Of a DNA stretch of 62,349 nucleotides, positions 1 to 62,349 are shown piece by piece. Position 1 is the stretch's first letter. Every line of letters begins with the position of its first letter. The notes under the pieces were generated by a model that ran no database searches, had not been told where the DNA came from, and saw only the letters and a list, made by a program, of their open reading frames with translations. Both the position numbers and the translations under genes were made by a program. Source of the stretch: Caldifarciminota bacterium (GTDB lineage Bacteria; Hydrothermota; UBA3072); assembly GCA_023131835.1 (NCBI GenBank), contig JAGLZA010000033.1, forward strand, positions 1 to 62,349. Reading direction: 5' to 3'.

Positions 1-2036
1 GTTTGATCCAAATAATAATTTTCCTGACTCAAACCAAGATTTCGCAAAATGGTAGTATTAATATCAAGTACATTTTCAATTGTATCATTTATTGCCTTAC
101 CAGTTGTCCCTGATACAGTATGATTACTCATAGACTCGTCCCAAACATGATCTGCTATAAATTCATTCGTTAAGGCAGCATCAACATCCACTTGGCATCC
201 AGGACCAGACTCATCCTTTTCTAATTGGCCTGTGCCTAAAATTTGTATTTTACCCGCTATGCAGGAGGAAGCAATCGACACACTTCCAGATCTAAAGCTT
301 GCAATTGTTCTGTTGCCCCCTGTTTTGTTGGTAAGTTTTAAGTTACCACAATAACAAGTAATGCTTAAAGCTGAAGTGCCAATGTTGATTTCGGGTTCAT
401 TCGTAGGCTCTCCCCCACAATAACAGTCAATCATATTTGCCCATGATCCAACAGAAATCTCACAGCCTTCTGAGAAGGATACAAGATTTAGAATTCCTGT
501 AAAGTTTGCCAAGTTGCCAACCTGACATGATTCTATCAACATCATATCTCCAAGCGTAATGACGCCTGAAACACTCGCATATCTTATTGTTACTTTGTTG
601 GCAGAACACCCTTCTTGGAATATTATTTGGGTACCCATAATGCCATGAGTTGCAAAAGATATTTCATCAACATTATGCCCAGCCTCGACTGTTAGAGATG
701 TACGGGTCATTATTCTGAGCAGTCCTCTTTCAGCGCAAATAGCCAGAGCATCTGTAAGATTATTGACCGGCTGAGAACGAGTGCCTGTGGGAAAATCCGT
801 CCCAGCCACTCCGATATTGGCATCAATAACTACTTCTTTCCCGAACATTTGTGCTTGCTGCATTTTAGCTGCACCTGAAGTGTAGTTTGATAAATCTTTA
901 TTCCAAACACTATCTGCTATACACTCCTGAGATAAAAGACCATCATTAACAATAACAGTCCCGGTACTATTGTCTGTTAAATTCCCCACTCCTCTGGCTG
1001 TAATTTCTCCTGCTGTCACTGTAGCATCCAAAATAAGATAACCTGAAATTAAATCTATAGCAACCTTTTCATTCCCATTTTTATTTATTATCTTCACTCC
1101 ACCAGAATAAGCCCTCATTCCTAAAGCTCTTCCGCTCCCTCCCATATCTATCACAGGAGTAACACCTGATGAACCACTCCAACAGTTAAGAAAATCACAT
1201 CTTGTAGAACCTCCGAGAACAATTGTTCCTGCCTCTAACAAACATTCTTGTATATAACCTTCTACATATATGAGATTTCCAACCTTACAATTTTTAATAG
1301 TGTTGTTTCCATCTAACACTCCAATTATCTGTGCATCCGAAAATTCTGTTCCTGCCACAAGAGCAGCAGATTCAATAGTAATTAAAGACTTAATAGGACT
1401 TTCACCAAAAACAGAAAAATCATCTAGATCATCCCCTGTTGAAAATGTTATATCACCTATTATAAATATCTTATTAAGCCCTCTACCATTGGCTATAAGC
1501 ACAGCATCAGGGATATTGTTTACAGGCTGTTCAATTGTTCCAATAGGAAATTTTATGCCTGACACACCGTTAATAATATCTACTGTGATACCACCACCAA
1601 AAGATGCATACTGAATAGCTGTTAACTCTGATAAAGTAGCAGACGAAGATGATACTCTTTCTATTGATATATATGCGGTCGGATGTATTACATCAGTATA
1701 TACTCTCGGACTAGTATATATGTCTTCAACAGCTACAACATTTCCACCTTCAATACTACATAAAATCCAGTCGGGACCGCCTAAAGATTGAAATCCAATT
1801 TTAACATTATTAAGAGTTACAGTTAAACCTACTTTAACCGAACCATCTTCTGTTAAATACTCTTTACCTGACGATTCTAATAATATAGCATCATCCATAT
1901 TAGCAACAGAAGCAGATAAATGGGAACAAGTGTCAATTAAGTTCTGTACACTAATTGAGGTAGATACATTAGTATCTATCCAAATAATTCTCGGAGAAAC
2001 ATCGAAGTCTACCGATAAATAATTAACAATACTCAT
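1..2036 (-). CDS. Tail or fibre protein with duplicated beta-solenoid-like domain (partial, 3' end outside window)
   Basis: The minus strand is open from an ATG at 2036 to the window edge with no stop, so the C-terminus is missing. The translation starts MSIVNYLSVDFDVSPRIIW and is rich in Gly, Thr, Ile and Val, as in beta-helical phage fibres. It contains two related segments. One opens with GVSGIKFPIGTIEQPVNN and the other with GVAGTDFPTGTRSQPVNN, about 230 codons apart. Both are followed by an Asp-Ala-rich helix, a run of beta strands, and a closing motif of the type ECIADSVWN or EFIADHVWD. I infer a virion appendage protein from this composition and from its position beside other structural genes. 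The exact role (fibre, spike or collar) is not determined. Confidence 0.7.
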   Translation of the reverse strand, partial: MSIVNYLSVDFDVSPRIIWIDTNVSTSISVQNLIDTCSHLSASVANMDDAILLESSGKEYLTEDGSVKVGLTVTLNNVKIGFQSLGGPDWILCSIEGGNVVAVEDIYTSPRVYTDVIHPTAYISIERVSSSSATLSELTAIQYASFGGGITVDIINGVSGIKFPIGTIEQPVNNIPDAVLIANGRGLNKIFIIGDITFSTGDDLDDFSVFGESPIKSLITIESAALVAGTEFSDAQIIGVLDGNNTIKNCKVGNLIYVEGYIQECLLEAGTIVLGGSTRCDFLNCWSGSSGVTPVIDMGGSGRALGMRAYSGGVKIINKNGNEKVAIDLISGYLILDATVTAGEITARGVGNLTDNSTGTVIVNDGLLSQECIADSVWNKDLSNYTSGAAKMQQAQMFGKEVVIDANIGVAGTDFPTGTRSQPVNNLTDALAICAERGLLRIMTRTSLTVEAGHNVDEISFATHGIMGTQIIFQEGCSANKVTIRYASVSGVITLGDMMLIESCQVGNLANFTGILNLVSFSEGCEISVGSWANMIDCYCGGEPTNEPEINIGTSALSITCYCGNLKLTNKTGGNRTIASFRSGSVSIASSCIAGKIQILGTGQLEKDESGPGCQVDVDAALTNEFIADHVWDESMSNHTVSGTTGKAINDTIENVLDINTTILRNLGLSQENYYLDQ

Positions 2037-2039
2037 AGA

Positions 2040-2201
2040 CTAATCCTCTCTCTTGCTATTATTTACCGCCTTATAATTAGAATTTATTTTCTCCATAAGT
2101 TCTTCTAGCTCACCTATAGTAAAAACACCTCTCAATTCAACCCATCCTTGCCCAGATAAAATCTCACCAATATACTTTTCATCCTTATTTTCTAAACCCA
2201 C
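2040..2201 (-). CDS. Small acidic protein, 53 aa, GTG start
   Basis: A GTG codon at 2199-2201 lies behind AGAGGAGGG and opens a 53-residue frame (MGLENKDEKYIGEILSG...) ending in TAG three bases before the ATG of the downstream tail gene. That spacing indicates translational coupling. The protein is charged, has a predicted helix around GELEELMEKI, and shows no family I recognise. Its location between two appendage genes suggests a small structural or assembly factor, but this is inference only. Confidence 0.6.
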   Translation of the reverse strand: MGLENKDEKYIGEILSGQGWVELRGVFTIGELEELMEKINSNYKAVNNSKRED

Positions 2202-2237
2202 AATACCCTCCTCTAAATATACCTATTAGTTTTGCTC

Positions 2238-3632
2238 CTATGTTGCCTGAGGATCAGTGGCCAAAATCGGCGTAAACGTTAGACCAGTAGACCCAAATGA
2301 AGTATCGGCTGTATATTCTTTGAACCCATACTTTCTGACAACAGTTCTAACATCTATGTTAGCATCATAAATAATATTATCACTCAATTCTTGAGAAGTA
2401 TCCGCTAACACATCTAATAAAGGAACATATAAAGTTCCAGTCTCCGCTGATGGATTTGGAGAAACTGTTTGAAATGCACTACCACTAATAGTTGTATAAA
2501 TATAAGTAGTATCGCCAACTCTTAAACTACCTGATTGAGGTACTTTATTAATATCAATAGATCCACTAATGGTAATTGAGTTACTATCTGCAGAAGTAAT
2601 ATTATATTGGTCTTTAATAATATTACCAGCACTAATTTCTGCTACGAAAACTTGGCATCCTGAAAGTGTAGTATGATTAGCATTTACTTTTTGATAATTA
2701 GGTGGATTTTGAACATCACCATCTGAGTCTATTAATGAAAAATCAGAAGTTAAACAATTCTCAACCCAAATTCCTCTCGCACCGTAAATAGTTCCACCAG
2801 CAAATGTTCCAAATGGTGCTGTTTTGACATCTGTATAAGTTCCTTCCGACGCTGAACGATATTCTTGACCATCATCACTATTCAATTGAATAGTGGTTTC
2901 ACCATATCTACATACATATTTCAATCTTTCATAAACCTGTGCTACAGATCTTCCTGCCCCATTAACAATACAATCATAAGGCTGTAATCCATCTCCATTA
3001 TTTAAATCTTTTTGAGTTGCACCAAAAGTAATATTAACATCGCTATATCCTGCGACTGTTACTTCTGCTGTAACATTATCTAAATCACCTGATGTGTTGA
3101 TACCAACAGGGTTTCTACCACCACCGGACAAATCAACAAAGTTGTGGTCAAATTTATCACCCCATTCCCTCGCATATACCCAGATACCACCATTAGTAGC
3201 TACACCCGCAGTATTATCAGATTGAATCCAAGCACCGCCTGATTTAACTTGGACTAAAATATCAATATTTTCAGTACTCCACCAATTAGTTAATTCTGTA
3301 TCATTTTGAATGATATAAAGTTGGGTTCCTGATTCTTGTGCACCAATTGAATAAAGATTGGACCACAAATCATTTCCATCGGCACTTTCAACAGAACCGC
3401 CTTTTAAAAATTTTATATCATTAGCTGCTGAGCCAAAAGCCCAACTATTTACCCAGCGATACACTGTCGGGGTATCTGAAACAAAAGCATAATTGTCATC
3501 CATTTGTGCTTGAGCAGCAAAAGTGGAAGCCAAATGTTGAAAAAATGATAGGACTGTATAAATAGTAGCCCCCGAAGTGTGTGTTACCGTTTTTGCAGTA
3601 TAATTAATTGTAAAATCAGCTGCCAGACCCAT
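2238..3632 (-). CDS. Virion appendage protein, 464 aa
   Basis: The gene has a strong ribosome site (AAAGGAGGTAAAAT then ATG). The protein is beta-rich with little charge. A central stretch has repeated aromatic-glycine patterns (GGAWIQSDN, GGIWVYAREWGDKFDHNF, GGGRNPVGINTSGDLDN) that I associate with tail or collar proteins of large myoviruses. The C-terminal 40 residues (VRKYGFKEYTADTSF... ending DPQAT) closely resemble the C-terminus of the upstream 520-aa protein. The two therefore share a terminal attachment or folding domain. Likely a tail fibre or head decoration component; exact location unknown. Confidence 0.6.
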   Translation of the reverse strand: MGLAADFTINYTAKTVTHTSGATIYTVLSFFQHLASTFAAQAQMDDNYAFVSDTPTVYRWVNSWAFGSAANDIKFLKGGSVESADGNDLWSNLYSIGAQESGTQLYIIQNDTELTNWWSTENIDILVQVKSGGAWIQSDNTAGVATNGGIWVYAREWGDKFDHNFVDLSGGGRNPVGINTSGDLDNVTAEVTVAGYSDVNITFGATQKDLNNGDGLQPYDCIVNGAGRSVAQVYERLKYVCRYGETTIQLNSDDGQEYRSASEGTYTDVKTAPFGTFAGGTIYGARGIWVENCLTSDFSLIDSDGDVQNPPNYQKVNANHTTLSGCQVFVAEISAGNIIKDQYNITSADSNSITISGSIDINKVPQSGSLRVGDTTYIYTTISGSAFQTVSPNPSAETGTLYVPLLDVLADTSQELSDNIIYDANIDVRTVVRKYGFKEYTADTSFGSTGLTFTPILATDPQAT

Positions 3633-3644
3633 ATTTTACCTCCT

Positions 3645-5207
3645 TTATGTTTGTTGAGGATCTACAACAAGAGTTATAGGAATACTAATGTTATTTGACC
3701 CAATGTCTATCAATTGTTTATATGCTTTATAACCATATTTTCTCACTCTCCAAATACTATCATTTACTGGATTACCTGTATATCCTGTAGTAGCAACACC
3801 GTCTCCATTTGTAGTAGTATTTAGAATATATGGACTTTCATCATTGTTGTCTATGTAGACATACGCCCCTACTATTGGTTGTGCCGACTCGTCTTTCACA
3901 GTCATGGTTAGTTGTATTGACGTAGAAAATAACATTACATCACCGGTCGGGTTATATGAGTTAGCATTTGAATTGTTTGATAACCCTATTGTTCCAGAAA
4001 CATTCGATGTATTATTTACATCATATTTACCTGCCACGTCATCAAATTGAAAATTATTAAAAGTTGGATTTGTACTATCGCTGCCGACTCCATATTCAAC
4101 ACTGTCCCAATTATTTGTAAATGTTAAATTAGATATGTTACTATCATCACTCGGAAACAACAAAGCCCCACCTGATGTTGTAGTATAATTACTTATAGTA
4201 TTATTTGAAAATGTTGATGTACTTGGGTCTATCTGTCTACAATTATTGAAGGAACAGTTTGTTATATTATCACCAGTTGCAAAATAAACAAAGTCAGCTT
4301 TAATGAATGTAGAAGCATCTAATGATAAGGTTATATCTGTATCATCACAATCTAAAACGAATCTTGTGGTATCAGTTGTTCCCGCTCCTTTCGCAACCAA
4401 ACCCGATATATCTGCATTTACACCTGTTCCTGATAATGTAAGTTTGTATAAACCATCACTAACTTGGCCTAATCCATCAGAATTTCTATCTCTATAAATA
4501 AGAACTTCATCAGTAGAATTAAATGTTGCTGTTGTAACACCATCTCCTATTTGAAGTTCTCCCTGACAAAATATAACACCATCAATGTTTTCTAACACAC
4601 CATATTTGTTTGAAGAGTTTTCATCAACAGCTGCTATATCTGTGATATCAAAATCTGTTCCTGTCGCTTTAAGACCAGTTCCAAATCTAACAACATCATT
4701 CCACTGATTATCAATAATACGGATATTTCCTGAATTTGATATATCTACAGACCAAGTAATAACATCAATATCAGATAAATCTAATGTTCCATTACTTGCA
4801 TAAACATCAGTAGTACTATTGACATCTATAATAAAACATCTCCATTCTCCGCCCCAAGTATCATTACCTGCAATTCTCCATTCTTTGTATGCAGCAACAC
4901 TATCTGTTAATCTTAAAGTATACCCAGGAGCATCCGCTACTTCTTGGAACGGTTCCATAAATGCAGCAACAGCATTCATAGCCCACCAATAAAGATGAAC
5001 ATCTGTTCCACTCATATCTAGATTAGTGGTAGGCGTAAATGTGCATGATGTTCTTGCACTTTTTGTTGCTTGCCATGTATAACTTCCATTACCTTGAATT
5101 TTTACTTCTGTATCAGCAGCACCTGAATTTCCTAACCAAGTTCCATTAGATGATGCTGTATCTGCATTTGATGCTAATGTTAATAATGCTGTGACCGTTG
5201 CTGCCAT
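3645..5207 (-). CDS. Virion appendage protein with C-terminal Ig/carboxypeptidase-regulatory-like domain, 520 aa
   Basis: The protein begins MAATVTALLTLASNADTASS and is dominated by Thr, Asn, Ser and Asp, with many short strands typical of a parallel beta-helix (roughly residues 180-400). Residues about 430-520 read as a carboxypeptidase-regulatory-like or Ig-like fold: LTMTVKDESAQPIVGAYVYI, a TTNGDGVATTGY turn, then WRVRKYGYKAYKQ. This C-terminal block is shared with the 464-aa neighbour downstream. There are 12 bases between the two genes, consistent with one late operon. I infer an adsorption or decoration protein. Confidence 0.6.
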   Translation of the reverse strand: MAATVTALLTLASNADTASSNGTWLGNSGAADTEVKIQGNGSYTWQATKSARTSCTFTPTTNLDMSGTDVHLYWWAMNAVAAFMEPFQEVADAPGYTLRLTDSVAAYKEWRIAGNDTWGGEWRCFIIDVNSTTDVYASNGTLDLSDIDVITWSVDISNSGNIRIIDNQWNDVVRFGTGLKATGTDFDITDIAAVDENSSNKYGVLENIDGVIFCQGELQIGDGVTTATFNSTDEVLIYRDRNSDGLGQVSDGLYKLTLSGTGVNADISGLVAKGAGTTDTTRFVLDCDDTDITLSLDASTFIKADFVYFATGDNITNCSFNNCRQIDPSTSTFSNNTISNYTTTSGGALLFPSDDSNISNLTFTNNWDSVEYGVGSDSTNPTFNNFQFDDVAGKYDVNNTSNVSGTIGLSNNSNANSYNPTGDVMLFSTSIQLTMTVKDESAQPIVGAYVYIDNNDESPYILNTTTNGDGVATTGYTGNPVNDSIWRVRKYGYKAYKQLIDIGSNNISIPITLVVDPQQT

Positions 5208-5305
5208 TCTTGTACCACCTTAACATATAATATTACAACCGAATATTTTTATTAACATAAACTCTTTCATTGATATTAAAATTTTTTCTAAAATATATTT
5301 TTCAA

Positions 5306-5791
5306 TCAACGACCTAATTCTAAATCCTTAATTCTTTTCCTTAATATGTTACAAAGACTATCCTTACCAGCTAACTGATTAGCTTCTTGAAATGCATATT
5401 TCAATAACTTTAAATCAGTGATTTTTGGCAATATCTCTTGTCCTTTTCGATAAGATAACATGACAATATCTTGTACAGACATTTTATTCGGGGCTGGTAA
5501 CATTACATCTGCTTCAGCGGCCAATTGATTACTTTCACGCTGTATCTGTATTTCTGATACAACATCATCAATTGTTTCTTTTTGATCTTCTCCACATACT
5601 ATTTTCCATATTTTGGAATTTCTCAACTTTATATCTTTAAGCCATTCAATAAAAGCATCCCCTTCTTCAATACCATGCTTTTCACCATATTGATTATACA
5701 ATTCACTTAGGGATATTTTTTTGCCTGGGCCCACAGTTCTTTTCATTACATGCTTCCATCCTGTAGATGTGTTCATAATATATCCATTCAT
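5306..5791 (-). CDS. Hypothetical protein in structural block, 161 aa
   Basis: The open frame extends upstream to 5824. I place the start at the internal ATG (MNGYIMNTSTGWKHVMKR) because AAAAGGAG lies correctly spaced before it, while the upstream ATG has poor spacing. The protein is mixed charged and mostly helical in its C-terminal half, with a QIQRESNQLAAEADVMLPAP linker. I do not recognise a family. It follows the terminator-like hairpin after the capsid gene and precedes the large appendage genes, which makes a virion or assembly role plausible. Confidence 0.65.
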   Translation of the reverse strand: MNGYIMNTSTGWKHVMKRTVGPGKKISLSELYNQYGEKHGIEEGDAFIEWLKDIKLRNSKIWKIVCGEDQKETIDDVVSEIQIQRESNQLAAEADVMLPAPNKMSVQDIVMLSYRKGQEILPKITDLKLLKYAFQEANQLAGKDSLCNILRKRIKDLELGR

Positions 5792-5900
5792 AAATCTTCT
5801 CCTTTTCAATTTATTGATATTCATACCTTATCCTTGTTTATCTAATTTGTGTACCTTAAATATAATTTGTCAAAAAATAAATATATCTTTCGGTTCTTAA

Positions 5901-5947
5901 AACAAAAACGCCTCACACCTTCCGTATAAAAGAAAATGTAAGGCGTT
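5901..5947 (-). terminator. Rho-independent terminator after the major capsid gene
   Basis: On the minus strand an 11-nt arm (AACGCCTTACA) pairs with TGTGAGGCGTT, with one mismatch. It is followed directly by a T-rich tract (TTTGTTTT). It sits about 30 bases past the capsid stop codon, as expected for ending or attenuating a high-level capsid transcript. Confidence 0.8.
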
Positions 5948-5978
5948 AAATCATTTCATCATTATACTTATTTAAATA

Positions 5979-7052
5979 TTAAAGTGAACGATCAACCACT
6001 CCTAACCCCAACATTCGACTGTCCAAACAGGCAAATCCCAACTCAGCCCATCCAAAAAACCCTTGCTTCTGGACCCTTAACAAAGTCGGATCATCATGGG
6101 CCTCAAATTCTTTACGAATAGGCATTACAAGGGAATCATTAACAGTTAAATCAAAACCTAATACTTGCGTTTCACCTAACGTACCAATAGTACCATCAGC
6201 ATTTGTTACATTCGGATTTTCAAGAGTATACGCATTATACTCTTCAGTTACAGAATCGGCAATAAATTTACCATAAGCTGAAGTACTTCCGTTAATATTA
6301 TAAAGACCTGTCGCACCTAAATGTTGAATCTCATGTAAACTAACATTCCAAATACTTCCCATACCAGAAGCTTGAAAAATCTCGCGTCTAGTTATCGGAT
6401 CAATATCTGTATCCGTCCACTCTCTTATATCAGCGGCATCTTCTGGTGATACGTACAAATCTGTCAATGTACGTCCTATCCTTTTAAAACCAACCATCAT
6501 CTTGTTGATTAGTTCTTTAGAAAGATAGCCAGCACCAGTAGAAGATGGTGCAATTTCATAAATTGGAGCCGGTCTTGACCCCAGAAGTCCTTTACCGGTA
6601 AATGAAGAAGTAGCAGCAGGCAATATAACCCGCCAACCACACTCTTCCTCATAGTTGGCCAAATCCTTAGCAGCACGTGCGGCTGCCCTTTGTGCAATAT
6701 CAATACGAGAATCTCTCGCATAACTAATTTTCCAATCCGCAGAAGCATCGATGGTAAATGTAGGAATAAATACCTCTTCCCCAATACCCTCAATGAAATT
6801 CTGGGCTATATAACCAAGTCCAGGTAATACCCAAACAGGAATCTCGAAATCCTCTGCGACCGGATAAACAGCTTGAGCACCGGGGGCTAAACGCTCCACC
6901 GCAAACAATTTTCTCATAATCGATTCCAGTTCAATTTTCTGCAGGATTGGAGTTGTTAGCGCAGCAGCAAAAGCATGATACGCAGCTAAACCTTCAGGCG
7001 TATGTATTTTTGCTGTTTCTGCAAACAAGGATTCCATTTCTTTTCTTTCCAT
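5979..7052 (-). CDS. Major capsid protein, 357 aa
   Basis: The open frame begins at 7097, but the ATG at 7052 (MERKEMESLFAETAKIHTPE) is preceded by TTAGGAGGAG and is the likely start. The sequence resembles major capsid proteins of T4/SPO1-type large phages: a helical N-terminus ending in LFAVERLAPGAQAVYPV, a long central domain and a C-terminal beta region. It follows protease, scaffold and a small head gene in the expected capsid order, and is followed by a terminator, fitting strong expression. HK97 fold is inferred from family resemblance and gene order. It is the best capsid candidate here. Confidence 0.8.
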   Translation of the reverse strand: MERKEMESLFAETAKIHTPEGLAAYHAFAAALTTPILQKIELESIMRKLFAVERLAPGAQAVYPVAEDFEIPVWVLPGLGYIAQNFIEGIGEEVFIPTFTIDASADWKISYARDSRIDIAQRAAARAAKDLANYEEECGWRVILPAATSSFTGKGLLGSRPAPIYEIAPSSTGAGYLSKELINKMMVGFKRIGRTLTDLYVSPEDAADIREWTDTDIDPITRREIFQASGMGSIWNVSLHEIQHLGATGLYNINGSTSAYGKFIADSVTEEYNAYTLENPNVTNADGTIGTLGETQVLGFDLTVNDSLVMPIRKEFEAHDDPTLLRVQKQGFFGWAELGFACLDSRMLGLGVVDRSL

Positions 7053-7184
7053 AATAACAACTCCTCCTAATATTAATAGTATTGGATGCACTACCATATA
7101 ATATAGACACTATCGTATATGTTATTACATATCTACTTATATATACATCTATAAAGTGCTTTAATCCAATTTTTGTATATTTTT

Positions 7185-7829
7185 TTATACCAAAAGCTTA
7201 ATTCTAATCGGATACAATGTCGTATTGTCTATATTAGCCTGACACTTAGCAATACTGGCACCTTTAACGACTTTAGCAACTTCAACAGTGGAGCACCCTT
7301 CACCATCATAATCCGTATCATCAGCAGAAGCACCGGTAAAATTAGTAACCTTACCCTGATCTGCGGCTGGATATAATGGAATTCCAGGAGCCATTTTAGT
7401 TAATACTGTACCATAACCATTAACATCTCCACCAGTACCTTCACATGTATAATGAACAGTATCCCAAATACCGAGATGTGCTACACCGGCTGGAGCTGCC
7501 TTAGTTCCAATAATTGCTCCAGCAGCACTATATTTCGGCTGAGCAATAACATCACTAGAACCTAAATCACCAGGCATATAATATCCAGAAGGATGTACTT
7601 GATGATAACCAGTTTTTACCTTCTGCATCAAAAACCCGAAAGGCTCAAAAGCAGGACTATTATAAGCCATCTTTTTTACAATAGCCTCTTCATTGACAGC
7701 ATTGGGATCCAAATACACAACAGTACCCGCATAAGCAATGACGCCTCCGATTCCAGCCGCCTCTGTATCAGTTTGTTCACCATAGCTGCAAAATTGATCT
7801 TCTACAACTGGATGTCTAGGAATAAACAT
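7185..7829 (-). CDS. Head-associated protein, 214 aa (decoration or capsid accessory candidate)
   Basis: The gene lies between scaffold and major capsid genes and has a clear ribosome site (GAGGAAGAAGGATAT then ATG). The protein begins MFIPRHPVVEDQFCSYGEQ and is rich in Gly, Ala, Thr and Asp with few Lys or Arg in its first half, like compact beta proteins that coat capsids. No family is recognised. Position suggests a decoration or capsid-vertex protein. It could also be a second capsid-lattice component. Confidence 0.55.
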   Translation of the reverse strand: MFIPRHPVVEDQFCSYGEQTDTEAAGIGGVIAYAGTVVYLDPNAVNEEAIVKKMAYNSPAFEPFGFLMQKVKTGYHQVHPSGYYMPGDLGSSDVIAQPKYSAAGAIIGTKAAPAGVAHLGIWDTVHYTCEGTGGDVNGYGTVLTKMAPGIPLYPAADQGKVTNFTGASADDTDYDGEGCSTVEVAKVVKGASIAKCQANIDNTTLYPIRIKLLV

Positions 7830-7854
7830 ATCCTTCTTCCTCCTTTAGTCATTA

Positions 7855-8643
7855 TTATTCTTTATCTTCTTTTTTCCATTTAGCAGCCAAAGCCTCACCG
7901 AGTTTAGCATATTTAGTCATAAGATCTTTATGAGGTATATATTCCATATTCAATGCTGCCATAGCAGATTGACCCAAAGGTATTTCAATAGGTGTTGTAT
8001 CTGTTTCTCCGATCTTCCCGGTGGAATCATCTTCTTTGCCCTCTTCAGAAGTATGACCTTCCTCTTTAATCTCCTCTTCAGTCTTTTTAGCCTGAAGCTC
8101 CTTGGCCTTTCTAGTCTCCTCAATCTCCTCTTCAGTTTCAATCTTTTTAGCCTGAAGCTCTTTGTTTGTTTTATCTAACTCAGCTTCAACAGCTGTTCTA
8201 ACATAAACCAACTCTTCTTTATAAGATGTAAATTCCTCATTTGACATCTCTTTAATCTTTGTAAACTGAAATTCTTTTTCGGCGCGGGCAACACCAGCGG
8301 CCTCTAATTCAGCCATCCTTTCATCAGCAACTTTAACTTTACGCATATCTTCAAGGACTTGTTCCTTCTCGTTCACCAAAGATTTCGAAGTTTCCAGATC
8401 CTTATGAGTTGCCTCTAACTCTCTTTCAAGGGTCTGAATACTGTCTTCGTTTTCCGACAGTTTGGTTTCTAACTCGGCTATTTCAACAACTTTATCTTCC
8501 AAAGTGGAAGTTAAATTAGAAATAGTTTCTGCAGACTTTCCAAGAGCCATTTCCGTCTTTTTACGGATTTCTGATTCTTCTTTTTCATTAAAGAGATCAT
8601 CAACCATCGCACGAACTTGCGTCCGTAATTCATCTTTTTCCAT
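7855..8643 (-). CDS. Scaffold / prohead core protein, 262 aa, coiled coil
   Basis: The protein is highly charged and almost entirely helical, with long heptad stretches from about residue 40 to 200 (for example SNLTSTLEDKVVEIAELETK). It contains an imperfect internal duplication, KELQAKK followed by TEEEIEE, repeated about 20 residues later and visible as a repeat in the DNA near 8085-8165. A C-terminal helix (MTKYAKLGEALAAKWKKE) resembles capsid-binding ends of phage scaffolds. It lies directly after the prohead protease region and before the capsid genes. Scaffold function is inferred from composition and position. Confidence 0.7.
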   Translation of the reverse strand: MEKDELRTQVRAMVDDLFNEKEESEIRKKTEMALGKSAETISNLTSTLEDKVVEIAELETKLSENEDSIQTLERELEATHKDLETSKSLVNEKEQVLEDMRKVKVADERMAELEAAGVARAEKEFQFTKIKEMSNEEFTSYKEELVYVRTAVEAELDKTNKELQAKKIETEEEIEETRKAKELQAKKTEEEIKEEGHTSEEGKEDDSTGKIGETDTTPIEIPLGQSAMAALNMEYIPHKDLMTKYAKLGEALAAKWKKEDKE

Positions 8644-8819
8644 ATGTTAAGTTTCCTCCTTGTAAATTTTTAATACCCTACAAGTAATTCTTTAACTTAA
8701 CCGACCTGAATCGTATTTATTATATTTTTAAATCAAAAAACTAAACCCTTGTCCTAGTAAAAATAAACCCAGTCACAAGTATTACTTATAACTCGTGGCT
8801 TAAAAATCTCGTCTAAATT

Positions 8820-9242
8820 TTACGGTAAACTCTGAGTTGCCCCAGTATTTCCTCTACAAGATAAACCTTCCGCCGTGAAATCTCCACCAAGCATCCACAT
8901 AACATCAAAATCTACACCATTTGATTCTGTAGCAGTTGACTTAATCTTAATAATATTATTCGTGGTATCTTTATCCACATGAAAATTATTACTAGAAGTA
9001 ATTAATGGGGTAATCACAACAGTAGCATAACTAGCTAAATCATACCCATGCCACTTAATTCCACTGGCTATTACAACTTCATCCGACCCACTAATTGTAG
9101 CTTCAGTAGCCCACACAAATGGATATGCATGATTGTTTCCCAAATTACGATAAATAACTTTTACATTATCATCACCGTTAATTCTCGTAAGTTTGGGGGT
9201 ACTTTTAAGTGTGCCCACTTGGGCTTGACCTAATTGTGACAT
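8820..9242 (-). CDS. Small structural protein candidate, 140 aa
   Basis: The start ATG follows an AGGAGGAAT-type site, only three bases after the stop of the prohead protease gene. The protein (MSQLGQAQVGTLKSTPKLTR...) is beta-rich, low in charge, with an FVWATEATISGSDEVVIASG stretch and a Gly-Asn C-terminus. I do not recognise the family. Its place between protease and scaffold suggests a head decoration or completion protein. The 170 bases after it hold only AT-rich sequence and the ribosome site of the next gene. Confidence 0.6.
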   Translation of the reverse strand: MSQLGQAQVGTLKSTPKLTRINGDDNVKVIYRNLGNNHAYPFVWATEATISGSDEVVIASGIKWHGYDLASYATVVITPLITSSNNFHVDKDTTNNIIKIKSTATESNGVDFDVMWMLGGDFTAEGLSCRGNTGATQSLP

Positions 9243-9245
9243 ATC

Positions 9246-10376
9246 TTATTCCTCCTTTCGTGATTTAGATTTTACTGCCTCACTTAAAGCAGCTTGTAAA
9301 TCGTATAACAACGCCTTACGTCTGTCCTTATCCTCATACACTAGTTTCTTAAACCTTCTTTCTATCTCCGATTTAGCAAACTGTAAAACTTCTCTATTTT
9401 TCAAACAGTTCACATCAGTAGTATCTCTAGAAAAAGATGTACAAGGTTTTTCATATAAAGCACACCAATCCTTTGCTACAATATTTTCATCTTTATCATA
9501 CACCCTTCTCTTGTAGCTTACACATATTCCAACTGTATCATCTAACGCACCGTCCCTTGCCTTTTCAATACCTGAAACAACACCCTCTATTGTATCAGAG
9601 GTTACATTATTATCAACGGTCTGTAATTCATCATAATTAAGAACTATAATATTATCATTGCCCTTTGTATCTTTAGTATTAGCTGTTTCTAATACTATCG
9701 ACGCTGGGTTTGCAGGGTTTTTAACAAATCCACAACCAGAAAAACAAATACCACGTAAGACTCTAACGATTGCACCAGAAGCAATTTCCACCCCATTTTT
9801 GATAACTTTTGTCATAGTTCCTAAAATTTTAGAATCAGTAGCAGCTAGCCCCAACATTTCTGCCTCTTTCTTATCCAGGATTAATTCTCCTACTTTGACA
9901 TCATAATCTTCATAATAACATTCCATACTCACTTTCCATTTCTTTTCAGAAACTTCTTTGACAAAATTTGGGAATCTATTTTTATACAACACACATGCTA
10001 TAGCTATATGCATTTTTTGGGAATCCTGGGTAGCTTTTTCTTTCGATGCTAATTCTTTTAAATCCAATTTATTACCCGCCTGATCCATAAATTCTCTCTT
10101 GTAAATATGACCCACAACGCTACTTTCATTATGTTCCACATCCATTGCCTTATTAGTTATTGTACCTTCTGCAGTTATAAGTTCTGAACCCATAAAATAA
10201 GCATGATTTAAATTTTCCCCAGACGAAACAAATACAGCAGAACAATAAAGCAGGTCAGGTTGTTTATCAGCTTCACTTGGCAACTCTATAATCTTAGAAG
10301 CCTGTTCCTTTAATTCAGGGGTTTCCTCCTCTAATTTAATATCAGCCTCTAAATATATTTTATTATTTGTATTCAC
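9246..10376 (-). CDS. Prohead (head maturation) protease, 376 aa
   Basis: The first 235 residues read like the T4 gp21 / large-phage prohead protease fold. There is an AMDVEHN motif placing a candidate catalytic His at residue 82, and a WKVSMECYYEDYD motif placing a candidate Ser at residue 150. The downstream sequence CFSGCGFVKNPANPAS is characteristic of this family. About 140 further residues contain several Cys and Lys/Arg-rich segments of unknown role. The enzyme would cleave scaffold and capsid N-termini during head maturation. It lies between portal and scaffold genes, the usual order. Catalytic residues are assigned by motif only. Confidence 0.72.
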   Translation of the reverse strand: MNTNNKIYLEADIKLEEETPELKEQASKIIELPSEADKQPDLLYCSAVFVSSGENLNHAYFMGSELITAEGTITNKAMDVEHNESSVVGHIYKREFMDQAGNKLDLKELASKEKATQDSQKMHIAIACVLYKNRFPNFVKEVSEKKWKVSMECYYEDYDVKVGELILDKKEAEMLGLAATDSKILGTMTKVIKNGVEIASGAIVRVLRGICFSGCGFVKNPANPASIVLETANTKDTKGNDNIIVLNYDELQTVDNNVTSDTIEGVVSGIEKARDGALDDTVGICVSYKRRVYDKDENIVAKDWCALYEKPCTSFSRDTTDVNCLKNREVLQFAKSEIERRFKKLVYEDKDRRKALLYDLQAALSEAVKSKSRKEE

Positions 10377-10428
10377 CTTACATTACCCCCTTAACCGATA
10401 ATATCATTTTTTTACATCTTTCTATTAT

Positions 10429-11073
10429 CTATAACACGGTCCACATTTTATTCTTTTCTAATAATCTTTTTAAATCATTTTCATTTTTTCCACCATTTTT
10501 AATCGTACTATACACCAAACCAATGTCAATTTCCATCAAACCATATTCTTTAAAACGATTTTTAATTTCTGTTGGAACAAATTTTGTAATGTCTTTAGCC
10601 GACCCCACCACTCCTAATAATTTTCCATCAATTATCAATGGGGATTTTGTAACATCTAACCAAAGAGCATAATCTGTATATTGTGCATACTCTATAAAAC
10701 GACAAACCTTTAAAATGCTCTGTACACGTTTATCACTTTCTACACATACCTTTGCAAGAGCGTCGTTTTCAAAATCTAAATCTGTCAAATTCAATGCTTT
10801 ATCAACAGTTGTTCTCAAAATCTTTTCAGCACAAGAGGTGTTCAAAAACAAGAACCGACCCTTGATATCTTTAACCCATACCGGAATATCCAAACTATCT
10901 GCAACCAATCTCAAAAACCTATTATGCTGGCGTATATCCATTTCCATTTTATCTAATTGATTCGTTAATTCAATTAAATGATTTAAACTTTCTTTATTCT
11001 TATCTAATTCATAAGAAACATTTTTTTTAAAAACACGTGTATTAAATATAGATATAATCCAAGATGGAATCAT
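10429..11073 (-). CDS. PAS-domain protein, 214 aa
   Basis: After a short hydrophobic N-terminus (MIPSWIISIFNTRVF) and a helical linker, residues about 52-165 match a PAS sensor domain. There is a DSLDIPVWVKDIKGRFLFLN segment with the usual Asp-Gly-Asn positions, and a closing GKLLGVVGSAKDITKF motif. About 50 residues follow without any recognisable kinase, cyclase or DNA-binding output domain. The gene overlaps the upstream 78-aa membrane-protein gene by ATGA, so the two are probably translationally coupled. PAS folds sense ligands, redox state or partners; no cofactor-binding residue can be assigned by eye. Its presence in a head-gene block is unusual. Confidence 0.7.
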   Translation of the reverse strand: MIPSWIISIFNTRVFKKNVSYELDKNKESLNHLIELTNQLDKMEMDIRQHNRFLRLVADSLDIPVWVKDIKGRFLFLNTSCAEKILRTTVDKALNLTDLDFENDALAKVCVESDKRVQSILKVCRFIEYAQYTDYALWLDVTKSPLIIDGKLLGVVGSAKDITKFVPTEIKNRFKEYGLMEIDIGLVYSTIKNGGKNENDLKRLLEKNKMWTVL

Positions 11074-11306
11074 AACCTACTTATAACCTCCCTTATTACT
11101 AACGTAGCTGTCAATCCAGCAATCCCACCATATGCAATAGCCGAAGCTTTAATTCGGCTGATTTCAACCGATGTCTTCAATACATACTCAGTATTTCTTT
11201 CTTCTAACTTTTCCAAATTATCGTTTATTCTCTGAAGTTCCAATATTATATGTTTACGCCAAACCTTCCAAGAATCACCATTTTCGTCTTCATACATTAA
11301 AGGCAC
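11070..11306 (-). CDS. Small membrane protein, coiled coil plus C-terminal TM (XhlA-like?), 78 aa
   Basis: Residues 15-55 form a charged amphipathic helix (HIILELQRINDNLEKLEERN) and residues about 54-74 a single transmembrane segment (AIAYGGIAGLTATLVI). This layout resembles XhlA-type holin-associated proteins, but it also fits a generic membrane anchor. It overlaps the PAS gene by four bases, suggesting that the two products may work together at the membrane. Confidence 0.5.
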   Translation of the reverse strand: MPLMYEDENGDSWKVWRKHIILELQRINDNLEKLEERNTEYVLKTSVEISRIKASAIAYGGIAGLTATLVIREVISRL

Positions 11307-11420
11307 CTCTCGTTGTTATTATTTAGACAACTCTTTACATTTAAATTTTTTATGATAAGTTCTATATTCGTTAACTATTAACTACTTTTGTTATTTTGTA
11401 CACAAGTCCATTATATCTTA

Positions 11421-13274
11421 TCACTCACTAAACCTCTCCCTACTCACCCAATCTAAAAAATTAATATAGTCATCTTCTGATAAAACACTTCTAGCCCCGT
11501 CCAAAAAAGATAAATAATTTGAGGGGGTCATATTTGTAACATCTTCTGCTATTGAAGCCTTCTGTCCCGGTTGTTTTGCTGGGTTCACATTAGTTTTTTT
11601 CTTACCGGCAGGTTGTCCCGTTGGACGTCCTTTTGATGGAGTACCTTTTGGAGAATTTTGTACCGGTTGTATACCCATCTTAGACTGCTGCCACGGACTA
11701 CCTACGACTCCGAACAAACCCGCTTCTACTAAAGGTACTTCCTCTTCCATATTTTTCAGTTCATTTGGATAATCAAACCCAAGACTTTCCAAAGAAGTTC
11801 GGTAACTTAGCATACGCCTATCCACCATAGACGATAATGTATTCATATATAAAATAGTATCCATAAGTACACCATCATCCCACCGCACTTTAGGAAATCT
11901 ATCAAAATTCATAGCCTCCGCTATCTGTTGATACTCTCTATAAATCCACCTTGTAACTTGTCTCCTGGCATAATTTACCTCCTCCATTAACCCTTTAACT
12001 AATAAATCAACTTCCGCCGTATTTATATCCGTTCCACCATCTATAATAGCACGGGTAATTGCCAATCCAGTAGTCATATCATCATTAACCTGTTCATACT
12101 TACCTTGTCCTAAAATTTTATCAATTTCAGGTGATACAATTTTTTCTATTTCCAATGTATGGTTCCATACACAATCAAACGATTTACTTGGTGTATTAAA
12201 TAATTGTGAAACAGCTTCCAATTCTTCTTGGGATACCACAGGATATTCGTCATTACCTATTGTTATTTTTAATATATAATTTGTAATACCATCCAAAGTA
12301 CTCAAATCTGCCTGCTTCAAAGCATTTTTATATTCTATAGTATCAAACACTTTAAGTGCTTTTGGTCGTGCATATCGTTCATACGGTTGTTTTCTATAAG
12401 TAATTTGACCAACCAGTCTAGGATCTAATTTAAATTCTCCACCTTTTTCCGCGGCAATCTTTAAATCCGAAGGTAATGCCTTAATTAAAGCTTTCTCTTC
12501 ATCTGTTAACTCACTACTATTTTTTTTGAGTAATTCAGATAATTCTGGAGGGGGTGTTAATGCCACAGAAGTTTTATCAAACAGCAAACTTCCATTTATA
12601 TTTACTAATAATGGATTGAGTACCGTATATGATACTGGCAAATGTCCTTTTGACCATATATTTTTTTTTGCTGCCTTAGTTTTTCCAGTAGTAGTTTTAG
12701 ACTGCTTTTTCTTATTTGTAATTTTCTGGCCGGGAATAGGGGATAAATAAGAAACTCTAGGTTCATATTTTGCCAAAACTTTATAAGTAGTTACATGTCC
12801 TACCTTAAAAAAATCTAAATAAATCCAATCTAATAAAGCATCAAAACCAACATCAAATGTCCATGTATCATAAAACTGTTTTATATTAGCATCATCTATA
12901 TCATTTTCAAAACCTTTTCTGGCTAAATTAGCTAAAATATTTGTAGAAGGTCCAACCAACGGATCTGTATAATAATAATTAATAGCCCGTTTAAAAGATT
13001 CTTTAGGATCTTCTGTAAAAGGATTTTTAGATATTAAATCAAGATTCTGTCTTTGTACAGAATCTCTATTAATAACAGCAGCTTTATCTCTATATACATA
13101 TGGAACAACTCCACCGCCTTTATTTGTATCAATGAAAGCTAAGCTCTTTTTTGTAGGTTCCAAAAGAAAAGTTGTCTGACCTGTATTATCATTAACTTCT
13201 ATTGATTGAATACCCACATCTGGATACTTTTCTTTTAAATCTGCAGTAACTTTGTTTAACAATTCTTGTTCCAT
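11421..13274 (-). CDS. Portal protein, 617 aa
   Basis: The size, position two genes upstream of the protease, and sequence fit a large-phage portal. A helical N-terminal wing includes YYTDPLVGPSTNILANLARK and WIYLDFFKVGHVTTYKVL. A Lys-rich insert (KKKQSKTTTGKTKAAKK) is followed by a clip-like domain and a long C-terminal helical region. The portal would form the dodecameric DNA gate of the head and bind terminase. No frameshift or truncation is visible. The family call rests on overall resemblance and gene order rather than a single catalytic motif. Confidence 0.75.
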   Translation of the reverse strand: MEQELLNKVTADLKEKYPDVGIQSIEVNDNTGQTTFLLEPTKKSLAFIDTNKGGGVVPYVYRDKAAVINRDSVQRQNLDLISKNPFTEDPKESFKRAINYYYTDPLVGPSTNILANLARKGFENDIDDANIKQFYDTWTFDVGFDALLDWIYLDFFKVGHVTTYKVLAKYEPRVSYLSPIPGQKITNKKKQSKTTTGKTKAAKKNIWSKGHLPVSYTVLNPLLVNINGSLLFDKTSVALTPPPELSELLKKNSSELTDEEKALIKALPSDLKIAAEKGGEFKLDPRLVGQITYRKQPYERYARPKALKVFDTIEYKNALKQADLSTLDGITNYILKITIGNDEYPVVSQEELEAVSQLFNTPSKSFDCVWNHTLEIEKIVSPEIDKILGQGKYEQVNDDMTTGLAITRAIIDGGTDINTAEVDLLVKGLMEEVNYARRQVTRWIYREYQQIAEAMNFDRFPKVRWDDGVLMDTILYMNTLSSMVDRRMLSYRTSLESLGFDYPNELKNMEEEVPLVEAGLFGVVGSPWQQSKMGIQPVQNSPKGTPSKGRPTGQPAGKKKTNVNPAKQPGQKASIAEDVTNMTPSNYLSFLDGARSVLSEDDYINFLDWVSRERFSE

Positions 13275-13294
13275 CTGACCTCCACAACTGTTAA

Positions 13295-13480
13295 CTATAT
13301 AAGAATAGTACCTTCTGTTCCCGACACCGTAGCTGGATCATCCGTTGTTAATGTATATTTTTTTGCATCCGCTCTTCCGATCAAATCATCCATTGTATAA
13401 TCTACACCCGCTGATCGATTTATGGTGTAATCGTCTGGACCATTTTTCCACCATGGCGGGGCTTGAAAATCTATAGACAT
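13295..13480 (-). CDS. Small hypothetical protein, 61 aa
   Basis: A short frame with a clear ribosome site (TTAGGAGGTAAGTT then ATG). The protein starts MSIDFQAPPWWKNGPDDY and is acidic with a two-Trp N-terminus. It sits 20 bases before the portal gene in the same operon. No family recognised; a minor head-neck component is possible. Confidence 0.55.
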   Translation of the reverse strand: MSIDFQAPPWWKNGPDDYTINRSAGVDYTMDDLIGRADAKKYTLTTDDPATVSGTEGTILI

Positions 13481-13536
13481 AACTTACCTCCTAAATTTGT
13501 ACATATTGATATCCTGGAACTTATTTTTTTAACGGA

Positions 13537-14472
13537 TTAAAACGGGATTGACAAATCCACACCGTATTCAATATCACTTTCAATATTTATACCAACAACT
13601 GGACCAACAAACGCATTTTCCACTAATGGTAACGCTTTACCAAAATTCCAAGAAAGTGGTTCAAAAAAACAACTAATTTTATCTTTGTTTCCACCTATAC
13701 CAATAGACAAGAATTTCCAATCAAGATCCCCAATAGTTTTACCATAACTAAAAAAACTCAATCCCAAACCAGGGTATAAACTTTCTGTCGTGGCAACCCC
13801 ACACATAGATAATCTCGGATTCCAGTTAAACTTCTTATCTTTTATGGGATTTTTAGCCCATTTTACATCAACTATTTCTATTGGAAATACTTTTCCTTTA
13901 GTTTCACTATTTTTACTGTTTTCAATTGTCAGCTCCACATACCTATTAAAAGTACCATCCCGATTTTCTGTCTCTATAATATCGACATAAAATTCTTGAT
14001 TAAATGTTCCTACTTTCCATAGCTTAGATGGATCATTCTGATTAGGATGAAACATTGCCCAACTTACAGGAAATTCAGCACCATCAGCTGCTTTATTATA
14101 AATCTTAATAAAATGATGATCCAACTTTTTGCCCTTCAAATAAACATGAGAAGAAGCCTGTTGTAATTTTCTAGTTGATTTAAGCCGTCCTTTTATCCGT
14201 GCTATTTCATCAATCCGTTCCTTTCCCTTTTTGGCGATTTTCAAAATTGTACTATCTTTTGCCTCTAAAAGTGTCTTTAATTCTTTAACTTTATCTTTAC
14301 TTGCTGCTAGTTGTATTTTGACAGCATTGTTTTCTAAATAAATAACTTTAAGCTCTTTGACTGCTTCACGTGTTTCCATATAAGCAGTTACATAATGCCA
14401 CGCAAATATAACTGCAAACACTACGATTATTACCTTAAATAGTATATTGAAAAAAGGGTTAAAAAATTTCAC
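13537..14472 (-). CDS. Membrane-anchored protein with coiled coil and C-terminal beta domain, 311 aa (spanin-like N-terminus)
   Basis: Residues about 10-28 form an N-terminal transmembrane helix (IIVVFAVIFAWHYV). A charged coiled coil follows to about residue 105 (EAVKELKVIYLENNAVK...). The remaining 200 residues are beta-rich and end in alternating hydrophobic strands with a terminal Phe (GVDLSIPF). The first third looks like an inner-membrane spanin of the Rz type. The C-terminal half is unlike Rz and might be an envelope or peptidoglycan-contacting domain. It is next to a two-TM small protein, so a lysis or envelope role is plausible but unproven. Confidence 0.5.
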   Translation of the reverse strand: MKFFNPFFNILFKVIIVVFAVIFAWHYVTAYMETREAVKELKVIYLENNAVKIQLAASKDKVKELKTLLEAKDSTILKIAKKGKERIDEIARIKGRLKSTRKLQQASSHVYLKGKKLDHHFIKIYNKAADGAEFPVSWAMFHPNQNDPSKLWKVGTFNQEFYVDIIETENRDGTFNRYVELTIENSKNSETKGKVFPIEIVDVKWAKNPIKDKKFNWNPRLSMCGVATTESLYPGLGLSFFSYGKTIGDLDWKFLSIGIGGNKDKISCFFEPLSWNFGKALPLVENAFVGPVVGINIESDIEYGVDLSIPF

Positions 14473-14479
14473 GTTATTC

Positions 14480-14755
14480 CTATTTATCTGTATCTAAATC
14501 CTCATTTTCTGTAAGACGTGTTTTACTGATAATACGAGATGTAGCCAATGCAATAAAACCACCACCTAAAAAAGAAAGACCGGCAACAGCCGGTATCCAT
14601 GGAACACCAGAAGGACCAATGTTAAACATCCCATACACAATTAACATAAAGAATGCAACCATAAATTGATATTTAACAGAAGCAATATTTCTTAGATGTT
14701 TCATTAACCATAAATCCCAAAACAGTGCATTAAAAATACTTAGTTTTTCTGACAT
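14480..14755 (-). CDS. Two-TM small membrane protein, holin candidate, 91 aa
   Basis: Two hydrophobic segments (about residues 29-47 and 51-72, including FMVAFFMLIVYGMF and IPAVAGLSFLGGGFIALAT) are followed by a charged tail ending LTENEDLDTDK. Size and topology are compatible with a holin. The gene lies 7 bases upstream of the spanin-like gene. The endolysin gene, however, is 9 kb away, so the lysis-cassette reading is tentative. Confidence 0.5.
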   Translation of the reverse strand: MSEKLSIFNALFWDLWLMKHLRNIASVKYQFMVAFFMLIVYGMFNIGPSGVPWIPAVAGLSFLGGGFIALATSRIISKTRLTENEDLDTDK

Positions 14756-14806
14756 AATAAACCTCTCCTATTTTTAACTATCCTTAATAACTATAAGGTT
14801 AGTTAA

Positions 14807-17800
14807 TTATTTAAATTTTTTCTTCAAAACAGCTGCATGTATCACGGACTTTCTCGCAACATTACCACCTTGTGATGTAATTAGATCAAAAGTAGCTCCT
14901 TGTATATTATGTGGTCTAACATATCCACTACTGTTGAATAATACAGGATCACCTTCACCTTCCATTTCTTTTTCTACAACTCTGGCTCCATATGCAGCCA
15001 ACAATAAAGCTGAATATAAATCTTTTTTTTGTCCTTTTTGTGGGGTATCAAAATGTAAAATTCCAGTAGACGTTTGAGTAACTATGATATTAAGCATTTG
15101 TGACTTGAGTGTAGTAACAGTTGTGTAACTAGCAGCTTCGATATCTAAGGTTGACCCAATTGGTGGTTCTGGAAATAACAACTTTTTGTCTTCTAACATT
15201 GATTTAACCGTAAAATTGGCATCTGCAATCCACGCAGGATTAAAATATATTAGTTCTAAAATATGTGACCCAGAAAGGTGTCGATGATCATCATTTGTAC
15301 GATCTATAATTGGTGTTTTACCATTATATCCTTCTTCTAAAAGATCACAAACAGCTTTTCCACCGCCACCTTTATCCATAAAAATTCTAATCACATTTAA
15401 TTTATCACATAGATTTTGAATTATCTGTGTTAATTGTTGTGTTGTTTGTGTCCTCAATTCTAATACATTAACTATTTTATTTACAGTTCCAATCCTAAGA
15501 ATAACAATACCACAACTAGCTCTACCCCCCTGATTCGGATCCACCCCTATTATATACTGAGCTTTTGGATCACCACGCATCTCAATGGTAAATCCACTAT
15601 CAATAGAACAAGACTCTATTAATGATGCTTTAAAAAACCCTTCTGAATCAGAAACCATTTCAGCTTCATATTCCATTCTAAATTCTGAACTCGACATAAC
15701 GCGTTTTGCTTCATCAACATTGTTCTGATCGAGAAACCCTTCTGGTAGATCCCAATAAGGCACTTGCCATACTGCATATTGACCTTCAATCCCCTCTTTT
15801 TCAGCCAAGTCTTCTTGAAGCCAGTGGTCTTTCATTCGCTTCCACATATGGTTAAATTTATAAAACCCTGAACTAGTCATAATCATTTTGTTAACTGATT
15901 CTTGTTCAAAATCATCTTCTGATGCCAGTCCTAAACTAATAAGATGTGTTTTTTGTTCTAAACGCCTTACACGTTCCATGGGCGCCAATGAAGTAGCACC
16001 CATAGGCATTAAGACTGTATCTATAATTTTAGGCGGCATTTGTGCAAATTCATCTATCAATACTAAATAAAAACGGGAGCCACGGATTTTACTACCGTCT
16101 GCTCCCAATGGAAGTGCTTCTATATAAGATGGGGTCATACCACCCACAGATTTAAATCTAAGATAACATACGTCTGAACCTCTAGTTGGTGGTTTGTCAC
16201 AAGCTTCTCTTAAGATTGAAGATTGGGCATAAAGTTTTTCCACCTCAGCAAAAATCATTTTTGAGTTGTGTGAAATCATACCATTTGACCAATAACAAGA
16301 TTCGTTTTCTACCTCAACATCAATTGTTGGAGCAAAAAAATACTTTGATTCTACCATTTTGACAAACGATAAATCTAGATCTATTATTTTTTTTAATTTG
16401 TAATAATCTTCTGTTAAAATGTTATATTTTTCTGCTAATTCTATACTATATTTAATTTTCTTTACTGTTACAATATGTGTTCTATTACAACTACGTATTA
16501 ATTTACCTATGTCTAATATACCCGTAGATATACTAATAAAATAATCTTTACACACCGTTAATAACCCTTTTACTGCCATCGCAGTATATGGTACACCATC
16601 AGTAGCCGTTTTACTACCTTCAACACTTTTTAAATAAATATTTAATTTATCAAACTTTCTTTCACATCTGAATCCTATTTCATCTCTAAACTTATTCAAA
16701 TTTAGTAATCCCGTTATTCTTACTTTGTAGGCTTCAGCACATTTTGACTTTTTAATTCTACCAATTAAACATTTATGTTCTGCTTTTTTACTTATACCTA
16801 AATTCGACATTATACCAAAATTAAGAAAACAAGCTTGTACCTCTTTTGCTAATTGTAAAGAGGAGGTATTGAGTGCAACTTCACAATGAACTGCTCCGTT
16901 ACGATAATGTTGAATATAAACATGCCCGTCTGTATCTAAAAGTCCAATTAAAAATTCTTTTACACATTCTTGTGATGCCTTCTTAATAACATCTGGTATC
17001 TTTTTATCTAAGGCTGTTGTTACAGTAAACCCACATTTTAATAGATAATAAGCAAGTTTCTTACGAAAATATTGAATTTCCCAAGTTTTGTTTTTTCTAT
17101 TCCTTCTATCTATATTTTCAGGATCATCAACAAAATACTCTATTAAATATCTTTCAAAAGAATCAAGCAAATCTTGATCTTCATTTACAAAATCAACACG
17201 GTATTTTCCAGTTACTTCATTTATACCAACATACCCATCTCCAATCATTAGCCCCATCCAGTATGCCAAATCCGGTGTTAATTCTCTTGGTATTTTACAA
17301 TCTTTTGTTCTCCAATCAATTTTGAATTCATTAAAGATTGGCATGGAATCATCATTACCAAAATACTTGAATCCTTTTTTAATTACAACGTGATCTTCTT
17401 TTGTTATATCTTGTAAATCTTTAAATATTAAATCCAATTTATCGTTTAAAATCAAAATTCCATGATCGACAGTTCCTGCTAACTCAAACCCTTTAGTTGT
17501 CTTTATACTTCTACAAGCCCGTTCTGGATTTTTCCATTTACTTAAAATAGTATTTTGAGACTCTAAAGATTGTATTTTTGTAACACCCTCTTCTACTGAA
17601 TCATAAAAATTTTGTGCTGTTGTTTGTAAACCGTCTGAAGTCCAAAAAATATCGTAAGTATTTGATATTACATCAGATATTACGTGGCTTTGCCTGAAAA
17701 CTGGAGCTAGTAGCCCGACCCTGTAGCCAGGACGCAGCATACAGCTCAAAGACGCTAGAACCCCTAGTAGATACGTTTTCCCACCGCCCCTACCACAGAT

Positions 17801-17977
17801 TGCCATCACATAATTCTTAAACCAAAAATCCTCAAAGATAAGTCGTTGAATAGGGGCTAAATCCACACCTAATAAATCATATGCCGCTATACATGGATTC
17901 TGCAAATAGAAATTAATTAACTCACTACCCGCCTCTAAAACCTCTCTATATTTTCTCTTTTCAGTCTGATGACTCAT
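14807..17977 (-). CDS. Terminase large subunit (TerL) interrupted by an in-frame intein, 1056 aa precursor
   Basis: The ATPase part has Walker A GRGGGKT (residues 62-68) and Walker B YLVLIDE (Asp642, Glu643 in the precursor). The nuclease part has YIIGVDPNQGG (Asp812), IFMDKGGGG (Asp867) and a late KKDLYSALLL acidic motif. These make a complete packaging motor that cuts and translocates DNA into the prohead. Between them lies about 470 residues foreign to terminases, with intein blocks and a LAGLIDADG endonuclease. Removing these joins APVFRQ... to SKMIFAEVEKLY, a normal TerL sequence. The mature protein would be about 581-589 aa. It overlaps the TerS candidate gene by 17 bases. Confidence 0.9.
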   Translation of the reverse strand: MSHQTEKRKYREVLEAGSELINFYLQNPCIAAYDLLGVDLAPIQRLIFEDFWFKNYVMAICGRGGGKTYLLGVLASLSCMLRPGYRVGLLAPVFRQSHVISDVISNTYDIFWTSDGLQTTAQNFYDSVEEGVTKIQSLESQNTILSKWKNPERACRSIKTTKGFELAGTVDHGILILNDKLDLIFKDLQDITKEDHVVIKKGFKYFGNDDSMPIFNEFKIDWRTKDCKIPRELTPDLAYWMGLMIGDGYVGINEVTGKYRVDFVNEDQDLLDSFERYLIEYFVDDPENIDRRNRKNKTWEIQYFRKKLAYYLLKCGFTVTTALDKKIPDVIKKASQECVKEFLIGLLDTDGHVYIQHYRNGAVHCEVALNTSSLQLAKEVQACFLNFGIMSNLGISKKAEHKCLIGRIKKSKCAEAYKVRITGLLNLNKFRDEIGFRCERKFDKLNIYLKSVEGSKTATDGVPYTAMAVKGLLTVCKDYFISISTGILDIGKLIRSCNRTHIVTVKKIKYSIELAEKYNILTEDYYKLKKIIDLDLSFVKMVESKYFFAPTIDVEVENESCYWSNGMISHNSKMIFAEVEKLYAQSSILREACDKPPTRGSDVCYLRFKSVGGMTPSYIEALPLGADGSKIRGSRFYLVLIDEFAQMPPKIIDTVLMPMGATSLAPMERVRRLEQKTHLISLGLASEDDFEQESVNKMIMTSSGFYKFNHMWKRMKDHWLQEDLAEKEGIEGQYAVWQVPYWDLPEGFLDQNNVDEAKRVMSSSEFRMEYEAEMVSDSEGFFKASLIESCSIDSGFTIEMRGDPKAQYIIGVDPNQGGRASCGIVILRIGTVNKIVNVLELRTQTTQQLTQIIQNLCDKLNVIRIFMDKGGGGKAVCDLLEEGYNGKTPIIDRTNDDHRHLSGSHILELIYFNPAWIADANFTVKSMLEDKKLLFPEPPIGSTLDIEAASYTTVTTLKSQMLNIIVTQTSTGILHFDTPQKGQKKDLYSALLLAAYGARVVEKEMEGEGDPVLFNSSGYVRPHNIQGATFDLITSQGGNVARKSVIHAAVLKKKFK
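16265..17665 (-). mobile_element. Intein with LAGLIDADG homing endonuclease inside terL
   Basis: Precursor residues about 105-571. Block A-like SNTYDIFWTSDG starts at Ser105. Block B is GFELAGTVDHGILIL with Thr169, Asp171 and His172. Two LAGLIDADG helices are at 237-250 (LAYWMGLMIGDGYV) and 343-353 (LIGLLDTDGHV). The C-terminal splice blocks read VENESCYWSNGMISHN followed by Ser572. The C-junction is clear. The N-junction is ambiguous: Ser105 fits block A spacing, while Ser97 (edge at 17689) gives the smoothest terminase sequence. Either choice gives a Ser rather than Cys at position 1. Homing activity is inferred from both intact endonuclease motifs. Confidence 0.85.
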
Positions 17978-18575
17978 TCCCCTCCGTCAAATCCAAATCA
18001 TTTTTATTACCAGAATAATTTTTTCTTTTTTCCAGCATCACTTTCTCCTCGTCTTTAAGCCTTACAACTTTCTCTTGCAATTTTAATTTCTTACTTTGGT
18101 CAAAAGCCACTGCTAAATCTACAATTGAAAACCCCTTAAATTCATTTGGATTAATACGATCTTTTCGTCTAAATGATAAACTTTCTTTTATTTTTTCATT
18201 TTTCTTAGATAACCTTTCAATTGTTTGAGCCATATCTAATTGTTTTTCTGGATTTCCTTTAGTCTCCCTAAGCAATCTAAATTCTAATACTCTATTTTTT
18301 GCTAAATCTAATATATCATCCATATCACTAGAAGTTAAATCTTCACTATCAAAATCAGCCATATAAACATTAACCAACTCACGATACATTTTAAGTTCAT
18401 CTTCCTCGAATATATTCTCCACTGGTAATATATCCTTCAACATCTTTTCAGGTGATGGAGCTTTTTTTGGTCTACCTGCTTTGCTTTTTATCATTGACAC
18501 ATCGTCCTTTTTAACGATATTTCTTTTTTCCGCTTTTGTTATTGTTTTTGCAATCCATTCACGCTTTGATGCCAT
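17961..18575 (-). CDS. Terminase small subunit candidate, 204 aa
   Basis: The gene overlaps the start of terL by 17 bases, the classical TerS-TerL arrangement. The protein is basic at the N-terminus (MASKREWIAKTITKAEKRN) with an AGRPKKAPSPEK motif. It is then helical with a central QTIERLSKKNEKIKESLSFR region and a conserved-looking RINPNEFKGFSIVDLAVAFD stretch. TerS would recognise packaging sites and stimulate TerL. Assignment is by position and general features, as TerS proteins are poorly conserved. Confidence 0.6.
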   Translation of the reverse strand: MASKREWIAKTITKAEKRNIVKKDDVSMIKSKAGRPKKAPSPEKMLKDILPVENIFEEDELKMYRELVNVYMADFDSEDLTSSDMDDILDLAKNRVLEFRLLRETKGNPEKQLDMAQTIERLSKKNEKIKESLSFRRKDRINPNEFKGFSIVDLAVAFDQSKKLKLQEKVVRLKDEEKVMLEKRKNYSGNKNDLDLTEGNESSD

Positions 18576-18584
18576 AATCCTCTC

Positions 18585-19016
18585 CTAATTCAAAGAATCA
18601 AAAACTTCATCTACATCCAAATTATTTTCTTCACAAAATTCTTTAAACAACACTAACAACTCTGGTGTTATTGAATGACCAAAACTTTCTATGTTGTGTC
18701 CACATACAATCTCAATTCTGGTTTTATTCTTCATAGATCTTTCAGTTAAAATATCCATAGATGCATCTAAAGTATCTTGAATTTTACATATCCAATCACA
18801 TAATACAACATCTTCAATATTATAATACCTATCAATAAGCTCTTCAGATAAAGGGTTTTTTCTTCGAAAATACATTAATAACGAACGTGATATTTTATCC
18901 TTTGTAATCTCTTTATGCTTTTGACCTAACTTAGATTGACTTATAGATCTTTTACTATCATCACTTAGTCTAAACCCTAATGGTCTTCCTCGTTTCCCAC
19001 TACCTTTACCAGTCAC
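18585..19016 (-). CDS. NUMOD3-like DNA-binding-motif protein, 143 aa
   Basis: Residues about 14-50 (RLSDDSKRSISQSKLGQKHK, then EITKDKISRSLL) resemble the NUMOD3 motif that lets homing endonucleases bind DNA. No GIY-YIG or HNH nuclease core is present. The C-terminal half is acidic and helical. It may be a remnant of a homing endonuclease or a domesticated DNA-binding factor. Its location just upstream of TerS leaves open a link to packaging-site recognition. Confidence 0.5.
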   Translation of the reverse strand: MTGKGSGKRGRPLGFRLSDDSKRSISQSKLGQKHKEITKDKISRSLLMYFRRKNPLSEELIDRYYNIEDVVLCDWICKIQDTLDASMDILTERSMKNKTRIEIVCGHNIESFGHSITPELLVLFKEFCEENNLDVDEVFDSLN

Positions 19017-19338
19017 ATTTTACCTCCGTAACAGACGAAAACTTTTTACATTTCTTACAAATAATACCGACAGTAATTGATGTCGCAGATGTTATATTCC
19101 CACAATTATCACATCTTACATAAGTAGACATACCTTTACTTTTTGATGGTTTCCTAAAAGTAAACTGTAAATTTTTGTAATCGTCTGTATATTTACTTTC
19201 CCGATGAATTCGTTCATTATGTTTTTTCGTTCCAAGAGAAGGATCATATCTTCTACCGGTAGACCCAGCAGGTAATTCTTGATTTATTTCTGTTTCAGAA
19301 ATATTTTTTTGTAACTTTTTAATGAGTTGATCATTCAT
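19006..19338 (-). CDS. Zinc-ribbon protein, 110 aa
   Basis: The C-terminal third carries two CxxC knuckles (CDNCGNITSATSITVGIICK then KCKKF), a likely zinc ribbon. The N-terminal two thirds are charged, with GSTGRRYDPSLGTKKHNERI. Its stop overlaps the start of the downstream NUMOD3-like gene by 11 bases. Phage zinc ribbons of this size often act in late transcription or nucleic-acid binding, but the exact role cannot be assigned. Confidence 0.6.
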   Translation of the reverse strand: MNDQLIKKLQKNISETEINQELPAGSTGRRYDPSLGTKKHNERIHRESKYTDDYKNLQFTFRKPSKSKGMSTYVRCDNCGNITSATSITVGIICKKCKKFSSVTEVKCDW

Positions 19339-19378
19339 TTCTAATTACCTTTTCTTTATAAGCATTAATACACATAAA

Positions 19379-19954
19379 TTATCTTTTATAATCCACAGCT
19401 ACACATCTTTTGGATGCTACGTAATCTGCAATATATACTGTTAACTCTTCCATAGTATAATCTGCTAAAGGTTTTACCCAAGGAGGTGTACTCCAAAGTC
19501 CATAATGAAATCCCACACAATTCCTAATTATTTGGTGTTCCTCGTCTGTTAAAAGCATAGTAGCTTTTTGGACTTTATCAACTAACTCTGCTGCATATTG
19601 TGGATGTTTTTTATGCGTATGACCAGTTTTCACATATGATTGCTTCAAAAGATCATGGATAAGACTTGCTGAACATAATTCGTCTCTTCGATTTTCCACA
19701 CCTAATCCCCTACACAACTCATATACCAATGTAAATACCCGTTTTGTATGAATAATTGTACCATCATGTGCAAGTTCATCTATCGGATGGTACTTAGCCG
19801 TTGAACTGGCTGGGCAATCCAGAAAAAAATAATCTGGAGCACTTATTACACATAATTTCGTAAATTCCCGTATTTTAATATCAAAAATTCTATCTAACTC
19901 AGCCTTAAAAGTCTCGACCTTTTCCTCTGCTGTAATTCCCTTTTTTATTACCAT
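19379..19954 (-). CDS. HD-domain phosphohydrolase, 191 aa
   Basis: A canonical HD signature is visible: an early His (IIHTKRVFTLVYELCR), the His-Asp pair in SASLIHDLLK, a downstream His pair (HTHKKHPQYAAELV), CVGFHYGLWS, and a final Asp (YIADYVASKR). This family hydrolyses nucleotides or nucleotide-derived messengers using divalent metal. The intact motif set predicts an active enzyme. The substrate is unknown: dNTPs, cyclic nucleotides and nucleoside monophosphates are all possible. The dNMP kinase gene nearby supports a nucleotide-metabolism role. Confidence 0.75.
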   Translation of the reverse strand: MVIKKGITAEEKVETFKAELDRIFDIKIREFTKLCVISAPDYFFLDCPASSTAKYHPIDELAHDGTIIHTKRVFTLVYELCRGLGVENRRDELCSASLIHDLLKQSYVKTGHTHKKHPQYAAELVDKVQKATMLLTDEEHQIIRNCVGFHYGLWSTPPWVKPLADYTMEELTVYIADYVASKRCVAVDYKR

Positions 19955-19968
19955 TCTACCTCCAATCC

Positions 19969-20373
19969 TTAATCCTCTTGTTCACCAATAGTTTTAAAAT
20001 AAGTTATATCATAATTACCTTTTAAAAATTTTTCAACACAATATAAATTATCATACCATCTATCCAAATCTTCTTTTTTACCAGAAGCTTTAACTCTAAC
20101 TAAAACTCTATAATCTATATCATCTTTTAATACTCTATTAAACTCTTTGTTGTTGTTGGTGGTGATGCAATTTTTAATCTGTATACCATCTAAATCCACA
20201 TCAACTTTAAACTCTACACTAGACAAGGTATTTACCCACTGCAAAAATTTATCTCTCTCCTTTATATTCACATAAAAATCAAAAGTTATCTTCTTGGTCA
20301 CTTTTAACAACTCAAAATGTTTTATACTTTTACTTTTAAACATTTCAGAATATTCTGGTACAAATTTACTCAT
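19969..20373 (-). CDS. Hypothetical protein, 134 aa
   Basis: The start was moved to MSKFVPEYSEMF because AAAGGAGGG precedes this ATG, while the upstream ATG at 20394 lies inside that ribosome site. The product is charged with alternating strands (HFELLKVTKKITFDFYVNIK) and a C-terminal helix. Family unknown. It is separated from the HD gene by 14 bases, so the two are probably cotranscribed. Confidence 0.55.
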   Translation of the reverse strand: MSKFVPEYSEMFKSKSIKHFELLKVTKKITFDFYVNIKERDKFLQWVNTLSSVEFKVDVDLDGIQIKNCITTNNNKEFNRVLKDDIDYRVLVRVKASGKKEDLDRWYDNLYCVEKFLKGNYDITYFKTIGEQED

Positions 20374-20419
20374 TTTAATTCCCTCCTTTTCCATCTTATT
20401 TTTTTTATCAACATACCTA

Positions 20420-20665
20420 TCAATAAGCCTTCAGTGTTATATCATCTGATCTAACCCTGATTCGCTCAACTCTTGTAGATTGGTGATTCGGATTATAACC
20501 TGCCTGTTTCCAGCCACCTTCTCGTCCTTCATCCCCAGGATACCTACCAACACAATGACGGGGATTAATCTCATTAAAACGATCTATCTTATCATAACTT
20601 AATGGGTATCTTTCCTGGTATCTTATCCACCTTGGCATACTAAATTCTTCTATGCTTATAGGCAT
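20420..20665 (-). CDS. Hypothetical protein, 81 aa
   Basis: A compact frame beginning MPISIEEFSMPRWIRYQERY, rich in Arg, Tyr and Pro, with a GRYPGDEGREGGWKQAGYNP loop region. It has a GGGG-type ribosome site and lies in the middle of a minus-strand operon. No family recognised. The Arg-rich aromatic composition is compatible with nucleic-acid or virion binding, but nothing more can be said. Confidence 0.55.
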   Translation of the reverse strand: MPISIEEFSMPRWIRYQERYPLSYDKIDRFNEINPRHCVGRYPGDEGREGGWKQAGYNPNHQSTRVERIRVRSDDITLKAY

Positions 20666-20681
20666 TTAATCACCCCCGTTA

Positions 20682-20966
20682 CTATATAAATCCTAATTTC
20701 TTTGCCTCTTCATAATCAATTTCTTTTCCTTTCCAAATTCCTGCTTTTTCACCACCGCCCTTCAATATTAAATCCATTATATCCATAACAATATCCGGTG
20801 TTGCTTCTTCTTCTGCCCATTCTATACTTACGGACATATAAGCCTTATCACCTAATTTTGTGGTAACACGAGCAGAGTTATAATCACTAGATTTAGATAT
20901 GTTTGTGTATAACACATTTTCAGGTAATATATTAAAATTTAAACTCGTTTTTTTCGCTTTAGCCAT
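20682..20966 (-). CDS. Hypothetical protein, 94 aa
   Basis: The start at MAKAKKTSLNFNILPENV is chosen because TAGGAGAAAG precedes it. The longer frame to 21017 overlaps the dNMP kinase gene. With this start the gene still overlaps nothing and follows the kinase stop by 16 bases. The product has a strand-rich N-terminal half and an acidic helix (TPDIVMDIMDLILKGGGEKA). Family unknown. Confidence 0.6.
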   Translation of the reverse strand: MAKAKKTSLNFNILPENVLYTNISKSSDYNSARVTTKLGDKAYMSVSIEWAEEEATPDIVMDIMDLILKGGGEKAGIWKGKEIDYEEAKKLGFI

Positions 20967-20982
20967 AATCTTTCTCCTATAC

Positions 20983-21606
20983 TTATTTATTTTTTCTATC
21001 AACCAATATATTGGCAATTTCCTTAGCTGATAAATTAAACTCTTTCAAAGTCCCATTATTTTCTATAACAAACTCCATACGATTATAATCATCCATTGTT
21101 GTTTCTGATATATGATCTTTACCATGAATAGAATCAGTTTTGTCTTTATTACGAACTATTTTAATTAAAACTCCTTTTCTTTCCACAATTGATTCTGCTT
21201 CATTTATATATCTTATATCTGTTACAATTACATTTTTATATTCTCTATCCTTTACTATTTCAAATAAATGGTTTACCCAAAAATTATAATCTATTGATCT
21301 GTAAAATTCACCATAATGCTGTAAAATTTCACGCGGAGTCCAATAACTTGTCAACTCATCTTTATCTGATCTCATTTCTCCATGATAATTAAAAACTTTA
21401 TTATAACGTCTATCTTCAACTTCCTTTTCATTACCCCATAATTGTTCATATGACATATCAAAATCTTTTTGTACTCTTATTTTCAACTCATGAGCATATG
21501 CCATAAGAACATACCTTTGCCTTGTTAAATTAAACAATTCTTCTGCCAACATTACAGCAAAAACATCTTTTCCAACTCGTGCCTTTCCTACTATACCGAT
21601 TAGCAT
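20983..21606 (-). CDS. Deoxynucleoside monophosphate kinase (T4 gp1-like), 207 aa
   Basis: The N-terminus MLIGIVGKARVGKD contains a P-loop (GKARVGKD, residues 7-14). The rest matches the phage dNMP kinase fold: a TPREILQHYGEFYRSIDYNF substrate-region motif, then VIVTDIRYINEAESI with Asp-Arg at the Walker B position. The enzyme would convert dNMPs, often modified ones in T4-like phages, to dNDPs for phage DNA synthesis in the cytoplasm. Length is close to the family norm. Whether this phage modifies its DNA bases cannot be seen here. Confidence 0.8.
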   Translation of the reverse strand: MLIGIVGKARVGKDVFAVMLAEELFNLTRQRYVLMAYAHELKIRVQKDFDMSYEQLWGNEKEVEDRRYNKVFNYHGEMRSDKDELTSYWTPREILQHYGEFYRSIDYNFWVNHLFEIVKDREYKNVIVTDIRYINEAESIVERKGVLIKIVRNKDKTDSIHGKDHISETTMDDYNRMEFVIENNGTLKEFNLSAKEIANILVDRKNK

Positions 21607-21607
21607 A

Positions 21608-22000
21608 CTACTCTCCTATTTTGACATTCAAATCACTAGCAACAATTTTATGTGACAGTAATGTATATTCTTCATAAATACTATCACGCTGCTTTATAAG
21701 TTCCAATTTATTCAACTGACATCTTTTGTTTTTTATTAAAACAGTTAAAACATCCATTTTATCTTTCATTGTATCTCTGATTACAACAGCTGTGGATACA
21801 ATAACCTCTTTCTCGGCAAGATCAATTTTTATTTGATTATTCACCGTATTTAAATTAACTTTCTTAGCCTGTAATAATTCTAATTGAACAAATAATTCTT
21901 GTAATATAGTTTCACTATTATCATACCGTATTATAGTTTTTAATTCAACTATTTTCTTTTTCAACATTTTCTTTTCATAAATTAAATCTCTTAATAACAT
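21608..22000 (-). CDS. Coiled-coil protein, DIP1984-like, 130 aa
   Basis: Start taken at MLLRDLIYEKKMLKKKI, which follows GAGGGAGAG; the ATG 15 bases earlier overlaps this site. The protein is mostly helical with long Leu/Lys/Glu heptads and a central Asn-rich turn (VNLNTVNNQIK). This resembles DIP1984 or septicolysin-like families that have no firmly known function. The gene ends one base before the dNMP kinase start. Confidence 0.5.
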   Translation of the reverse strand: MLLRDLIYEKKMLKKKIVELKTIIRYDNSETILQELFVQLELLQAKKVNLNTVNNQIKIDLAEKEVIVSTAVVIRDTMKDKMDVLTVLIKNKRCQLNKLELIKQRDSIYEEYTLLSHKIVASDLNVKIGE

Positions 22001-22015
22001 AGTACTCTCCCTCAT

Positions 22016-22348
22016 TTATGAACACCTTTGTACACAATTGGCCCAATGACCAGTTATAAATGTATAATTTGTCAATGAGTCATTTCCTATTACAAAATAT
22101 AAAACATCTTTGTTCAAATAGATCACTTTAATTCTAACAAATTTGTAATTATCTGAATCAAATGAGTGATCACTTATAAAATGTATAACACCTAATGGCC
22201 CTTCCAGAGCATTTATATACCCCATGAACTTACCATTTATATCAGTATATACAGTACCATTATTTAAAATACTAAATATCTTCTTTACAAAATGTTTATT
22301 TACTTTATTACCCTTAGAAAAAGTAGAATTCCACTTATATGGTTGCAA
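22016..22348 (-). CDS. Hypothetical protein, 110 aa
   Basis: The frame starts MQPYKWNSTFSKGNKVNKH and is strand-rich with GTVYTDINGKFMGYINALEG, compatible with a small beta domain. The stop TGA overlaps the first possible ATG of the next gene, indicating tight operon packing. No recognisable motif. Confidence 0.55.
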   Translation of the reverse strand: MQPYKWNSTFSKGNKVNKHFVKKIFSILNNGTVYTDINGKFMGYINALEGPLGVIHFISDHSFDSDNYKFVRIKVIYLNKDVLYFVIGNDSLTNYTFITGHWANCVQRCS

Positions 22349-22369
22349 TTGTCCATCTCCCTTTTGTTT

Positions 22370-23188
22370 TTATCTTAAATATGTTCCACAATTATAACAA
22401 AAGGTGGAACTAGATTTACTATACCTACCACACGTAGAACATTGTAATTTAACTTTAGTTGTCAATGGTTTAGTCACAACCTTTTTACATTTAGTCTTAC
22501 CTTTTAATCGTAACACTATTACGTAAGATCTACTTTCCAACTCACCAATATTTCCGTATTGATATTGTTGTGAAATTTTAGAGCCTTTTACAGTAATACC
22601 ATCATCCAAATAATTTTGTGAAACCACCACGGGGGCAGCTGTTGCAGCTGTTGCAGCTGTTACAGTCTTACTACCCGCATTGTTGGATGTTAAACTATTA
22701 CTATAACTTCCAATAAAAGAATTACTAGTATTATCATTATAACTACTACAATATTTAATCTCCCAAGGTTTACGTGGACATGGACCTGGTTTAGGAAAAG
22801 GCCAAGAGGGATAATCGTCCACAACAGTAATTGGTTGGATTTTTTCTTGTTCAAATGAATAATTAATTCTAATCAAACCATCATCAACCCTGTCCCCGCG
22901 ATAATTACTAATTTCTTTTGTCTTATGAATAAACTTGAACTGGTTGGTAACAGACATATCTCGCATGAAACCTTTTATTTCCTGAGATGTGTTACCATTT
23001 ATGATCAAACTTTTACCCATCAACACATTTTCACCATCAACTTCTATATCCACCAAAGCCCGTCTTGAATCTTTGTTTTTCAATAAAATGGAATATTGAC
23101 TTCCAAACGGTAATATTACGTCACCATCAACTTCTCTTAAAATTTGTCCTTTGTGTTTTATAACACCTATAAAATTATTCTTATACAT
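22370..23188 (-). CDS. Protein with N-terminal beta domain and C-terminal zinc ribbon, 272 aa
   Basis: Residues 28-110 (FGSQYSILLKNKDSRRALVD... and KFIHKTKEISNYRGD) form a beta-sandwich-like domain that I have seen in diverse large viruses without known function. A Pro-rich linker (YPSWPFPKPGPCPRKPW) and an Ala-Thr repeat (TVTAATAATAAPVVV) follow. The last 25 residues carry paired CxxC knuckles (CSTCGRYS... CYNCG). The multidomain layout suggests an extended virion or host-interaction protein. It has a strong AAAGGAGGAAAT ribosome site. Confidence 0.55.
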   Translation of the reverse strand: MYKNNFIGVIKHKGQILREVDGDVILPFGSQYSILLKNKDSRRALVDIEVDGENVLMGKSLIINGNTSQEIKGFMRDMSVTNQFKFIHKTKEISNYRGDRVDDGLIRINYSFEQEKIQPITVVDDYPSWPFPKPGPCPRKPWEIKYCSSYNDNTSNSFIGSYSNSLTSNNAGSKTVTAATAATAAPVVVSQNYLDDGITVKGSKISQQYQYGNIGELESRSYVIVLRLKGKTKCKKVVTKPLTTKVKLQCSTCGRYSKSSSTFCYNCGTYLR

Positions 23189-23255
23189 TATTTCCTCCTT
23201 TTACGGTAGACAGAACAACTACCCTTATTTTTATTTAGTTCTGTTGGGTTTTTTT

Positions 23256-23786
23256 TCATACAACATTTATAATTTCATAAATAGCTTCATTACACGCTCT
23301 AAGCAACTCTGGATACTTACTAACAACTGTTCTATAATCATCATTATTATCTATGAAAAAAGGCTCCAAGATAATACATGGAGCTTTTGTATATCGCAAA
23401 ATATATCCTCCCCTCCCTTCTGTAGATTTCCCTTTCATTCCACGATCTTTTAAACCGAGAGCATTTACTATCTTGGCCTGGAAAATGGAAGCCATTTTTT
23501 TACCTTTTTTTGATTTGTAATAATAAAGTGTTTCCGTTCCTGTTGTTTTATTATCAAACGCATTAGCATGAAAACATATCACAAAATCTGGATTTAATGC
23601 ATTAATCTTTTCTGGTAAATCTCTATATCGATCTCTATATACAATTTTAATTTCACAACGATCGTCTGTCAAAGTTTCTATCTGATTAACAAGCATAGAG
23701 TTGAAACCCCATTCACATACACCACAAAGATCATTACACGCACCAGGACTCTTTTTCTTATGTCCAACTACAAGTGCAATTTTCAT
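23256..23786 (-). CDS. N-acetylmuramoyl-L-alanine amidase endolysin (Amidase_3), 176 aa
   Basis: The protein has the zinc-binding pattern of Amidase_3 enzymes: His9 in ALVVGHKKK, Glu25 in CEWGFNS, His73 in VICFHANAFDN, and the catalytic Glu141 in CIILEPFFIDN. The TGTETLYYYK strand typical of the family is also present. It would cut the amide bond between MurNAc and the stem peptide, lysing the host from within once a holin opens the membrane. There is no signal peptide and no separate wall-binding domain. Its upstream neighbour is a three-TM PQ-loop protein. Confidence 0.85.
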   Translation of the reverse strand: MKIALVVGHKKKSPGACNDLCGVCEWGFNSMLVNQIETLTDDRCEIKIVYRDRYRDLPEKINALNPDFVICFHANAFDNKTTGTETLYYYKSKKGKKMASIFQAKIVNALGLKDRGMKGKSTEGRGGYILRYTKAPCIILEPFFIDNNDDYRTVVSKYPELLRACNEAIYEIINVV

Positions 23787-23862
23787 ACAATTTCCTCCTA
23801 TATTTATAGTAGGTTAGATTAATACATTAAATCTTTTTAGTTTTCTTCGACAAATAAAAACT

Positions 23863-24132
23863 CTAATTGTTTCTATATTTTAATACCATAATCAATAGTA
23901 TCAAAGATATGATTGCTGGACCCAAATAAATCCAGAACAAATATATATTATTAGTCAGAATGTGACCTACTTCAAAAGCCAAGTATGCACAACAGTTTAG
24001 ATATACATAAAATAAAGACAAATCTTTTGCTTTTTGAGACCGATAAATCTTCACTACCTGTGGTATTAAATCAACAAACCATATTAAAGCTGCAATCAAT
24101 AAAACAAAATGGCCTATTGTATTGATATTCAC
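23863..24132 (-). CDS. PQ-loop (SemiSWEET-like) membrane protein, 89 aa
   Basis: Three transmembrane helices are evident (about residues 8-23, 38-60 and 64-83). The first ends in a Pro-Gln motif within WFVDLIPQVVKIYRSQKAKD, followed by DLSLFYVYLN, the hallmark of PQ-loop/MtN3 half-transporters. Cellular SemiSWEETs dimerise to move sugars or small solutes. Here the gene precedes the endolysin by about 75 bases, so it might serve as a holin-like or membrane-remodelling protein, or as a metabolic transporter. The family call is firmer than the role. Confidence 0.7.
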   Translation of the reverse strand: MNINTIGHFVLLIAALIWFVDLIPQVVKIYRSQKAKDLSLFYVYLNCCAYLAFEVGHILTNNIYLFWIYLGPAIISLILLIMVLKYRNN

Positions 24133-24188
24133 CGGGTGTCACTACTCCTGAGGATATACATAACTTGAATTAACTAAAATAATCTCCT

Positions 24189-25187
24189 CTACATCATTGC
24201 GGCTAAAAGAGCCCCCTTCGCTGTTGCTCTTAGAGGATCTTCTGCTCTCATTACTTTACCTATCTCTATCGGAAAATCAGTAGTTTTGAGAGCTTCATTA
24301 AACATCTGTACAAATCCTTTTGCCAGTGTTAAACCACCGGCTAACACTATTGGCATAGGCTCTCTAAATAAAGGTAATTCCTTTTTTCTTACCTTTAATT
24401 CATGTGCAATAGTTTTAATGGTATAGTTAAGAACAGATCGATAATAAACTGAAACAGCCTTCATAATTATTGTTGAAGGACTGTAAAGATCTGTTCCGGC
24501 TTCTTTTTCTGTCTGTACAAGGCTAGGAGAAATATCTAAAGCTTTCCCAACAGCCTCATCAACATAATCCCCTGCTTTTTGTAAAGAAAATTGAAGTATA
24601 GGGTCACCTTCATGTATAATTGCCATATTACAAAGACCTGCACCATATGTAACAATTCCCCCAGTTAACCCAGAATCAATTAATTCTGACAAGGCTACGG
24701 CAAAAGCTTCATTTATTGGTGTCGTTTCAAATCCCATCTGTTTTAAATATAACCCCAACATTTCTTTATGATAAATTATATCAAAATTTCCATCAATAGG
24801 TGCTGACGGAATAGAAAAAACACATTTATCCCCTTCCTTTCCTTCACCAATTAATGACTTTATAATAAGTTTTAATATTGGCAAAGATGCTTTTTCTTTG
24901 GGAGAAATTACTCCTTTTACCATAGGTCTTTCTACGACATCGTTTCTTTCGATCGCTATATCCAAAGAATCTTGTCCTATTATAACGAAAGACCCATCTT
25001 CATCTTCGATATAATTTACTTTTCTCTTGTCCAAAGACATCTTAATACTGCTCTTATTCACTTTAGTCTTTGGTTTAATCTTGTAAAAACAATCACGTTG
25101 ATTTTTAAATATTGAATCACCACCATCTTCAGATATTCCTGTGATCAACATATTTGTTCCCAAATCTAATCCGACAAATTTACTCAT
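24189..25187 (-). CDS. Actin-like ATPase (MreB/ParM/Hsp70 fold), 332 aa
   Basis: Nucleotide-binding signatures of the actin superfamily are present: phosphate-1 KFVGLDLGTNM at residues 3-13, phosphate-2 TGGIVTYGAGLCNMAII near 175, and adenosine motif PIVLAGGLTLAKGF near 282. Bacterial and phage actin-like proteins form filaments that segregate plasmid DNA, shape cells or position phage material. The adjacent upstream coiled-coil gene could encode a filament partner. No replication genes or centromere-like repeats were found beside it, so its job is unassigned. Confidence 0.75.
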   Translation of the reverse strand: MSKFVGLDLGTNMLITGISEDGGDSIFKNQRDCFYKIKPKTKVNKSSIKMSLDKRKVNYIEDEDGSFVIIGQDSLDIAIERNDVVERPMVKGVISPKEKASLPILKLIIKSLIGEGKEGDKCVFSIPSAPIDGNFDIIYHKEMLGLYLKQMGFETTPINEAFAVALSELIDSGLTGGIVTYGAGLCNMAIIHEGDPILQFSLQKAGDYVDEAVGKALDISPSLVQTEKEAGTDLYSPSTIIMKAVSVYYRSVLNYTIKTIAHELKVRKKELPLFREPMPIVLAGGLTLAKGFVQMFNEALKTTDFPIEIGKVMRAEDPLRATAKGALLAAMM

Positions 25188-25276
25188 TTATCCCCCCCCT
25201 TTACATTGTAAATCAACATATCTACAATCTCTGTTCAATCTGCCCCTTTCCAAATCATCTCAACAAATTTTCAAAC

Positions 25277-25801
25277 CTACACTTTCCCCAATAATTTCTT
25301 AAGTTTATCAACTTTTCCTGCCACATCTTCTTTGCTCATACCAACAGTTTCCTTTGTTTCTATGTGTAATTCCACATCATTAAAATCTTTTTCAATTGGA
25401 TCAACAAATGCTTTTTCCATTTTAGGCCTACCAGACTTTTCTATTACTACCTCATTATCCAGATTTTTTACCTGCTTAAGTTGTTCTATTAAAGCATCTT
25501 TATTTTGCAAATTATTTTTTAATATATTATTTTCATTCTCTAATTCTGTTATACGTTCTTTATATTTAACAGTTTCTTCTTTAACTACTTTTATTATCTC
25601 GTCGTCTATTTGTTTATTAGTAAATAATTTTGTTTCTTGTCGATTTTTCAATAATTTTATTTGTTCTTTTAAAGATTCAATTAAATCATTTTGATCATAA
25701 ACAATTAAAGATTCTTGCGACTGTCTTCGCTGTTGATCTCTTGGTCCACCAGATGTTGAACGTCTACCTTGACTATATGGTTTTTTATACGGAATTGGCA
25801 T
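25277..25801 (-). CDS. Coiled-coil protein, 174 aa, possible partner of the actin-like ATPase
   Basis: The N-terminal 30 residues are basic and disordered (MPIPYKKPYSQGRRSTSGGP then RDQQRRQSQ), suitable for nucleic-acid binding. Residues 38-115 form a long heptad coiled coil (ESLKEQIKLLKNRQ..., ITELENENNILKNN). The C-terminus is acidic with a KVDKLKKLLGKV helix. It lies between clpP and the actin-like gene in the same operon. The layout resembles adaptor proteins that link filaments to cargo, an inference from architecture only. Confidence 0.55.
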   Translation of the reverse strand: MPIPYKKPYSQGRRSTSGGPRDQQRRQSQESLIVYDQNDLIESLKEQIKLLKNRQETKLFTNKQIDDEIIKVVKEETVKYKERITELENENNILKNNLQNKDALIEQLKQVKNLDNEVVIEKSGRPKMEKAFVDPIEKDFNDVELHIETKETVGMSKEDVAGKVDKLKKLLGKV

Positions 25802-25818
25802 AAAATTAATCCTTATAA

Positions 25819-26403
25819 TTAACCTTTTGACTTTTGTATCTTATCGACTAATCCATATTTCACTGCCTCTTCTGCCGTCAAAAAATGATCTCTTTCCATA
25901 TCTTTCTTGACCTTCACAAGTTTTTGTCCTGTTAACTGTACATAATGCCTAGCCATTTTCTCATAAGTATCCTCAATATGTCTATAATTCCCACGCATAT
26001 CTCCAGCCTTTCCTGTAACTCCACCTGAAAGTTCATGTATCATTATATTAGTATTTGGCAAAATAGATCGTTTACCTTTTGTACCGGCTGCTAATAATAA
26101 GGAAGCCGCACTAATACACCTACCAAACCCCATCGTAGCCACATCTGGCTTCACATAATTAATCGTATCAAAGATTGCATACATTGCATCAATCTCTCCT
26201 CCCTGAGAGTTTATATACATATTAATATCTACCTCATTATCATTTGCCTCTAAAAATAACAATTGTGCTACTATAGAATCCGCTAAATTTTGGTCAATCA
26301 CACCACGAATGAATACGATTCTATCACGTAAAAGTCGTGAGTAAAGATCATACACACGTTCCTGATCTCCTGGTCCTTTTTCAATTACATATGGTACTGA
26401 CAT
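25819..26403 (-). CDS. clpP: ClpP-type serine protease, 194 aa
   Basis: The protein aligns by eye over its whole length with bacterial ClpP. The catalytic triad appears intact: Ser98 in GRCISAASLLL, His123 in IMIHELSGG, Asp172 in MERDHFLTAEEA. Substrate-binding and oligomerisation segments are also present (INSQGGEIDAMYAIFD). ClpP forms a double-ring degradation chamber fed by an AAA+ unfoldase. No ClpX or ClpA gene is in the window, so it may use or compete with the host unfoldase. It has its own promoter with operator-like repeats. Because a separate prohead protease exists, this is probably not the capsid protease. Confidence 0.85.
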   Translation of the reverse strand: MSVPYVIEKGPGDQERVYDLYSRLLRDRIVFIRGVIDQNLADSIVAQLLFLEANDNEVDINMYINSQGGEIDAMYAIFDTINYVKPDVATMGFGRCISAASLLLAAGTKGKRSILPNTNIMIHELSGGVTGKAGDMRGNYRHIEDTYEKMARHYVQLTGQKLVKVKKDMERDHFLTAEEAVKYGLVDKIQKSKG

Positions 26404-26452
26404 TATTATTCTCCTTTTCCTCTTTAAATTTTCTAAAAAATATAAACACTAT

Positions 26453-26474
26453 TTATTGCCCAATTATTGCCCAA
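26453..26474 (-). repeat. Tandem 11-bp operator-like repeats at the clpP promoter
   Basis: Two perfect adjacent copies of an 11-bp unit (plus strand TTATTGCCCAA) cover the expected transcription start just downstream of the -10 box. Placement over +1 is typical of a repressor-binding site. Confidence 0.6.
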
Positions 26475-26478
26475 TTGT

Positions 26479-26506
26479 AATATAAGCATTAAATTTCATT
26501 TGTCAA
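26479..26506 (-). promoter_or_regulatory. Sigma70-type promoter upstream of clpP
   Basis: On the minus strand TTGACA and TATATT are separated by 16 bases. The same architecture and spacer wording (AAT...TTTAATGCT) recur at 45.25, 45.34 and 62.27 kb, indicating a conserved phage early-promoter type read by host RNA polymerase. Confidence 0.8.
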
Positions 26507-26521
26507 GCAACAATTTAATTT

Positions 26522-26773
26522 TTATGATAAACATTCAACAAGTACATCTTCTAATTGTTTTATCTCTTCAAAATCTAATTCTCTGAAACAATTAAGACTC
26601 ATTACCTTATTTGTTAAAGTATCAAAAACACACATTACAATTTCACCTTTCCACACTGTTGACAAAAAAATAGAACTAGAACCTATATTTTTAGTCCTCA
26701 ATTTCTTTTTTGCTAAATACAGATCAATAATATTCATTTTGAAAAAAATTTCTCCAACAAGATATTTATACAA
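26522..26773 (-). CDS. Hypothetical protein, 71-83 aa
   Basis: The open frame starts at a TTG (26773); an internal ATG at residue 13 (MNIIDLYLAKKKLRTKN) is an alternative start, with GGAG lying 15 bases upstream. The C-terminal half is acidic with a FDTLTNKVMSLNCFRELD segment. No family recognised. It ends just before the clpP promoter. Confidence 0.45.
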   Translation of the reverse strand: MYKYLVGEIFFKMNIIDLYLAKKKLRTKNIGSSSIFLSTVWKGEIVMCVFDTLTNKVMSLNCFRELDFEEIKQLEDVLVECLS

Positions 26774-26939
26774 CTTTTGTTTTTCCGAAAATTCTACCTA
26801 AACCGTTTTTAGATTTAAAAACTTTCTTTAACAAAACTATTATACGGTTTTTATATTTTTCCGTTTAAAATCAACTTTTATTTATAAAAGTTAATGTTTC
26901 CTTATTATTAAAACTTATTATTAACCGTTCTTATTGTAC

Positions 26940-27004
26940 GGGGTAATGAATACCCCACTCTCTGGGGTAATTAATACCCCACCCTTTGGGGTAATGAATA
27001 CCCC
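26940..27004 (-). repeat. Three tandem 17-bp hairpin repeats, exact 24-bp period
   Basis: Copies at 26940-26956, 26964-26980 and 26988-27004 each have GGGGTA and TACCCC arms around a 5-base loop. The spacers are ACTCTCT and ACCCTTT. They overlap the last codons of the helix-turn-helix gene. A 24-bp period keeps reading frame and places sites about two helical turns apart, fitting repeated protein-binding sites. Confidence 0.8.
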
Positions 27005-27522
27005 ACCACATCTGATATACTGTTATCCGTAAGTTTACAAAGATTATTGGTCCAATCAACCAGTGTTGTTGTTCCGGCATATAATAAGTACTGTTTTTCC
27101 CCACTACATACACCAAGTATATAAATGTTTTGTTTTCCTCCTATTATTTTACCTTTCTTTTTGAAAACAGTATCTATTTTTTCAATTTTCATAAATCCAT
27201 ATTCAATTAAAATTTTTATTCTTTTTTCTACTGTTTTTTTTGTTATACCATGAACTTCCGCCAACTTTCTGAGAGATACTGAAGAAGCCAAAATACCTCT
27301 TTTAAAATAATTATTATACAGATCAAATTTATCACCACCGTGTTCACCTCTAAATATACAACTAATGATATATTGATATATAGGTAAACATACATTTACC
27401 TCTTTATACAACTTCAAATTTCTATATACAGATAATGGTGTTCGTACAGTTTGTTCCTTTTTTTTAGATGTAGTATTTTGTTTTGTTATTTCCTTTTCCA
27501 TAACATTATTCCAATTCTTCAA
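26971..27522 (-). CDS. Helix-turn-helix DNA-binding protein, 183 aa
   Basis: Residues about 84-120 (SSVSLRKLAEVHGITKKTVE, then KRIKILIEYGFMKIEKI) form a clear winged-helix or HTH unit like those in phage and plasmid replication or regulatory proteins. A basic N-terminus (EKEITKQNTTSKKKEQTVRT) precedes it. The gene's 3' end runs into the 24-bp GGGGTA hairpin repeats and encodes a matching YSLPQRVGY end. If the stop in the middle repeat were absent, the frame would continue through the repeat. It may bind these repeats itself. It overlaps the upstream gene by 17 bases. Confidence 0.65.
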   Translation of the reverse strand: MKNWNNVMEKEITKQNTTSKKKEQTVRTPLSVYRNLKLYKEVNVCLPIYQYIISCIFRGEHGGDKFDLYNNYFKRGILASSVSLRKLAEVHGITKKTVEKRIKILIEYGFMKIEKIDTVFKKKGKIIGGKQNIYILGVCSGEKQYLLYAGTTTLVDWTNNLCKLTDNSISDVVGYSLPQRVGY

Positions 27523-27811
27523 TAAAAAATGTCTCTTTATTTTCTTGTTCTAGTTCACAACCCAACGTTCCGCTTTTTAATACTTCTTGTAAAAGTGTAT
27601 CTCCTAGTTCAGGCCGAAATTCTCTAAAATCATTCCCAAAATCCATAATATTTGGGTTAAGCCCTAGTATTATCCAAAATCGATTAGGACAATACCCATC
27701 ATCTTCATCAGCATAAAAATCATCACAAGTATATGGGTATTTCATATTTATTTTATCCAACAGTCTTTGTAATGCCCCATAAATTGCTTTTTTTTCTATG
27801 ACTGTTCTCAT
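27506..27811 (-). CDS. Hypothetical acidic protein, 101 aa
   Basis: The start ATG follows GGAGATAACACA. The protein is acidic (YADEDDGYCPNRFWIILGLN) with a Trp-Ile-rich core and an acidic C-terminus. No family recognised. It overlaps the HTH gene by 17 bases and is probably coexpressed with it. Confidence 0.55.
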   Translation of the reverse strand: MRTVIEKKAIYGALQRLLDKINMKYPYTCDDFYADEDDGYCPNRFWIILGLNPNIMDFGNDFREFRPELGDTLLQEVLKSGTLGCELEQENKETFFIEELE

Positions 27812-27815
27812 TGTG

Positions 27816-27947
27816 TTATCTCCATAATAATAGTAATGTTATTATACATCCAAACAATATAACAAACAATATAGATGTTGGAATAACATATTCTTTATCT
27901 TTCTCAATATATTTATTTATTAAATATTTTAAATTAAGTATTTTCAT
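27816..27947 (-). CDS. Small membrane peptide, 43 aa
   Basis: The ATG lies inside the end of the methionine aminopeptidase gene (overlap of 14 bases). The frame encodes a basic N-terminus (MKILNLKYLINKYIEKDKEY) and a single hydrophobic segment (IPTSILFVILFGCIITLLLL) ending WR. The stop falls just upstream of the next start, and the ribosome site of that next gene lies in its last codons. No strong ribosome site precedes it, so it may depend on translational coupling. Confidence 0.45.
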   Translation of the reverse strand: MKILNLKYLINKYIEKDKEYVIPTSILFVILFGCIITLLLLWR

Positions 27948-28701
27948 AAAATATATTTCTATTAGTTAAAATTATTGGTCCTTCATTAGTAATTGCGATT
28001 GTATGTTCAAAATGAGCTGCCATATCACCATTTTTAGTTAACACAGTCCAACCATCACTTCCCGTAATTGTTTCTGCGTTTCCAGCAACAACCATTGGTT
28101 CTATGGCTATTACCATTCCATTTTTTAATAAATAACCTTCTCCTTTATTACCAAAGTTATATACTGGAGGTTCTTCATGTAAATTTTTACCGATTCCATG
28201 TCCAGTAAAATTTTTAACTACATTAAAACCTTCTTTTTCTGCACACTGTTGAATAGTATAGGAAATATCACCTATTGTATTTCCTGAATGGCTTTGCTGT
28301 ATTGCAAGTGTTAGACATTCATTAGTAATTTTTATAAGTTTTTTATGTTTGTTTGATATTTTTCCAACAGGAATAGTTAATGCTGAATCTCCATACCATC
28401 CATTGTATAAAATACCAAAATCTATACTTAAAATATCCCCTTCTTTTAATGGTTTATCAGATGGAAATCCATGTACTACTTGTTCATTAACTGACGCACA
28501 TATAGAATATGGAAATCCCCTATAACCTTTAAATCCTGGTATAGCTCCCTTTTCGAAGGTCAATGTCTCTGCTAAACTATTTAAATAGTTGGTTGTAATA
28601 CCTGGTTTTACTTCTTTTTCCAAACAGGCTAAAACATACGCCACAATAGAGCAGCTTTTCTTTATTTCAAGTATATTTTGTATTCCATGTAAAATAATCA
28701 T
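27934..28701 (-). CDS. map: Methionine aminopeptidase, type I, 255 aa
   Basis: All five metal ligands of the family can be placed: Asp94 (LSIDFG), Asp105 (YGDSAL), His168 (TGHGIG), Glu201 (AIEPM) and Glu232 (FEHT), plus a substrate-side His near residue 77 (VVHGFP). The enzyme removes the initiator Met from nascent proteins when residue 2 is small. Length matches bacterial MetAP. It overlaps the small SANT-like gene by four bases. In this phage it could process the Ntn-hydrolase encoded at 43.5 kb, whose second residue is Thr. Confidence 0.85.
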   Translation of the reverse strand: MIILHGIQNILEIKKSCSIVAYVLACLEKEVKPGITTNYLNSLAETLTFEKGAIPGFKGYRGFPYSICASVNEQVVHGFPSDKPLKEGDILSIDFGILYNGWYGDSALTIPVGKISNKHKKLIKITNECLTLAIQQSHSGNTIGDISYTIQQCAEKEGFNVVKNFTGHGIGKNLHEEPPVYNFGNKGEGYLLKNGMVIAIEPMVVAGNAETITGSDGWTVLTKNGDMAAHFEHTIAITNEGPIILTNRNIFYENT

Positions 28702-28910
28702 AAAGTTCGTTGTTTATAGGCTCGTGTTATAGTTTCCTGTAATCTCTTTTCATTAATTTTTCCTGCTAATTTTAAATGTTTTATTTTGTCATTAATACTA
28801 TCTTGACTACGTGTTGGAAACATAATCATAAGTTCTTGTATAGATTTTATTTTATAACTATCTATTAATAATTTTGTTTCTGACGAAAGCCATCTTTTTC
28901 TTCTAGCCAT
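28698..28910 (-). CDS. Myb/SANT-like HTH protein, 70 aa
   Basis: The sequence RKRWLSSETKLLIDSYKIKS... with RSQDSINDKIKHLKLAGKI resembles a Myb/SANT-like or HNH-associated HTH unit with tryptophan and spaced basic residues. It overlaps the MetAP start by four bases. A small transcription or DNA-recognition factor is likely, target unknown. Confidence 0.5.
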   Translation of the reverse strand: MARRKRWLSSETKLLIDSYKIKSIQELMIMFPTRSQDSINDKIKHLKLAGKINEKRLQETITRAYKQRTL

Positions 28911-28942
28911 TATATTATCTTCCCCTTTTCCATATAAATTTA

Positions 28943-29134
28943 CTATTCTGTTTTTTCTGGTAAACCGTCAACTTTCCGTCCATATTTCTTATACATTTTT
29001 AGCTTTTCCTTTTCCTGTCTTATTTTAGCGTCATCACTATCATTTATTTTATGGGCACACTCTGCACAAATACATCCTTGTTTACTCATTACATATATAA
29101 TATTACTTTCCTTTTTACATAAAGCACATCTCAT
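28943..29134 (-). CDS. Small zinc-finger protein, 63 aa
   Basis: Two CxxC knuckles (CALCKKE and CICAECAHK) about 18 residues apart, followed by a charged helix. It belongs to the set of minimal zinc-binding proteins scattered over this phage. The 165 bases upstream contain only an imperfect CTATGT...ACATAG inverted repeat. Confidence 0.55.
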   Translation of the reverse strand: MRCALCKKESNIIYVMSKQGCICAECAHKINDSDDAKIRQEKEKLKMYKKYGRKVDGLPEKTE

Positions 29135-29301
29135 TTAGAAAACTCCAAAAGTAGATATTTACTGTCCCTATTCATATAAAATTATATTCTGTAACTTCGC
29201 ATGTCTTATTTGTACTATGTGCTCTACTTATATTACATAGAGTTTCCGTCTATCTTGTTCTAAGTAACAACAATATTTGTTTTAATTAATCTCAATATAT
29301 T

Positions 29302-30153
29302 TTAGTCTCCCAGTTTAATTTCAGCATCCCAATTTATTTCTCCATATAAACAGAGGTGAATATGCCGAAAATGGTTATATTGTTTTATATCATCACCTCG
29401 TAACACAGAATTACCATAAACTTTTTTAAAATGATTATTCAAACCGACTGAGGTCATAAATACACCCTTTAAAAATATTTTTCTTAACAAATGATATAAA
29501 GCATAATTTTTCTCTGTATCAAATATATTTGTTTTCAAACTCCTTTGAGGAAAAGGATCTCGCCAAATATTAACATTCGGTCCTTTGTATTTACCAGGCA
29601 TATTAGAGGTTCTGTAATGAGTCATATTAAATCCCTGTAAAGTACAGTAGTTCAAGTCTATCGTATGTTGATTGTCATGTGCCCCGCCATGACCCGAACA
29701 AAGATTATTCTGCTGACAACCAGCATCGCCCAGTACAAAAGCTTCGTTGCAATCCCTTGAATATAAACTGCAAACATATCTCATAATAATATCAAGAATT
29801 TCAAAAATTTTATGATACATCCACTGACATTCATCTTTGCCAGCAAAAACTCTCCAAGGTTTTTCACCTCCAACTGAAACAATTCTTTTTTTGATATCTT
29901 TCATATCCATAGGCTCAACAAAATCTCGAAGTCTTGGAATACCATAAGCTTTACACCAGCCTTTCGATATTACGGAATAGTCAAGAAAAATGTTCTTAAT
30001 GTTCATATCAGGGGGTAGAAAAAACTTCCCCTTATTCCACTCCTGACATCTATGAATCTCAACATCATATCCTGTACCAGCCCAATTTTGTACAGAACAA
30101 TCTTGTATGAATGACGAGTTATAAGCTTTTTGAATTTTATTCCAATTTATCAT
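29302..30153 (-). CDS. Putative LAS-type murein endopeptidase, 283 aa
   Basis: A central segment NNLCSGHGGAHDNQHTIDLN and a C-terminal HFRHIHLCL resemble the His/Asp and HxH zinc motifs of LAS peptidases such as MepA and M15 D-Ala-D-Ala peptidases. They are separated by about 110 residues, a plausible distance. The protein has many aromatic and Cys residues and no signal peptide. If correct it would cut peptide cross-links in peptidoglycan, aiding lysis or entry. The motif match is imperfect, so an unrelated zinc enzyme remains possible. Confidence 0.45.
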   Translation of the reverse strand: MINWNKIQKAYNSSFIQDCSVQNWAGTGYDVEIHRCQEWNKGKFFLPPDMNIKNIFLDYSVISKGWCKAYGIPRLRDFVEPMDMKDIKKRIVSVGGEKPWRVFAGKDECQWMYHKIFEILDIIMRYVCSLYSRDCNEAFVLGDAGCQQNNLCSGHGGAHDNQHTIDLNYCTLQGFNMTHYRTSNMPGKYKGPNVNIWRDPFPQRSLKTNIFDTEKNYALYHLLRKIFLKGVFMTSVGLNNHFKKVYGNSVLRGDDIKQYNHFRHIHLCLYGEINWDAEIKLGD

Positions 30154-30242
30154 AGCAATTCCTCCAGAGTTTCTGGATTAATCTCAACAACAATTTTCAA
30201 AATGCCCAAGATCACCAGGTTTGCCCCTAAACAGTTATTGTT

Positions 30243-31046
30243 TTACATAAAAGTAATCATTGCAACTTCGTCACTATTTTTATTAATTGTCACTTCTCTA
30301 TATTGGAATTTATATTGTTCATTTCTTCTAGGTGTTTTACCAGAAGCTAACATCCAATCAATATTATTCTCAGCCAACCATGTATCAGATACATGTTTAT
30401 GGCCAAAACAAACAAAATCAACTAAGCCAGCCAATATTCTGAAAACTTCTTTTGCATCATCCATTTCCATGACAAACTTTTTAACACTATTTCGATAAAA
30501 TGGATGATGATGAAAATACACCACAACTTTTTTTCCTGTATTCCCTTTCAATATAATTGCTAACCTTCTTCGTTGAAGTTCTCCTACTTCACCGCTGGCA
30601 AAATGTAAGAACTCATTTTCATTACCAACTACCGAATCAAGTCCGATAAATATAACATTATTTACAATGGTAACCATTGGATAAATATCTTCCATTTTTA
30701 TACCATGTTGGCTAGCTTCGGGAAATCTTATCAATTCATCAAGAATATAATCTTGAAAGAGCTGTTGTGATTTCTCAGTATAAATATTACCTGCAAATCC
30801 ATAATCATGATTTCCTGGAGTAGGCAAAACTTTAAAACCTTCCCTTACCAACGGTTTTAAAATAGTACAAGCATTAAAATACTGTTGTTCTGTACCATCG
30901 TCAGTTATATCTCCAGTTATCAAGACAATAGGCTTTTCATTTTGATATTTGTTTAAGATAAAATTTATAACTTCTCGACAATTTTTATTGTCCGTTCTTT
31001 CAGTGCTATGAATATGTAAATCACTTAAATGAATGAATTTAATCAT
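30243..31046 (-). CDS. Calcineurin-like metallophosphoesterase (CpdA-like), 267 aa
   Basis: All five metallophosphoesterase motifs are visible: HLSDLHIH, ITGDITDDG, TPGNHDYG, YFHHHPF and CFGHKHV. The family hydrolyses phosphodiesters, including cyclic nucleotides, using two metal ions. Length and motif spacing match CpdA/Icc-type enzymes. It lies 8 bases from the trypsin-like gene. It could remove a host signalling nucleotide, but substrate cannot be deduced. Confidence 0.8.
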   Translation of the reverse strand: MIKFIHLSDLHIHSTERTDNKNCREVINFILNKYQNEKPIVLITGDITDDGTEQQYFNACTILKPLVREGFKVLPTPGNHDYGFAGNIYTEKSQQLFQDYILDELIRFPEASQHGIKMEDIYPMVTIVNNVIFIGLDSVVGNENEFLHFASGEVGELQRRRLAIILKGNTGKKVVVYFHHHPFYRNSVKKFVMEMDDAKEVFRILAGLVDFVCFGHKHVSDTWLAENNIDWMLASGKTPRRNEQYKFQYREVTINKNSDEVAMITFM

Positions 31047-31054
31047 AATTACTC

Positions 31055-32044
31055 CTATAAATTAATATCTAATAATTCAAATACATGCTCAATTCTATTA
31101 ATAACAGTAACTGTGTCAGAACCTGCAAAAAGTAATCCGCAAATTTCATTGTCCTCTGTCAAAATGGCTGATCCTGAATCTCCGCCTGCACTCATTGCTC
31201 CAGCCATTATTTGATCATTAAATTGTGCTATTTTTCCTTCCCCATATTGTACATTTACGCTTACATCAATTTGAGTAATTTCACCTTGAGTAAATTCTGT
31301 AGTGCGCCCACTTTTCTGAATATACGTGCCTAATATAGCCGATTTAACACCTACAATTTTACCAATTTCCATAATCTTATCACTAACATCTTCATCATTT
31401 AAAGGTCGGGCAATAGCCGCATCTACAAGATTTCCTGTAGTTTGTTTTATAGCTTGTAAACGAGTTTTGCGGCCTATTGCATATAAAATACTATTGATGA
31501 TTTTAGTGAATGCTCCGCCAATAGGACATTCAGAAGAAACACCTGTAAAATTAATTGGTACAAACATAGTTAAATCAGCGATGTGATCCGCAGGAAATAA
31601 TCCTGAATCATGAGTCCCTGGCTGAAGTATGGCATCACCAATTTCTGCATCATTAGAACAAGCAAGAACATGATTGTTTGACAGGATATGTCTAACACCA
31701 TTCTTTCTGACAACACACCCCAAAGTTCCGGCTGTAATATCAATATGTCCTACACTTACACCACCAGGAGCAGGTCTATGCTTGCTAGTATGTAAACTTT
31801 TAATTATACCGGTTTCGACTACATCAGTTTGTACACCCTTTAATACGGGTGGAATAAGATCTTTTTTACATAATTTAACAGTGGAAATCTTTTTATTTAC
31901 TGAACAAATTATAGACAATTCACTAGTTTGTTTATTATTTATTGTTTTGTACCCGATACCTGTTGCAACAACACCTTTTTTCTCAAAAAGAAATTCTTTC
32001 TTTCCATTTAACACCTGTTTTATTTGATTATAATTATATAACAA
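31055..32044 (-). CDS. Trypsin-like serine protease (S1 family), 329 aa
   Basis: The catalytic triad can be placed: His125 in HILSNNHVLA, Asp208 in NLVDAAIA, Ser290 in SAGGDSGSAIL. An N-terminal 95 residues including HRPAPGGVSVGHIDITAGTL resembles the S1-like proteases found in many bacteria. There is no signal peptide, so it would act in the cytoplasm unless released by lysis. The ribosome site is an AAGGAGGT sequence 7 bases upstream. A second S1 protease occurs at 39.4 kb with unrelated sequence around the triad. Confidence 0.8.
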   Translation of the reverse strand: MLYNYNQIKQVLNGKKEFLFEKKGVVATGIGYKTINNKQTSELSIICSVNKKISTVKLCKKDLIPPVLKGVQTDVVETGIIKSLHTSKHRPAPGGVSVGHIDITAGTLGCVVRKNGVRHILSNNHVLACSNDAEIGDAILQPGTHDSGLFPADHIADLTMFVPINFTGVSSECPIGGAFTKIINSILYAIGRKTRLQAIKQTTGNLVDAAIARPLNDEDVSDKIMEIGKIVGVKSAILGTYIQKSGRTTEFTQGEITQIDVSVNVQYGEGKIAQFNDQIMAGAMSAGGDSGSAILTEDNEICGLLFAGSDTVTVINRIEHVFELLDINL

Positions 32045-32048
32045 AATA

Positions 32049-32594
32049 TTATACCTCCTTGTAGTTGTTAAGTTCTAAATATAATAATACACTTTTTATT
32101 TTACTTAATAAGCTTCTTTGAACTTCGTTAATTTTTCGATTAAGATGCACTATAATATATTTTGTTTCTTCCATATAGTGTGTCATGAAATCCAATGGTA
32201 CATTTACGCTATTTAGATCCATAACATTAGACAAACGATCACATAATTTAATTGTAAAAGCATTTTCTGACATCTTATTCATATTGTCTGTTAAACAAAT
32301 AGCCTTGCCTTTAATTTTTTTTTCATCTTCATCTGTAGTAAGTTCAGCCACCAAACTCATTACATTACGACCAAATATTTGATCTATTTCTTTAAGGCTT
32401 GTTGCTGTATCTTCAACTACATCATGCAATAACGCTGCTATAAGAACATATGTTTCTACATCTTCATCCACACTCCATAACAAATTGGCTGTATTTTCCA
32501 AATGTGTTAGATATGCTTCATTACTAAATTTTCTCTTTTGATTGTTGTGTTTTTCTTTAGCAAATTTATGTGCTTTGTGTATTCTATCATTCAT
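32049..32594 (-). CDS. RelA/SpoT-type HD hydrolase (small alarmone hydrolase, MESH1-like), 181 aa
   Basis: The start is placed at the ATG (MNDRIHKAHKFAKEKHNNQK) preceded by GAGGT, not the TTG 15 bases upstream. Signature residues of the RelA/SpoT hydrolase domain are all present in order: His31, His57-Asp58 and Glu61-Asp62 (ALLHDVVEDT), Asp119 and Asn123 (LCDRLSN). These bind Mn and cleave the 3' pyrophosphate of ppGpp. The protein lacks the synthetase domain, as in MESH1/SAH enzymes. It would lower alarmone levels during infection. A related nucleotide substrate is the main alternative. Confidence 0.75.
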   Translation of the reverse strand: MNDRIHKAHKFAKEKHNNQKRKFSNEAYLTHLENTANLLWSVDEDVETYVLIAALLHDVVEDTATSLKEIDQIFGRNVMSLVAELTTDEDEKKIKGKAICLTDNMNKMSENAFTIKLCDRLSNVMDLNSVNVPLDFMTHYMEETKYIIVHLNRKINEVQRSLLSKIKSVLLYLELNNYKEV

Positions 32595-32611
32595 ATTAAC
32601 CTCATTCAAAA

Positions 32612-32830
32612 CTAAATAAACTCCTTAGAAATTTTTGGGCCGAGCATCTTCATTACCCCACCAGGATCAATTCTACCATCATATTCAATATCAACTACAA
32701 CAGAACCACATATTCTACACCATCGTACTACTATATTTTCATCATAAGAATAAGATGATCTATGTATTTCAATTAAATCATGTTTGCCTTTTAAACATTT
32801 TTTTAAACTCTGTTGTATTTCGTAATCCAT
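32612..32830 (-). CDS. Small protein with CxxC motif, 72 aa
   Basis: The frame carries a single CRICG knuckle in VRWCRICGSVVVDIEYDG and a GRIDPGGVMKMLG segment. One CxxC plus a His and Cys earlier (CLKGKHDLIEIH) could complete a zinc site. It precedes the alarmone hydrolase gene by 17 bases. Function unknown. Confidence 0.5.
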   Translation of the reverse strand: MDYEIQQSLKKCLKGKHDLIEIHRSSYSYDENIVVRWCRICGSVVVDIEYDGRIDPGGVMKMLGPKISKEFI

Positions 32831-32847
32831 TTTATTTTTAATAACTT

Positions 32848-33228
32848 TTAATTATTTACACACTGTTTACATCTTGTTTTGATCCACCCTTTTGTGTGTA
32901 GAATGTCAGTATTTGTTCCACACATTTCACAGGTATTATAGGACAAATCCTCTGCCAACCAAATCATACCGCGAATCAATTCATCTGCCCCATCCACGTA
33001 GAACCTCATTGATCCGAATTTTTCTTTTAATTGAACTATTTCTACTTGTGGTTTGTGGTTAGCATCAATATAATCTTGTATACAACTACATAAATTATCA
33101 ATGATCCAGTACCAACCTGAATTTACACAGATACCCCAACACATACAAGTTTCTTGCATCGACAAATCTTTTTGCCGAAATAATTTAGGATATTTTTCAT
33201 ATAATTTATTTTCCAATATTTTGTCCAT
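32848..33228 (-). CDS. Conserved phage-type protein with C-terminal zinc knuckles, 126 aa
   Basis: Start set at MDKILENKLYEKYPKLF, which follows TTGGAGAG. The protein has a YPKLF N-terminus, CWGICVNSGWYWIIDNLCSC, a QLKEKFGSMRFYVDG motif, and a C-terminal CEMCG ... CKQC zinc pair. I recognise this layout from hypothetical proteins of many phages and prophages; no function is established. The start overlaps the 53-aa gene upstream by its ribosome site. Confidence 0.6.
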   Translation of the reverse strand: MDKILENKLYEKYPKLFRQKDLSMQETCMCWGICVNSGWYWIIDNLCSCIQDYIDANHKPQVEIVQLKEKFGSMRFYVDGADELIRGMIWLAEDLSYNTCEMCGTNTDILHTKGWIKTRCKQCVNN

Positions 33229-33230
33229 AA

Positions 33231-33392
33231 TCACTCTCCAAAATGTTCCCATTCTGGTGATCCTCTATATCTTCTATCATAACCACCTTTTGATCCAAAA
33301 AATCTAAGCATATCTTCGTGTTTTTTATCACTTTTCTTTTCTTTTTTGTTGTTTATATGCTTTTTCAAAATAGAAATTTTTTCTTTTTTCAT
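33231..33392 (-). CDS. Small basic protein, 53 aa
   Basis: ATG at 33390-33392 follows TGGGGAACTTATA and opens a Lys-rich frame (MKKEKISILKKHINNKKEKK...) ending in GSPEWEHFGE. The stop TGA is three bases from the next start, a coupled arrangement. The basic composition suggests nucleic-acid binding; no family recognised. Confidence 0.55.
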   Translation of the reverse strand: MKKEKISILKKHINNKKEKKSDKKHEDMLRFFGSKGGYDRRYRGSPEWEHFGE

Positions 33393-33431
33393 TATAAGTT
33401 CCCCATATATTTTTCAAATATTTTAACAATA

Positions 33432-33788
33432 TTATTTTTTTCGGAAAATAAACCAACCAAAGAACTCTTCTTTTTTGTCTTCATCAAAAAAATATAGTTT
33501 ACCAATCCATTCTTCCTTATCTTTCCGTTTTTTAAGTTTATCAATTATTAATCCATTTCTATATTTAAATAAAACCTCTTTCTCAGTAAAAATTATATCA
33601 AAATCCATAAACGGTACATTAAATTGTCTTATGAAAAATACGGGTAGATGGTTTTGTCCTTCACCTATTTTATTAATCGTCTTTTCTAAAATAATATGCC
33701 AGACATCTCTAATTTTCCATAAAACTTCATATCTTCCTGGCAAAGGTAATAAACAACTTCCTTCATTATATAATTTTTTTAATGACAT
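33432..33788 (-). CDS. Hypothetical protein, 118 aa
   Basis: The protein begins MSLKKLYNEGSCLLPLPGRY and is rich in aromatic residues and Lys/Glu, with a strand-rich core (VFFIRQFNVPFMDFDIIFTE). It follows the PPP-type phosphatase gene by 14 bases in the same operon. Family unknown; cytosolic. Confidence 0.5.
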   Translation of the reverse strand: MSLKKLYNEGSCLLPLPGRYEVLWKIRDVWHIILEKTINKIGEGQNHLPVFFIRQFNVPFMDFDIIFTEKEVLFKYRNGLIIDKLKKRKDKEEWIGKLYFFDEDKKEEFFGWFIFRKK

Positions 33789-33802
33789 TTTAATACATCC
33801 TC

Positions 33803-34486
33803 TTAATTATAATTAGCCAATTCTTCTATTGTTGGCCCTTGTTGAATAAACCGTTCTTCTGGTAAAATTATACAAGTTAACATCCCATCTTCATAATAAG
33901 CACCGGTATCTATACCAATTTTATTATGCATTTTACGTGGTTCTCGTGCTGGAGTATGTCCGAAAATGACTTTCTTTCCCCAATCAAAATCACTATTAAT
34001 AAAATCATAACGATCCCATAATAATATATCCTCTGGTTGCTGTTCCAGCGGTATATCTTTTGGTACTAATCCTGCATGTACAAAAATATAATCTTCCGTT
34101 TGATAATAGTTCTTTAAATTCTGATAAAATTTCATGTGTGTAACAGGTATACTTCGATCTATATAATAAGTATGTTGATATATATCATACCCATTATTTT
34201 CATAACTTTGTATAGTCTGATATCCACCATTATATGTATATAAATCTTCATTTATTCCAGACATAAAATCCATAAACATACTTTCATGATTACCTTTTAA
34301 AAATACGCAATTATATTGTTTATTTAAATTTATTAAATAATCTATAACTTCAAACGAGTAATCACCACGATCTATATAATCTCCTATAAAAATTAATAAA
34401 TGATTATCATCTATATATAACCTGTCTATTAATCTACGAAGTTTATAAAACTGACCATGAATATCACTTATTGCATAAATTTTCAT
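33803..34486 (-). CDS. PPP-family serine/threonine protein phosphatase (lambda-PP-like), 227 aa
   Basis: Motifs of the lambda phosphatase group are intact: ISDIHGQFYKL, FIGDYIDRGD, LKGNHESMF, IFVHAGLVP and VIFGHTPARE. The family is a two-metal phosphoesterase acting on phosphoproteins or on nucleotides such as Ap4A. Length is normal for phage enzymes. It may counter host phosphorylation or dinucleotide alarm signals. It is one of two metallophosphoesterases in this segment. Confidence 0.85.
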   Translation of the reverse strand: MKIYAISDIHGQFYKLRRLIDRLYIDDNHLLIFIGDYIDRGDYSFEVIDYLINLNKQYNCVFLKGNHESMFMDFMSGINEDLYTYNGGYQTIQSYENNGYDIYQHTYYIDRSIPVTHMKFYQNLKNYYQTEDYIFVHAGLVPKDIPLEQQPEDILLWDRYDFINSDFDWGKKVIFGHTPAREPRKMHNKIGIDTGAYYEDGMLTCIILPEERFIQQGPTIEELANYN

Positions 34487-34490
34487 TTTT

Positions 34491-34709
34491 TTAATTCTTA
34501 AATAGTGGTTTAGATGTTAACTTACCAATTATTGTATTATCAATTTTTTCTATCATTTTTAACAAACAACCCTTACAAATTTTTTCAGTTGTTTTTGGAA
34601 TTCCTACCACTACTGAAACAAATATTGAATTACAATATGAACAACGATGTTCCATTATGTATTCAGTTTTAGTTCGTTTATTTTTATATGTATTTAATTC
34701 AAAATTCAT
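34491..34709 (-). CDS. Small zinc-finger protein, 72 aa
   Basis: CSYCNS and CKGC form a likely zinc site (HRCSYCNSIFVSVVVG... KICKGCLLKM). The start could also be residue 19 (MEHRCSYC). It ends four bases before the phosphatase gene. No specific function. Confidence 0.5.
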   Translation of the reverse strand: MNFELNTYKNKRTKTEYIMEHRCSYCNSIFVSVVVGIPKTTEKICKGCLLKMIEKIDNTIIGKLTSKPLFKN

Positions 34710-34760
34710 TAGTTTTTTTAATAATCATTATTAGTTATGGATCAATATTGTAGAAACACT

Positions 34761-35348
34761 TTAATTAAATGGATTTTTATATATCATTTTACCAATTTTA
34801 CATTTTTTACATTTTCGATATATATCTCCATTTTTCTGTTTAACCGTATACTTGCAATTATCACATTCCCATCGATCATTAATAATCTCATACAATTTAG
34901 AATCATGATACTTATCATTTATTAAGTGTTCATATTTTTCAATTCCAATTACACGACCACCTAAGTTTTCAACAAGTTTATCATAATGTATTCTTGCAGG
35001 GTTGTCCAATACAGAATCAAACTTAATTTTTTTGACTTCAAGTTCAAACAACAAATATTTAAAAAAATTTATTATGTCTCTTGCAAACAACCCAGGATTG
35101 TCTTTATCAAAATTAACGGTTGTTATACTATTTATATAATTTTCAGGTCTTGCCCACTCTCCTTTAAAATAACCGCATACTTCATTTTTATCATTTAATG
35201 ATACTAATTGAACTTTCTGCCAAAAACTTGTTTCAATTTTTATTGCTTCAGCATAAGACAAATGATAATATTTATAATATGGATCCAATATAGTAGCTGC
35301 AATTTTATTGTTCAACTCATCAGTTTTTATATAAGCTGGTACTATCAT
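34761..35348 (-). CDS. GNAT-like acetyltransferase with C-terminal zinc ribbon, 195 aa
   Basis: The layout fits a GNAT fold: an N-terminal substrate region, a VQLVSLNDKNEVCGYFKGEW strand pair, and a C-terminal HYDKLVENLGGRVIGIEKYE segment typical of the last helix and strand. The final 35 residues contain CDNCKYT and CKKCKIG, a zinc ribbon. The classical acetyl-CoA pyrophosphate loop is not obvious, so activity is uncertain. The ribosome site is GGAAAAGGAAA. Confidence 0.5.
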   Translation of the reverse strand: MIVPAYIKTDELNNKIAATILDPYYKYYHLSYAEAIKIETSFWQKVQLVSLNDKNEVCGYFKGEWARPENYINSITTVNFDKDNPGLFARDIINFFKYLLFELEVKKIKFDSVLDNPARIHYDKLVENLGGRVIGIEKYEHLINDKYHDSKLYEIINDRWECDNCKYTVKQKNGDIYRKCKKCKIGKMIYKNPFN

Positions 35349-35398
35349 TAAATATTTTTCCTTTTCCGTTTTATTTGTTTATTTTTCCCTAGATTATT

Positions 35399-36061
35399 TT
35401 AAAATATAAGGAACCTATTATCAAAAGTATAATTACCAAAATTTTTTATTAATTTGTCTTTAAACGGATTTAAAAAATCTATATTTTTATTTGGTATTCT
35501 AAAATAAAAATTAAGATCTGCTTCTACGATTTTATGTAAATTATTCCAAAATAAATATTCAATTGACAAATTTGTTAAACAATTGTTACCTGCTATTTCA
35601 TCGAGATCTACTGAGTATAAAGCATTTAATACATTAATATCAGACAAATTTGAAAACTGTTTTCTACCTAGTATTAAATTAGAATGAAATATATATACTG
35701 GTGGTAATTCTAACAACAAGTTTGCTAATTTTTCTATAGATAATAAAGGAGAAAGTACAACCAAACAAAATGTTTTACATCCATGTTCCGCCATTGCATC
35801 ATAAAATTTAAACATTAATTCTCTTGAAGTGTATTCTTTATAATTGTTAGATACATCAGAATAATGTTCATTATATAATTGTACTACAAATTGTTTTTCC
35901 AAATCAGTGTGTGTTAGTTGTATTAATTCCAATGGTAATACATTTTTCACTATTTCTGGAAATATGTTATTGTCACTACGAATATAAAAATCACCAAAAC
36001 TATTTTTTTTGTGTGTTTGATTATTTTGAATTGGTTGTACTTTCCATTTAAAATTAAACAT
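35399..36061 (-). CDS. Hypothetical protein, 220 aa
   Basis: A medium-sized protein starting MFNFKWKVQPIQNNQTHKKN, with Leu-rich helices in the middle (EKLANLLLELPPVYIFHSNL) and a C-terminal aromatic stretch. No motif recognised. It lies between the GNAT-like gene and a short zinc-type gene. Composition is like other cytosolic genes here. Confidence 0.5.
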   Translation of the reverse strand: MFNFKWKVQPIQNNQTHKKNSFGDFYIRSDNNIFPEIVKNVLPLELIQLTHTDLEKQFVVQLYNEHYSDVSNNYKEYTSRELMFKFYDAMAEHGCKTFCLVVLSPLLSIEKLANLLLELPPVYIFHSNLILGRKQFSNLSDINVLNALYSVDLDEIAGNNCLTNLSIEYLFWNNLHKIVEADLNFYFRIPNKNIDFLNPFKDKLIKNFGNYTFDNRFLIF

Positions 36062-36078
36062 ATTGAACTCTTGTTTTT

Positions 36079-36285
36079 CTAAATTTTTTTAATCTCATTT
36101 TTCCACATTTTATTAAATTTAATTTCTGCTACTATTTGTTGAAATCGGGACAAATTTTTATATAATATGGTTTCCATACCACCACATTCTGGACAACTAT
36201 CTATACCCCAACTGTTACCACCCTTCCAAAAATGATCATGTGTTAAATCTTTAACACATAACATACTATTTTTATCTAACTTCAT
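36079..36285 (-). CDS. Small protein with CPECGG knuckle, 68 aa
   Basis: Contains HDHFWKGGNSWGIDSCPECG and a basic C-terminal helix. The CxxC with preceding His residues may bind zinc. Weak ribosome site; kept because it fills an operon gap exactly. Function unknown. Confidence 0.45.
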   Translation of the reverse strand: MKLDKNSMLCVKDLTHDHFWKGGNSWGIDSCPECGGMETILYKNLSRFQQIVAEIKFNKMWKNEIKKI

Positions 36286-36290
36286 AATTT

Positions 36291-36602
36291 TTATCCAATT
36301 TTAGTAGTTGTATCCCAAATTGTTAATTCCTTAATGGTCCTTTCAATCAATCCCTGTTCTTCTAAAAACCATGCATATAATATATCTTTACCATTTTTAC
36401 CATTGATAACACATTCTTCTAAAAGTGCAATTGCATTATTGGTTTCTAACATGTTTATGGTATCCTTTTCAATTAATTGTTGTGATTCCTCTTTATTCAA
36501 CATTTTGTAACATTTCTTACAATAAAATTTCCACTCACCTGTGTCAAAAATACCGTATAATTCCATTTTAGATTTACACTTTGGACACATTATATTTTTC
36601 AT
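36291..36602 (-). CDS. Zinc-ribbon protein, 103 aa
   Basis: Start set at MKNIMCPKCKSKMELYG after a GAGTGG site. Two CxxC knuckles (CPKCKS and CKKCYK) about 22 residues apart form an N-terminal zinc ribbon. The helical C-terminal part includes LLEECVINGKNGKDILYAWF. It is the last gene before the FN3 block. Confidence 0.55.
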   Translation of the reverse strand: MKNIMCPKCKSKMELYGIFDTGEWKFYCKKCYKMLNKEESQQLIEKDTINMLETNNAIALLEECVINGKNGKDILYAWFLEEQGLIERTIKELTIWDTTTKIG

Positions 36603-36659
36603 ACACCACTCAAAGAGTACAAATACCAAGTATTTTATAAACCCAGCACAAAAATCTTC

Positions 36660-36971
36660 TTATAAAGGTGTCACTACCAGATCGGCAGGGGCATCTGGAG
36701 CAACTAAATCGAAAGGGACTGCTGTCTCTATGATATCACTTTCGTTGCCCACATCATCCACAGCAGTTAGACCAATTTTATATACTCCATCTATCATTGG
36801 AAATTCTGGAACATCATCGGGAATGATTATAGAATTTACATCTCCAACTGAAACATGTGGTGAACCATAATTAAGTTGTTCAGTATCTGGAACATAATAA
36901 ATATTATAACCAACAACATCTATTGATGTTGATTTTGTCCAAGTAACCTGATATTTTCTTACATTTGCCAT
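36660..36971 (-). CDS. Fibronectin type III domain protein, 103 aa
   Basis: The protein is essentially one FN3 repeat: RKYQVTWTKSTSIDVVGYNI, YYVPDTEQLNYG, then GVYKIGLTAVDDVGNESD and a Pro-rich end DLVAPDAPADLVV. FN3 modules in phages usually decorate virions or mediate surface adhesion. The start lies immediately after the GIY-YIG stop. Paired with a second, secreted FN3-like gene on the far side of the endonuclease. Confidence 0.7.
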   Translation of the reverse strand: MANVRKYQVTWTKSTSIDVVGYNIYYVPDTEQLNYGSPHVSVGDVNSIIIPDDVPEFPMIDGVYKIGLTAVDDVGNESDIIETAVPFDLVAPDAPADLVVTPL

Positions 36972-36972
36972 A

Positions 36973-37707
36973 TTATTCTTCCTCCTTTTTGTTTACATAC
37001 CTGTAACCAGGTATTTGTTTTTTTAATCTTTTTCTTACAGTGTGTCTGGACATACCCAGAAAAATGCCCGCTTTTGTAAGCGAAGCAAAGTGTTTATTAT
37101 TTATTATTACTGCATCACTATTAGGTGGCTGATTGCCTTGTAATGATTCTGATATCTTTAACCTGGTTTTTTTAGACACTATGTGCCCTTTAAGTGTATT
37201 AGCTATTTTTTGTTTTGTCTCCTCTGATATTTTCTGTTCTTTTCTTGTTACTGACATCTTTTGTCTTGTTTCGGCAGAAGGATGTTTACCATATAAGTGA
37301 TGTTTTGGTCCTCTCTTCGATTCACTTATTTTCCGTTTAGTTTCTTCAGAATGTTTTCTTCCTGTTTGAGCTTTTGACATGTTTTCTTTTGTTTTTTTCG
37401 AAAGTTTACATCCAATTGTACCCTCACCGCCTTCAGTAAGATTATAACCATTTTCAAAAGTATTATGATAACCGATATAAAATATTTCTAATTTATTTAA
37501 ATAATTTATACTATTAATATTGTCATGTAGTATTTTCCATACAAAATTTTTCTGACCGTATTTTCTAATAGCATTGTAAAAATAACCGCTGCATCCCCCT
37601 ACCAAAGATTTCCAAATATGGGTTCTTTTACGCCGTTCTAAAGTAAGGGTGGTCTGCCCCACATACTGCTTACCATTAACCCTATTTGTAGCTATGTAAA
37701 TTAACAT
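36973..37707 (-). CDS. GIY-YIG homing endonuclease with NUMOD repeats, 244 aa
   Basis: The N-terminal nuclease domain has LIYIATN, a QYVGQT strand, the Arg-bearing LERRKRTHIW helix, a Glu in LEIFYIGYHNTF and the Asn in GYNLTEGGEG. Residues 100-190 hold three NUMOD3-like repeats (SKKTKENMSKAQTGRKH, SEETKRKISESKRG, SEETKQKIANTLKG). The last 50 residues form an HTH (FLGMSRHTVRKRLKKQ). The complete layout predicts an active free-standing homing enzyme. It sits between two FN3-type genes, an apparent insertion. Confidence 0.88.
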   Translation of the reverse strand: MLIYIATNRVNGKQYVGQTTLTLERRKRTHIWKSLVGGCSGYFYNAIRKYGQKNFVWKILHDNINSINYLNKLEIFYIGYHNTFENGYNLTEGGEGTIGCKLSKKTKENMSKAQTGRKHSEETKRKISESKRGPKHHLYGKHPSAETRQKMSVTRKEQKISEETKQKIANTLKGHIVSKKTRLKISESLQGNQPPNSDAVIINNKHFASLTKAGIFLGMSRHTVRKRLKKQIPGYRYVNKKEEE

Positions 37708-37715
37708 AATTTACC

Positions 37716-38126
37716 TTACCAACTAGGAGTACCAGGCACTGTAAAAATAAGCCAACCACAAGGTCCATTGTTATATTCAGCATACTCTTTATCAGACGAC
37801 AATGCCCAAACACTATATTCTCTAGTACCGTCTGTTTTGTTATTAAAGGCTCTTACTTGAATTTCAAAATGTCTGGATGATTTTGGTAAAGTATTAAAAG
37901 TATAAGTTGTATTAATTGTGTCAACTATGTCTGTTTCTAAACCAGTATAAAAATAATGCACTATTTTTAATTCATACCCGTCTACCTCACTGCCCGTCCA
38001 AGCTACCGTAAGAGGTTCATCCACTACCCTTCTTTCTATACAGCCACAAAAATTATCGGAAGCTACAGCTAAACTAGAAACCGTAATAAAAATTAACATA
38101 TAAATATAAATTATTATCTTTCTCAT
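37716..38126 (-). CDS. Secreted FN3-like protein, 136 aa
   Basis: A signal peptide is evident: MRKIIIYIYMLIFITVSSLA followed by VAS and a cleavage-like site. Cys residues (FCGCIERRVV) come just after. The mature part reads as an FN3 domain (LTVAWTGSEVDGYELKIVHY ... HFEIQVRAFNNKTDG). An exported FN3 protein could act at the cell envelope, for example in superinfection exclusion, or could be a virion surface protein. The ribosome site is GAGGTACAA. Confidence 0.65.
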   Translation of the reverse strand: MRKIIIYIYMLIFITVSSLAVASDNFCGCIERRVVDEPLTVAWTGSEVDGYELKIVHYFYTGLETDIVDTINTTYTFNTLPKSSRHFEIQVRAFNNKTDGTREYSVWALSSDKEYAEYNNGPCGWLIFTVPGTPSW

Positions 38127-38277
38127 TTGTACCTCACTAAATAAATCTTTTTAACACACATTTTTATTTATAGTATCTATCTATTACAGATGAATACCAA
38201 GAATTAAAAATATCATTACTATTGATAAACAACTTATCCGTAACATTATATTAATTCAAATTACTAAAACAGATAAT

Positions 38278-38478
38278 TTATTTTTGTCTACAGTAACCTT
38301 TCAATTTATGAACAACATCTAGTTCAACAGTGTGTACATGACCGTTTTTCAAAAGAAGAAGCCCGTAACTTGTGTCTCCGTCTGTCACAATTCTTGCTAC
38401 TTCAAGAATATTTAAATCTAATATTATAGGATCTAAATCTACTAAATCTGTATCATAAGAATTTACATTAAATGACAT
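38278..38478 (-). CDS. Small hypothetical protein, 66 aa, with structured leader
   Basis: Start placed at MSFNVNSYDTDLVDLDPIIL, preceded by GCGAGGTATGGATT. The protein is acidic and strand-rich with LLLLKNGHVHTVELDVV. Unknown family. Its 5' leader (38479-38615) contains two hairpins with perfectly complementary loops, so expression may be controlled at RNA level. Confidence 0.55.
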   Translation of the reverse strand: MSFNVNSYDTDLVDLDPIILDLNILEVARIVTDGDTSYGLLLLKNGHVHTVELDVVHKLKGYCRQK

Positions 38479-38512
38479 AATCCATACCTCGCTTAAATAT
38501 AACAAAATACTA

Positions 38513-38544
38513 CACGCTGACCCCAAGCAGCGGTGCTTTTTTTT
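38513..38544 (+). terminator. Terminator-like hairpin reading rightward
   Basis: On the plus strand CACGCTG pairs with CAGC(G)GTG (one bulge) around loop ACCCCAAG and is followed by CTTTTTTTT. No plus-strand gene is known immediately upstream, so it may instead matter as part of the minus-strand leader structure. Confidence 0.5.
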
Positions 38545-38615
38545 ACAATATTTATTGTTGCCAGACTCTGTAACATTTACAAAATTGGTTGCTTACCGAC
38601 TTGGGGCAGGTAAGC
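38513..38615 (-). promoter_or_regulatory. Two-hairpin leader with complementary loops (kissing-loop candidate)
   Basis: Read on the minus strand, hairpin 1 (38615-38591) has a perfect 7-bp stem GCTTACC/GGTAAGC with loop containing CCCCAAG. Hairpin 2 (38535-38513) has GCTG/CAGC plus flanking pairs and a loop containing CTTGGGG. The two 7-nt loop sequences are exact complements. The element precedes the ribosome site of the 66-aa gene by about 20 bases. Confidence 0.6.
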
Positions 38616-38626
38616 TAAACGTTATC

Positions 38627-38809
38627 TTATAAATAAATAACTCTATTCATTTTTTCATAATCTGGAGTATCATCTTTAATACCGTTACCACCGACAACAA
38701 AATTATGAAAAGGTAAATTAACCACAAGGCTATTTAGAAAGAGCGAATCATTTGTATTGTATTCCACAAGAAACTTGTCATCATTGTTTTCCTGCTTGTC
38801 TTGTTTCAT
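38627..38809 (-). CDS. Small hypothetical protein, 60 aa
   Basis: The ATG follows GGAGGTCACTAAAAA, a strong ribosome site. The protein starts MKQDKQENNDDKFLVEYN and has a hydrophobic middle (LFLNSLVVNLPFHNFVVGGN). No family known. The complement of its ribosome site also pairs with that of the plus-strand peptide gene nearby. Confidence 0.5.
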   Translation of the reverse strand: MKQDKQENNDDKFLVEYNTNDSLFLNSLVVNLPFHNFVVGGNGIKDDTPDYEKMNRVIYL

Positions 38810-38917
38810 TTTTTAGTGACCTCCAGTTATCCTTAAGTCAACATGAAATAGTAATGGGAAAATCCCCTTCAACATCTCTCCTTTGTTCAAAAGATACTGA
38901 GTAATAAGGAGGAGGTC

Positions 38918-39010
38918 ATGGCTATAATTATTGACATCCTCGGTTTATTAATTGCTTTAGTTGGTTTGTTCTTAGCCATCAGGCAAGAGATCAAATCACC
39001 GAGAAAATAA
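38918..39010 (+). CDS. 30-aa hydrophobic peptide on the opposite strand (type I toxin-like candidate)
   Basis: The ATG is preceded by an extended AAGGAGGAGGTC site. The peptide has an acidic-hydrophobic start, one membrane-spanning segment (IIIDILGLLIALVGLFLAI) and a charged tail (RQEIKSPRK). This is the layout of small membrane toxins such as Fst, TisB or Ldr, and also of ordinary tiny membrane regulators. It is the only supported plus-strand gene within the long minus-strand block. A 17-bp hairpin follows its stop codon and then a sequence complementary to its ribosome site. Confidence 0.55.
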   Translation: MAIIIDILGLLIALVGLFLAIRQEIKSPRK

Positions 39011-39022
39011 TAAACATTGAAA

Positions 39023-39074
39023 GTTTATGTGACCTGGTGTTACGGCACTAGGTCATGTAAACGACTTCCTCCTT
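39023..39074 (+). promoter_or_regulatory. 17-bp hairpin plus anti-Shine-Dalgarno segment after the 30-aa peptide gene
   Basis: In plus-strand RNA the arms at 39023-39039 and 39046-39062 pair over 17 bp with three G-U wobbles around hexaloop TTACGG. In the opposite RNA these wobbles would be A-C mismatches, so the plus-strand transcript is the structured one. Directly after, GACTTCCTCCTT (39063-39074) can pair with the peptide gene's AAGGAGGAGGTC with one wobble. Confidence 0.6.
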
Positions 39075-39117
39075 AGTAAATAGTATTAAATTGCCCAACC
39101 AGCCACTCAGCTTTACG

Positions 39118-39333
39118 TTATATTTTTTCAACAAGTTCATATTGTTTAAAGATAGATGGTATCTTTTTTATACCATTAACTAATTCAGGAGATTTTATAA
39201 ACTCTACTTTTACTTTAGCACATTTTCCTGCTTCTATTATAAGTTCAAATTTTGTAACACCTTTATCATCTAATCCAAAAGCTTTTAAGAAGTCTTCTGG
39301 TAAATCGGCTGCGTGTAACATTTCATTATTCAT
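39118..39333 (-). CDS. Small hypothetical protein, 71 aa
   Basis: Begins MNNEMLHAADLPEDFLKAFG and has a strand motif CAKVKVEFIKSPELV. The start follows CTCCGAGGTGAAAA. Length and composition resemble small regulatory or phage-accessory proteins; no family recognised. Confidence 0.55.
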   Translation of the reverse strand: MNNEMLHAADLPEDFLKAFGLDDKGVTKFELIIEAGKCAKVKVEFIKSPELVNGIKKIPSIFKQYELVEKI

Positions 39334-39398
39334 TTTTCACCTCGGAGGTAATGATGAACACTTATAAATTTTATAAAACAAAATTGGTCATTATATTT

Positions 39399-40229
39399 TT
39401 ACTCTTCACCGTCCCTACTCATATCAATGGCCATCATTTTCTCATCTCGTTCCCGTTTGTCTTTTCTTTCTTTTTCACAATCTTTAGATGTAATGTTTAA
39501 ATCATAAATGAATGTGAATAATTGATCTTCTAGAAACTTATAAATAGACATAATGGGTATAAAATAAGATAAATGTGTAATGGCATCAGAAGAAAAACCG
39601 CTTATTGAAACTGCGACCCTTGAAGGGACACCTATAAATTCATAAGTTTCACCTAAAAATACAGCTCCACCTGAATTACCAAAAATTGTAGCAGCACTTG
39701 ACAAAAAATATGGATAATTATCAATAATATCATTAAAACCAGTTAAATTACCTTGAGTAGCAAGCGGTGGATGACCAAGACCACAACCAACAGCATAAAG
39801 ATCCATAAACATTCTTAATTTTTCTTTATGTTGCCCTTTAGGAAACATTGTTGCTACATAATCAATTTTTCTTTCTGTTTTAAGTCTTAACAGTGCTAAA
39901 TCCATGTCTTTATCATAACACATAATCTCGCTTCTGTATGTACTTTGCCCACTTTCCCATGATCCATATTCAAAATTAAAAAATTCAACAGAACATTCAG
40001 ACAAAATATCTGTTTTTACTTCCCTCTTTAAAAGAGTACTCCATTTCTTTTCAACCTTAATGTTAGCACTAACTACATGACAATTAGTTAAAACATAGGT
40101 TTCGTATTTACTGTCTTCCCCGGGCAATAATTTTGAATAAACAACTGTTCCAGAGCCCCCTGCCTGATCCGTTCTCACCCTTACTGTGGGGTAAAGCATT
40201 TTTTCGTGTTTATCTTCTAACATAGACAT
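39399..40229 (-). CDS. Trypsin/HtrA-like serine protease, 276 aa
   Basis: The catalytic triad is visible: His51 (YVLTNCHVV), Asp110 (KDMDLALLRL) and Ser186 (IFGNSGGAVF). The order and spacing match trypsin-like/HtrA proteases. There is no signal peptide or PDZ domain; the C-terminal 30 residues are a charged tail (SKDCEKERKDKRERDEKMMA). It would therefore act inside the infected cell. It is the second S1-type protease of the window and only the triad motifs resemble the first, at 31.1 kb. The ribosome site is AGGAGGAGTT. Confidence 0.8.
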   Translation of the reverse strand: MSMLEDKHEKMLYPTVRVRTDQAGGSGTVVYSKLLPGEDSKYETYVLTNCHVVSANIKVEKKWSTLLKREVKTDILSECSVEFFNFEYGSWESGQSTYRSEIMCYDKDMDLALLRLKTERKIDYVATMFPKGQHKEKLRMFMDLYAVGCGLGHPPLATQGNLTGFNDIIDNYPYFLSSAATIFGNSGGAVFLGETYEFIGVPSRVAVSISGFSSDAITHLSYFIPIMSIYKFLEDQLFTFIYDLNITSKDCEKERKDKRERDEKMMAIDMSRDGEE

Positions 40230-40249
40230 AATTTTTTTAACTCCTCCTT

Positions 40250-40873
40250 TTACTTGTTTGATTTAAAAAAAGATATATTTGTATGTAAAAATTCTTTGAT
40301 TCCTTCTGCTGTTTTCTTTTCTTTTAAATACATTTTCACCCCCTTAGGTTTTAATACTAAGATTCTGCCGCCAATTTTTGTTCCATTATATAGACTGTTA
40401 AATCCGTAAAGTAGTAATTCCTCTATAAAACTTAAATTCTTTTTATTCAACAATTCAGTTTTAAAACTAAGATCAAAAGAAGCTCCTTCATCATTATCGT
40501 CATCATTATCATTATTGTTATCTGATTTTTCATCATCAACATAGTTTTTAAATTCTGTAACAAATAAGAATTTAGTATGTGAAGGATGTTTTTTTGCCAC
40601 CTTAATTACATTTCTCATAGTATAAATATAGTTTAGAATACCAACCATATCAATATAATGAACAAAAACTGATTCTATTAAAAATTCTTTAAGACCTCTT
40701 ATTACTGTATCATCATCAACGTGATCACTGAGTTCGGTAAGATATACTTCAAGAAAGTAATCAATAACGTCCTTTTGGTCCCTCGTAATTATATCGGCTG
40801 CTTTAGCATCTAATTCTGTAATTATTAAATAAAGACCTTTTTCTTTTCTTAATGATTTTAATATTTTTATCAT
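40250..40873 (-). CDS. Hypothetical protein with Asp/Asn-rich linker, 207 aa
   Basis: A helical N-terminal domain (SLRKEKGLYLIITELDAKAA...) is separated from a C-terminal domain by a low-complexity run DEKSDNNNDNDDDNDEGAS. The run is encoded by an imperfect trinucleotide repeat near 40480-40530. It lies 20 bases upstream of the HtrA-like protease gene and could be its partner or substrate. Function unknown. Confidence 0.55.
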   Translation of the reverse strand: MIKILKSLRKEKGLYLIITELDAKAADIITRDQKDVIDYFLEVYLTELSDHVDDDTVIRGLKEFLIESVFVHYIDMVGILNYIYTMRNVIKVAKKHPSHTKFLFVTEFKNYVDDEKSDNNNDNDDDNDEGASFDLSFKTELLNKKNLSFIEELLLYGFNSLYNGTKIGGRILVLKPKGVKMYLKEKKTAEGIKEFLHTNISFFKSNK

Positions 40874-41042
40874 ATAATCCCCTAACAGCTACACCTACAC
40901 CTTCTAACTATAATAGGTTAGTTTAATCCAACAAAACATACTCCATAGAATACCACTTGTGTTTTTTCTTTTTTGTATCATTTATTTTTTGTCATATTTT
41001 ATTTTCATTAATTCTTTTTGTAGTGATCATCTTATTTGCCAT

Positions 41043-41384
41043 TTAATTCTTCTGTTTTAACATGTCTATCATGTTTCTATAATACAGGGCTACTCCCCAA
41101 TTGATAAAACTTGTAGTTGTTAAATCTATTGTTAAATCCAATGCTTCATATAGTAATATATTTGCATAATCATGAAATTTTTTATTATTTGTTAGTACTT
41201 GATCATTATCCTCTTTTAGTCTGCGTTCATTTTCATCAAGTAACATTTTAAGATAACCTTTTAATGTTTTTATTTGTTCTTCGTTGAACTCCATATTCAA
41301 CTTTTTAAAAACTTTAAATCCTTTTGTTAATATTCGACTCATTATTAACTCGTGTGTTGCGTGAGTGGTCATTCTATTTGCCAT
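41043..41384 (-). CDS. Hypothetical helical protein, 113 aa
   Basis: Starts MANRMTTHATHELIMSRILT and is mostly helical with EEQIKTLKGYLKMLLDENER. One base separates its start from the stop of the upstream 61-aa gene. Unknown family. The 168 bases downstream (40874-41042) hold no convincing gene. Confidence 0.5.
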   Translation of the reverse strand: MANRMTTHATHELIMSRILTKGFKVFKKLNMEFNEEQIKTLKGYLKMLLDENERRLKEDNDQVLTNNKKFHDYANILLYEALDLTIDLTTTSFINWGVALYYRNMIDMLKQKN

Positions 41385-41385
41385 T

Positions 41386-41571
41386 TTATGTCCTCTCGTT
41401 ATAAGTTACTTTATTCAATTGTTCTATAATATCTATTGCTATTTCTTCAAGGACCCCATCTACATCACCTGCATCATAACCACAATAATGATCATATCCA
41501 TCGGTTAATTTTTTTTCATTGTCTTCAAGAACTTTAACAACAGCATTAATTTGTTTGTTTGAAATAAGCAT
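41386..41571 (-). CDS. Small acidic protein, 61 aa
   Basis: Begins MLISNKQINAVVKVLEDNEK with a DGYDHYCGYDAGDVDGVLEE acidic core. Coupled to both neighbours by two-base or one-base gaps. No recognisable motif. Confidence 0.5.
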   Translation of the reverse strand: MLISNKQINAVVKVLEDNEKKLTDGYDHYCGYDAGDVDGVLEEIAIDIIEQLNKVTYNERT

Positions 41572-41573
41572 AT

Positions 41574-41921
41574 TTATCCTTTTTCTTCTATTTTAGTTAT
41601 ACCTTCTTGTAAGGCTTCAATAAAGCCTTCGATGTGTTTTTTATCCATAAACAGTACGTCTGCTTGCATTTCTAAATAACCACCAAAAATTAATTTTAAC
41701 CCGGCAAATAATCTTCTATATATTTTTTCATACCATGGTGAAAATTCATAATAGTATTTCCAATACAGTGTCTTTCCGATCATCAAAGTTATATTATTTA
41801 TGTCTTTATCATATTCTAGCCATAGTTCAAATTCATAATCTTTATTACCACAAGCACATGCTATTCTGTAAAATGCAGAATCATTAAATTCGGCTATTTT
41901 CATTACTCTATAAGATATCAT
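41574..41921 (-). CDS. Hypothetical protein, 115 aa
   Basis: An aromatic-rich protein (YRIACACGNKDYEFELWLEY) with a CACGN segment and a helical C-terminus (KKHIEGFIEALQEGITKIEE). Part of a run of small coupled genes. Function unknown. Confidence 0.5.
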   Translation of the reverse strand: MISYRVMKIAEFNDSAFYRIACACGNKDYEFELWLEYDKDINNITLMIGKTLYWKYYYEFSPWYEKIYRRLFAGLKLIFGGYLEMQADVLFMDKKHIEGFIEALQEGITKIEEKG

Positions 41922-41974
41922 TTTATAATCCCCTTATTCATGAACTTTAACTTTCTTTTTCTAATAATCTCTAA

Positions 41975-42151
41975 TTACTTAGTTAAATACTCTTTAAAAA
42001 TTATTCCACAATGAGGGCATTTAAATTCATCATAACTAGTACCCTCTTCCCACCCATCATAAGAATAAATACATTTTGCATCAGGATGGTACCATTGATA
42101 GGGTTTGCCATCTGACGGGTTCTTTTTTGTACACCGTTTTCTCTTATCCAT
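41975..42151 (-). CDS. Small zinc-finger protein, 58 aa
   Basis: ATG at 42149-42151. The frame encodes MDKRKRCTKKNPSDGKPYQW and ends in FKCPHCGIIFKEYLTK. The CPHC knuckle plus upstream Cys and His residues could bind zinc. A GGGGAAAAAC sequence lies 10 bases upstream. It fills an otherwise empty 250-base stretch. Confidence 0.5.
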   Translation of the reverse strand: MDKRKRCTKKNPSDGKPYQWYHPDAKCIYSYDGWEEGTSYDEFKCPHCGIIFKEYLTK

Positions 42152-42173
42152 AAATTATTTGTTTTTCCCCTTT

Positions 42174-42497
42174 TTAATTTAATAATAATTTTGTTTCGAG
42201 TGTGTGATTTTCAATGTCACTACTACCAACTAATACATAAGCAATTACAAAAATATCGTTTATATCTCCCCTGATTATTAAAATATTATTGTCATTTATT
42301 GGACAGGTTTCAAAAATTTTTGCGATATTACTTGTAGATACCATAGAACAAAACGGATGCAAACTACCCTTTTTGTCTTTGTATAGATCGCTGTCTTTTA
42401 TCCATGAATCTGTGTCCTCGTTAAAACTATATCCTTTCCAATTAGGAGGCAATGTAAGTACACCACCTATGTCTATTTTACTTATTTTTACTTCCAT
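42174..42497 (-). CDS. Hypothetical protein, 107 aa
   Basis: Start set at MEVKISKIDIGGVLTLPPNW, with AAAGGAAA upstream; the frame extends to 42527. The protein is beta-rich (ILIIRGDINDIFVIAYVLVG). No family recognised. Confidence 0.5.
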   Translation of the reverse strand: MEVKISKIDIGGVLTLPPNWKGYSFNEDTDSWIKDSDLYKDKKGSLHPFCSMVSTSNIAKIFETCPINDNNILIIRGDINDIFVIAYVLVGSSDIENHTLETKLLLN

Positions 42498-42555
42498 ATC
42501 ATATTTCCTTTTTGTTATTATAGTCATGATCTACGATTTTTTCGGTACAAATAAA

Positions 42556-42783
42556 CTACTGCTTTTTTATTGACCAATTTTCTATCAATTTTTTAACATA
42601 AGCAGGTGTTATACTAAGCTGCTCTTTTGAATCTTTGTAATATTTTCCATCTGGTGACTCAATAGTTACTTTTGCTCTGTTTGTTGGTAAACATCCATAA
42701 TCAGTACGTACAAATTTTACAAGATATTTATATTCTTTGTTATTTACTATTATTTTTCGAACTCCTTTTCGTGGCATTGTCAT
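42556..42783 (-). CDS. Small basic protein, 75 aa
   Basis: Begins MTMPRKGVRKIIVNNKEYKY after GAAGGAACTGAT. A beta-rich N-terminal half is followed by TPAYVKKLIENWSIKKQ. Its basic nature suggests nucleic-acid binding, but no motif is seen. Confidence 0.5.
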   Translation of the reverse strand: MTMPRKGVRKIIVNNKEYKYLVKFVRTDYGCLPTNRAKVTIESPDGKYYKDSKEQLSITPAYVKKLIENWSIKKQ

Positions 42784-42801
42784 ATCAGTTCCTTCAGTGT
42801 T

Positions 42802-43023
42802 TTAATCCAAATAATCTTTTTTAATAAAACCTATTTCTTTTAATTTATTTATTGCACCAATTATTCCGTGATCAAACGAATCTAATTTTGAACCATAAGA
42901 ATAATTAGTTAATTGTGTAGGTGTTTTTTCTTTACGTAGTAATGCACCTGCCGCCCAATTAAATCCATTATTATAATCTTCTTTTTTAAGTTTTTTCTGA
43001 TAGTTAAACAACCATTTAAACAT
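42802..43023 (-). CDS. Small hypothetical protein, 73 aa
   Basis: Begins MFKWLFNYQKKLKKEDYNNG, with GFNWAAGALLRKEKTP and an acidic C-terminus. It precedes the 75-aa gene by 18 bases. A hydrophobic-basic N-terminus may be membrane-proximal. Function unknown. Confidence 0.5.
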   Translation of the reverse strand: MFKWLFNYQKKLKKEDYNNGFNWAAGALLRKEKTPTQLTNYSYGSKLDSFDHGIIGAINKLKEIGFIKKDYLD

Positions 43024-43091
43024 ATTATTTTTCCTTTGTTATTAACCATTCTATTTTAATTTTACGCGCATCATTAAAAAAATCTGGTAAA

Positions 43092-43310
43092 TTATTCCAT
43101 ACTTAAGAAATCCATATAATTTGCATGACAGGCTTTACACCCACATAACCCTTTACATGGATCTGGACATTCCGGTTTACAGGTACAAACCTCCCAAAAA
43201 TTATTTTCACTATCATCAAAAAAGTCTCCTTTGTAAATACCATCTGGAGGATATCGTTTTTTACCTTCTTCAGTTGGAATATCCATTATGGTTCCTTCTA
43301 TTTTTGCCAC
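43092..43310 (-). CDS. Small Cys-rich protein, 72 aa
   Basis: Contains a six-Cys cluster, CTCKPECPDPCKGLCGCKAC, typical of metal or disulfide binding. The N-terminus reads MAKIEGTIMDIPTEEGKKRY. It overlaps the end of the Arg-rich 69-aa gene by 13 bases. A metal-binding role is likely, target unknown. Confidence 0.55.
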   Translation of the reverse strand: MAKIEGTIMDIPTEEGKKRYPPDGIYKGDFFDDSENNFWEVCTCKPECPDPCKGLCGCKACHANYMDFLSME

Positions 43311-43507
43311 ATTCTTCTACCACGATTACCACGCCGTCGTCGTCGTCGTCTTTTCAATAAAGGTCTATTATTTTCTCCGCGGCCAGTGGAATTTTTGTAA
43401 TCCATTTTTCCCTTTGGTTTGTGGCATTTCAAACACACGAAATCTTTTGTTTTAGGACCATCAGGATTTATTTCACAAGGTATGCTTTTATCATAAATAC
43501 ATTTCAT
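43298..43507 (-). CDS. Small zinc-type protein with Arg-rich tail, 69 aa
   Basis: Cys residues (MKCIYDKSIPCEINPDGP, FVCLKCHKPKG) form a likely zinc site. The C-terminal 20 residues are almost all Arg with Gly (KRRRRRRRGNRGRR), encoded by a trinucleotide repeat near 43325-43350. Such tails bind nucleic acid strongly. The repeat may vary in length between related phages. Confidence 0.55.
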   Translation of the reverse strand: MKCIYDKSIPCEINPDGPKTKDFVCLKCHKPKGKMDYKNSTGRGENNRPLLKRRRRRRRGNRGRRMWQK

Positions 43508-43522
43508 TTTTCTAAAATCCTT

Positions 43523-44062
43523 CTATAATTTTTCTATAATAAATGGAGACCGTACTCCTGCAGAAAACTCAGCTGCAGCTTCTAATGCTTTGGTTATTCT
43601 TTCTTTCGGTTTCATTTTAAAACTGTTTAAACTATGTAGTGCACCCATTGCTATATCTGCACCACAACCAACGGCTTCGTAATTAAGTGTTGGTTTAGCT
43701 ACTTGTAAATCACTTTCTACTTCATATAAATTTCCTTTATAACCAACTAAGAAAAATCCGATACTTATTTTGTTATCAGAAACTTTAGCATATTTTTTCT
43801 TTTCTAACATTTTTGATACAGCATCAATAAAATCTGTACACATATATTCATAGTCATCTTTTTTTCTTGGTTGTTCTGGAATTTTTAACGAATATTGAAG
43901 TAATTGACCGAGTCTAAAAGACGAAGTGAATCCAAAAAGCATTTCTCCGTTTTTGAATACCTTACTATCAGCTCTTGTCCGTATCTTTAATCCACCAACT
44001 CCAGCAGAATCTCCACCCATCCAAACTTTGTCATTTTCTACCCAACCAACTATACATGTCAT
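43523..44062 (-). CDS. Proteasome/HslV-like Ntn hydrolase, 179 aa
   Basis: The N-terminus MTCIVGWVENDKVWMGGDSA matches the first strands of the proteasome beta/HslV fold, with Thr2 as candidate nucleophile after Met removal and Asp18 as the conserved acid. A Lys in RADSKVFKNG sits at the position of the catalytic Lys. Later motifs (ISIGFFLVGYKGNLYEVESD, YEAVGCGADIAMGAL, AGVRSPF) match a bacterial and phage Ntn-hydrolase group. It would assemble into a ring peptidase or act on small amides. Its maturation could rely on the phage methionine aminopeptidase. Confidence 0.75.
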   Translation of the reverse strand: MTCIVGWVENDKVWMGGDSAGVGGLKIRTRADSKVFKNGEMLFGFTSSFRLGQLLQYSLKIPEQPRKKDDYEYMCTDFIDAVSKMLEKKKYAKVSDNKISIGFFLVGYKGNLYEVESDLQVAKPTLNYEAVGCGADIAMGALHSLNSFKMKPKERITKALEAAAEFSAGVRSPFIIEKL

Positions 44063-44155
44063 AATAATTTTCCTTTTTATTTATTTTAATTATAATCTTT
44101 TCCATATATTTTACTATAACTTCATTTATATCATTTATGAGTTTATCAATGTTTT

Positions 44156-44503
44156 TTAGATAATATTGGTTTCCTTCTTCAAAACTTTCTTCCAATCTAT
44201 TTTTTCTAGTTTAGCTCTTATCATAACACATAAATCATCTAATATTTTTCTTTGTTGATCTTTAACATATTTACCTAACCTTCTTGAATACACATGATTT
44301 TCCATAAGAACTTGTATATGTATAATATCATCCTCTATTTCACCTTTTACTTTAACATCATCTTTTTCTAAATATTCAAATATTTCGTTACAACAAAATT
44401 TGAAAACCTTAATTATTGTTGTAACTACTATATCAGATTTACATTGTATTCTTTCTACAAGTTTTTCTATCGTTATGTTTAATATTATAGTATAATGTTT
44501 CAT
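44156..44503 (-). CDS. Hypothetical helical protein, 115 aa
   Basis: Begins MKHYTIILNITIEKLVERIQ, with a CNEIFEYLEKDDVKVKGEIE middle and a helical C-terminus. It overlaps the stop of the 61-aa gene upstream by four bases. Unknown family. Confidence 0.5.
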   Translation of the reverse strand: MKHYTIILNITIEKLVERIQCKSDIVVTTIIKVFKFCCNEIFEYLEKDDVKVKGEIEDDIIHIQVLMENHVYSRRLGKYVKDQQRKILDDLCVMIRAKLEKIDWKKVLKKETNII

Positions 44504-44685
44504 TTGTTATAAGTAGTTTTTCCTGCTTGTTCCCACCACCCTTCCCATAGTTCAAACATTCTGACGATAAGATTTAATTGATGTCTGTCTATATTCACAT
44601 ATTTTTCATCTGAATTTTTTCTTACTGAAATTATAGGAATAATTTTTTTATTTTTTTCCTCTTTAAAAAAATATCTGAATTCCAT
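44500..44685 (-). CDS. Small protein, paralogue A, 61 aa
   Basis: Sequence MEFRYFFKEEKNKKIIPIIS... with VNIDRHQLNLIVRMFELWEG aligns closely with the 78-aa product at 44997-45233. The pair arose by duplication, with an unrelated 72-aa gene between them. Family unknown. The pattern of alternating strands then a helix is compatible with a small binding domain. Confidence 0.6.
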   Translation of the reverse strand: MEFRYFFKEEKNKKIIPIISVRKNSDEKYVNIDRHQLNLIVRMFELWEGWWEQAGKTTYNK

Positions 44686-44730
44686 GTTGTATCTCCGGTT
44701 TTATTGTTAAATAATATTTTTATAACTAAA

Positions 44731-44949
44731 TTAAATGATTTTTAGTTTGTTTACAACTTTAATATAGTCATTAAAAACAAATACAAGTAATTTTCCTAAT
44801 TCTTCAGGACTAAAGTTTCTGTTTGACTCAGAGATGGCTGCATACAAGTCTTGACCATCTCCGTCCATGATTATATGTTCAAAATCTCCATCTGTAGCTA
44901 TATATTGATGTTCCTGAATCCAATCTATTGCTTTTTCACGTGTCCACAT
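44731..44949 (-). CDS. Small acidic protein, 72 aa
   Basis: Begins MWTREKAIDWIQEHQYIATD and contains FEHIIMDGDGQDLYAAISES, then a hydrophobic helix. It sits between the two paralogous small genes. No motif recognised. Confidence 0.5.
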   Translation of the reverse strand: MWTREKAIDWIQEHQYIATDGDFEHIIMDGDGQDLYAAISESNRNFSPEELGKLLVFVFNDYIKVVNKLKII

Positions 44950-44996
44950 TTTTCATAATTCTCTTTTTTAATATATTTTCATTTATATATTGAAAT

Positions 44997-45233
44997 TTAT
45001 AATGAATTTTCCTTTATTACTTCACCCAGTACCGATTTACTATCAACAACATCAGGTTTATATGTAGCTTTTTTTGCTTCTTTCCACCAATCTTCCCATG
45101 AATCAAACATTTTAACAATTAAATTGAATTTATACTTGTCTATATCCACGTAATTATCATTTGAACTTTCTCTAACTGAAATTATCGGAAAGATTCTATT
45201 GTCTTTCATTTTAAAAGAATATTTAAGTTCCAT
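44997..45233 (-). CDS. Small protein, paralogue B, 78 aa, first gene of leftward operon
   Basis: Start at MELKYSFKMKDNRIFPIISV follows GGAGGTGATAAA. It aligns with the 61-aa paralogue at 44500 (shared IPIISVRK/S, VDIDKYKFNLIVKMFDSWE pattern). The strong promoter at 45252-45279 lies directly upstream, with a leader of only about 20 bases, so this is probably among the first genes expressed after infection. Confidence 0.7.
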   Translation of the reverse strand: MELKYSFKMKDNRIFPIISVRESSNDNYVDIDKYKFNLIVKMFDSWEDWWKEAKKATYKPDVVDSKSVLGEVIKENSL

Positions 45234-45251
45234 TTTATCACCTCCAATACT

Positions 45252-45279
45252 ATTATAATCATTAAATCCCACTTGTCAA
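45252..45279 (-). promoter_or_regulatory. Strong early promoter P1 for leftward operon
   Basis: Consensus TTGACA (45274-45279) and TATAAT (45252-45257) with a 16-base spacer on the minus strand. It is the best sigma70 match in the window and lies just before paralogue B. Confidence 0.9.
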
Positions 45280-45340
45280 GAGATAAACTGACTTTTTTTT
45301 CATTTTTTTTTATTTATTATGGGAACTGTTTACTTAAACA

Positions 45341-45368
45341 ATAATAAGCACTAAATCCCATTTGTCAA
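45341..45368 (-). promoter_or_regulatory. Early promoter P2, tandem to P1
   Basis: TTGACA (45363-45368) and TATTAT (45341-45346) with the same 16-base spacer and closely similar spacer sequence to P1. Placed 89 bases upstream of P1 for the same leftward genes. Confidence 0.8.
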
Positions 45369-45413
45369 ATTTTATTATTACCAATTTACTAAACTATTTT
45401 TTAGGTGACTATT

Positions 45414-45455
45414 ATCGGATTATTGATATCGGGTTATTGATATCGGGTTATTAGA
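45414..45455. repeat. Three tandem 14-bp iterons in divergent control region
   Basis: Units at 45414, 45428 and 45442 read ATCGGRTTATTGAT, with the third unit ending differently. They lie between the leftward promoters and the first rightward gene. Tandem iterons in such a place are typical of repressor or replication-initiator binding sites. Further right, GTAGTATA-type motifs (minus strand) occur at 45491-45498 and 45516-45523. Confidence 0.6.
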
Positions 45456-45588
45456 CTATATGGATGGGGATATTGTACTATACGGATTATTATACTACAA
45501 TTATATATGTATTATTATACTACTACATCGTGGTCATAACCTTTAAATCAACCCAAATTTATAGTGTGTGGGTACCTATATATGATAT

Positions 45589-45662
45589 AGAGACGTAATT
45601 GCGTCTCTAACAATTATAGGGCCCCCTTCCTTTAACTTTTGAGACTATGCTTTTGTCTCAAA
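45589..45662 (+). other. Two hairpins in the leader of the rightward operon
   Basis: Hairpin 1 has a perfect 7-bp stem AGAGACG/CGTCTCT (45589-45608). Hairpin 2 has a perfect 8-bp stem TTTGAGAC/GTCTCAAA (45638-45662). Both carry GAGAC/GTCTC arms. Neither is followed by a T run, so they are probably leader structures or processing sites rather than terminators. Confidence 0.5.
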
Positions 45663-45691
45663 CAGTGTTGTGAAGGATAAGCTCTTTGTCT

Positions 45692-45767
45692 CCTCCGATA
45701 AAGTGACGGACGGGTTTATTGGAGGCTTAACTCGAATTACCTCTCATTCCCGCCAATGATGTGATTT
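45692..45767 (+). promoter_or_regulatory. Leader element, copy 1 of 5
   Basis: An 11-bp stem (45692-45702 with 45715-45725, one wobble) presents GGACGGG in its loop. A second hairpin follows: outer stem GAATTAC/GTGATTT (45734-45740, 45761-45767), inner stem TCATT/AATGA and loop CCCGCC. The two loops can pair. The ribosome site and ATG of the 62-aa gene follow within 25 bases. Confidence 0.7.
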
Positions 45768-45789
45768 AACATTTGAAAGGAGAATTACC

Positions 45790-45978
45790 ATGTCTTTCAA
45801 CTCCTACACAACAACAGAGAAATGTACGCGTCATGCTGACCACATAGTAGAAGGTTTTCCCAAATTTAAATGCCCAGAATGTGGATGGATATTCTGTGAA
45901 GAATGTTCAGAATCTTGGCATTGTGGACAGCATGGATGTATCGATTGCCCAAGTTGTGATTTCCATATTGACATATAA
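45790..45978 (+). CDS. Small Cys/His-rich zinc-finger protein, 62 aa
   Basis: First gene of the rightward operon, with AAAGGAG before the ATG. Eight Cys and four His residues include CPECGWIFCEECSESWHCGQ and GCIDCPSCDF, a FYVE/RING-like two-zinc arrangement. A regulator or adaptor role is plausible. It is under control of leader element copy 1. Confidence 0.65.
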   Translation: MSFNSYTTTEKCTRHADHIVEGFPKFKCPECGWIFCEECSESWHCGQHGCIDCPSCDFHIDI

Positions 45979-45990
45979 TTCTTTTATTTC

Positions 45991-46064
45991 TTCTGGTAGA
46001 ATAACGGATGGGTCTATCAGAAATTAACTCGAATCACCTCTCATTCCCGCCAATGATGTGATTC
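45991..46064 (+). promoter_or_regulatory. Leader element, copy 2 of 5
   Basis: The first stem is TTCTGGTAGA/TCTATCAGAA (45991-46000, 46013-46022), different in sequence from copy 1 but again base-paired, with ATAACGGATGGG in the loop. The second hairpin has a fully paired stem GAATCAC/GTGATTC (46031-46037, 46058-46064), inner stem TCATT/AATGA and loop CCCGCC. It precedes an ORF that appears to start with ACG. Confidence 0.7.
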
Positions 46065-46085
46065 ATTTGAAAGGAGGAAAATAAA

Positions 46086-46313
46086 ACGAACCTTTACACA
46101 CTTACAAGTAACATAGGTAATCACAGTGATGGTAAATACGATTTTGTAGCAGAACAATGGTTAGATGTTATTGAGATGGCTGTAAAATTTGAAGAAGACT
46201 TTAACGAACATAAGGCTTTTAATCCTGACTACACTATCAAACTGGAACTATCTTCATATAATGCTAATGTAGTTCCAATCAAACCAGGTTTTATTGACAT
46301 AAGAAAAGGCTAA
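46086..46313 (+). CDS. Small protein with apparent ACG start, 75 aa
   Basis: An open frame follows a perfect AAAGGAGG site, but the codon at the expected spacing (8 bases) is ACG, and an in-frame TGA lies just upstream. The encoded sequence continues NLYTLTSNIGNHSDGKYDFV and ends GFIDIRKG. It reads like a real protein. The first ATG comes 30 codons later without a ribosome site. ACG initiation, a recent ATG-to-ACG mutation, or a sequencing error are the options. It is 12 bases from the next gene. Confidence 0.5.
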   Translation, partial: TNLYTLTSNIGNHSDGKYDFVAEQWLDVIEMAVKFEEDFNEHKAFNPDYTIKLELSSYNANVVPIKPGFIDIRKG

Positions 46314-46325
46314 AGGGAGGGTAAC

Positions 46326-46502
46326 ATGGAATTAATTATTGAAATTAAAACAACCAATGTCGCAGTGGAAGAAGTACCAGAAATCCTTGAACAGATTAAG
46401 ATTTCCTTTGGTAAAGGATATGTTAGGGGTGGTGGATGGGATGACAAAAAGGGTAAAGAATATTCTTTTAACACCCTATTTGTGAAAGAAGAAGGTGTTT
46501 AA
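46326..46502 (+). CDS. Small hypothetical protein, 58 aa
   Basis: The ATG follows AGGGAGGGTAAC. The product (MELIIEIKTTNVAVEEVPEI ... GGGWDDKKGKEYSFN) reads as a compact alpha/beta protein. A perfect 9-bp hairpin CTGTCTTTG/CAAAGACAG (46512-46536) follows ten bases after the stop, without a T run. Confidence 0.55.
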   Translation: MELIIEIKTTNVAVEEVPEILEQIKISFGKGYVRGGGWDDKKGKEYSFNTLFVKEEGV

Positions 46503-46594
46503 TTTTTGAACCTGTCTTTGGTATATTCAAAGACAGACTTGAGAAATTAATCTATATTTATTTATTTAAAATTATAAACTAAAGGAGAATAATT

Positions 46595-46777
46595 ATGGCC
46601 AAAAAAGGAGCATCATCATCAATACTTACATTTATAAAGTATGAAATGTCTTTAATAACGGAAATTGATAAAAGGGAAGATAAAAAACAAAAGACCAGTA
46701 TTCAATTCAGAGAATCATGTATTTTTACTACCTGTTCTATTATTGTTTCCAAACGTAAACAACGTAAACGAAAGTAA
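46595..46777 (+). CDS. Small basic protein, 60 aa
   Basis: Starts MAKKGASSSILTFIKYEMSL after AAAGGAGAATAATT. The C-terminus is very basic (SKRKQRKRK). A longer frame in another phase overlaps it, but that downstream gene has its own ribosome site at 46795. Function unknown. Confidence 0.5.
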   Translation: MAKKGASSSILTFIKYEMSLITEIDKREDKKQKTSIQFRESCIFTTCSIIVSKRKQRKRK

Positions 46778-46805
46778 AAATTTAGTGTCAGAGAAAGGAG
46801 GTATT

Positions 46806-47075
46806 ATGAAAAAGGATATGATTGAAATATGTGCATGGTGTAAGAGAATTAAAAAGGATAACGTTTATCAACCTTTCGATTTAGAAGCGGTTATAGAACT
46901 TGAAAAACGAACTGATATTACACTTACTCACGATCTCTGTCCGCTTTGTAAGAAGGAACAACAAAAAGAATTGGTAAAATTAGAACAAGAGTTAAAGAAA
47001 AAGAAATATATGAAAAAACTGAACCCGCCAATTAAAAAGGTTGATGAATTTAAAAGAAAGGAGGTGGAACCATGA
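46806..47075 (+). CDS. Small zinc-finger protein, 89 aa
   Basis: The start is the ATG after GAAAGGAGGTATT rather than the earlier in-frame codon at 46665. CAWCKRI and CPLCKKE knuckles about 32 residues apart suggest a zinc site, and a Lys-rich helix follows. It overlaps the next membrane-protein gene by four bases, so the two are coupled. Confidence 0.6.
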   Translation: MKKDMIEICAWCKRIKKDNVYQPFDLEAVIELEKRTDITLTHDLCPLCKKEQQKELVKLEQELKKKKYMKKLNPPIKKVDEFKRKEVEP

Positions 47076-47296
47076 CAACAAGATTTAAAACATATGCTGT
47101 AATAAAAGGTTGGGTTTCAACTACGTTTGGGATAAGTGTTTCTTTGGTAGAGTGGTTTTTTAATTCGTTGTTAGGTTTAATCTTATTCATAATATTTATA
47201 CTATATCCATCGTTACTTATGATTGTGGTAATATTAATTATTTGGCTTATTACTAAAATACATCAAGCCTACAAGCGAAAAGAACACCATTCATAA
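47072..47296 (+). CDS. Two-TM small membrane protein, 74 aa
   Basis: Two hydrophobic helices (LVEWFFNSLLGLILFIIFIL and LLMIVVILIIWLITKI) are joined by a short turn. The C-terminus is basic (HQAYKRKEHHS). Located among early genes far from the endolysin, so an inner-membrane host-takeover or exclusion role is as likely as a holin. Confidence 0.55.
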   Translation: MTTRFKTYAVIKGWVSTTFGISVSLVEWFFNSLLGLILFIIFILYPSLLMIVVILIIWLITKIHQAYKRKEHHS

Positions 47297-47337
47297 ATAA
47301 AACAATCAAATTATAAACTGAAAGGAGGTGGTGCCAT

Positions 47338-47376
47338 ATGATATTAATTGGCCTTTGGGTAACCCTTTATCAATAG
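47338..47376 (+). CDS. Possible 12-codon leader peptide
   Basis: A perfect AAAGGAGGTGGTGCCAT site precedes an ATG with only twelve codons (MILIGLWVTLYQ) before TAG. It may be a leader peptide or the remnant of a broken gene. The region 47297-47670 otherwise holds only the TTG-start frame at 47467 and its repeat. Confidence 0.35.
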   Translation: MILIGLWVTLYQ

Positions 47377-47466
47377 AATTGTGATACGATTTGAATCTAT
47401 CTAAAGTTCTAACTGTACAGGAGTTACATCATCTACAACTCATTTAATATTGGAGAAAGATTTATT

Positions 47467-47595
47467 TTGAATCACACAAAGGGTCATTCTAGTAAACAAA
47501 CTAATAGAAAGAAGTGTCAAGCAAATACCGTATGTTGTGCAGACATACCGAACTATGTAGTTAACCCATACTATGTAGCCAGGGACTTTCGCTAG
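47467..47595 (+). CDS. 42-aa TTG-start ORF A, member of a duplicated element
   Basis: TTG start 11 bases after GGAGAAAG. The peptide starts MNHTKGHSSKQTNRKKCQAN and aligns with ORF B at 52699-52827, which has the same length. DNA similarity extends about 35 bases past the stop (CGAGTTTTT...CCAGGACTGCAT versus CGAGTTTTT...CTAGGACCAT). It could be a coding duplicate or a conserved RNA element that happens to be open. A TCGCTAGCGA palindrome overlaps the stop. Confidence 0.4.
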   Translation: MNHTKGHSSKQTNRKKCQANTVCCADIPNYVVNPYYVARDFR

Positions 47596-47670
47596 CGAGT
47601 TTTTAATGCTTCCAGGACTGCATTATAAATATACATTTTTTGATTTTCAACTTTATAAAAAGGAGGAAAT

Positions 47671-47871
47671 ATGAAATCAATTAATTATTGTTGTTCCCCA
47701 TTAAAATATGCAATAAAGGATGGAAATATAATCCATCGTGAAGACAAAAGTAAATTTTACATCTATGGTTACCCAAGTTTTGCCGATGATGGTGACGGAT
47801 ACACTGATGATATGACAGAAACCACGGAAATAACACATTGTCCCTTTTGTGGAAAAAAATTATGTAAATAA
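47671..47871 (+). CDS. Small zinc-type protein, 66 aa
   Basis: CCSPLKYAIKDGN near the start and CPFCGKKLCK at the end give two Cys pairs. The middle is acidic (FADDGDGYTDDMTETTEITH). It has an AAAGGAGGAAAT ribosome site. A small zinc-binding protein, function unknown. Confidence 0.55.
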   Translation: MKSINYCCSPLKYAIKDGNIIHREDKSKFYIYGYPSFADDGDGYTDDMTETTEITHCPFCGKKLCK

Positions 47872-47899
47872 GATTATTTAAGAATTAAAAGGAGGACTT

Positions 47900-48109
47900 A
47901 TGGAAACAATGCCCATTTTGACATCTGTATCACTTGAAGGTACAGTAACAGTTTCTATTGAACAAGTTGGATATACATATCAGATAGATGCTGGTTTTAT
48001 ACCGGAGATACAAAAACTTTTTCAATATAAACCTTGGCACGCTTTAAATTTATTAAAACAGAAAGCGTATCATGTGTCTAAAAACACATTACAACAAAAA
48101 AGGAGGTAA
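47900..48109 (+). CDS. Small hypothetical protein, 69 aa
   Basis: Begins METMPILTSVSLEGTVTVSI, with a strand-rich N-terminus and a KPWHALNLLKQKAYHVSKN helix. The AAAGGAGGACTT site supports translation. No family recognised. Confidence 0.5.
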   Translation: METMPILTSVSLEGTVTVSIEQVGYTYQIDAGFIPEIQKLFQYKPWHALNLLKQKAYHVSKNTLQQKRR

Positions 48110-48114
48110 TAATT

Positions 48115-48402
48115 ATGATGGCTAAGATTGTTCTTCATTTTGACGAAACGCTTAATTTGTTATCGATATTCTCTACACAACCTACATGCAATAATATCCA
48201 ATTTAGACGTAAAGGAGGAGATAACAAGGTAATAATAAAACACCCACGAGAAGTTCGTCTGGCAATGGAGTTATTATTTGGTAAACCCATTAAACGTGTT
48301 ACAAAAGGAGAATATAGTGGAACAGTTGGGAGTTTCTTCGAATTTGAGCTCCCAGTGTCAGAATGTGGCGAATTTCTTCTCATCAAAAAACCAACAATAT
48401 AA
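48115..48402 (+). CDS. Small hypothetical protein, 95 aa
   Basis: Begins MMAKIVLHFDETLNLLSIFS after an AAAGGAGGTAATAATT site. The second Met may be the true start. The mixed alpha/beta product includes RKGGDNKVIIKHPREVRLAM and GTVGSFFEFELPVSECGEFL. Unknown family. It is just upstream of the first NADAR-like gene. Confidence 0.5.
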   Translation: MMAKIVLHFDETLNLLSIFSTQPTCNNIQFRRKGGDNKVIIKHPREVRLAMELLFGKPIKRVTKGEYSGTVGSFFEFELPVSECGEFLLIKKPTI

Positions 48403-48426
48403 CAAAAAAAAGGAGGTGAAAAAAAT

Positions 48427-48870
48427 ATGAACCCAAACCAAGATGGAAATACCCATATAAATATTTACTCTAGAGGAAAAACAGAATTAGGGCGGTTTTT
48501 AACTAATTTTGCTCATTCACCTATAATAACTGAAGACGGCCCTTTCACATCTATTGAAGGATATTGGTATTGGTTATCCAATAGAAATGAAAAAATGCGC
48601 AGCGTCTCTGGGGGAAATGCCAAAAAAGTTGGAAAAACCTATCCTAAAACAACACAATTATCAGAACAAGAATTTCAACGAAAAATAAGAGAAGCATGTT
48701 GGATTAAAATACATTCAAATAATGCTATGTTAAGATTATTCAAAATTTCTACATTACCATTTACCCATTATTATGTATTTGCTAATAATTTTGTAAAGGA
48801 TGCTGGGTATAAATGGATAATCGATATATGGGAATTGTTCCGAACTTTCATAAAAAATGATTATAAATAA
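48427..48870 (+). CDS. NADAR-like protein 1, divergent, 147 aa
   Basis: The opening INIYSRGKTELGRFLTNFAH and the TSIEGYWYWLSNRNEK motif resemble NADAR (YbiA/DUF1768) domains, which in other systems remove ADP-ribose from guanine bases of DNA. Several usual residues are changed: the conserved VEHFYQ-type motif reads IEGYWY and the terminal D-xx-WG motif reads KDAGYKW. Activity is therefore uncertain. It may be a substrate-binding paralogue of the canonical NADAR protein at 51.5 kb. Ribosome site AAAGGAGGTG. Confidence 0.55.
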   Translation: MNPNQDGNTHINIYSRGKTELGRFLTNFAHSPIITEDGPFTSIEGYWYWLSNRNEKMRSVSGGNAKKVGKTYPKTTQLSEQEFQRKIREACWIKIHSNNAMLRLFKISTLPFTHYYVFANNFVKDAGYKWIIDIWELFRTFIKNDYK

Positions 48871-48885
48871 AGGAGGTAACAAGCT

Positions 48886-49380
48886 ATGATTATGAAATGT
48901 AATTCATGTGGTTATGAAGGAATACCTAATTTGGAAGAAACAGGTCCACATACAAAAGCTCTTTGCCAACAATGTGGAAAATACATCAAAATGGTTGGCA
49001 AAGATGAATTAGACAAAATTGTCACTCAATCCACGAACTCCAAACTCAAAGTATGGACAGCACAGTACCGATACTCAGGTAAAGACCGTATTGATATCAC
49101 AGTTAAGTCAGCTGTATATCCATGGAATGTTTTTGCACCTACGTGGGAAATGGTAAGGGAATATAAACGTTCCGGAAATGAAGAAGTATATATCGGACAA
49201 TATAAAGCTATCATTGACAAAGCGTTTGAATTACATACTCAACAACTATCAACTTTGCTTAACTCTGATAGAACAATCACACTGGTATGCTTTTGCCCTC
49301 TAGGAAACTTCTGTCATAGAGTTCTCTTAGCAAAACATTTTGAATCACTCGGAGCTACTTATTACGGGGAAAGGAGGTAA
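48886..49380 (+). CDS. Zinc ribbon plus DUF488-like domain protein, 164 aa
   Basis: Residues 4-30 hold CNSCGYEG and CQQCGKY, an N-terminal zinc ribbon. The remainder reads like a DUF488 family member, including the closing motif ITLVCFCPLGNFCHRVLLAK. DUF488 proteins frequently occur with NADAR and SLOG genes; their reaction is not known. It sits between NADAR 1 and the macro-domain gene, supporting a shared pathway. Confidence 0.6.
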   Translation: MIMKCNSCGYEGIPNLEETGPHTKALCQQCGKYIKMVGKDELDKIVTQSTNSKLKVWTAQYRYSGKDRIDITVKSAVYPWNVFAPTWEMVREYKRSGNEEVYIGQYKAIIDKAFELHTQQLSTLLNSDRTITLVCFCPLGNFCHRVLLAKHFESLGATYYGERR

Positions 49381-49385
49381 ACACA

Positions 49386-49616
49386 ATGGGTATTAAATGG
49401 TTAAATAATTCATTTATAGCCAGTGGGGACACACTAGTATTATCTGAATTAATGGTTCTTCAATCAGCTGCCGGACACTATATCGGGCATCTATGTAAAA
49501 CAATAAAGTGCAACTGTAAAGATGAACATCTTGGGTGCATAGAACCATATGATAGATTATCCGGATATATGTCTTACGAACAAGCAACCAAACAATTACA
49601 AACAATAAGAAATTAA
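49386..49616 (+). CDS. Small Cys-containing protein, 76 aa
   Basis: Begins MGIKWLNNSFIASGDTLVLS and contains CKTIKCNCKDEHLGC in the middle, a likely metal or disulfide cluster. Ribosome site AAAGGAGGTAAACACA. Function unknown. Confidence 0.5.
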   Translation: MGIKWLNNSFIASGDTLVLSELMVLQSAAGHYIGHLCKTIKCNCKDEHLGCIEPYDRLSGYMSYEQATKQLQTIRN

Positions 49617-49628
49617 GGAGATAAACCT

Positions 49629-49964
49629 ATGGACACTAATTTCTTACCAAACGTCAAATGCCCACACTGCAACGCCAACATCGTTGTTGCTATATCTGGA
49701 TTTGGAAGTGAGCTGAATACAAGAGAGAAATTCTGTAATAAATGTAACAGGTCCTTCTTTCTTCATATATTAGTTCAAACTACTTTGTATAAAGAAGTTA
49801 TGGACGGGGAAATAAATTCTTACAAAAGTAGGATAAGTTTCCTTAACAAACAACGAAAAAAGACATTAACGGAACAGCTTGTCAATTACGAAATAGCTCA
49901 AGAGATTAATCGGGAAGCATTAAAAATGGCAACAGAAATGAGACGTAAAATGGACTTAAATTAA
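49629..49964 (+). CDS. Zinc-finger coiled-coil protein, 111 aa
   Basis: N-terminal CPHCNAN and CNKCNRS knuckles form a zinc ribbon. The second half is a charged helix (KSRISFLNKQRKKTLTEQLV...). It lies 12 bases before the macro gene. A DNA- or RNA-binding accessory role is possible. Confidence 0.55.
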   Translation: MDTNFLPNVKCPHCNANIVVAISGFGSELNTREKFCNKCNRSFFLHILVQTTLYKEVMDGEINSYKSRISFLNKQRKKTLTEQLVNYEIAQEINREALKMATEMRRKMDLN

Positions 49965-49976
49965 GGAGGTGATACT

Positions 49977-50432
49977 GTGGAATTCATTAATGAAGACATT
50001 ACAAATATAACTTTCGGTTTTGTATGTCATCAAGTCAATTGTCAAGGAGTTATGGGTGCTGGAGTTGCTTTGGCCATAAGAAAGAAATGGCCAGTTGCAT
50101 ATGCTGAATATAAACAAGCTTATACAAACGGTGCTCTCATATTAGGAAACATCATATTTGCTAAAATCCAAGCTGATCTATATGTAGTACATATATGTGG
50201 ACAAGACAGATATGGTCATATCGGTATATATACTAATTACGAAGCACTACACAAGGCAATTCATTCCCTTAGTGAAATGAGAAGAAAAGTAAGCAAGGAT
50301 ATAGGAGTAGTATTTCCTGTTTACTTTCCAAATGGAATGGGGTGCAGATTAGCCGGTGGTGACTGGAATGTTGTCATAAAAATCATTGAGAAATATATTC
50401 CTGATGCCAAAATCGTTAATTATACACATTAG
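49977..50432 (+). CDS. Macro domain protein (ADP-ribose binding/hydrolase), 151 aa, GTG start
   Basis: The GTG start follows AAGGAGGTGATACT. The protein is a single macro domain. FINEDITNITFGFVCHQVNC gives the first strand and conserved Asn. QGVMGAGVALAIRKKWPVAY gives the Gly-rich ADP-ribose loop. A second loop region reads CRLAGGDWNVVIKIIEKYI. It is most like the ALC1/TARG1/DarG or Poa1p branch that removes ADP-ribose from DNA, protein or phosphorylated ADP-ribose. In phage it could reverse ADP-ribosylation by host defence enzymes. Confidence 0.82.
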   Translation: MEFINEDITNITFGFVCHQVNCQGVMGAGVALAIRKKWPVAYAEYKQAYTNGALILGNIIFAKIQADLYVVHICGQDRYGHIGIYTNYEALHKAIHSLSEMRRKVSKDIGVVFPVYFPNGMGCRLAGGDWNVVIKIIEKYIPDAKIVNYTH

Positions 50433-50448
50433 GAAGAGGATAATAAAA

Positions 50449-50706
50449 ATGATAACACCAAAATCAATCCGGAAACAATGTAAACGTAAACAACCTAAAC
50501 GTATAATATCACGTTATTGTTATGTTAAATCAGGTGAACTAAGTGGTGACTTGTGTTTTATATGTCACAGTTTTATGGTAATGAATAAAACTAAGCACAA
50601 GTCAAAAAGGTATAATGGAAAACATGGATGGACGGTATATTGTCAAACTTGTGGAAGAGAAGTGGAATTTGTTTCATATACAGAAGATAATTCTGCCTAT
50701 AGATAA
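50449..50706 (+). CDS. Small zinc-type protein, 85 aa
   Basis: Start set at MITPKSIRKQCKRKQPKRII, after GGAAGAGGATAAT. A basic N-terminus is followed by CFICHSF and CQTCGREV knuckles about 35 residues apart. A nucleic-acid-binding zinc protein is plausible. It directly follows the macro gene. Confidence 0.55.
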   Translation: MITPKSIRKQCKRKQPKRIISRYCYVKSGELSGDLCFICHSFMVMNKTKHKSKRYNGKHGWTVYCQTCGREVEFVSYTEDNSAYR

Positions 50707-50731
50707 ATTATTATAAAAAGGAGGTGATATT

Positions 50732-51151
50732 ATGAATAAGATAGTCGGCAATGAAATGATTAAACAATTTGTTCTAGCGGGAAAATCAACCTTTACCATT
50801 AGGAATATTAAAACTGGAAATCGTTTCACATATTATGTACAAGCCAATCACGACCGTGTAGTATGGTTTGTTAAAGGTCTGGTCGGACCTAATTACAAAT
50901 ATTTCGGAACAATATTCTACAATGGTTTTCGTCAAACAAAAAAATCCAGAATCACAAGCAATACCACAATTGTAAAAGCTTTCAGTTGGTTTTGGAAACA
51001 ACTACACTTAGGGAGTCCTTTACCCGCTAAATTGGAAGTCTACCATGAGGGTATGTGTGGTCGTTGCGGCAGAAGATTAACTGTACCAGAATCGATTGAT
51101 GCTGGATATGGTCCAATATGTATTAAACTTATTAACGATGGACAAGTATAA
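50732..51151 (+). CDS. DUF6011-type protein with terminal zinc site, 139 aa
   Basis: Residues 15-90 (FTIRNIKTGNRFTYYVQANH...) form a beta-rich domain. The C-terminal GMCGRCGRRLTVPESIDAGY plus GPICIKL matches the DUF6011 zinc motif seen in many phage and plasmid proteins. The function of that domain is unknown. Its position inside the ADP-ribose module is notable but may be accidental. Confidence 0.6.
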   Translation: MNKIVGNEMIKQFVLAGKSTFTIRNIKTGNRFTYYVQANHDRVVWFVKGLVGPNYKYFGTIFYNGFRQTKKSRITSNTTIVKAFSWFWKQLHLGSPLPAKLEVYHEGMCGRCGRRLTVPESIDAGYGPICIKLINDGQV

Positions 51152-51163
51152 AGAGGAGTTATT

Positions 51164-51442
51164 ATGGATTTTATGGCAAAAAGAAGAATTTATCTAATAA
51201 AGGAACTCACTAAATCTGTGTATCCTACAACACAAATAATTTCTGGTGATATAACAATCGAAAAATATATTACAAGTATCGCAGATTTCTTGGCGAATGA
51301 GATAATTGACAGACGTATGCCAGTAGAAACATTATCCTTATTTGCTGAACTTGGAATATTACAAGTCCGCCAAAACAAAAATGTAGGAATACCGGCCCCA
51401 TTTCCACCAGCACCCCTCCCCTTCTTGCCTAAAAGAGCCTAG
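51164..51442 (+). CDS. Hypothetical protein with Pro-rich tail, 92 aa
   Basis: Starts MDFMAKRRIYLIKELTKSVY and ends in a Pro/Phe-rich tail (IPAPFPPAPLPFLPKRA). Helical middle. The tail may be a binding motif. Its stop lies 19 bases before leader element copy 3. Confidence 0.5.
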   Translation: MDFMAKRRIYLIKELTKSVYPTTQIISGDITIEKYITSIADFLANEIIDRRMPVETLSLFAELGILQVRQNKNVGIPAPFPPAPLPFLPKRA

Positions 51443-51460
51443 ATGTATCAAATAATTTAG

Positions 51461-51512
51461 CGGACGGGCTTACTTAATAAACCACCTCTCATTCCCGCCA
51501 ATGATGTGATTT
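51461..51512 (+). promoter_or_regulatory. Leader element, copy 3 of 5
   Basis: CGGACGGG (51461-51468) is followed by hairpin AAACCAC/GTGATTT (51479-51485, 51506-51512; one C-A mismatch) with inner stem TCATT/AATGA and loop CCCGCC. It lies 18 bases before the ATG of the second NADAR gene. No clear upstream stem around CGGACGGG is seen in this copy. Confidence 0.65.
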
Positions 51513-51529
51513 GAAAAGGAAATAATATC

Positions 51530-52009
51530 ATGAATACAATATCAATATTTAAAGGTAAGTATAATTTTCTTAGCAACTTTTTCACATTAGAAGTACCAAT
51601 AGCATATAATGGTATATCTTATCCAACAGTTGAGCATTTCTATCAAGCCATGAAAAGTTTAGGCCCAACAGATCCAGGAGCCTTAAATCCAGTTGACCGT
51701 ATAATAATAGCAGGTGATTCAAGTCCCTTTATGGCAAGAAACTTTGGGCGCACTATACGGCTAAGGCCCGATTGGGAAAATGCTAAAATTTCAGTAATGA
51801 GACTCGGGCTAATATTAAAGTTTGCAGCTAATCCTGAACTCAAAACTCAATTACTGAGCACCTGGGAAAGTGTACTTGTAGAAGGAAATCATTGGCATGA
51901 TAATATATGGGGTAATTGCATGTGCCCAAAATGTGCCAATACAAAAGGTCAGAATCTTCTCGGATATCTTCTGATGGAGGTAAGAGAATTATTTAGGTTG
52001 ATAAAATAA
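51530..52009 (+). CDS. NADAR domain protein 2 (YbiA/DUF1768), 159 aa
   Basis: A canonical NADAR protein: YNFLSNFFTLEVPIAYNGIS at the N-terminus, TVEHFYQAMKSLGP with the conserved Glu-His pair, a middle FGRTIRLRPDWENAKISVM, and the closing LVEGNHWHDNIWG. NADAR enzymes such as DarG1-type antitoxins hydrolyse ADP-ribose from guanine in DNA or cleave related N-glycosides. Full motif retention suggests activity. It carries leader element copy 3 and belongs with the macro, SLOG and DUF488-like genes. Confidence 0.85.
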   Translation: MNTISIFKGKYNFLSNFFTLEVPIAYNGISYPTVEHFYQAMKSLGPTDPGALNPVDRIIIAGDSSPFMARNFGRTIRLRPDWENAKISVMRLGLILKFAANPELKTQLLSTWESVLVEGNHWHDNIWGNCMCPKCANTKGQNLLGYLLMEVRELFRLIK

Positions 52010-52031
52010 ATTATTAAAAAAAGGAGATAAT

Positions 52032-52226
52032 ATGAATCATCTACAAAAACATTATGAAAGTTTATCAACGGAACAGTTAAGAGTAGAACGTTCTGAAATC
52101 CAAAAAAAGATTGAAGAAAACAACGGACGACTAACCGCCCATAGTTCTGCCGATTTGGATGATAACCTGGATACACGTGATATTATTGACAGAATTCTGG
52201 CAATTCGTTATAGTGAAAGTATATAA
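52032..52226 (+). CDS. Small helical protein, 64 aa
   Basis: MNHLQKHYESLSTEQLRVER and KIEENNGRLTAHSSADLDDN form a short coiled coil. It is placed between the NADAR and SLOG genes with a good AAAGGAGATAAT site. Function unknown. Confidence 0.5.
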   Translation: MNHLQKHYESLSTEQLRVERSEIQKKIEENNGRLTAHSSADLDDNLDTRDIIDRILAIRYSESI

Positions 52227-52267
52227 TAAAGGTCCATAACTTAAACTAATAAGAAGGAGGTAATATT

Positions 52268-52666
52268 ATGGAATTTAAAGTAGTTATTGCTGGTGGAAGA
52301 GATTTTGGAAATGTTAGACTACGTGGAGAATTACAAGCAAGCAGGGATTTTATTACATTATATAATGCTATGGACAGATTGTTGATAGACCAACTTAAAG
52401 CAAATACAATAACAATCATTTCCGGCGGGGCCCAGGGCGCTGATTCATTGGGAGAACGTTATGCACGAATGAGAAATTTCGGTCTTATTAGAATAAAGGC
52501 AGATTGGAACAAGTATAAGAAAAGTGCGGGTTTCATCAGAAACAAAGAAATGTTGCACCTTGCTGATGGTGTCGTATGCTTTTGGGATGAAAAATCCACG
52601 GGTACCGGACATATGGTTAAGATAACAAAAGGTTCGTTGATACCTTTAAAACTTATACTTTACTAA
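52268..52666 (+). CDS. SLOG-family (YspA/DUF2493) protein, 132 aa
   Basis: Motifs of the SLOG Rossmann fold are clear: KVVIAGGRDFGN, TIISGGAQGADSLGERYA, SAGFIRNKEML, and CFWDEKSTGTGHM. SLOG proteins bind or cut nucleotide derivatives, including ADP-ribose-type signals in Thoeris and CBASS-linked systems. DUF2493 members often sit next to NADAR and macro genes, as here. The product probably senses or processes a NAD-derived ligand. Ribosome site AAGGAGGTAATATT. Confidence 0.8.
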   Translation: MEFKVVIAGGRDFGNVRLRGELQASRDFITLYNAMDRLLIDQLKANTITIISGGAQGADSLGERYARMRNFGLIRIKADWNKYKKSAGFIRNKEMLHLADGVVCFWDEKSTGTGHMVKITKGSLIPLKLILY

Positions 52667-52698
52667 CCTAACACATATTAAAAGGAGATGATAAAATT

Positions 52699-52827
52699 TT
52701 GAATTATACAAAGGGTAATTTTAACAAACAAACTAGCAAGAAAACAAGTCAATTAGATAACGTATGGTATGTAAACATTTCACATTATGTAAACAACTTA
52801 AACTGTGAAGCCAAGAACTTTCATTAA
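52699..52827 (+). CDS. 42-aa TTG-start ORF B, member of a duplicated element
   Basis: Homologue of ORF A at 47467, starting MNYTKGNFNKQTSKKTSQLD with an AAAGGAGATG site. Same length of 42 residues, and DNA similarity continues past the stop. The two copies differ at many codon positions. Coding and RNA-element interpretations are both open. Confidence 0.4.
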   Translation: MNYTKGNFNKQTSKKTSQLDNVWYVNISHYVNNLNCEAKNFH

Positions 52828-52901
52828 CGAGTTTTTGATACATCTAGGACCATAAATAGTTTATTCATTTTTCATAATTACACGAATATAATCTCTAACA
52901 A

Positions 52902-52953
52902 CGGACGGGTTTATTTAACGAACTACCTCTCATTCCCGCCAATGATGTGGTTC
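52902..52953 (+). promoter_or_regulatory. Leader element, copy 4 of 5
   Basis: CGGACGGG (52902-52909) and hairpin GAACTAC/GTGGTTC (52920-52926, 52947-52953) with inner TCATT/AATGA and loop CCCGCC. Compared with copy 2 the fourth stem pair has changed from T-A to C-G, a compensatory change. It lies 17 bases before the ATG of the 97-aa gene. Confidence 0.7.
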
Positions 52954-52969
52954 ATTTGAAAGGTATACC

Positions 52970-53263
52970 ATGAACACAATACAAAGCACAGCCGTAAACA
53001 ACAATTCACCAATATCAGTGAAAAGAGTTAATGTTGAAAAACTGGTCTATAATCCATCCCATGTCAAAAACAATTGTATCATTTCTGAACAATGTATTAT
53101 TACCACACAACAAGAAACGTTTTCTGCCTGGGGTGTAACTGCTGAAGTATGTATAATCCATCTCATAAAAGGGGAAAGTCTCTGTTGCACATACATCTCA
53201 AAAAATGGTAAATTGGATGTTGTTCAAATAAATGGGTGTAATTCAACCAGGGTATCAAAGTGA
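52970..53263 (+). CDS. Hypothetical protein, 97 aa
   Basis: Begins MNTIQSTAVNNNSPISVKRV after an ATTTGAAAGG site. Beta-rich with several Cys (NNCIISEQCIITTQQE, GESLCCTYISKNG). Unknown family. Expression is likely tied to leader element copy 4. Confidence 0.55.
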   Translation: MNTIQSTAVNNNSPISVKRVNVEKLVYNPSHVKNNCIISEQCIITTQQETFSAWGVTAEVCIIHLIKGESLCCTYISKNGKLDVVQINGCNSTRVSK

Positions 53264-53294
53264 ATGTTATAAATAGATACAACTTAATAGAAAG

Positions 53295-53344
53295 CGGACG
53301 GACTCAACTTGAACTACCTTTCATTCCCGCCAATGATGTGGTTT
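53295..53344 (+). promoter_or_regulatory. Leader element, copy 5 of 5
   Basis: CGGACGGA (53295-53302) and hairpin GAACTAC/GTGGTTT (53311-53317, 53338-53344) with the same inner stem and CCCGCC loop. The flanking base C becomes T in the last pair but stays paired as G-U. It lies 37 bases before the ATG of the 76-aa gene, more than in the other copies. Confidence 0.65.
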
Positions 53345-53380
53345 AACAAATTGATTTGTTATTAATAAAAAGGAGGTAAT

Positions 53381-53611
53381 ATGTACATAATAATAAGTGA
53401 TAACAATAAGTCGAAACAATGTATAGTCACCAATACAATTAAAATAAAGGATATCGAAAAAGACTGTATTAGGGTAATCTTAACACAAAAAGATTTTGAT
53501 ACTGGCCAAATAATAGACTTGGTTCTAGATCCAAGTGAGGCCGTAATCCTTGTAAAGAACCTGACAAAGACGATTATGGAAATTGCACTTCACAACATTT
53601 GCCCAAAATAA
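53381..53611 (+). CDS. Small hypothetical protein, 76 aa
   Basis: Begins MYIIISDNNKSKQCIVTNTI, alpha/beta with FDTGQIIDLVLDPSEAVILV and a helical end. Ribosome site AAAGGAGGTAAT. Unknown family; it follows leader element copy 5. Confidence 0.55.
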   Translation: MYIIISDNNKSKQCIVTNTIKIKDIEKDCIRVILTQKDFDTGQIIDLVLDPSEAVILVKNLTKTIMEIALHNICPK

Positions 53612-53635
53612 ATCTTAATGAAAGGAGGTGATACT

Positions 53636-53821
53636 ATGATTACTGAAAGAAGAATTATATCAGAAAAAATTCTATTTGGTCCAGCAAAAGAAGATGAATT
53701 AACAATAGCAAATGAAATTATCGCTGGAACAAGACCAGTAAACTGGAATGTGGCAGGCCACCCAGACCATGATGTATGGGTGTCGATAGTTGAATTGAAA
53801 CAAAAAAAAGGACAAACATAA
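53636..53821 (+). CDS. Small protein sharing a motif with the SSB-like protein, 61 aa
   Basis: Start at MITERRIISEKILFGPAKED after GAAAGGAGGTGATACT. Residues 26-55 (ANEIIAGTRPVNWNVAGHPD then HDVWVSIVELKQ) closely match a segment of the SSB-like protein at 58.9 kb (EIQAGRRPVNWANPQHPDYQ then LWLQILRDRQ). The shared block is probably a small fold or partner-binding element. Confidence 0.65.
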   Translation: MITERRIISEKILFGPAKEDELTIANEIIAGTRPVNWNVAGHPDHDVWVSIVELKQKKGQT

Positions 53822-53853
53822 AAAAAAGTGGTTTTAAAGGAGATAAGATTATT

Positions 53854-54267
53854 ATGGGAATGGAAATGGTGTTACAATGCAAGTGTGAGTGTAATACGTT
53901 ACCTATAGACGGAGGTATGACGGAAACATTGTTTCCTAAAACAGAAGAGAAACTTAAAGGTGATGAAAAATATGTCAAATATTTGGGGTATCTTACACGC
54001 TACACCCATATGACAAAATTTGTATCTATTATGGACTTTCTATTCTGTGAAATATTTCCAATTCCTTGGAGGAATAGATGTTTCCTATTTTATAAAGATT
54101 TGGGACCACAACTTTATGAAGATAAGGAGTTTACTTCATCTCTTTATGATGAAATCTTATGTAACTTAGTACTTAATCTTTGTATTTTTGTCAGAGAAAA
54201 CAAATTAGGTCCTCGATGGGAAATGGTATTATACTACACCAACCTTATAATAAAGAAAAAGGAGTAA
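53854..54267 (+). CDS. Hypothetical protein, 137 aa
   Basis: Begins MGMEMVLQCKCECNTLPIDG with a Cys cluster, then a mainly helical body containing IMDFLFCEIFPIPWRNRCFL. No motif assigned. It ends four bases before the next gene. Confidence 0.5.
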   Translation: MGMEMVLQCKCECNTLPIDGGMTETLFPKTEEKLKGDEKYVKYLGYLTRYTHMTKFVSIMDFLFCEIFPIPWRNRCFLFYKDLGPQLYEDKEFTSSLYDEILCNLVLNLCIFVRENKLGPRWEMVLYYTNLIIKKKE

Positions 54268-54271
54268 TACA

Positions 54272-54475
54272 ATGCTTTGTCCAACTATAGTATTTAAACA
54301 CTCAAACGCCTTTGTACAAAAAAACGTAACAACCATCAATTGCTCATCATGTGGTTATCCAATAAATCCGGATAAATCATTTTTTAGATGTCTTAAATGT
54401 GGTATAACAGAAGAAGATAGAAACTATTATGATGAAGCATATATGGTTCCGGAAAAAGAACTTTGCTTTGAATAA
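54272..54475 (+). CDS. Small zinc-ribbon protein, 67 aa
   Basis: CSSCGYPINPDKSFFRCLKC gives two knuckles and a classic zinc ribbon. The C-terminus is acidic. Ribosome site AAAGGAGTAATACA. Function unknown. Confidence 0.55.
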   Translation: MLCPTIVFKHSNAFVQKNVTTINCSSCGYPINPDKSFFRCLKCGITEEDRNYYDEAYMVPEKELCFE

Positions 54476-54522
54476 TCTTGTAAAAGAAAGGAGGTGATTA
54501 AATAACAAATAAAAAATTTGAA

Positions 54523-54583
54523 GGTCTCCCACCGGTCCACTACTTACTACCGTTCGACAGGTCTCACTCTCAAGGTCTCCCCC
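54523..54583 (+). repeat. GTCTCCC repeat pair in intergenic region
   Basis: AAGGTCTCCC (54521-54530) and AAGGTCTCCCCC (54572-54583) lie in a 177-base gap with a perfect but unused-looking AAAGGAGGTGAT at 54487-54498 and no start codon at usual distance. These are two of six such motifs between 54.5 and 58.7 kb. Confidence 0.5.
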
Positions 54584-54652
54584 TCACTTTACGATTATAT
54601 CATTTAACACATTAACCCAAACATACATCAATTTTTTAAAAGGAGGTAAATC

Positions 54653-54925
54653 ATGAACAGAACATTTCAATTTGGAGCAGACAGTACAGTTAAAGAGGTT
54701 CAAGAAGAGTGTACAATCCACGTAAATGGAAACAAAATCAACGTTACTACTTTTCACCACAATCAAAAAACAACTATGTGGGTAAACACCCATTTACCAA
54801 TCGACAATAACAACATATCACTAACAAATGAGGAGGCAATGCTTTTAGCAACTTTATTACTACAAGCGACAAACAATCCTACACCACAATCACTTCCCCG
54901 TGGAAAATATCAATTTCCTATATAA
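54653..54925 (+). CDS. Hypothetical protein, 90 aa
   Basis: Begins MNRTFQFGADSTVKEVQEEC after an AAAGGAGGTAAATC site. A beta-rich N-terminus with TIHVNGNKINVTTFHHNQK is followed by a helix (LTNEEAMLLATLLLQATNN). Family unknown. Confidence 0.55.
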   Translation: MNRTFQFGADSTVKEVQEECTIHVNGNKINVTTFHHNQKTTMWVNTHLPIDNNNISLTNEEAMLLATLLLQATNNPTPQSLPRGKYQFPI

Positions 54926-54942
54926 AATAGGGTTTCCTGGTC

Positions 54943-55080
54943 AGTCTCCCCCGCTCAACAGGCTAAGCCAAGACCGAGGGGCGCCAAGTAATGTAGTAAA
55001 ACATTGTTGGTTTCTTGGTCTGGTTTAGCTTGTTGGTCTCTTGGTTGGCTTCTTAGTTGGCTTCTTGGTCAGTCTCCCCC
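54943..55080 (+). repeat. GTCTCCCCC motifs with TTGGTTTCTTGG-type direct repeats
   Basis: AGTCTCCCCC occurs at 54943 and 55071. Between them lie GT-rich direct repeats built on TTGGYTTCTTGGT (55007-55070) and a GC-rich segment CGAGGGGCGCC. The region 54926-55141 has no gene. The motif-plus-repeat pattern recurs at 56.7 and 58.6 kb. Confidence 0.5.
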
Positions 55081-55141
55081 TGCTTATTGGAGGCTATCCC
55101 TAAAACAAAATAAACAACTTTAACATTGAAAGGAGAGAAAA

Positions 55142-55549
55142 ATGAGTAAACCTATGTGTGAAATTATTATAGACAAAACAAAAACAGGTATACAAAGTAT
55201 TAAAACATGTTGTTCAGGAATGGCTAACATTATATCCCGGAACACGCTCACATTTGTAATAGATGGTAGTACAATCAAAATGATTCAACCAAGCAAACTA
55301 CGAGGAGGAATTATAAATATAAACTCAAGTGAAATAAACAGTATACTTACACCTCACTACCCATTTCCCTTAATACCAACTTCTGCTCCTGCTGTTCAAT
55401 ATCCAACGCCACTTCTCCCACCCATAAACCTACAACCAACAAACACCCAACGTGGCTTAAACCCCGACATCACAATGGAATTCTGCCCTAAGTGTGGCGG
55501 AAAAATAAACATTATTCTAATGTTGGAAACTAGCCCTATAACAGAATAA
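55142..55549 (+). CDS. Hypothetical protein with Pro-rich linker and CPKC motif, 135 aa
   Basis: Begins MSKPMCEIIIDKTKTGIQSI. A Pro-rich central stretch (YPFPLIPTSAPAVQYPTPLL) precedes FCPKCGGKINIIL, a likely half zinc site with CCSG nearby. Ribosome site AAAGGAGAGAAAA. Unknown function. Confidence 0.5.
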   Translation: MSKPMCEIIIDKTKTGIQSIKTCCSGMANIISRNTLTFVIDGSTIKMIQPSKLRGGIININSSEINSILTPHYPFPLIPTSAPAVQYPTPLLPPINLQPTNTQRGLNPDITMEFCPKCGGKINIILMLETSPITE

Positions 55550-55579
55550 ATAATTCTCACACAAAAAGGAGAATAATAA

Positions 55580-56026
55580 ATGGTTGATAAATTCAAAATC
55601 ACCTGTCCAAAATGTAAAGAAACTACAACTAGCATACAAGCAACTGTCATCAACGAAAAAATAAGAGTAAAATTCGTTTGTTTACTCTGTGGTTATGTAT
55701 CTGAAGCTATAATTGTGGATGGATTAAAGAAATTAAAATCAGGAGATATCTGGTGGAATGAATTTGAAATAGATGGAAAAAAATATCGAAAAATCGGAAG
55801 ACAAGAGATAATTGAAGAAGGGGGTATGCATTCCTGGTACGGTAGTAAATTACACCCTATACGGAACCCAGAAACAATTGGTGATGTTCCTGCCAACTTT
55901 TCAGATGACAGAGAATTCTATAATCCCATAAGAGAGGAAGAAAACAACGGTTACACTCTAGGCACTTTACTTAGAAATGCAATTGAAAGTGAAAGAAAAA
56001 CAGACAAAGGAGAAAAGGATGTTTAA
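55580..56026 (+). CDS. Zinc-ribbon protein, 148 aa
   Basis: MVDKFKITCPKCKETTTSIQ and FVCLLCGYVSE form an N-terminal zinc ribbon like those in transcription and RNA-polymerase-associated factors. The rest has WWNEFEIDGKKYRKIGRQEI and an acidic C-terminus. Its end overlaps the DnaJ-like gene by 8 bases, suggesting coupling. Confidence 0.6.
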   Translation: MVDKFKITCPKCKETTTSIQATVINEKIRVKFVCLLCGYVSEAIIVDGLKKLKSGDIWWNEFEIDGKKYRKIGRQEIIEEGGMHSWYGSKLHPIRNPETIGDVPANFSDDREFYNPIREEENNGYTLGTLLRNAIESERKTDKGEKDV

Positions 56027-56672
56027 CATACTTATAGGCAACAAAACAAAAAAGGCCATGAAAGTGTTAGGCATCGAGTCTTTTCCATTTACTGAATCTG
56101 AACTAAAATCCAAATTTAGAAAACTCGCTAACATTCACCATCCAGATAAGTCAAATGGTGATGACTCTCTCATGAAAAAAATTAATGCAGCCTACTCACA
56201 TATAAAATACCTTGCTATCGGTGATACTGAAATCAGAGAAAAAGGTAAGGACATACTAAAAGCTGAGCAGGAAAATGAAGACATGTTTGAATTTTTTGAA
56301 TCTTGTAAAAGATGTGATGGTAATGGAGAAATAACTCACTATTACGAAGCCTATACAGATTTATGTGACAGATGTATGGAACGTTCTTCTTCACTCTTTT
56401 CCTTTAAAAGTTTCCCCATAGGAAAAATCAAAGTAAAATGTAGAGATTGCCGAGGCACTGGCAAATTCAAACAAAGAAGCGGTAGAACAGTTACTTGCCG
56501 CCAATGCAAAGGACTAGGCTGGCTATCCATAAAATGTCCAAAATGCAAAGGGACTGGGAGAATTCTTATTAAAGCTCGCACTACAAGAAGAATGTGTTGG
56601 TATTGTGGTGGTAGCGGAAAAATCAAATTAAACCCATTTAATCCGGTAATACCAAAAGGAGGAATCTTATGA
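56019..56672 (+). CDS. DnaJ-like co-chaperone with Cys-rich domain, 217 aa
   Basis: Start set at MFNILIGNKTKKAMKVLGIE, after AAAGGAGAAAAGG. A J domain spans about residues 14-75 with the HPD motif at 41-43 (NIHHPDKSNGDD). The C-terminal half holds five CxxCxGxG-type repeats (CKRCDGNG, CRDCRGTG, CRQCKGLG, CPKCKGTG, CWYCGGSG), one more than classical DnaJ, and lacks the usual substrate domains. It would recruit host DnaK to a phage process such as replication or proteolysis. Confidence 0.78.
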   Translation: MFNILIGNKTKKAMKVLGIESFPFTESELKSKFRKLANIHHPDKSNGDDSLMKKINAAYSHIKYLAIGDTEIREKGKDILKAEQENEDMFEFFESCKRCDGNGEITHYYEAYTDLCDRCMERSSSLFSFKSFPIGKIKVKCRDCRGTGKFKQRSGRTVTCRQCKGLGWLSIKCPKCKGTGRILIKARTTRRMCWYCGGSGKIKLNPFNPVIPKGGIL

Positions 56673-56710
56673 GGTGAACAAAACTTAATATAAATTCAAA
56701 AAAGATTTAT

Positions 56711-56747
56711 AAAGTTGTTGGTTTTGGCTTCTTGGTCGGTCTCCCCC
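56711..56747 (+). repeat. TTGTTGG...GGTCTCCCCC element
   Basis: The intergenic gap 56673-56815 contains AAGTTGTTGGTTTTGG and CTTCTTGGTCGGTCTCCCCC, a single copy of the motif seen at 54.5, 54.9, 55.1 and 58.6 kb. Confidence 0.45.
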
Positions 56748-56815
56748 GTCTTGTGAGTCTTAACTCTTTTTACCAATTTATTATTATTAACTATTAATTA
56801 AGAAAGGAGCAAAAA

Positions 56816-58354
56816 ATGCTAGATCAAACCTTGTCAACCGAAGAAGTGAAAGAACCCTTAAAACCAGTGAATCCTATCTTCATCAACACTCCAACAGGAA
56901 CACTCGCTGTATTTGGTCACGAGTATGTGGCCAAGGAAATGTTAAAATTGATAGGTACTATACTATCCCATGATGCTTTTGAAATAGAATATCATGGAAT
57001 AAAAAGTATCGTTTTCCGAACTGATGGCTATCCAAAAGAAAATGGTGTAAGTGTATGTGCAACATTCGCACCTGATGTTTGTGGTGTAGCCATTAACATG
57101 GAGAAAACACTGGAAAAAGCCATTGAACGAAGTATGGACCATCCAGAAATGTCACTACTGGCAAGCTGGTGGACTGAAATGCTCTTTAATTTCGGCCACG
57201 AAGTACATCATGGTGTCGCATGGAACGTTGAAAGAAAAGAGTTAGTAAATGATGAAACTAAACGCCAGGAAGAAGAAGAACAGGCCGAAGAGTATAGTGA
57301 TTCTTTAATGGTAACTTTGGCACAAGATTATGACATTGAACCTCCAGCAATCAAAGACGAGATCTGGTTTAATACCCAAATCACTGAATTATTATCAGGT
57401 AAAGCCGAAGATACTTGGGCAAAAAATCAGCAAGAAATGCTGGACAACAAATATCTCTGGAAACATGTCCCCGAAGAAGGGGAACCGGTCATATTGTCCA
57501 CTTTTAAAGATCTAGTCTGTTTAATCTTCAATGGAGATATTGAAGCAGATGAATGGAACAAAGATACAATCAAAATCCCGGTTGGTGTCAAAACACTAGA
57601 TGAGCAATTAAATGGTAAGAAAATTACCATTGACAGTTCATCTGATGATTTACCAATTGAACAAGACAATCCACTGGTACAAGACATGCCATCAACACAG
57701 ATATCTTACAACGAGGATGATGATATGGGTAGTTATGATATGTATCAAGAACCAATCACTATACCTATTCAAACTCCCGTTCAAACTCCTGTTCAAACTT
57801 CTGTTGCTCCAATCTTTCCCTCCACTCCGTTACCGGCAAACATCCATAGTTCAGGGATTCAATATGATGGAGCTACTATAAGTAGAATTGCAAGACAAGT
57901 TTATATGAAAATGTATGACTTCATCTTCAGAAACTGCAGCCCATTACGAGATTCTGATGTAGGATTTGCCAATCCAGAAGCAGTATGCAGCATCCCAGTA
58001 CCACTTACTGATGAAGAAAAGATAATATTCGTCAGTATGAACCACAATGATATTAATGGAAGATGGTGCTCAGATGTACCTACTACAAATGGATTGCTTG
58101 GCAAAATTATGAAGAACACCAAACTTCCATCATATGAACTCACTATGAATGTCAACGGGGTAACACACAAAAGATTACTCATACCTCAAAACCCGGCAAA
58201 GAGAAATGCAACTGGACAACTGACTCAACGTGCAGTAGAAGCTAGAGCTGGCAACTGCATAGCCTATATTATGAATCCAGATGACAACACAAATGCAAAA
58301 TGGGGTCCATACATAGTCAATAGAGAATATAAAACCCCTCAAATACAGTCATGA
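56816..58354 (+). CDS. HExxH metallopeptidase-like protein, 512 aa
   Basis: An N-terminal domain (residues 20-165) contains a zinc-peptidase motif FGHEVHHGVAWNVE with His128, Glu129 and His132, and a downstream acidic cluster EEEEQAEEYSD that could supply the third ligand. A long low-complexity linker (ITIPIQTPVQTPVQTSVAPI) leads to a C-terminal domain of about 150 residues with PAKRNATGQLTQRAVEARAG. Function of that domain is unknown. The gene lies near the SSB-like gene and may act in early takeover or DNA metabolism. Catalysis is inferred only from the HExxH motif. Confidence 0.6.
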   Translation: MLDQTLSTEEVKEPLKPVNPIFINTPTGTLAVFGHEYVAKEMLKLIGTILSHDAFEIEYHGIKSIVFRTDGYPKENGVSVCATFAPDVCGVAINMEKTLEKAIERSMDHPEMSLLASWWTEMLFNFGHEVHHGVAWNVERKELVNDETKRQEEEEQAEEYSDSLMVTLAQDYDIEPPAIKDEIWFNTQITELLSGKAEDTWAKNQQEMLDNKYLWKHVPEEGEPVILSTFKDLVCLIFNGDIEADEWNKDTIKIPVGVKTLDEQLNGKKITIDSSSDDLPIEQDNPLVQDMPSTQISYNEDDDMGSYDMYQEPITIPIQTPVQTPVQTSVAPIFPSTPLPANIHSSGIQYDGATISRIARQVYMKMYDFIFRNCSPLRDSDVGFANPEAVCSIPVPLTDEEKIIFVSMNHNDINGRWCSDVPTTNGLLGKIMKNTKLPSYELTMNVNGVTHKRLLIPQNPAKRNATGQLTQRAVEARAGNCIAYIMNPDDNTNAKWGPYIVNREYKTPQIQS

Positions 58355-58623
58355 GGCCTATAAAGGCATTAGTCCTATCAATAGATAAACAAGCCGGAAT
58401 CAAAATTAGGCTTGAATCCGGCTTACTTGCAACATTGCCTTATAACAAAAATAAAAATGTTGGTCAAACTATACATGTAACCTTTAATTTTACAAAAAAA
58501 CAAGTTGTTGGCGCAATTAATACATATAAAGAAGAAAATATGCCAACTCCAACAAAAACAGACAAGGGAGATGTTGATAACGATCCGGAAAATCCTGAAC
58601 TAATAGAAGCGTTATTGGCTTAA
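58351..58623 (+). CDS. Small OB/S1-like protein candidate, 90 aa
   Basis: Starts MRPIKALVLSIDKQAGIKIR with ATGA overlap to the upstream gene. Residues 5-60 alternate strands like a small beta barrel (IRLESGLLATLPYNKNKNVG, TIHVTFNF). The C-terminus is acidic (DKGDVDNDPENPELIEALLA), similar to SSB-type tails. Function unknown. Confidence 0.5.
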   Translation: MRPIKALVLSIDKQAGIKIRLESGLLATLPYNKNKNVGQTIHVTFNFTKKQVVGAINTYKEENMPTPTKTDKGDVDNDPENPELIEALLA

Positions 58624-58635
58624 GGGTTTGTTGGA

Positions 58636-58823
58636 AGTCTCCCCTGCTTTGTGACGGTTGGTGGTTGTTGGTCTGGTTTCTCGGTTGATCCGATTTTCCG
58701 TTAATCTTGTCTTCCCGGTCTTTCATCGTTTTGATATACGGAGCGATTTCGATTACATTCAAAGTCTTACGCTCAACTATGTATGAATAAAAATTATAAG
58801 ACCCCAAGAACCAACAATCACCT
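58636..58823 (+). repeat. AGTCTCCCCT element with long-range inverted repeat
   Basis: AGTCTCCCCT (58636-58645) is followed by GGTGGTTGTTGGTCT near 58662. About 145 bases later AGAACCAACAATCACC (58807-58822) can pair with it. The 58624-58887 gap contains no convincing gene. A minus-strand open frame here is more likely fortuitous. Confidence 0.4.
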
Positions 58824-58887
58824 CCATTTTAATTTATTTAATTTCATTAACCGATGATTAACATCATCACAAGAAAGGAGCAGCATT

Positions 58888-59733
58888 ATGAGTAGAGCCA
58901 TTGGGATCGCATCAGCACAGTTTATTGGAGCAAGAATCGCGGGACAAGTAACATACATCCCCGCACACGTCAAGAACGGGAAAAACATCAATCAGAGATG
59001 TATTATCCCAACTTATGTAAACAGTAACAGAGGTACCAATCGTGACGGAACTCCCGGAAGAAGTGACCAGTTCAGACTAGTCGCCTGGGGCAAATTGGCA
59101 GATATATGTGCCAAATCCCTGCCAAAGGGAAAAGCATTGGATTGTGTATGTGCCCCCCATTCATATGAAGGGCGTATGTATGATGCCCAGGGAAATATGA
59201 AGGTGGACAACACTGGACAACCTATCACGGTCGAAAGAATCGGATTTACCATTGAAAGACTCGTATTCGGTGAAGAAAGCCAGAAAGAAGTTGACCTGGA
59301 AATCCAGGCCGGCCGACGACCCGTTAACTGGGCCAATCCGCAGCATCCAGATTATCAATTATGGTTGCAAATATTGCGGGATAGACAAGCTGTCCAATAT
59401 GTCGGAGGAGAGACTTTTGGTTTTGCAAGAGTTGTTATACCATCAGGTCCCGGCATTGCACTTATGACCGGCCAACCTTTGACAGCACAAGGAACAGCGG
59501 CAGCGGGAGTAACTCCAGCAGCCGTAGATCCAACTCAACTAGCACAAGCAGTTGCTGAAGTACTCAGAACAGGCCAAGTGCTAAACACACAGTCACCAGC
59601 GGTACCAAACGTAACACCATTTCAGACTCCGGTAGGAGCATCAAATATACCGTTATCACCTACAGGACCAAGTGTAACACCGTTCCAAACACCGGTAGGG
59701 CAGCAAAATGTTGGAACACAGCAAATATTCTAG
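58888..59733 (+). CDS. Single-stranded DNA-binding-like protein, 281 aa
   Basis: An OB-fold SSB-like N-terminus (residues 10-135) includes AQFIGARIAGQVTYIPAHVK, a DQFRLVAWGKLADICAKSL strand pair and VERIGFTIERLVFGEE. Then comes the RRPVNWANPQHPDYQLWLQI block shared with the 61-aa protein at 53.6 kb. A long Pro/Gln/Thr-rich tail contains two copies of VTPFQTPVG and ends QQNVGTQQIF instead of the usual acidic tip. Codon use is less AT-rich than neighbours. A strong terminator follows. Role: coating ssDNA in phage replication or recombination. Confidence 0.75.
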   Translation: MSRAIGIASAQFIGARIAGQVTYIPAHVKNGKNINQRCIIPTYVNSNRGTNRDGTPGRSDQFRLVAWGKLADICAKSLPKGKALDCVCAPHSYEGRMYDAQGNMKVDNTGQPITVERIGFTIERLVFGEESQKEVDLEIQAGRRPVNWANPQHPDYQLWLQILRDRQAVQYVGGETFGFARVVIPSGPGIALMTGQPLTAQGTAAAGVTPAAVDPTQLAQAVAEVLRTGQVLNTQSPAVPNVTPFQTPVGASNIPLSPTGPSVTPFQTPVGQQNVGTQQIF

Positions 59734-59767
59734 CCATCTTTTAGTTTGTTTATCGAAGTGACCCTTG

Positions 59768-59812
59768 ATGGGAAAGACACTTATTATTGGTGTCTTTCCC
59801 ATTTTTTTTTAT
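59768..59812 (+). terminator. Strong Rho-independent terminator after the SSB-like gene
   Basis: A perfect 13-bp stem (ATGGGAAAGACAC with GTGTCTTTCCCAT) around a 9-base loop is followed by an uninterrupted T tract. It ends the rightward operon carrying the SSB-like gene. Confidence 0.95.
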
Positions 59813-59826
59813 TTAAAGGAATAATT

Positions 59827-60009
59827 ATGCTATATATATACTGTATTTTTTTTACTAGTATACTATATACAACTATATTTATTTATTACAAAATTAATTT
59901 TATCAAGGGCTGGATTTTTGGCTTATTGGAACTAGACCTGTCTTTTAACTCCCGAAAATTTTTTAGAAGGAAAAAAAATGAAAAAATATTTAAAAAAATT
60001 GATTCTTAA
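59827..60009 (+). CDS. Small membrane protein, 60 aa
   Basis: Start set after the terminator at MLYIYCIFFTSILYTTIFIY (AAAGGAATAATT upstream). One TM segment, then a basic C-terminus (FRRKKNEKIFKKIDS). Its 3' half overlaps a leader-type repeat shared with 60366-60436 and the next gene, so the coding call is uncertain. Confidence 0.35.
   Translation: MLYIYCIFFTSILYTTIFIYYKINFIKGWIFGLLELDLSFNSRKFFRRKKNEKIFKKIDS
59898..59970 (+). repeat. Leader repeat, copy 1 (second copy at 60366-60436)
   Basis: About 70 bases (GGMTTTTTGGCTTATTGGAAC-type core) closely match 60366-60436. Each copy ends just before a ribosome site, of the 75-aa and 173-aa genes respectively. The repeat is likely a shared leader or promoter region. 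Confidence 0.6.
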
Positions 60010-60205
60010 CTCGTTGGCTTTTAATCTTTGGTGGGATTATATACCAGAACCAAACAGATTTTTTATCTTTCTATCAATAATATTCATTTTAATAACAATT
60101 TCTATTTGTGTCACACCACTTATACCAATCTCAATTTGTATGTTATTATTAATTTCTCGAATACAGTATTTTATTTACAGAAAAAGGAAAAAAACAATAT
60201 GTTAA
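59978..60205 (+). CDS. Two-TM membrane protein, 75 aa
   Basis: Begins MKKYLKKLILNSLAFNLWWD after AGAAGGAAAAAAA. Two hydrophobic segments (FFIFLSIIFILITISICVTP and LIPISICMLLLISRIQ) are followed by a basic end. Overlaps the next gene by 7 bases. Confidence 0.5.
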   Translation: MKKYLKKLILNSLAFNLWWDYIPEPNRFFIFLSIIFILITISICVTPLIPISICMLLLISRIQYFIYRKRKKTIC

Positions 60206-60357
60206 CTGAAAAACTCATAGCACTAATTATAACAGGTACTATTGGTATAGGATTAACATTTGCTAGAAGATATAATAATCCACAAAATAGTGCTGGATAT
60301 CTTATAGCAGGTTTTACACTTGGTATAGTTATAATAACTATGTTAAATTATTTATAA
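60199..60357 (+). CDS. Two-TM small membrane protein, 52 aa
   Basis: Start at MLTEKLIALIITGTIGIGLT (overlapping the previous stop). Two short hydrophobic helices surround RRYNNPQNSAGYLIAG. Part of a cluster of membrane proteins after the SSB operon; function unknown. Confidence 0.5.
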   Translation: MLTEKLIALIITGTIGIGLTFARRYNNPQNSAGYLIAGFTLGIVIITMLNYL

Positions 60358-60365
60358 CTGAATTA

Positions 60366-60436
60366 TTTTACCAAAGACTGGGTTTTTGGCTTATTAGAAC
60401 CGGCTTTATTTTTTAATTCCTGTAAAATTGGAGGGG
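60366..60436 (+). repeat. Leader repeat, copy 2
   Basis: Near-copy of 59898-59970, ending in TTGGAGGGG, the ribosome site of the 173-aa gene. This copy is clearly non-coding. Confidence 0.6.
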
Positions 60437-60443
60437 CATAATT

Positions 60444-60965
60444 ATGAAAGAAGAACATTCAACAGTATTCGACTCTATACCTATAAAACAAAAATGTACA
60501 GTAATATTTGATAATAATAAAATAATATTAAAAGGAAGTCCAAGAAGACCAGCAATTTGTAACAGTACAAATATAATGGAAATTACCAATCATATTAAAT
60601 CTTTACATAATACTCATATAAAAGAAGTGAGACTAAAAAATTTTGACAATAATGTTCATACACTACTAAAAGAGATTGCTAAAGAATATATAGACGAATA
60701 TTTGAGTAAGAAAGAAACTCATATTCCTCTAACTCCCTATAATTGGGAAAAAACTTTAATAAGTATATTAGACGAAGTTAAAAATCAAATAAAGAAAACA
60801 CAGTATATAAAGATTATAAATTCTTTTATAACTGTTGAAGAACATGCGATTACTATCATGTTTAGAAATACAGAAAATAATCGTATCTTACAAGATACTC
60901 TTTTAATAGTCGATAATTTTGAAGTTACTATAAATACAAAAATTGGATCTATAGTATTTGAATAA
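60444..60965 (+). CDS. Hypothetical protein, 173 aa
   Basis: Begins MKEEHSTVFDSIPIKQKCTV. Alpha/beta with a Lys/Asn-rich composition; segments include VIFDNNKIILKGSPRRPAIC and EEHAITIMFRNTENNRILQD. No family recognised. Expressed behind leader repeat copy 2. Confidence 0.5.
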   Translation: MKEEHSTVFDSIPIKQKCTVIFDNNKIILKGSPRRPAICNSTNIMEITNHIKSLHNTHIKEVRLKNFDNNVHTLLKEIAKEYIDEYLSKKETHIPLTPYNWEKTLISILDEVKNQIKKTQYIKIINSFITVEEHAITIMFRNTENNRILQDTLLIVDNFEVTINTKIGSIVFE

Positions 60966-61051
60966 AGAAAAAATCCACTACACCGGTGGTAAAAGATATT
61001 TTAATAAACCGACTTTTTTTAAACATACAAAAATTAGAAAGGAGAAATATT

Positions 61052-61588
61052 ATGTTTTGGTTTGCAATATTTGCTGCGAGTTTTGTAATGATGTCAATAG
61101 AAAGTATTATTCTATTAAAAAAACATAACAAAGATGTTAAACAACATGAAGAAAATATTAAGTCAGATAAAAGTTATTACGGAAGTAAACCACACATATC
61201 ATCATCAACAATATTAATAGTCTATATATGTATAGTTGTAACAAGTGGATTTATAACCATAATACATGGAGTAGATGGTATGTTAGATTACCCATCTTTG
61301 GTAAAACAATGGGGTCATGTTGAAGCTTTACAAAACAGAGTAGAAGATATAAGAAAGGCTTCTTATGAATATAAAAAGGATGGTGGTTTCGTTGCAGGTA
61401 GTGTAGAAAATTTAAGCCAAAGTACTAATTTGTCTAAATATATAGCAAATTTATCTACCAAAGAAGCGGAATATAATGCACATCTACAAAGTTCTAGAGT
61501 TTTTAAAGAGGTATTCATATTAAGTTTCTTTGGAAATGGTTGGGCTATATCAAATAAAATATATGACCTGCCAGAAGTAACAAAATAG
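61052..61588 (+). CDS. Membrane protein with two TM helices and coiled coil, 178 aa
   Basis: Start set at MFWFAIFAASFVMMSIESII, after GAAAGGAGAAATATT. A second TM is at ILIVYICIVVTSGFITIIHG. The C-terminal half is a coiled-coil-like soluble region (LVKQWGHVEALQNRVEDIRK) with a short hydrophobic patch near the end. Looks LemA-like in outline; envelope role possible. No firm family. Confidence 0.5.
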   Translation: MFWFAIFAASFVMMSIESIILLKKHNKDVKQHEENIKSDKSYYGSKPHISSSTILIVYICIVVTSGFITIIHGVDGMLDYPSLVKQWGHVEALQNRVEDIRKASYEYKKDGGFVAGSVENLSQSTNLSKYIANLSTKEAEYNAHLQSSRVFKEVFILSFFGNGWAISNKIYDLPEVTK

Positions 61589-61607
61589 TGCAAGGAGGAA
61601 AAACATC

Positions 61608-61982
61608 ATGTTAATGACAAAATTAGATTTTGGAGTTTTAAGAAGCCAAACATTAATCAATATTACTGGAAATGTTGGTGATAAAAGTATGGTTTTTACA
61701 ACCATCGACAATAAAGAATATAACCTGTATAACCAAGATGAAAATTTTGGTAATGATGTTCAAGTTATCGTTAAAGAAATTACAGGAGACCTATCTGATC
61801 TTCTCAATCATCCACTTTTAATGGCTGAAATGGTTACAAATAAAGGGAAAAATCCAGGAATTTCTGAAACATGGACATTTTACAAATTAGCAACCATTAA
61901 AGGTTCTGTAACAATTCAATGGTATGGTAGATCAAATGGATATTATTCAGAAGCAGTTGATTTTTGTAAATCAGTTGAATAG
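61608..61982 (+). CDS. Hypothetical protein, 124 aa
   Basis: Begins MLMTKLDFGVLRSQTLINIT after GGAGGAAAAACATC. Beta-rich, with FTTIDNKEYNLYNQDENFGN and KGSVTIQWYGRSNGYYSEAV. Its 3' end overlaps the converging regulator gene by 40 bases. Family unknown. Confidence 0.5.
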   Translation: MLMTKLDFGVLRSQTLINITGNVGDKSMVFTTIDNKEYNLYNQDENFGNDVQVIVKEITGDLSDLLNHPLLMAEMVTNKGKNPGISETWTFYKLATIKGSVTIQWYGRSNGYYSEAVDFCKSVE

Positions 61983-62209
61983 ATTTCTTTCTTCCGCCCA
62001 TCAATAACATCTAATAATTCATATTCAATAGGTAACTGAGTATGGTTAAAATAATTATGTACTATATTACTATACAATTCTATTATACTAGACTTAGTTA
62101 CCTTTTGAGATTTTCCATCAACCATCCTTTCTGGTAATAGCTGAATTAATTCTTCTATCCTATCCATAGCCTCATTTGATATTGTAGCACACAATCTTTG
62201 TTTTACCAC
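61943..62209 (-). CDS. Ribbon-helix-helix regulator candidate, 88 aa, GTG start
   Basis: The GTG start follows AAAGGAGTTTATC. The N-terminal half (QRLCATISNEAMDRIEELIQ then LLPERMVDGKSQKVTK and SSIIELYSNIV) fits a ribbon-helix-helix fold: a short strand, helix, turn and helix. The C-terminus is acidic. It has its own promoter and lies beside 17-bp repeats, so autorepression is likely. GTAGTATA half-sites also occur in the central control region at 45.5 kb, suggesting a wider target set. Confidence 0.6.
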   Translation of the reverse strand: MVKQRLCATISNEAMDRIEELIQLLPERMVDGKSQKVTKSSIIELYSNIVHNYFNHTQLPIEYELLDVIDGRKKEIYSTDLQKSTASE

Positions 62210-62241
62210 GATAAACTCCTTTTAGTTTAATAATTAGTAGT

Positions 62242-62342
62242 GTAGTATATTACGCTATCTTATTAAACAATATAAGCATTAATTTAAGTTTGTCAAGTCT
62301 TTTTTTAAATAAACTGCATTTTTTTGTAGTATATTACGGTAT
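62242..62342 (-). repeat. Two 17-bp operator-like repeats flanking the regulator promoter
   Basis: GTAGTATATTACGCTAT (62242-62258) and GTAGTATATTACGGTAT (62326-62342) differ at one base. One covers the region just after the transcription start, the other lies upstream of -35. Related GTAGTATA/GTATAGTA halves occur near 45.48-45.52 kb. Confidence 0.6.
62269..62296 (-). promoter_or_regulatory. Sigma70-type promoter for the ribbon-helix-helix gene
   Basis: TTGACA (62291-62296) and TATATT (62269-62274) with the common 16-base spacer, matching the clpP promoter at 26.48 kb exactly in both boxes. Confidence 0.8.
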
Positions 62343-62349
62343 AGTATAT

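What the first reader, a model, noticed from the sequence alone, without database searches (positions are those of the whole stretch)
45692..53344. Five-copy structured leader element upstream of rightward early genes, apparently new
Seen: copies at 45692, 45991, 51461, 52902 and 53295, each with a CGGACGGG-like block, then a two-part hairpin with inner stem TCATT/AATGA and loop CCCGCC, 17-37 bases before a start codon. The outer stem varies but stays paired in four of five copies: column 4 changes T-A to C-G and column 7 changes G-C to A-T or G-U. Copies 1 and 2 also have an extra stem around CGGAYGGG with completely different but still paired arms. The CCCGCC loop can pair with GGACGGG, forming a kissing or pseudoknot interaction. 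Inference: a phage-encoded cis-acting RNA (riboswitch-like, translation enhancer or protein-binding leader). A DNA operator is the main alternative. I could not match it to a riboswitch class I know.
Basis: partly seen in the sequence, partly recalled or inferred. Interest (0 to 1): 0.88.

Follow-up and report, generated by a model that had tools for sequence, protein, structure and literature searches.

The report
Five-copy structured RNA leader in phage
A little-known phage carries five copies of the same small folded RNA element just in front of five early genes; it matches no known RNA family and was found in no other searched genome, and related phages carry known self-cutting RNAs in the same part of their genomes, so it may be a new kind of RNA switch or RNA-cutting element.

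Summary
Five copies of a ~60-nt element lie in gaps before small rightward early genes of a 62-kb tailed-phage contig (20-mer x5; none in 100 shuffles). Each has CGGAYGGR, an 8-10 nt linker and a two-part hairpin (7-bp outer stem, 5-bp inner stem, CCCGCC loop) ending 17-37 nt before the start codon. Two copies carry an extra hairpin holding CGGAYGGG in its loop; its arms differ by three compensatory and two one-sided changes, none broken. That is the strongest evidence for RNA rather than a DNA operator. The inner stem, loop and CGGAYGG do not vary, so the kissing pairing is possible but unproven. No Rfam family matches. Covariance-model and pattern searches of the MAG, its phylum, ~100 related phage records, IMG/VR, GTDB and INPHARED found no homologue. 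New context: related phages carry pistol ribozymes, a probable twister, a c-di-GMP-I riboswitch and another three-copy pseudoknot leader in the same early module. Verdict: a real, orphan, cis-acting leader RNA, very probably acting in the mRNA. The specific mechanism is open; 5'-end processing, possibly self-cleavage, ranks first, with protein binding close. A new ribozyme class is not excluded (about 0.15).

The parts
45692..45767 (+). Copy 1: extra stem P0 45692-45702/45715-45725 (11 bp), CGGACGGG 45707-45714 in its loop, outer stem 45734-45740/45761-45767, inner stem 45744-45748/45755-45759, loop CCCGCC 45749-45754
45991..46064 (+). Copy 2: P0 45991-46000/46013-46022 (10 bp), CGGATGGG 46005-46012, outer stem 46031-46037/46058-46064, inner stem 46041-46045/46052-46056, loop 46046-46051
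51461..51512 (+). Copy 3: CGGACGGG 51461-51468, no stable P0, outer stem 51479-51485/51506-51512 (one C-A mismatch), inner stem 51489-51493/51500-51504, loop 51494-51499
52902..52953 (+). Copy 4: CGGACGGG 52902-52909, no P0, outer stem 52920-52926/52947-52953, inner stem 52930-52934/52941-52945, loop 52935-52940
53295..53344 (+). Copy 5: CGGACGGA 53295-53302, no P0, outer stem 53311-53317/53338-53344, inner stem 53321-53325/53332-53336, loop 53326-53331; an A+T-rich hairpin (AACAAAT/ATTTGTT) follows before the Shine-Dalgarno sequence
45790..45978 (+). Gene after copy 1: 62-aa Cys-rich, probably zinc-binding protein (weak IBR/FYVE matches, below cut-off)
46086..46313 (+). Reading frame after copy 2: about 75 aa, likely ACG start 8 nt after GGAGG; no family match
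51530..52009 (+). Gene after copy 3: NADAR-domain protein, 159 aa
   Evidence: PF08719, 4.3e-27
52970..53263 (+). Gene after copy 4: 97 aa, no family match
53381..53611 (+). Gene after copy 5: 76 aa, no family match

Best explanation
The element is a cis-acting structured RNA in the 5' leaders of five early phage messages. Its core is the hairpin with the CCCGCC loop plus the upstream CGGAYGGG strand, joined by an 8-10 nt linker and probably closing as a kissing loop or pseudoknot. The outer stem and the optional P0 hairpin are peripheral supports. In this fold the Shine-Dalgarno sequence lies outside the structure, 3 or more nt downstream, so the drawn fold is not a simple ribosome-site blocker. 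I propose that it sets the 5' end and fate of each downstream cistron in the long early transcript, either by the RNA's own chemistry (self-cleavage) or through one shared protein or ligand that recognises the invariant core. Shown here: five copies, position, compensatory changes in two helices, an invariant core, structured RNAs in the same module of relatives. Inferred: transcription, the kissing pairing, the function. Among specific mechanisms I rank 5'-end processing (including self-cleavage) first at about 0.25-0.3, then protein-mediated control at about 0.2-0.25.
For: Copies far beyond chance and all sense-strand, in gaps just upstream of start codons. P0 in copies 1 and 2: 10/10 pairs each, 3 double-compensatory and 2 one-sided changes, 0 broken; outer stem: 2 pairs changed on both sides; outer plus inner stem 98% of cells paired, against 25-54% and no compensatory pair when slid. 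Periphery varies with compensation while inner stem, asymmetric internal loop (one C/T difference), CCCGCC and CGGAYGG stay fixed, as expected of an RNA recognised in sequence and shape. CGGAYGGR can pair with the loop in all five copies (-6.2 to -8.1 kcal/mol as a duplex). Linker length stays 8-10 nt whether P0 is present or not. No shared promoter hexamers at a fixed distance. In related phages the same early module holds pistol ribozymes (71, 65 and 49 bits), a sub-threshold but core-complete twister, a c-di-GMP-I riboswitch and a three-copy H-type pseudoknot leader with a compensatory change.
Against: Only five copies from one genome; the shuffle control for the outer stem is not significant (89 of 500 shuffles reach the covariation score). 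Folding energies are ordinary. P0 is missing from copies 3-5. No homologue in any collection searched. No expression data. The loop pairing has no compensatory support.
Confidence: 0.72

Rival explanations
1. A self-cleaving ribozyme of a class not in Rfam. The element cuts the polycistronic early RNA in each leader and leaves the downstream cistron with a defined 5' end and a free Shine-Dalgarno sequence.
For: Pistol ribozymes lie 30-60 nt upstream of small early genes in the equivalent module of G002/G024 and G027, two copies in one phage, with a probable twister nearby. Published logic: ribozyme classes replace one another in the same genomic niches, and pistol, hatchet and twister-sister were found that way (PMC10085705). 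Fixed core with variable, covarying periphery and a likely pseudoknot.
Against: No known ribozyme core: no pistol, twister, hammerhead or HDV-like match. A related strategy has produced candidates that did not cleave when tested (PMC10085705). Five copies in one phage exceeds the two seen for pistol. No cleavage site can be inferred.
Confidence: 0.17
2. A binding site for one phage or host protein that controls translation or decay of five early messages together, as a post-transcriptional regulon.
For: Five genes share an invariant hairpin-plus-strand core upstream of intact Shine-Dalgarno sequences. Such leaders fit known phage translational operators (general knowledge of T4 RegA and gp32 and of RNA-phage coat proteins).
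Against: No candidate binding protein was identified; the invariant linear CGGAYGG block is larger than most protein sites need.
Confidence: 0.22
3. A small-molecule riboswitch. The most interesting version senses a nucleotide-type signal, because the surrounding genes (NADAR, DarG-like macrodomain, SLOG, DUF488) look like ADP-ribose or nucleotide chemistry.
For: A c-di-GMP-I riboswitch lies in the same module of G027. Copy 3 precedes a NADAR gene, and a DarG-like macrodomain and a SLOG protein are neighbours. Invariant core with variable periphery.
Against: No Rfam aptamer matches. Downstream genes share no function; no terminator follows the elements, and no conserved pairing with the Shine-Dalgarno sequence was found.
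Confidence: 0.13
4. A DNA element: operator, enhancer-like site or replication/recombination repeat recognised in double-stranded DNA.
For: The block is repeated, rich in invariant bases and partly dyad-symmetric; transcription of it is not shown.
Against: P0 keeps pairing through five changed pairs in two copies, which a DNA-binding protein would not require; all copies point the same way, at 17-37 nt from start codons; no promoter at a fixed distance.
Confidence: 0.12

Closest known systems
Pistol self-cleaving ribozyme (Rfam RF02679)
   Same: Small pseudoknotted RNA in leaders of small early genes; occupies the same genomic module in related phages.
   Different: No match to the pistol model. 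Here the pairing strand lies 5' of the hairpin, whereas in pistol the hairpin loop pairs with a downstream strand; the conserved pistol bases are absent.
Twister ribozyme (RF03160 and relatives)
   Same: Pairing of a CCC-containing loop with a GGG strand; a probable twister lies in a relative's early module.
   Different: Lacks the UAA...GC, CCCAAGCC and GAGGG core; no model match in this genome.
Riboswitches with loop-loop contacts (e.g. purine class; from general knowledge)
   Same: Copies 1 and 2 can place two hairpins side by side joined by a loop-loop contact.
   Different: No three-way junction, no Rfam match, no common metabolic gene downstream.
Three-copy H-type pseudoknot leader of related phage G030 (found here: L262 8254, 10267, 13664, minus strand)
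   Same: Repeated, phage-specific pseudoknotted leader before small early genes, with a compensatory change among copies.
   Different: Unrelated sequence and topology (CUCGGA..GC..CUGGCUGAGGUUAAACUUGU.GC); also not in Rfam.

Membership tests
Pistol ribozyme | Match to the RF02679 covariance model | tested here: not met
   Zero matches in the whole MAG including the window at E<=0.01; none
Twister ribozyme | Match to a twister model or the conserved L1/L4 core | tested here: not met
   No twister-P1 match in G000; other types not matched
Hammerhead ribozyme | CUGANGA and GAAA core with a cleavable UH | tested here: not met
   Nearest string is AUGAUGU; no Rfam match
Self-cleaving ribozyme (any class) | Site-specific self-cleavage in vitro | not testable with these tools
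   Needs bench work
Known riboswitch classes | Match to an Rfam aptamer model | tested here: not met
   (4227 families, E up to 10)
Structured cis-acting leader RNA | Located in the 5' leader, sense strand, before the start codon | tested here: met
   17-37 nt from stem end to start in all five
Structured cis-acting leader RNA | Covariation supporting the helices | tested here: inconclusive
   P0: 3 compensatory pairs between two copies; outer stem: 2 pairs, not significant against shuffles; inner stem and loop pairing invariant or nearly so
Structured cis-acting leader RNA | Present in the transcript | not testable with these tools
   No RNA data
DNA operator or promoter element | Fixed spacing to promoter hexamers | tested here: not met
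   Best hexamer pairs sit at different distances and most are poor

The most novel reading that the evidence does not exclude
The element is a new structural class of self-cleaving ribozyme, used five times in one phage to cut its early polycistronic RNA into separately processed messages, in a genomic niche where related phages use pistol and twister ribozymes.
Probability: 0.15. Interest if true: 0.9.

Novelty: new variant of a known kind. Interest (0 to 1): 0.58.

Why it matters
If it is a ribozyme or riboswitch, it adds a class to a short list and comes with five natural variants to test. Whatever the mechanism, the related phages show that this lineage repeatedly fills the leaders of its early genes with structured RNAs of unrelated kinds. 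That makes a concrete question testable: why do these phages need folded or self-cutting RNA in front of small early genes, in a module that also looks like a counter to ADP-ribose-based defence?

Tried and rejected
Rfam with curated and permissive thresholds, whole region and one copy alone: nothing. Exact 16-mer core in IMG/VR: 55 hits, none with a GG[AC][CT]GG block within 60 nt upstream, many of them one recurrent unrelated sequence. Spaced pattern in IMG/VR: one chance hit in a coding stretch. Loop kept with stems free: none. Stem kept with loop free: one coding hit. GTDB pattern scan: three hits in alphaproteobacterial genomes, judged chance and not examined further. INPHARED and PLSDB blastn: only short chance matches. 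Covariance model R1 on about 100 related phage records: nothing above 16 bits against 73-88 for the true copies, and the best ones shown lack the core; on the MAG's phylum: only the five copies. Shared promoter just upstream of the elements: not supported. Sequestration of the Shine-Dalgarno sequence by ACCUYU: complementarity is short and inconsistent among copies (read from the sequences). HDV-like and hammerhead readings: no P3/P1.1, no CUGANGA core. Searching relatives for other repeated leaders: G030 has one; the repeats in G019 are coding, those in G011 look like promoters and those in G012 like terminators.
Full report
What the window is. The window is a complete contig (C257) of a 3.89-Mb metagenome-assembled genome. 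It is a tailed-phage contig: terminase large subunit with a large insertion that looks like an intein (14807-17977), major head protein (5979-7097), weak portal match (11421-13274) and ClpP-like head protease (25819-26403) by PHROGs. Its capsid protein is 80-90% identical to many IMG/VR contigs, so it belongs to a large uncultivated phage family. No terminal repeat was found, so it may be incomplete. Leftward genes end near 45.3 kb and a rightward module of small genes starts at 45.79 kb.

The observation. Five copies of the core TCATTCCCGCCAATGATGTG occur, with none in 100 shuffles. Each is preceded by CGGAYGGR 26-37 nt upstream. The gap from outer stem to start codon is 17-37 nt. About 80% of the module is coding, and a random 60-nt block would fall wholly in a gap 11% of the time, so five of five is about 2e-5. 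Four of the seven inter-gene gaps of 50 nt or more between 45.8 and 54.65 kb carry the element, and copy 1 sits in the leader of the first gene.

Evidence for RNA. The best evidence is the extra hairpin P0 in copies 1 and 2. Both arms pair over 10 positions around a 12-nt loop that holds CGGAYGGG; perfect stems of this geometry occur at 1.4e-4 of window positions. Comparing the two copies, positions 1, 4 and 9 change on both sides (C-G to U-A twice, A-U to G-C), positions 5 and 6 change on one side and keep pairing, and none breaks. A DNA-binding protein has no reason to preserve this. The outer stem adds two pairs changed on both sides, with one C-A mismatch in copy 3; with five sequences this is not significant against shuffles (89 of 500), though structures slid by one to three columns pair in only 25-54% of cells with no compensatory pair. 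The inner stem, CCCGCC loop and CGGA.GG are invariant, so they neither support nor oppose pairing. Folding energies are ordinary.

Architecture. The linker between the CGGAYGGR strand (or the 3' arm of P0) and the outer stem is 8-10 nt in all copies (read). GG-(A)-CGGG can pair with CCCGCC with a bulged A, -6.2 to -8.1 kcal/mol as isolated strands. A six-base loop can pair fully in kissing complexes such as TAR-TAR* (general knowledge), so the geometry is possible. In copies 1 and 2 this would be a loop-loop contact, in copies 3-5 a pseudoknot with a free strand. The Shine-Dalgarno sequence lies outside this fold. The pattern is a sequence-fixed core with helices that vary by compensation.

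Search for relatives. No Rfam family matches. A covariance model (R1) finds only the five copies in the MAG and its phylum, and nothing credible in about 100 phage records of the same family. Pattern scans of IMG/VR and GTDB and blastn against INPHARED and PLSDB gave no credible match. At this depth the element is an orphan.

What related phages carry in the same place. Using the 512-aa protein at 56816-58354 as a marker, homologous early modules were found in seven records; NADAR added one more record, G010. In G002 and G024, which share the same two pistol scores and are probably near-identical phages, two pistol ribozymes lie directly upstream of small early genes (71.3 and 49.0 bits), with a probable twister between them (24.5 bits, below threshold, but with UAA..GC, UCCCAAG.CC and GC.GAGGG all present). 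In G027 a pistol (65.3 bits) and a c-di-GMP-I riboswitch (66.3 bits) lie in the same module. In G030 a three-copy H-type pseudoknot leader (GCCAC/GUGGC in two copies, GCUGC/GUAGC in the third) precedes small genes and matches no Rfam family. These sit about 3-8 kb upstream of the marker gene; the window's elements sit 3.5-11 kb upstream of it. This lineage therefore places structured RNAs of unrelated kinds in its early leaders. The reasoning that one ribozyme class can stand in for another in the same niche is published and led to pistol, hatchet and twister-sister (PMC10085705); the same paper reports candidates found by a similar strategy that did not cleave. It is a lead, not proof.

Mechanism. 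I commit to a cis-acting leader RNA that sets the 5' end or fate of each downstream cistron (0.72 for the RNA class of explanation). Within it, processing including self-cleavage ranks first (0.25-0.3, of which a new self-cleaving class 0.15-0.17), protein-mediated control next (0.2-0.25), riboswitch about 0.13; a DNA operator remains at about 0.12. Downstream genes are diverse: a Cys-rich small protein, NADAR, and three unknowns. The module also encodes a DarG-like macrodomain, a SLOG protein and a DUF488 protein, which fits counter-defence against ADP-ribose-based systems, but no ligand is implied.

Novelty and verdict. It is not a member of any Rfam family tested. As a kind of thing, a repeated structured leader in a phage, it is a new variant of something known. 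If it cleaves itself or binds a new ligand it would be a new class.

Noticed in passing
L264:10332-10400 and 13324-13390 (G002); L266:10707-10775 and 13699-13765 (G024); L270:11663-11732 (G027): Pistol self-cleaving ribozymes directly upstream of small early genes in phages related to the window's phage.
   Followed up: yes
L264:11722-11781: Probable type-P1 twister ribozyme below the Rfam threshold (24.5 bits) with the conserved core letters present.
   Followed up: partly
L270:13092-13170: c-di-GMP-I (GGC) riboswitch in a phage early module, upstream of a small gene.
   Followed up: partly
L262, minus strand, near 8254, 10267 and 13664: Three copies of an H-type pseudoknot leader CUCGGAnGCnnCUGGCUGAGGUUAAACUUGUnGCA before small genes of phage G030, with a compensatory change in the second stem; not in Rfam.
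   Followed up: partly
window 54929-54957, 55057-55085, 56724-56752: A second repeated leader motif, TTGGCTTCTTGGTCRGTCTCCCCC, upstream of genes 55142 and 56816; related GGTCTCCC strings at 54520-54590.
   Followed up: no
window 47467-47640 and 52699-52860: Two paralogous 42-codon TTG-start frames whose similarity continues past the stop (R*RVFNASRT and H*RVFDTSRT, with synonymous differences), suggesting stop-codon readthrough or an RNA-level constraint.
   Followed up: partly
window 46086-46313: Frame after copy 2 has an ideal Shine-Dalgarno sequence but ACG where ATG is expected.
   Followed up: no
window 45413-45690: Divergent control region with three tandem TATCGGGTTATTGA repeats and two inverted repeats sharing GAGAC/GTCTC (GAGACG..CGTCTC and TTTGAGAC..GTCTCAAA), possible operators.
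   Followed up: no
window 14807-17977: Terminase large subunit appears to be interrupted by a large intein-like insertion with homing-endonuclease-type matches.
   Followed up: no
window 49977-50432, 51530-52009, 52268-52666, 48886-49380: DarG-like macrodomain, NADAR, SLOG (YspA) and DUF488 proteins together: looks like a counter-defence set against ADP-ribose-based systems.
   Followed up: partly
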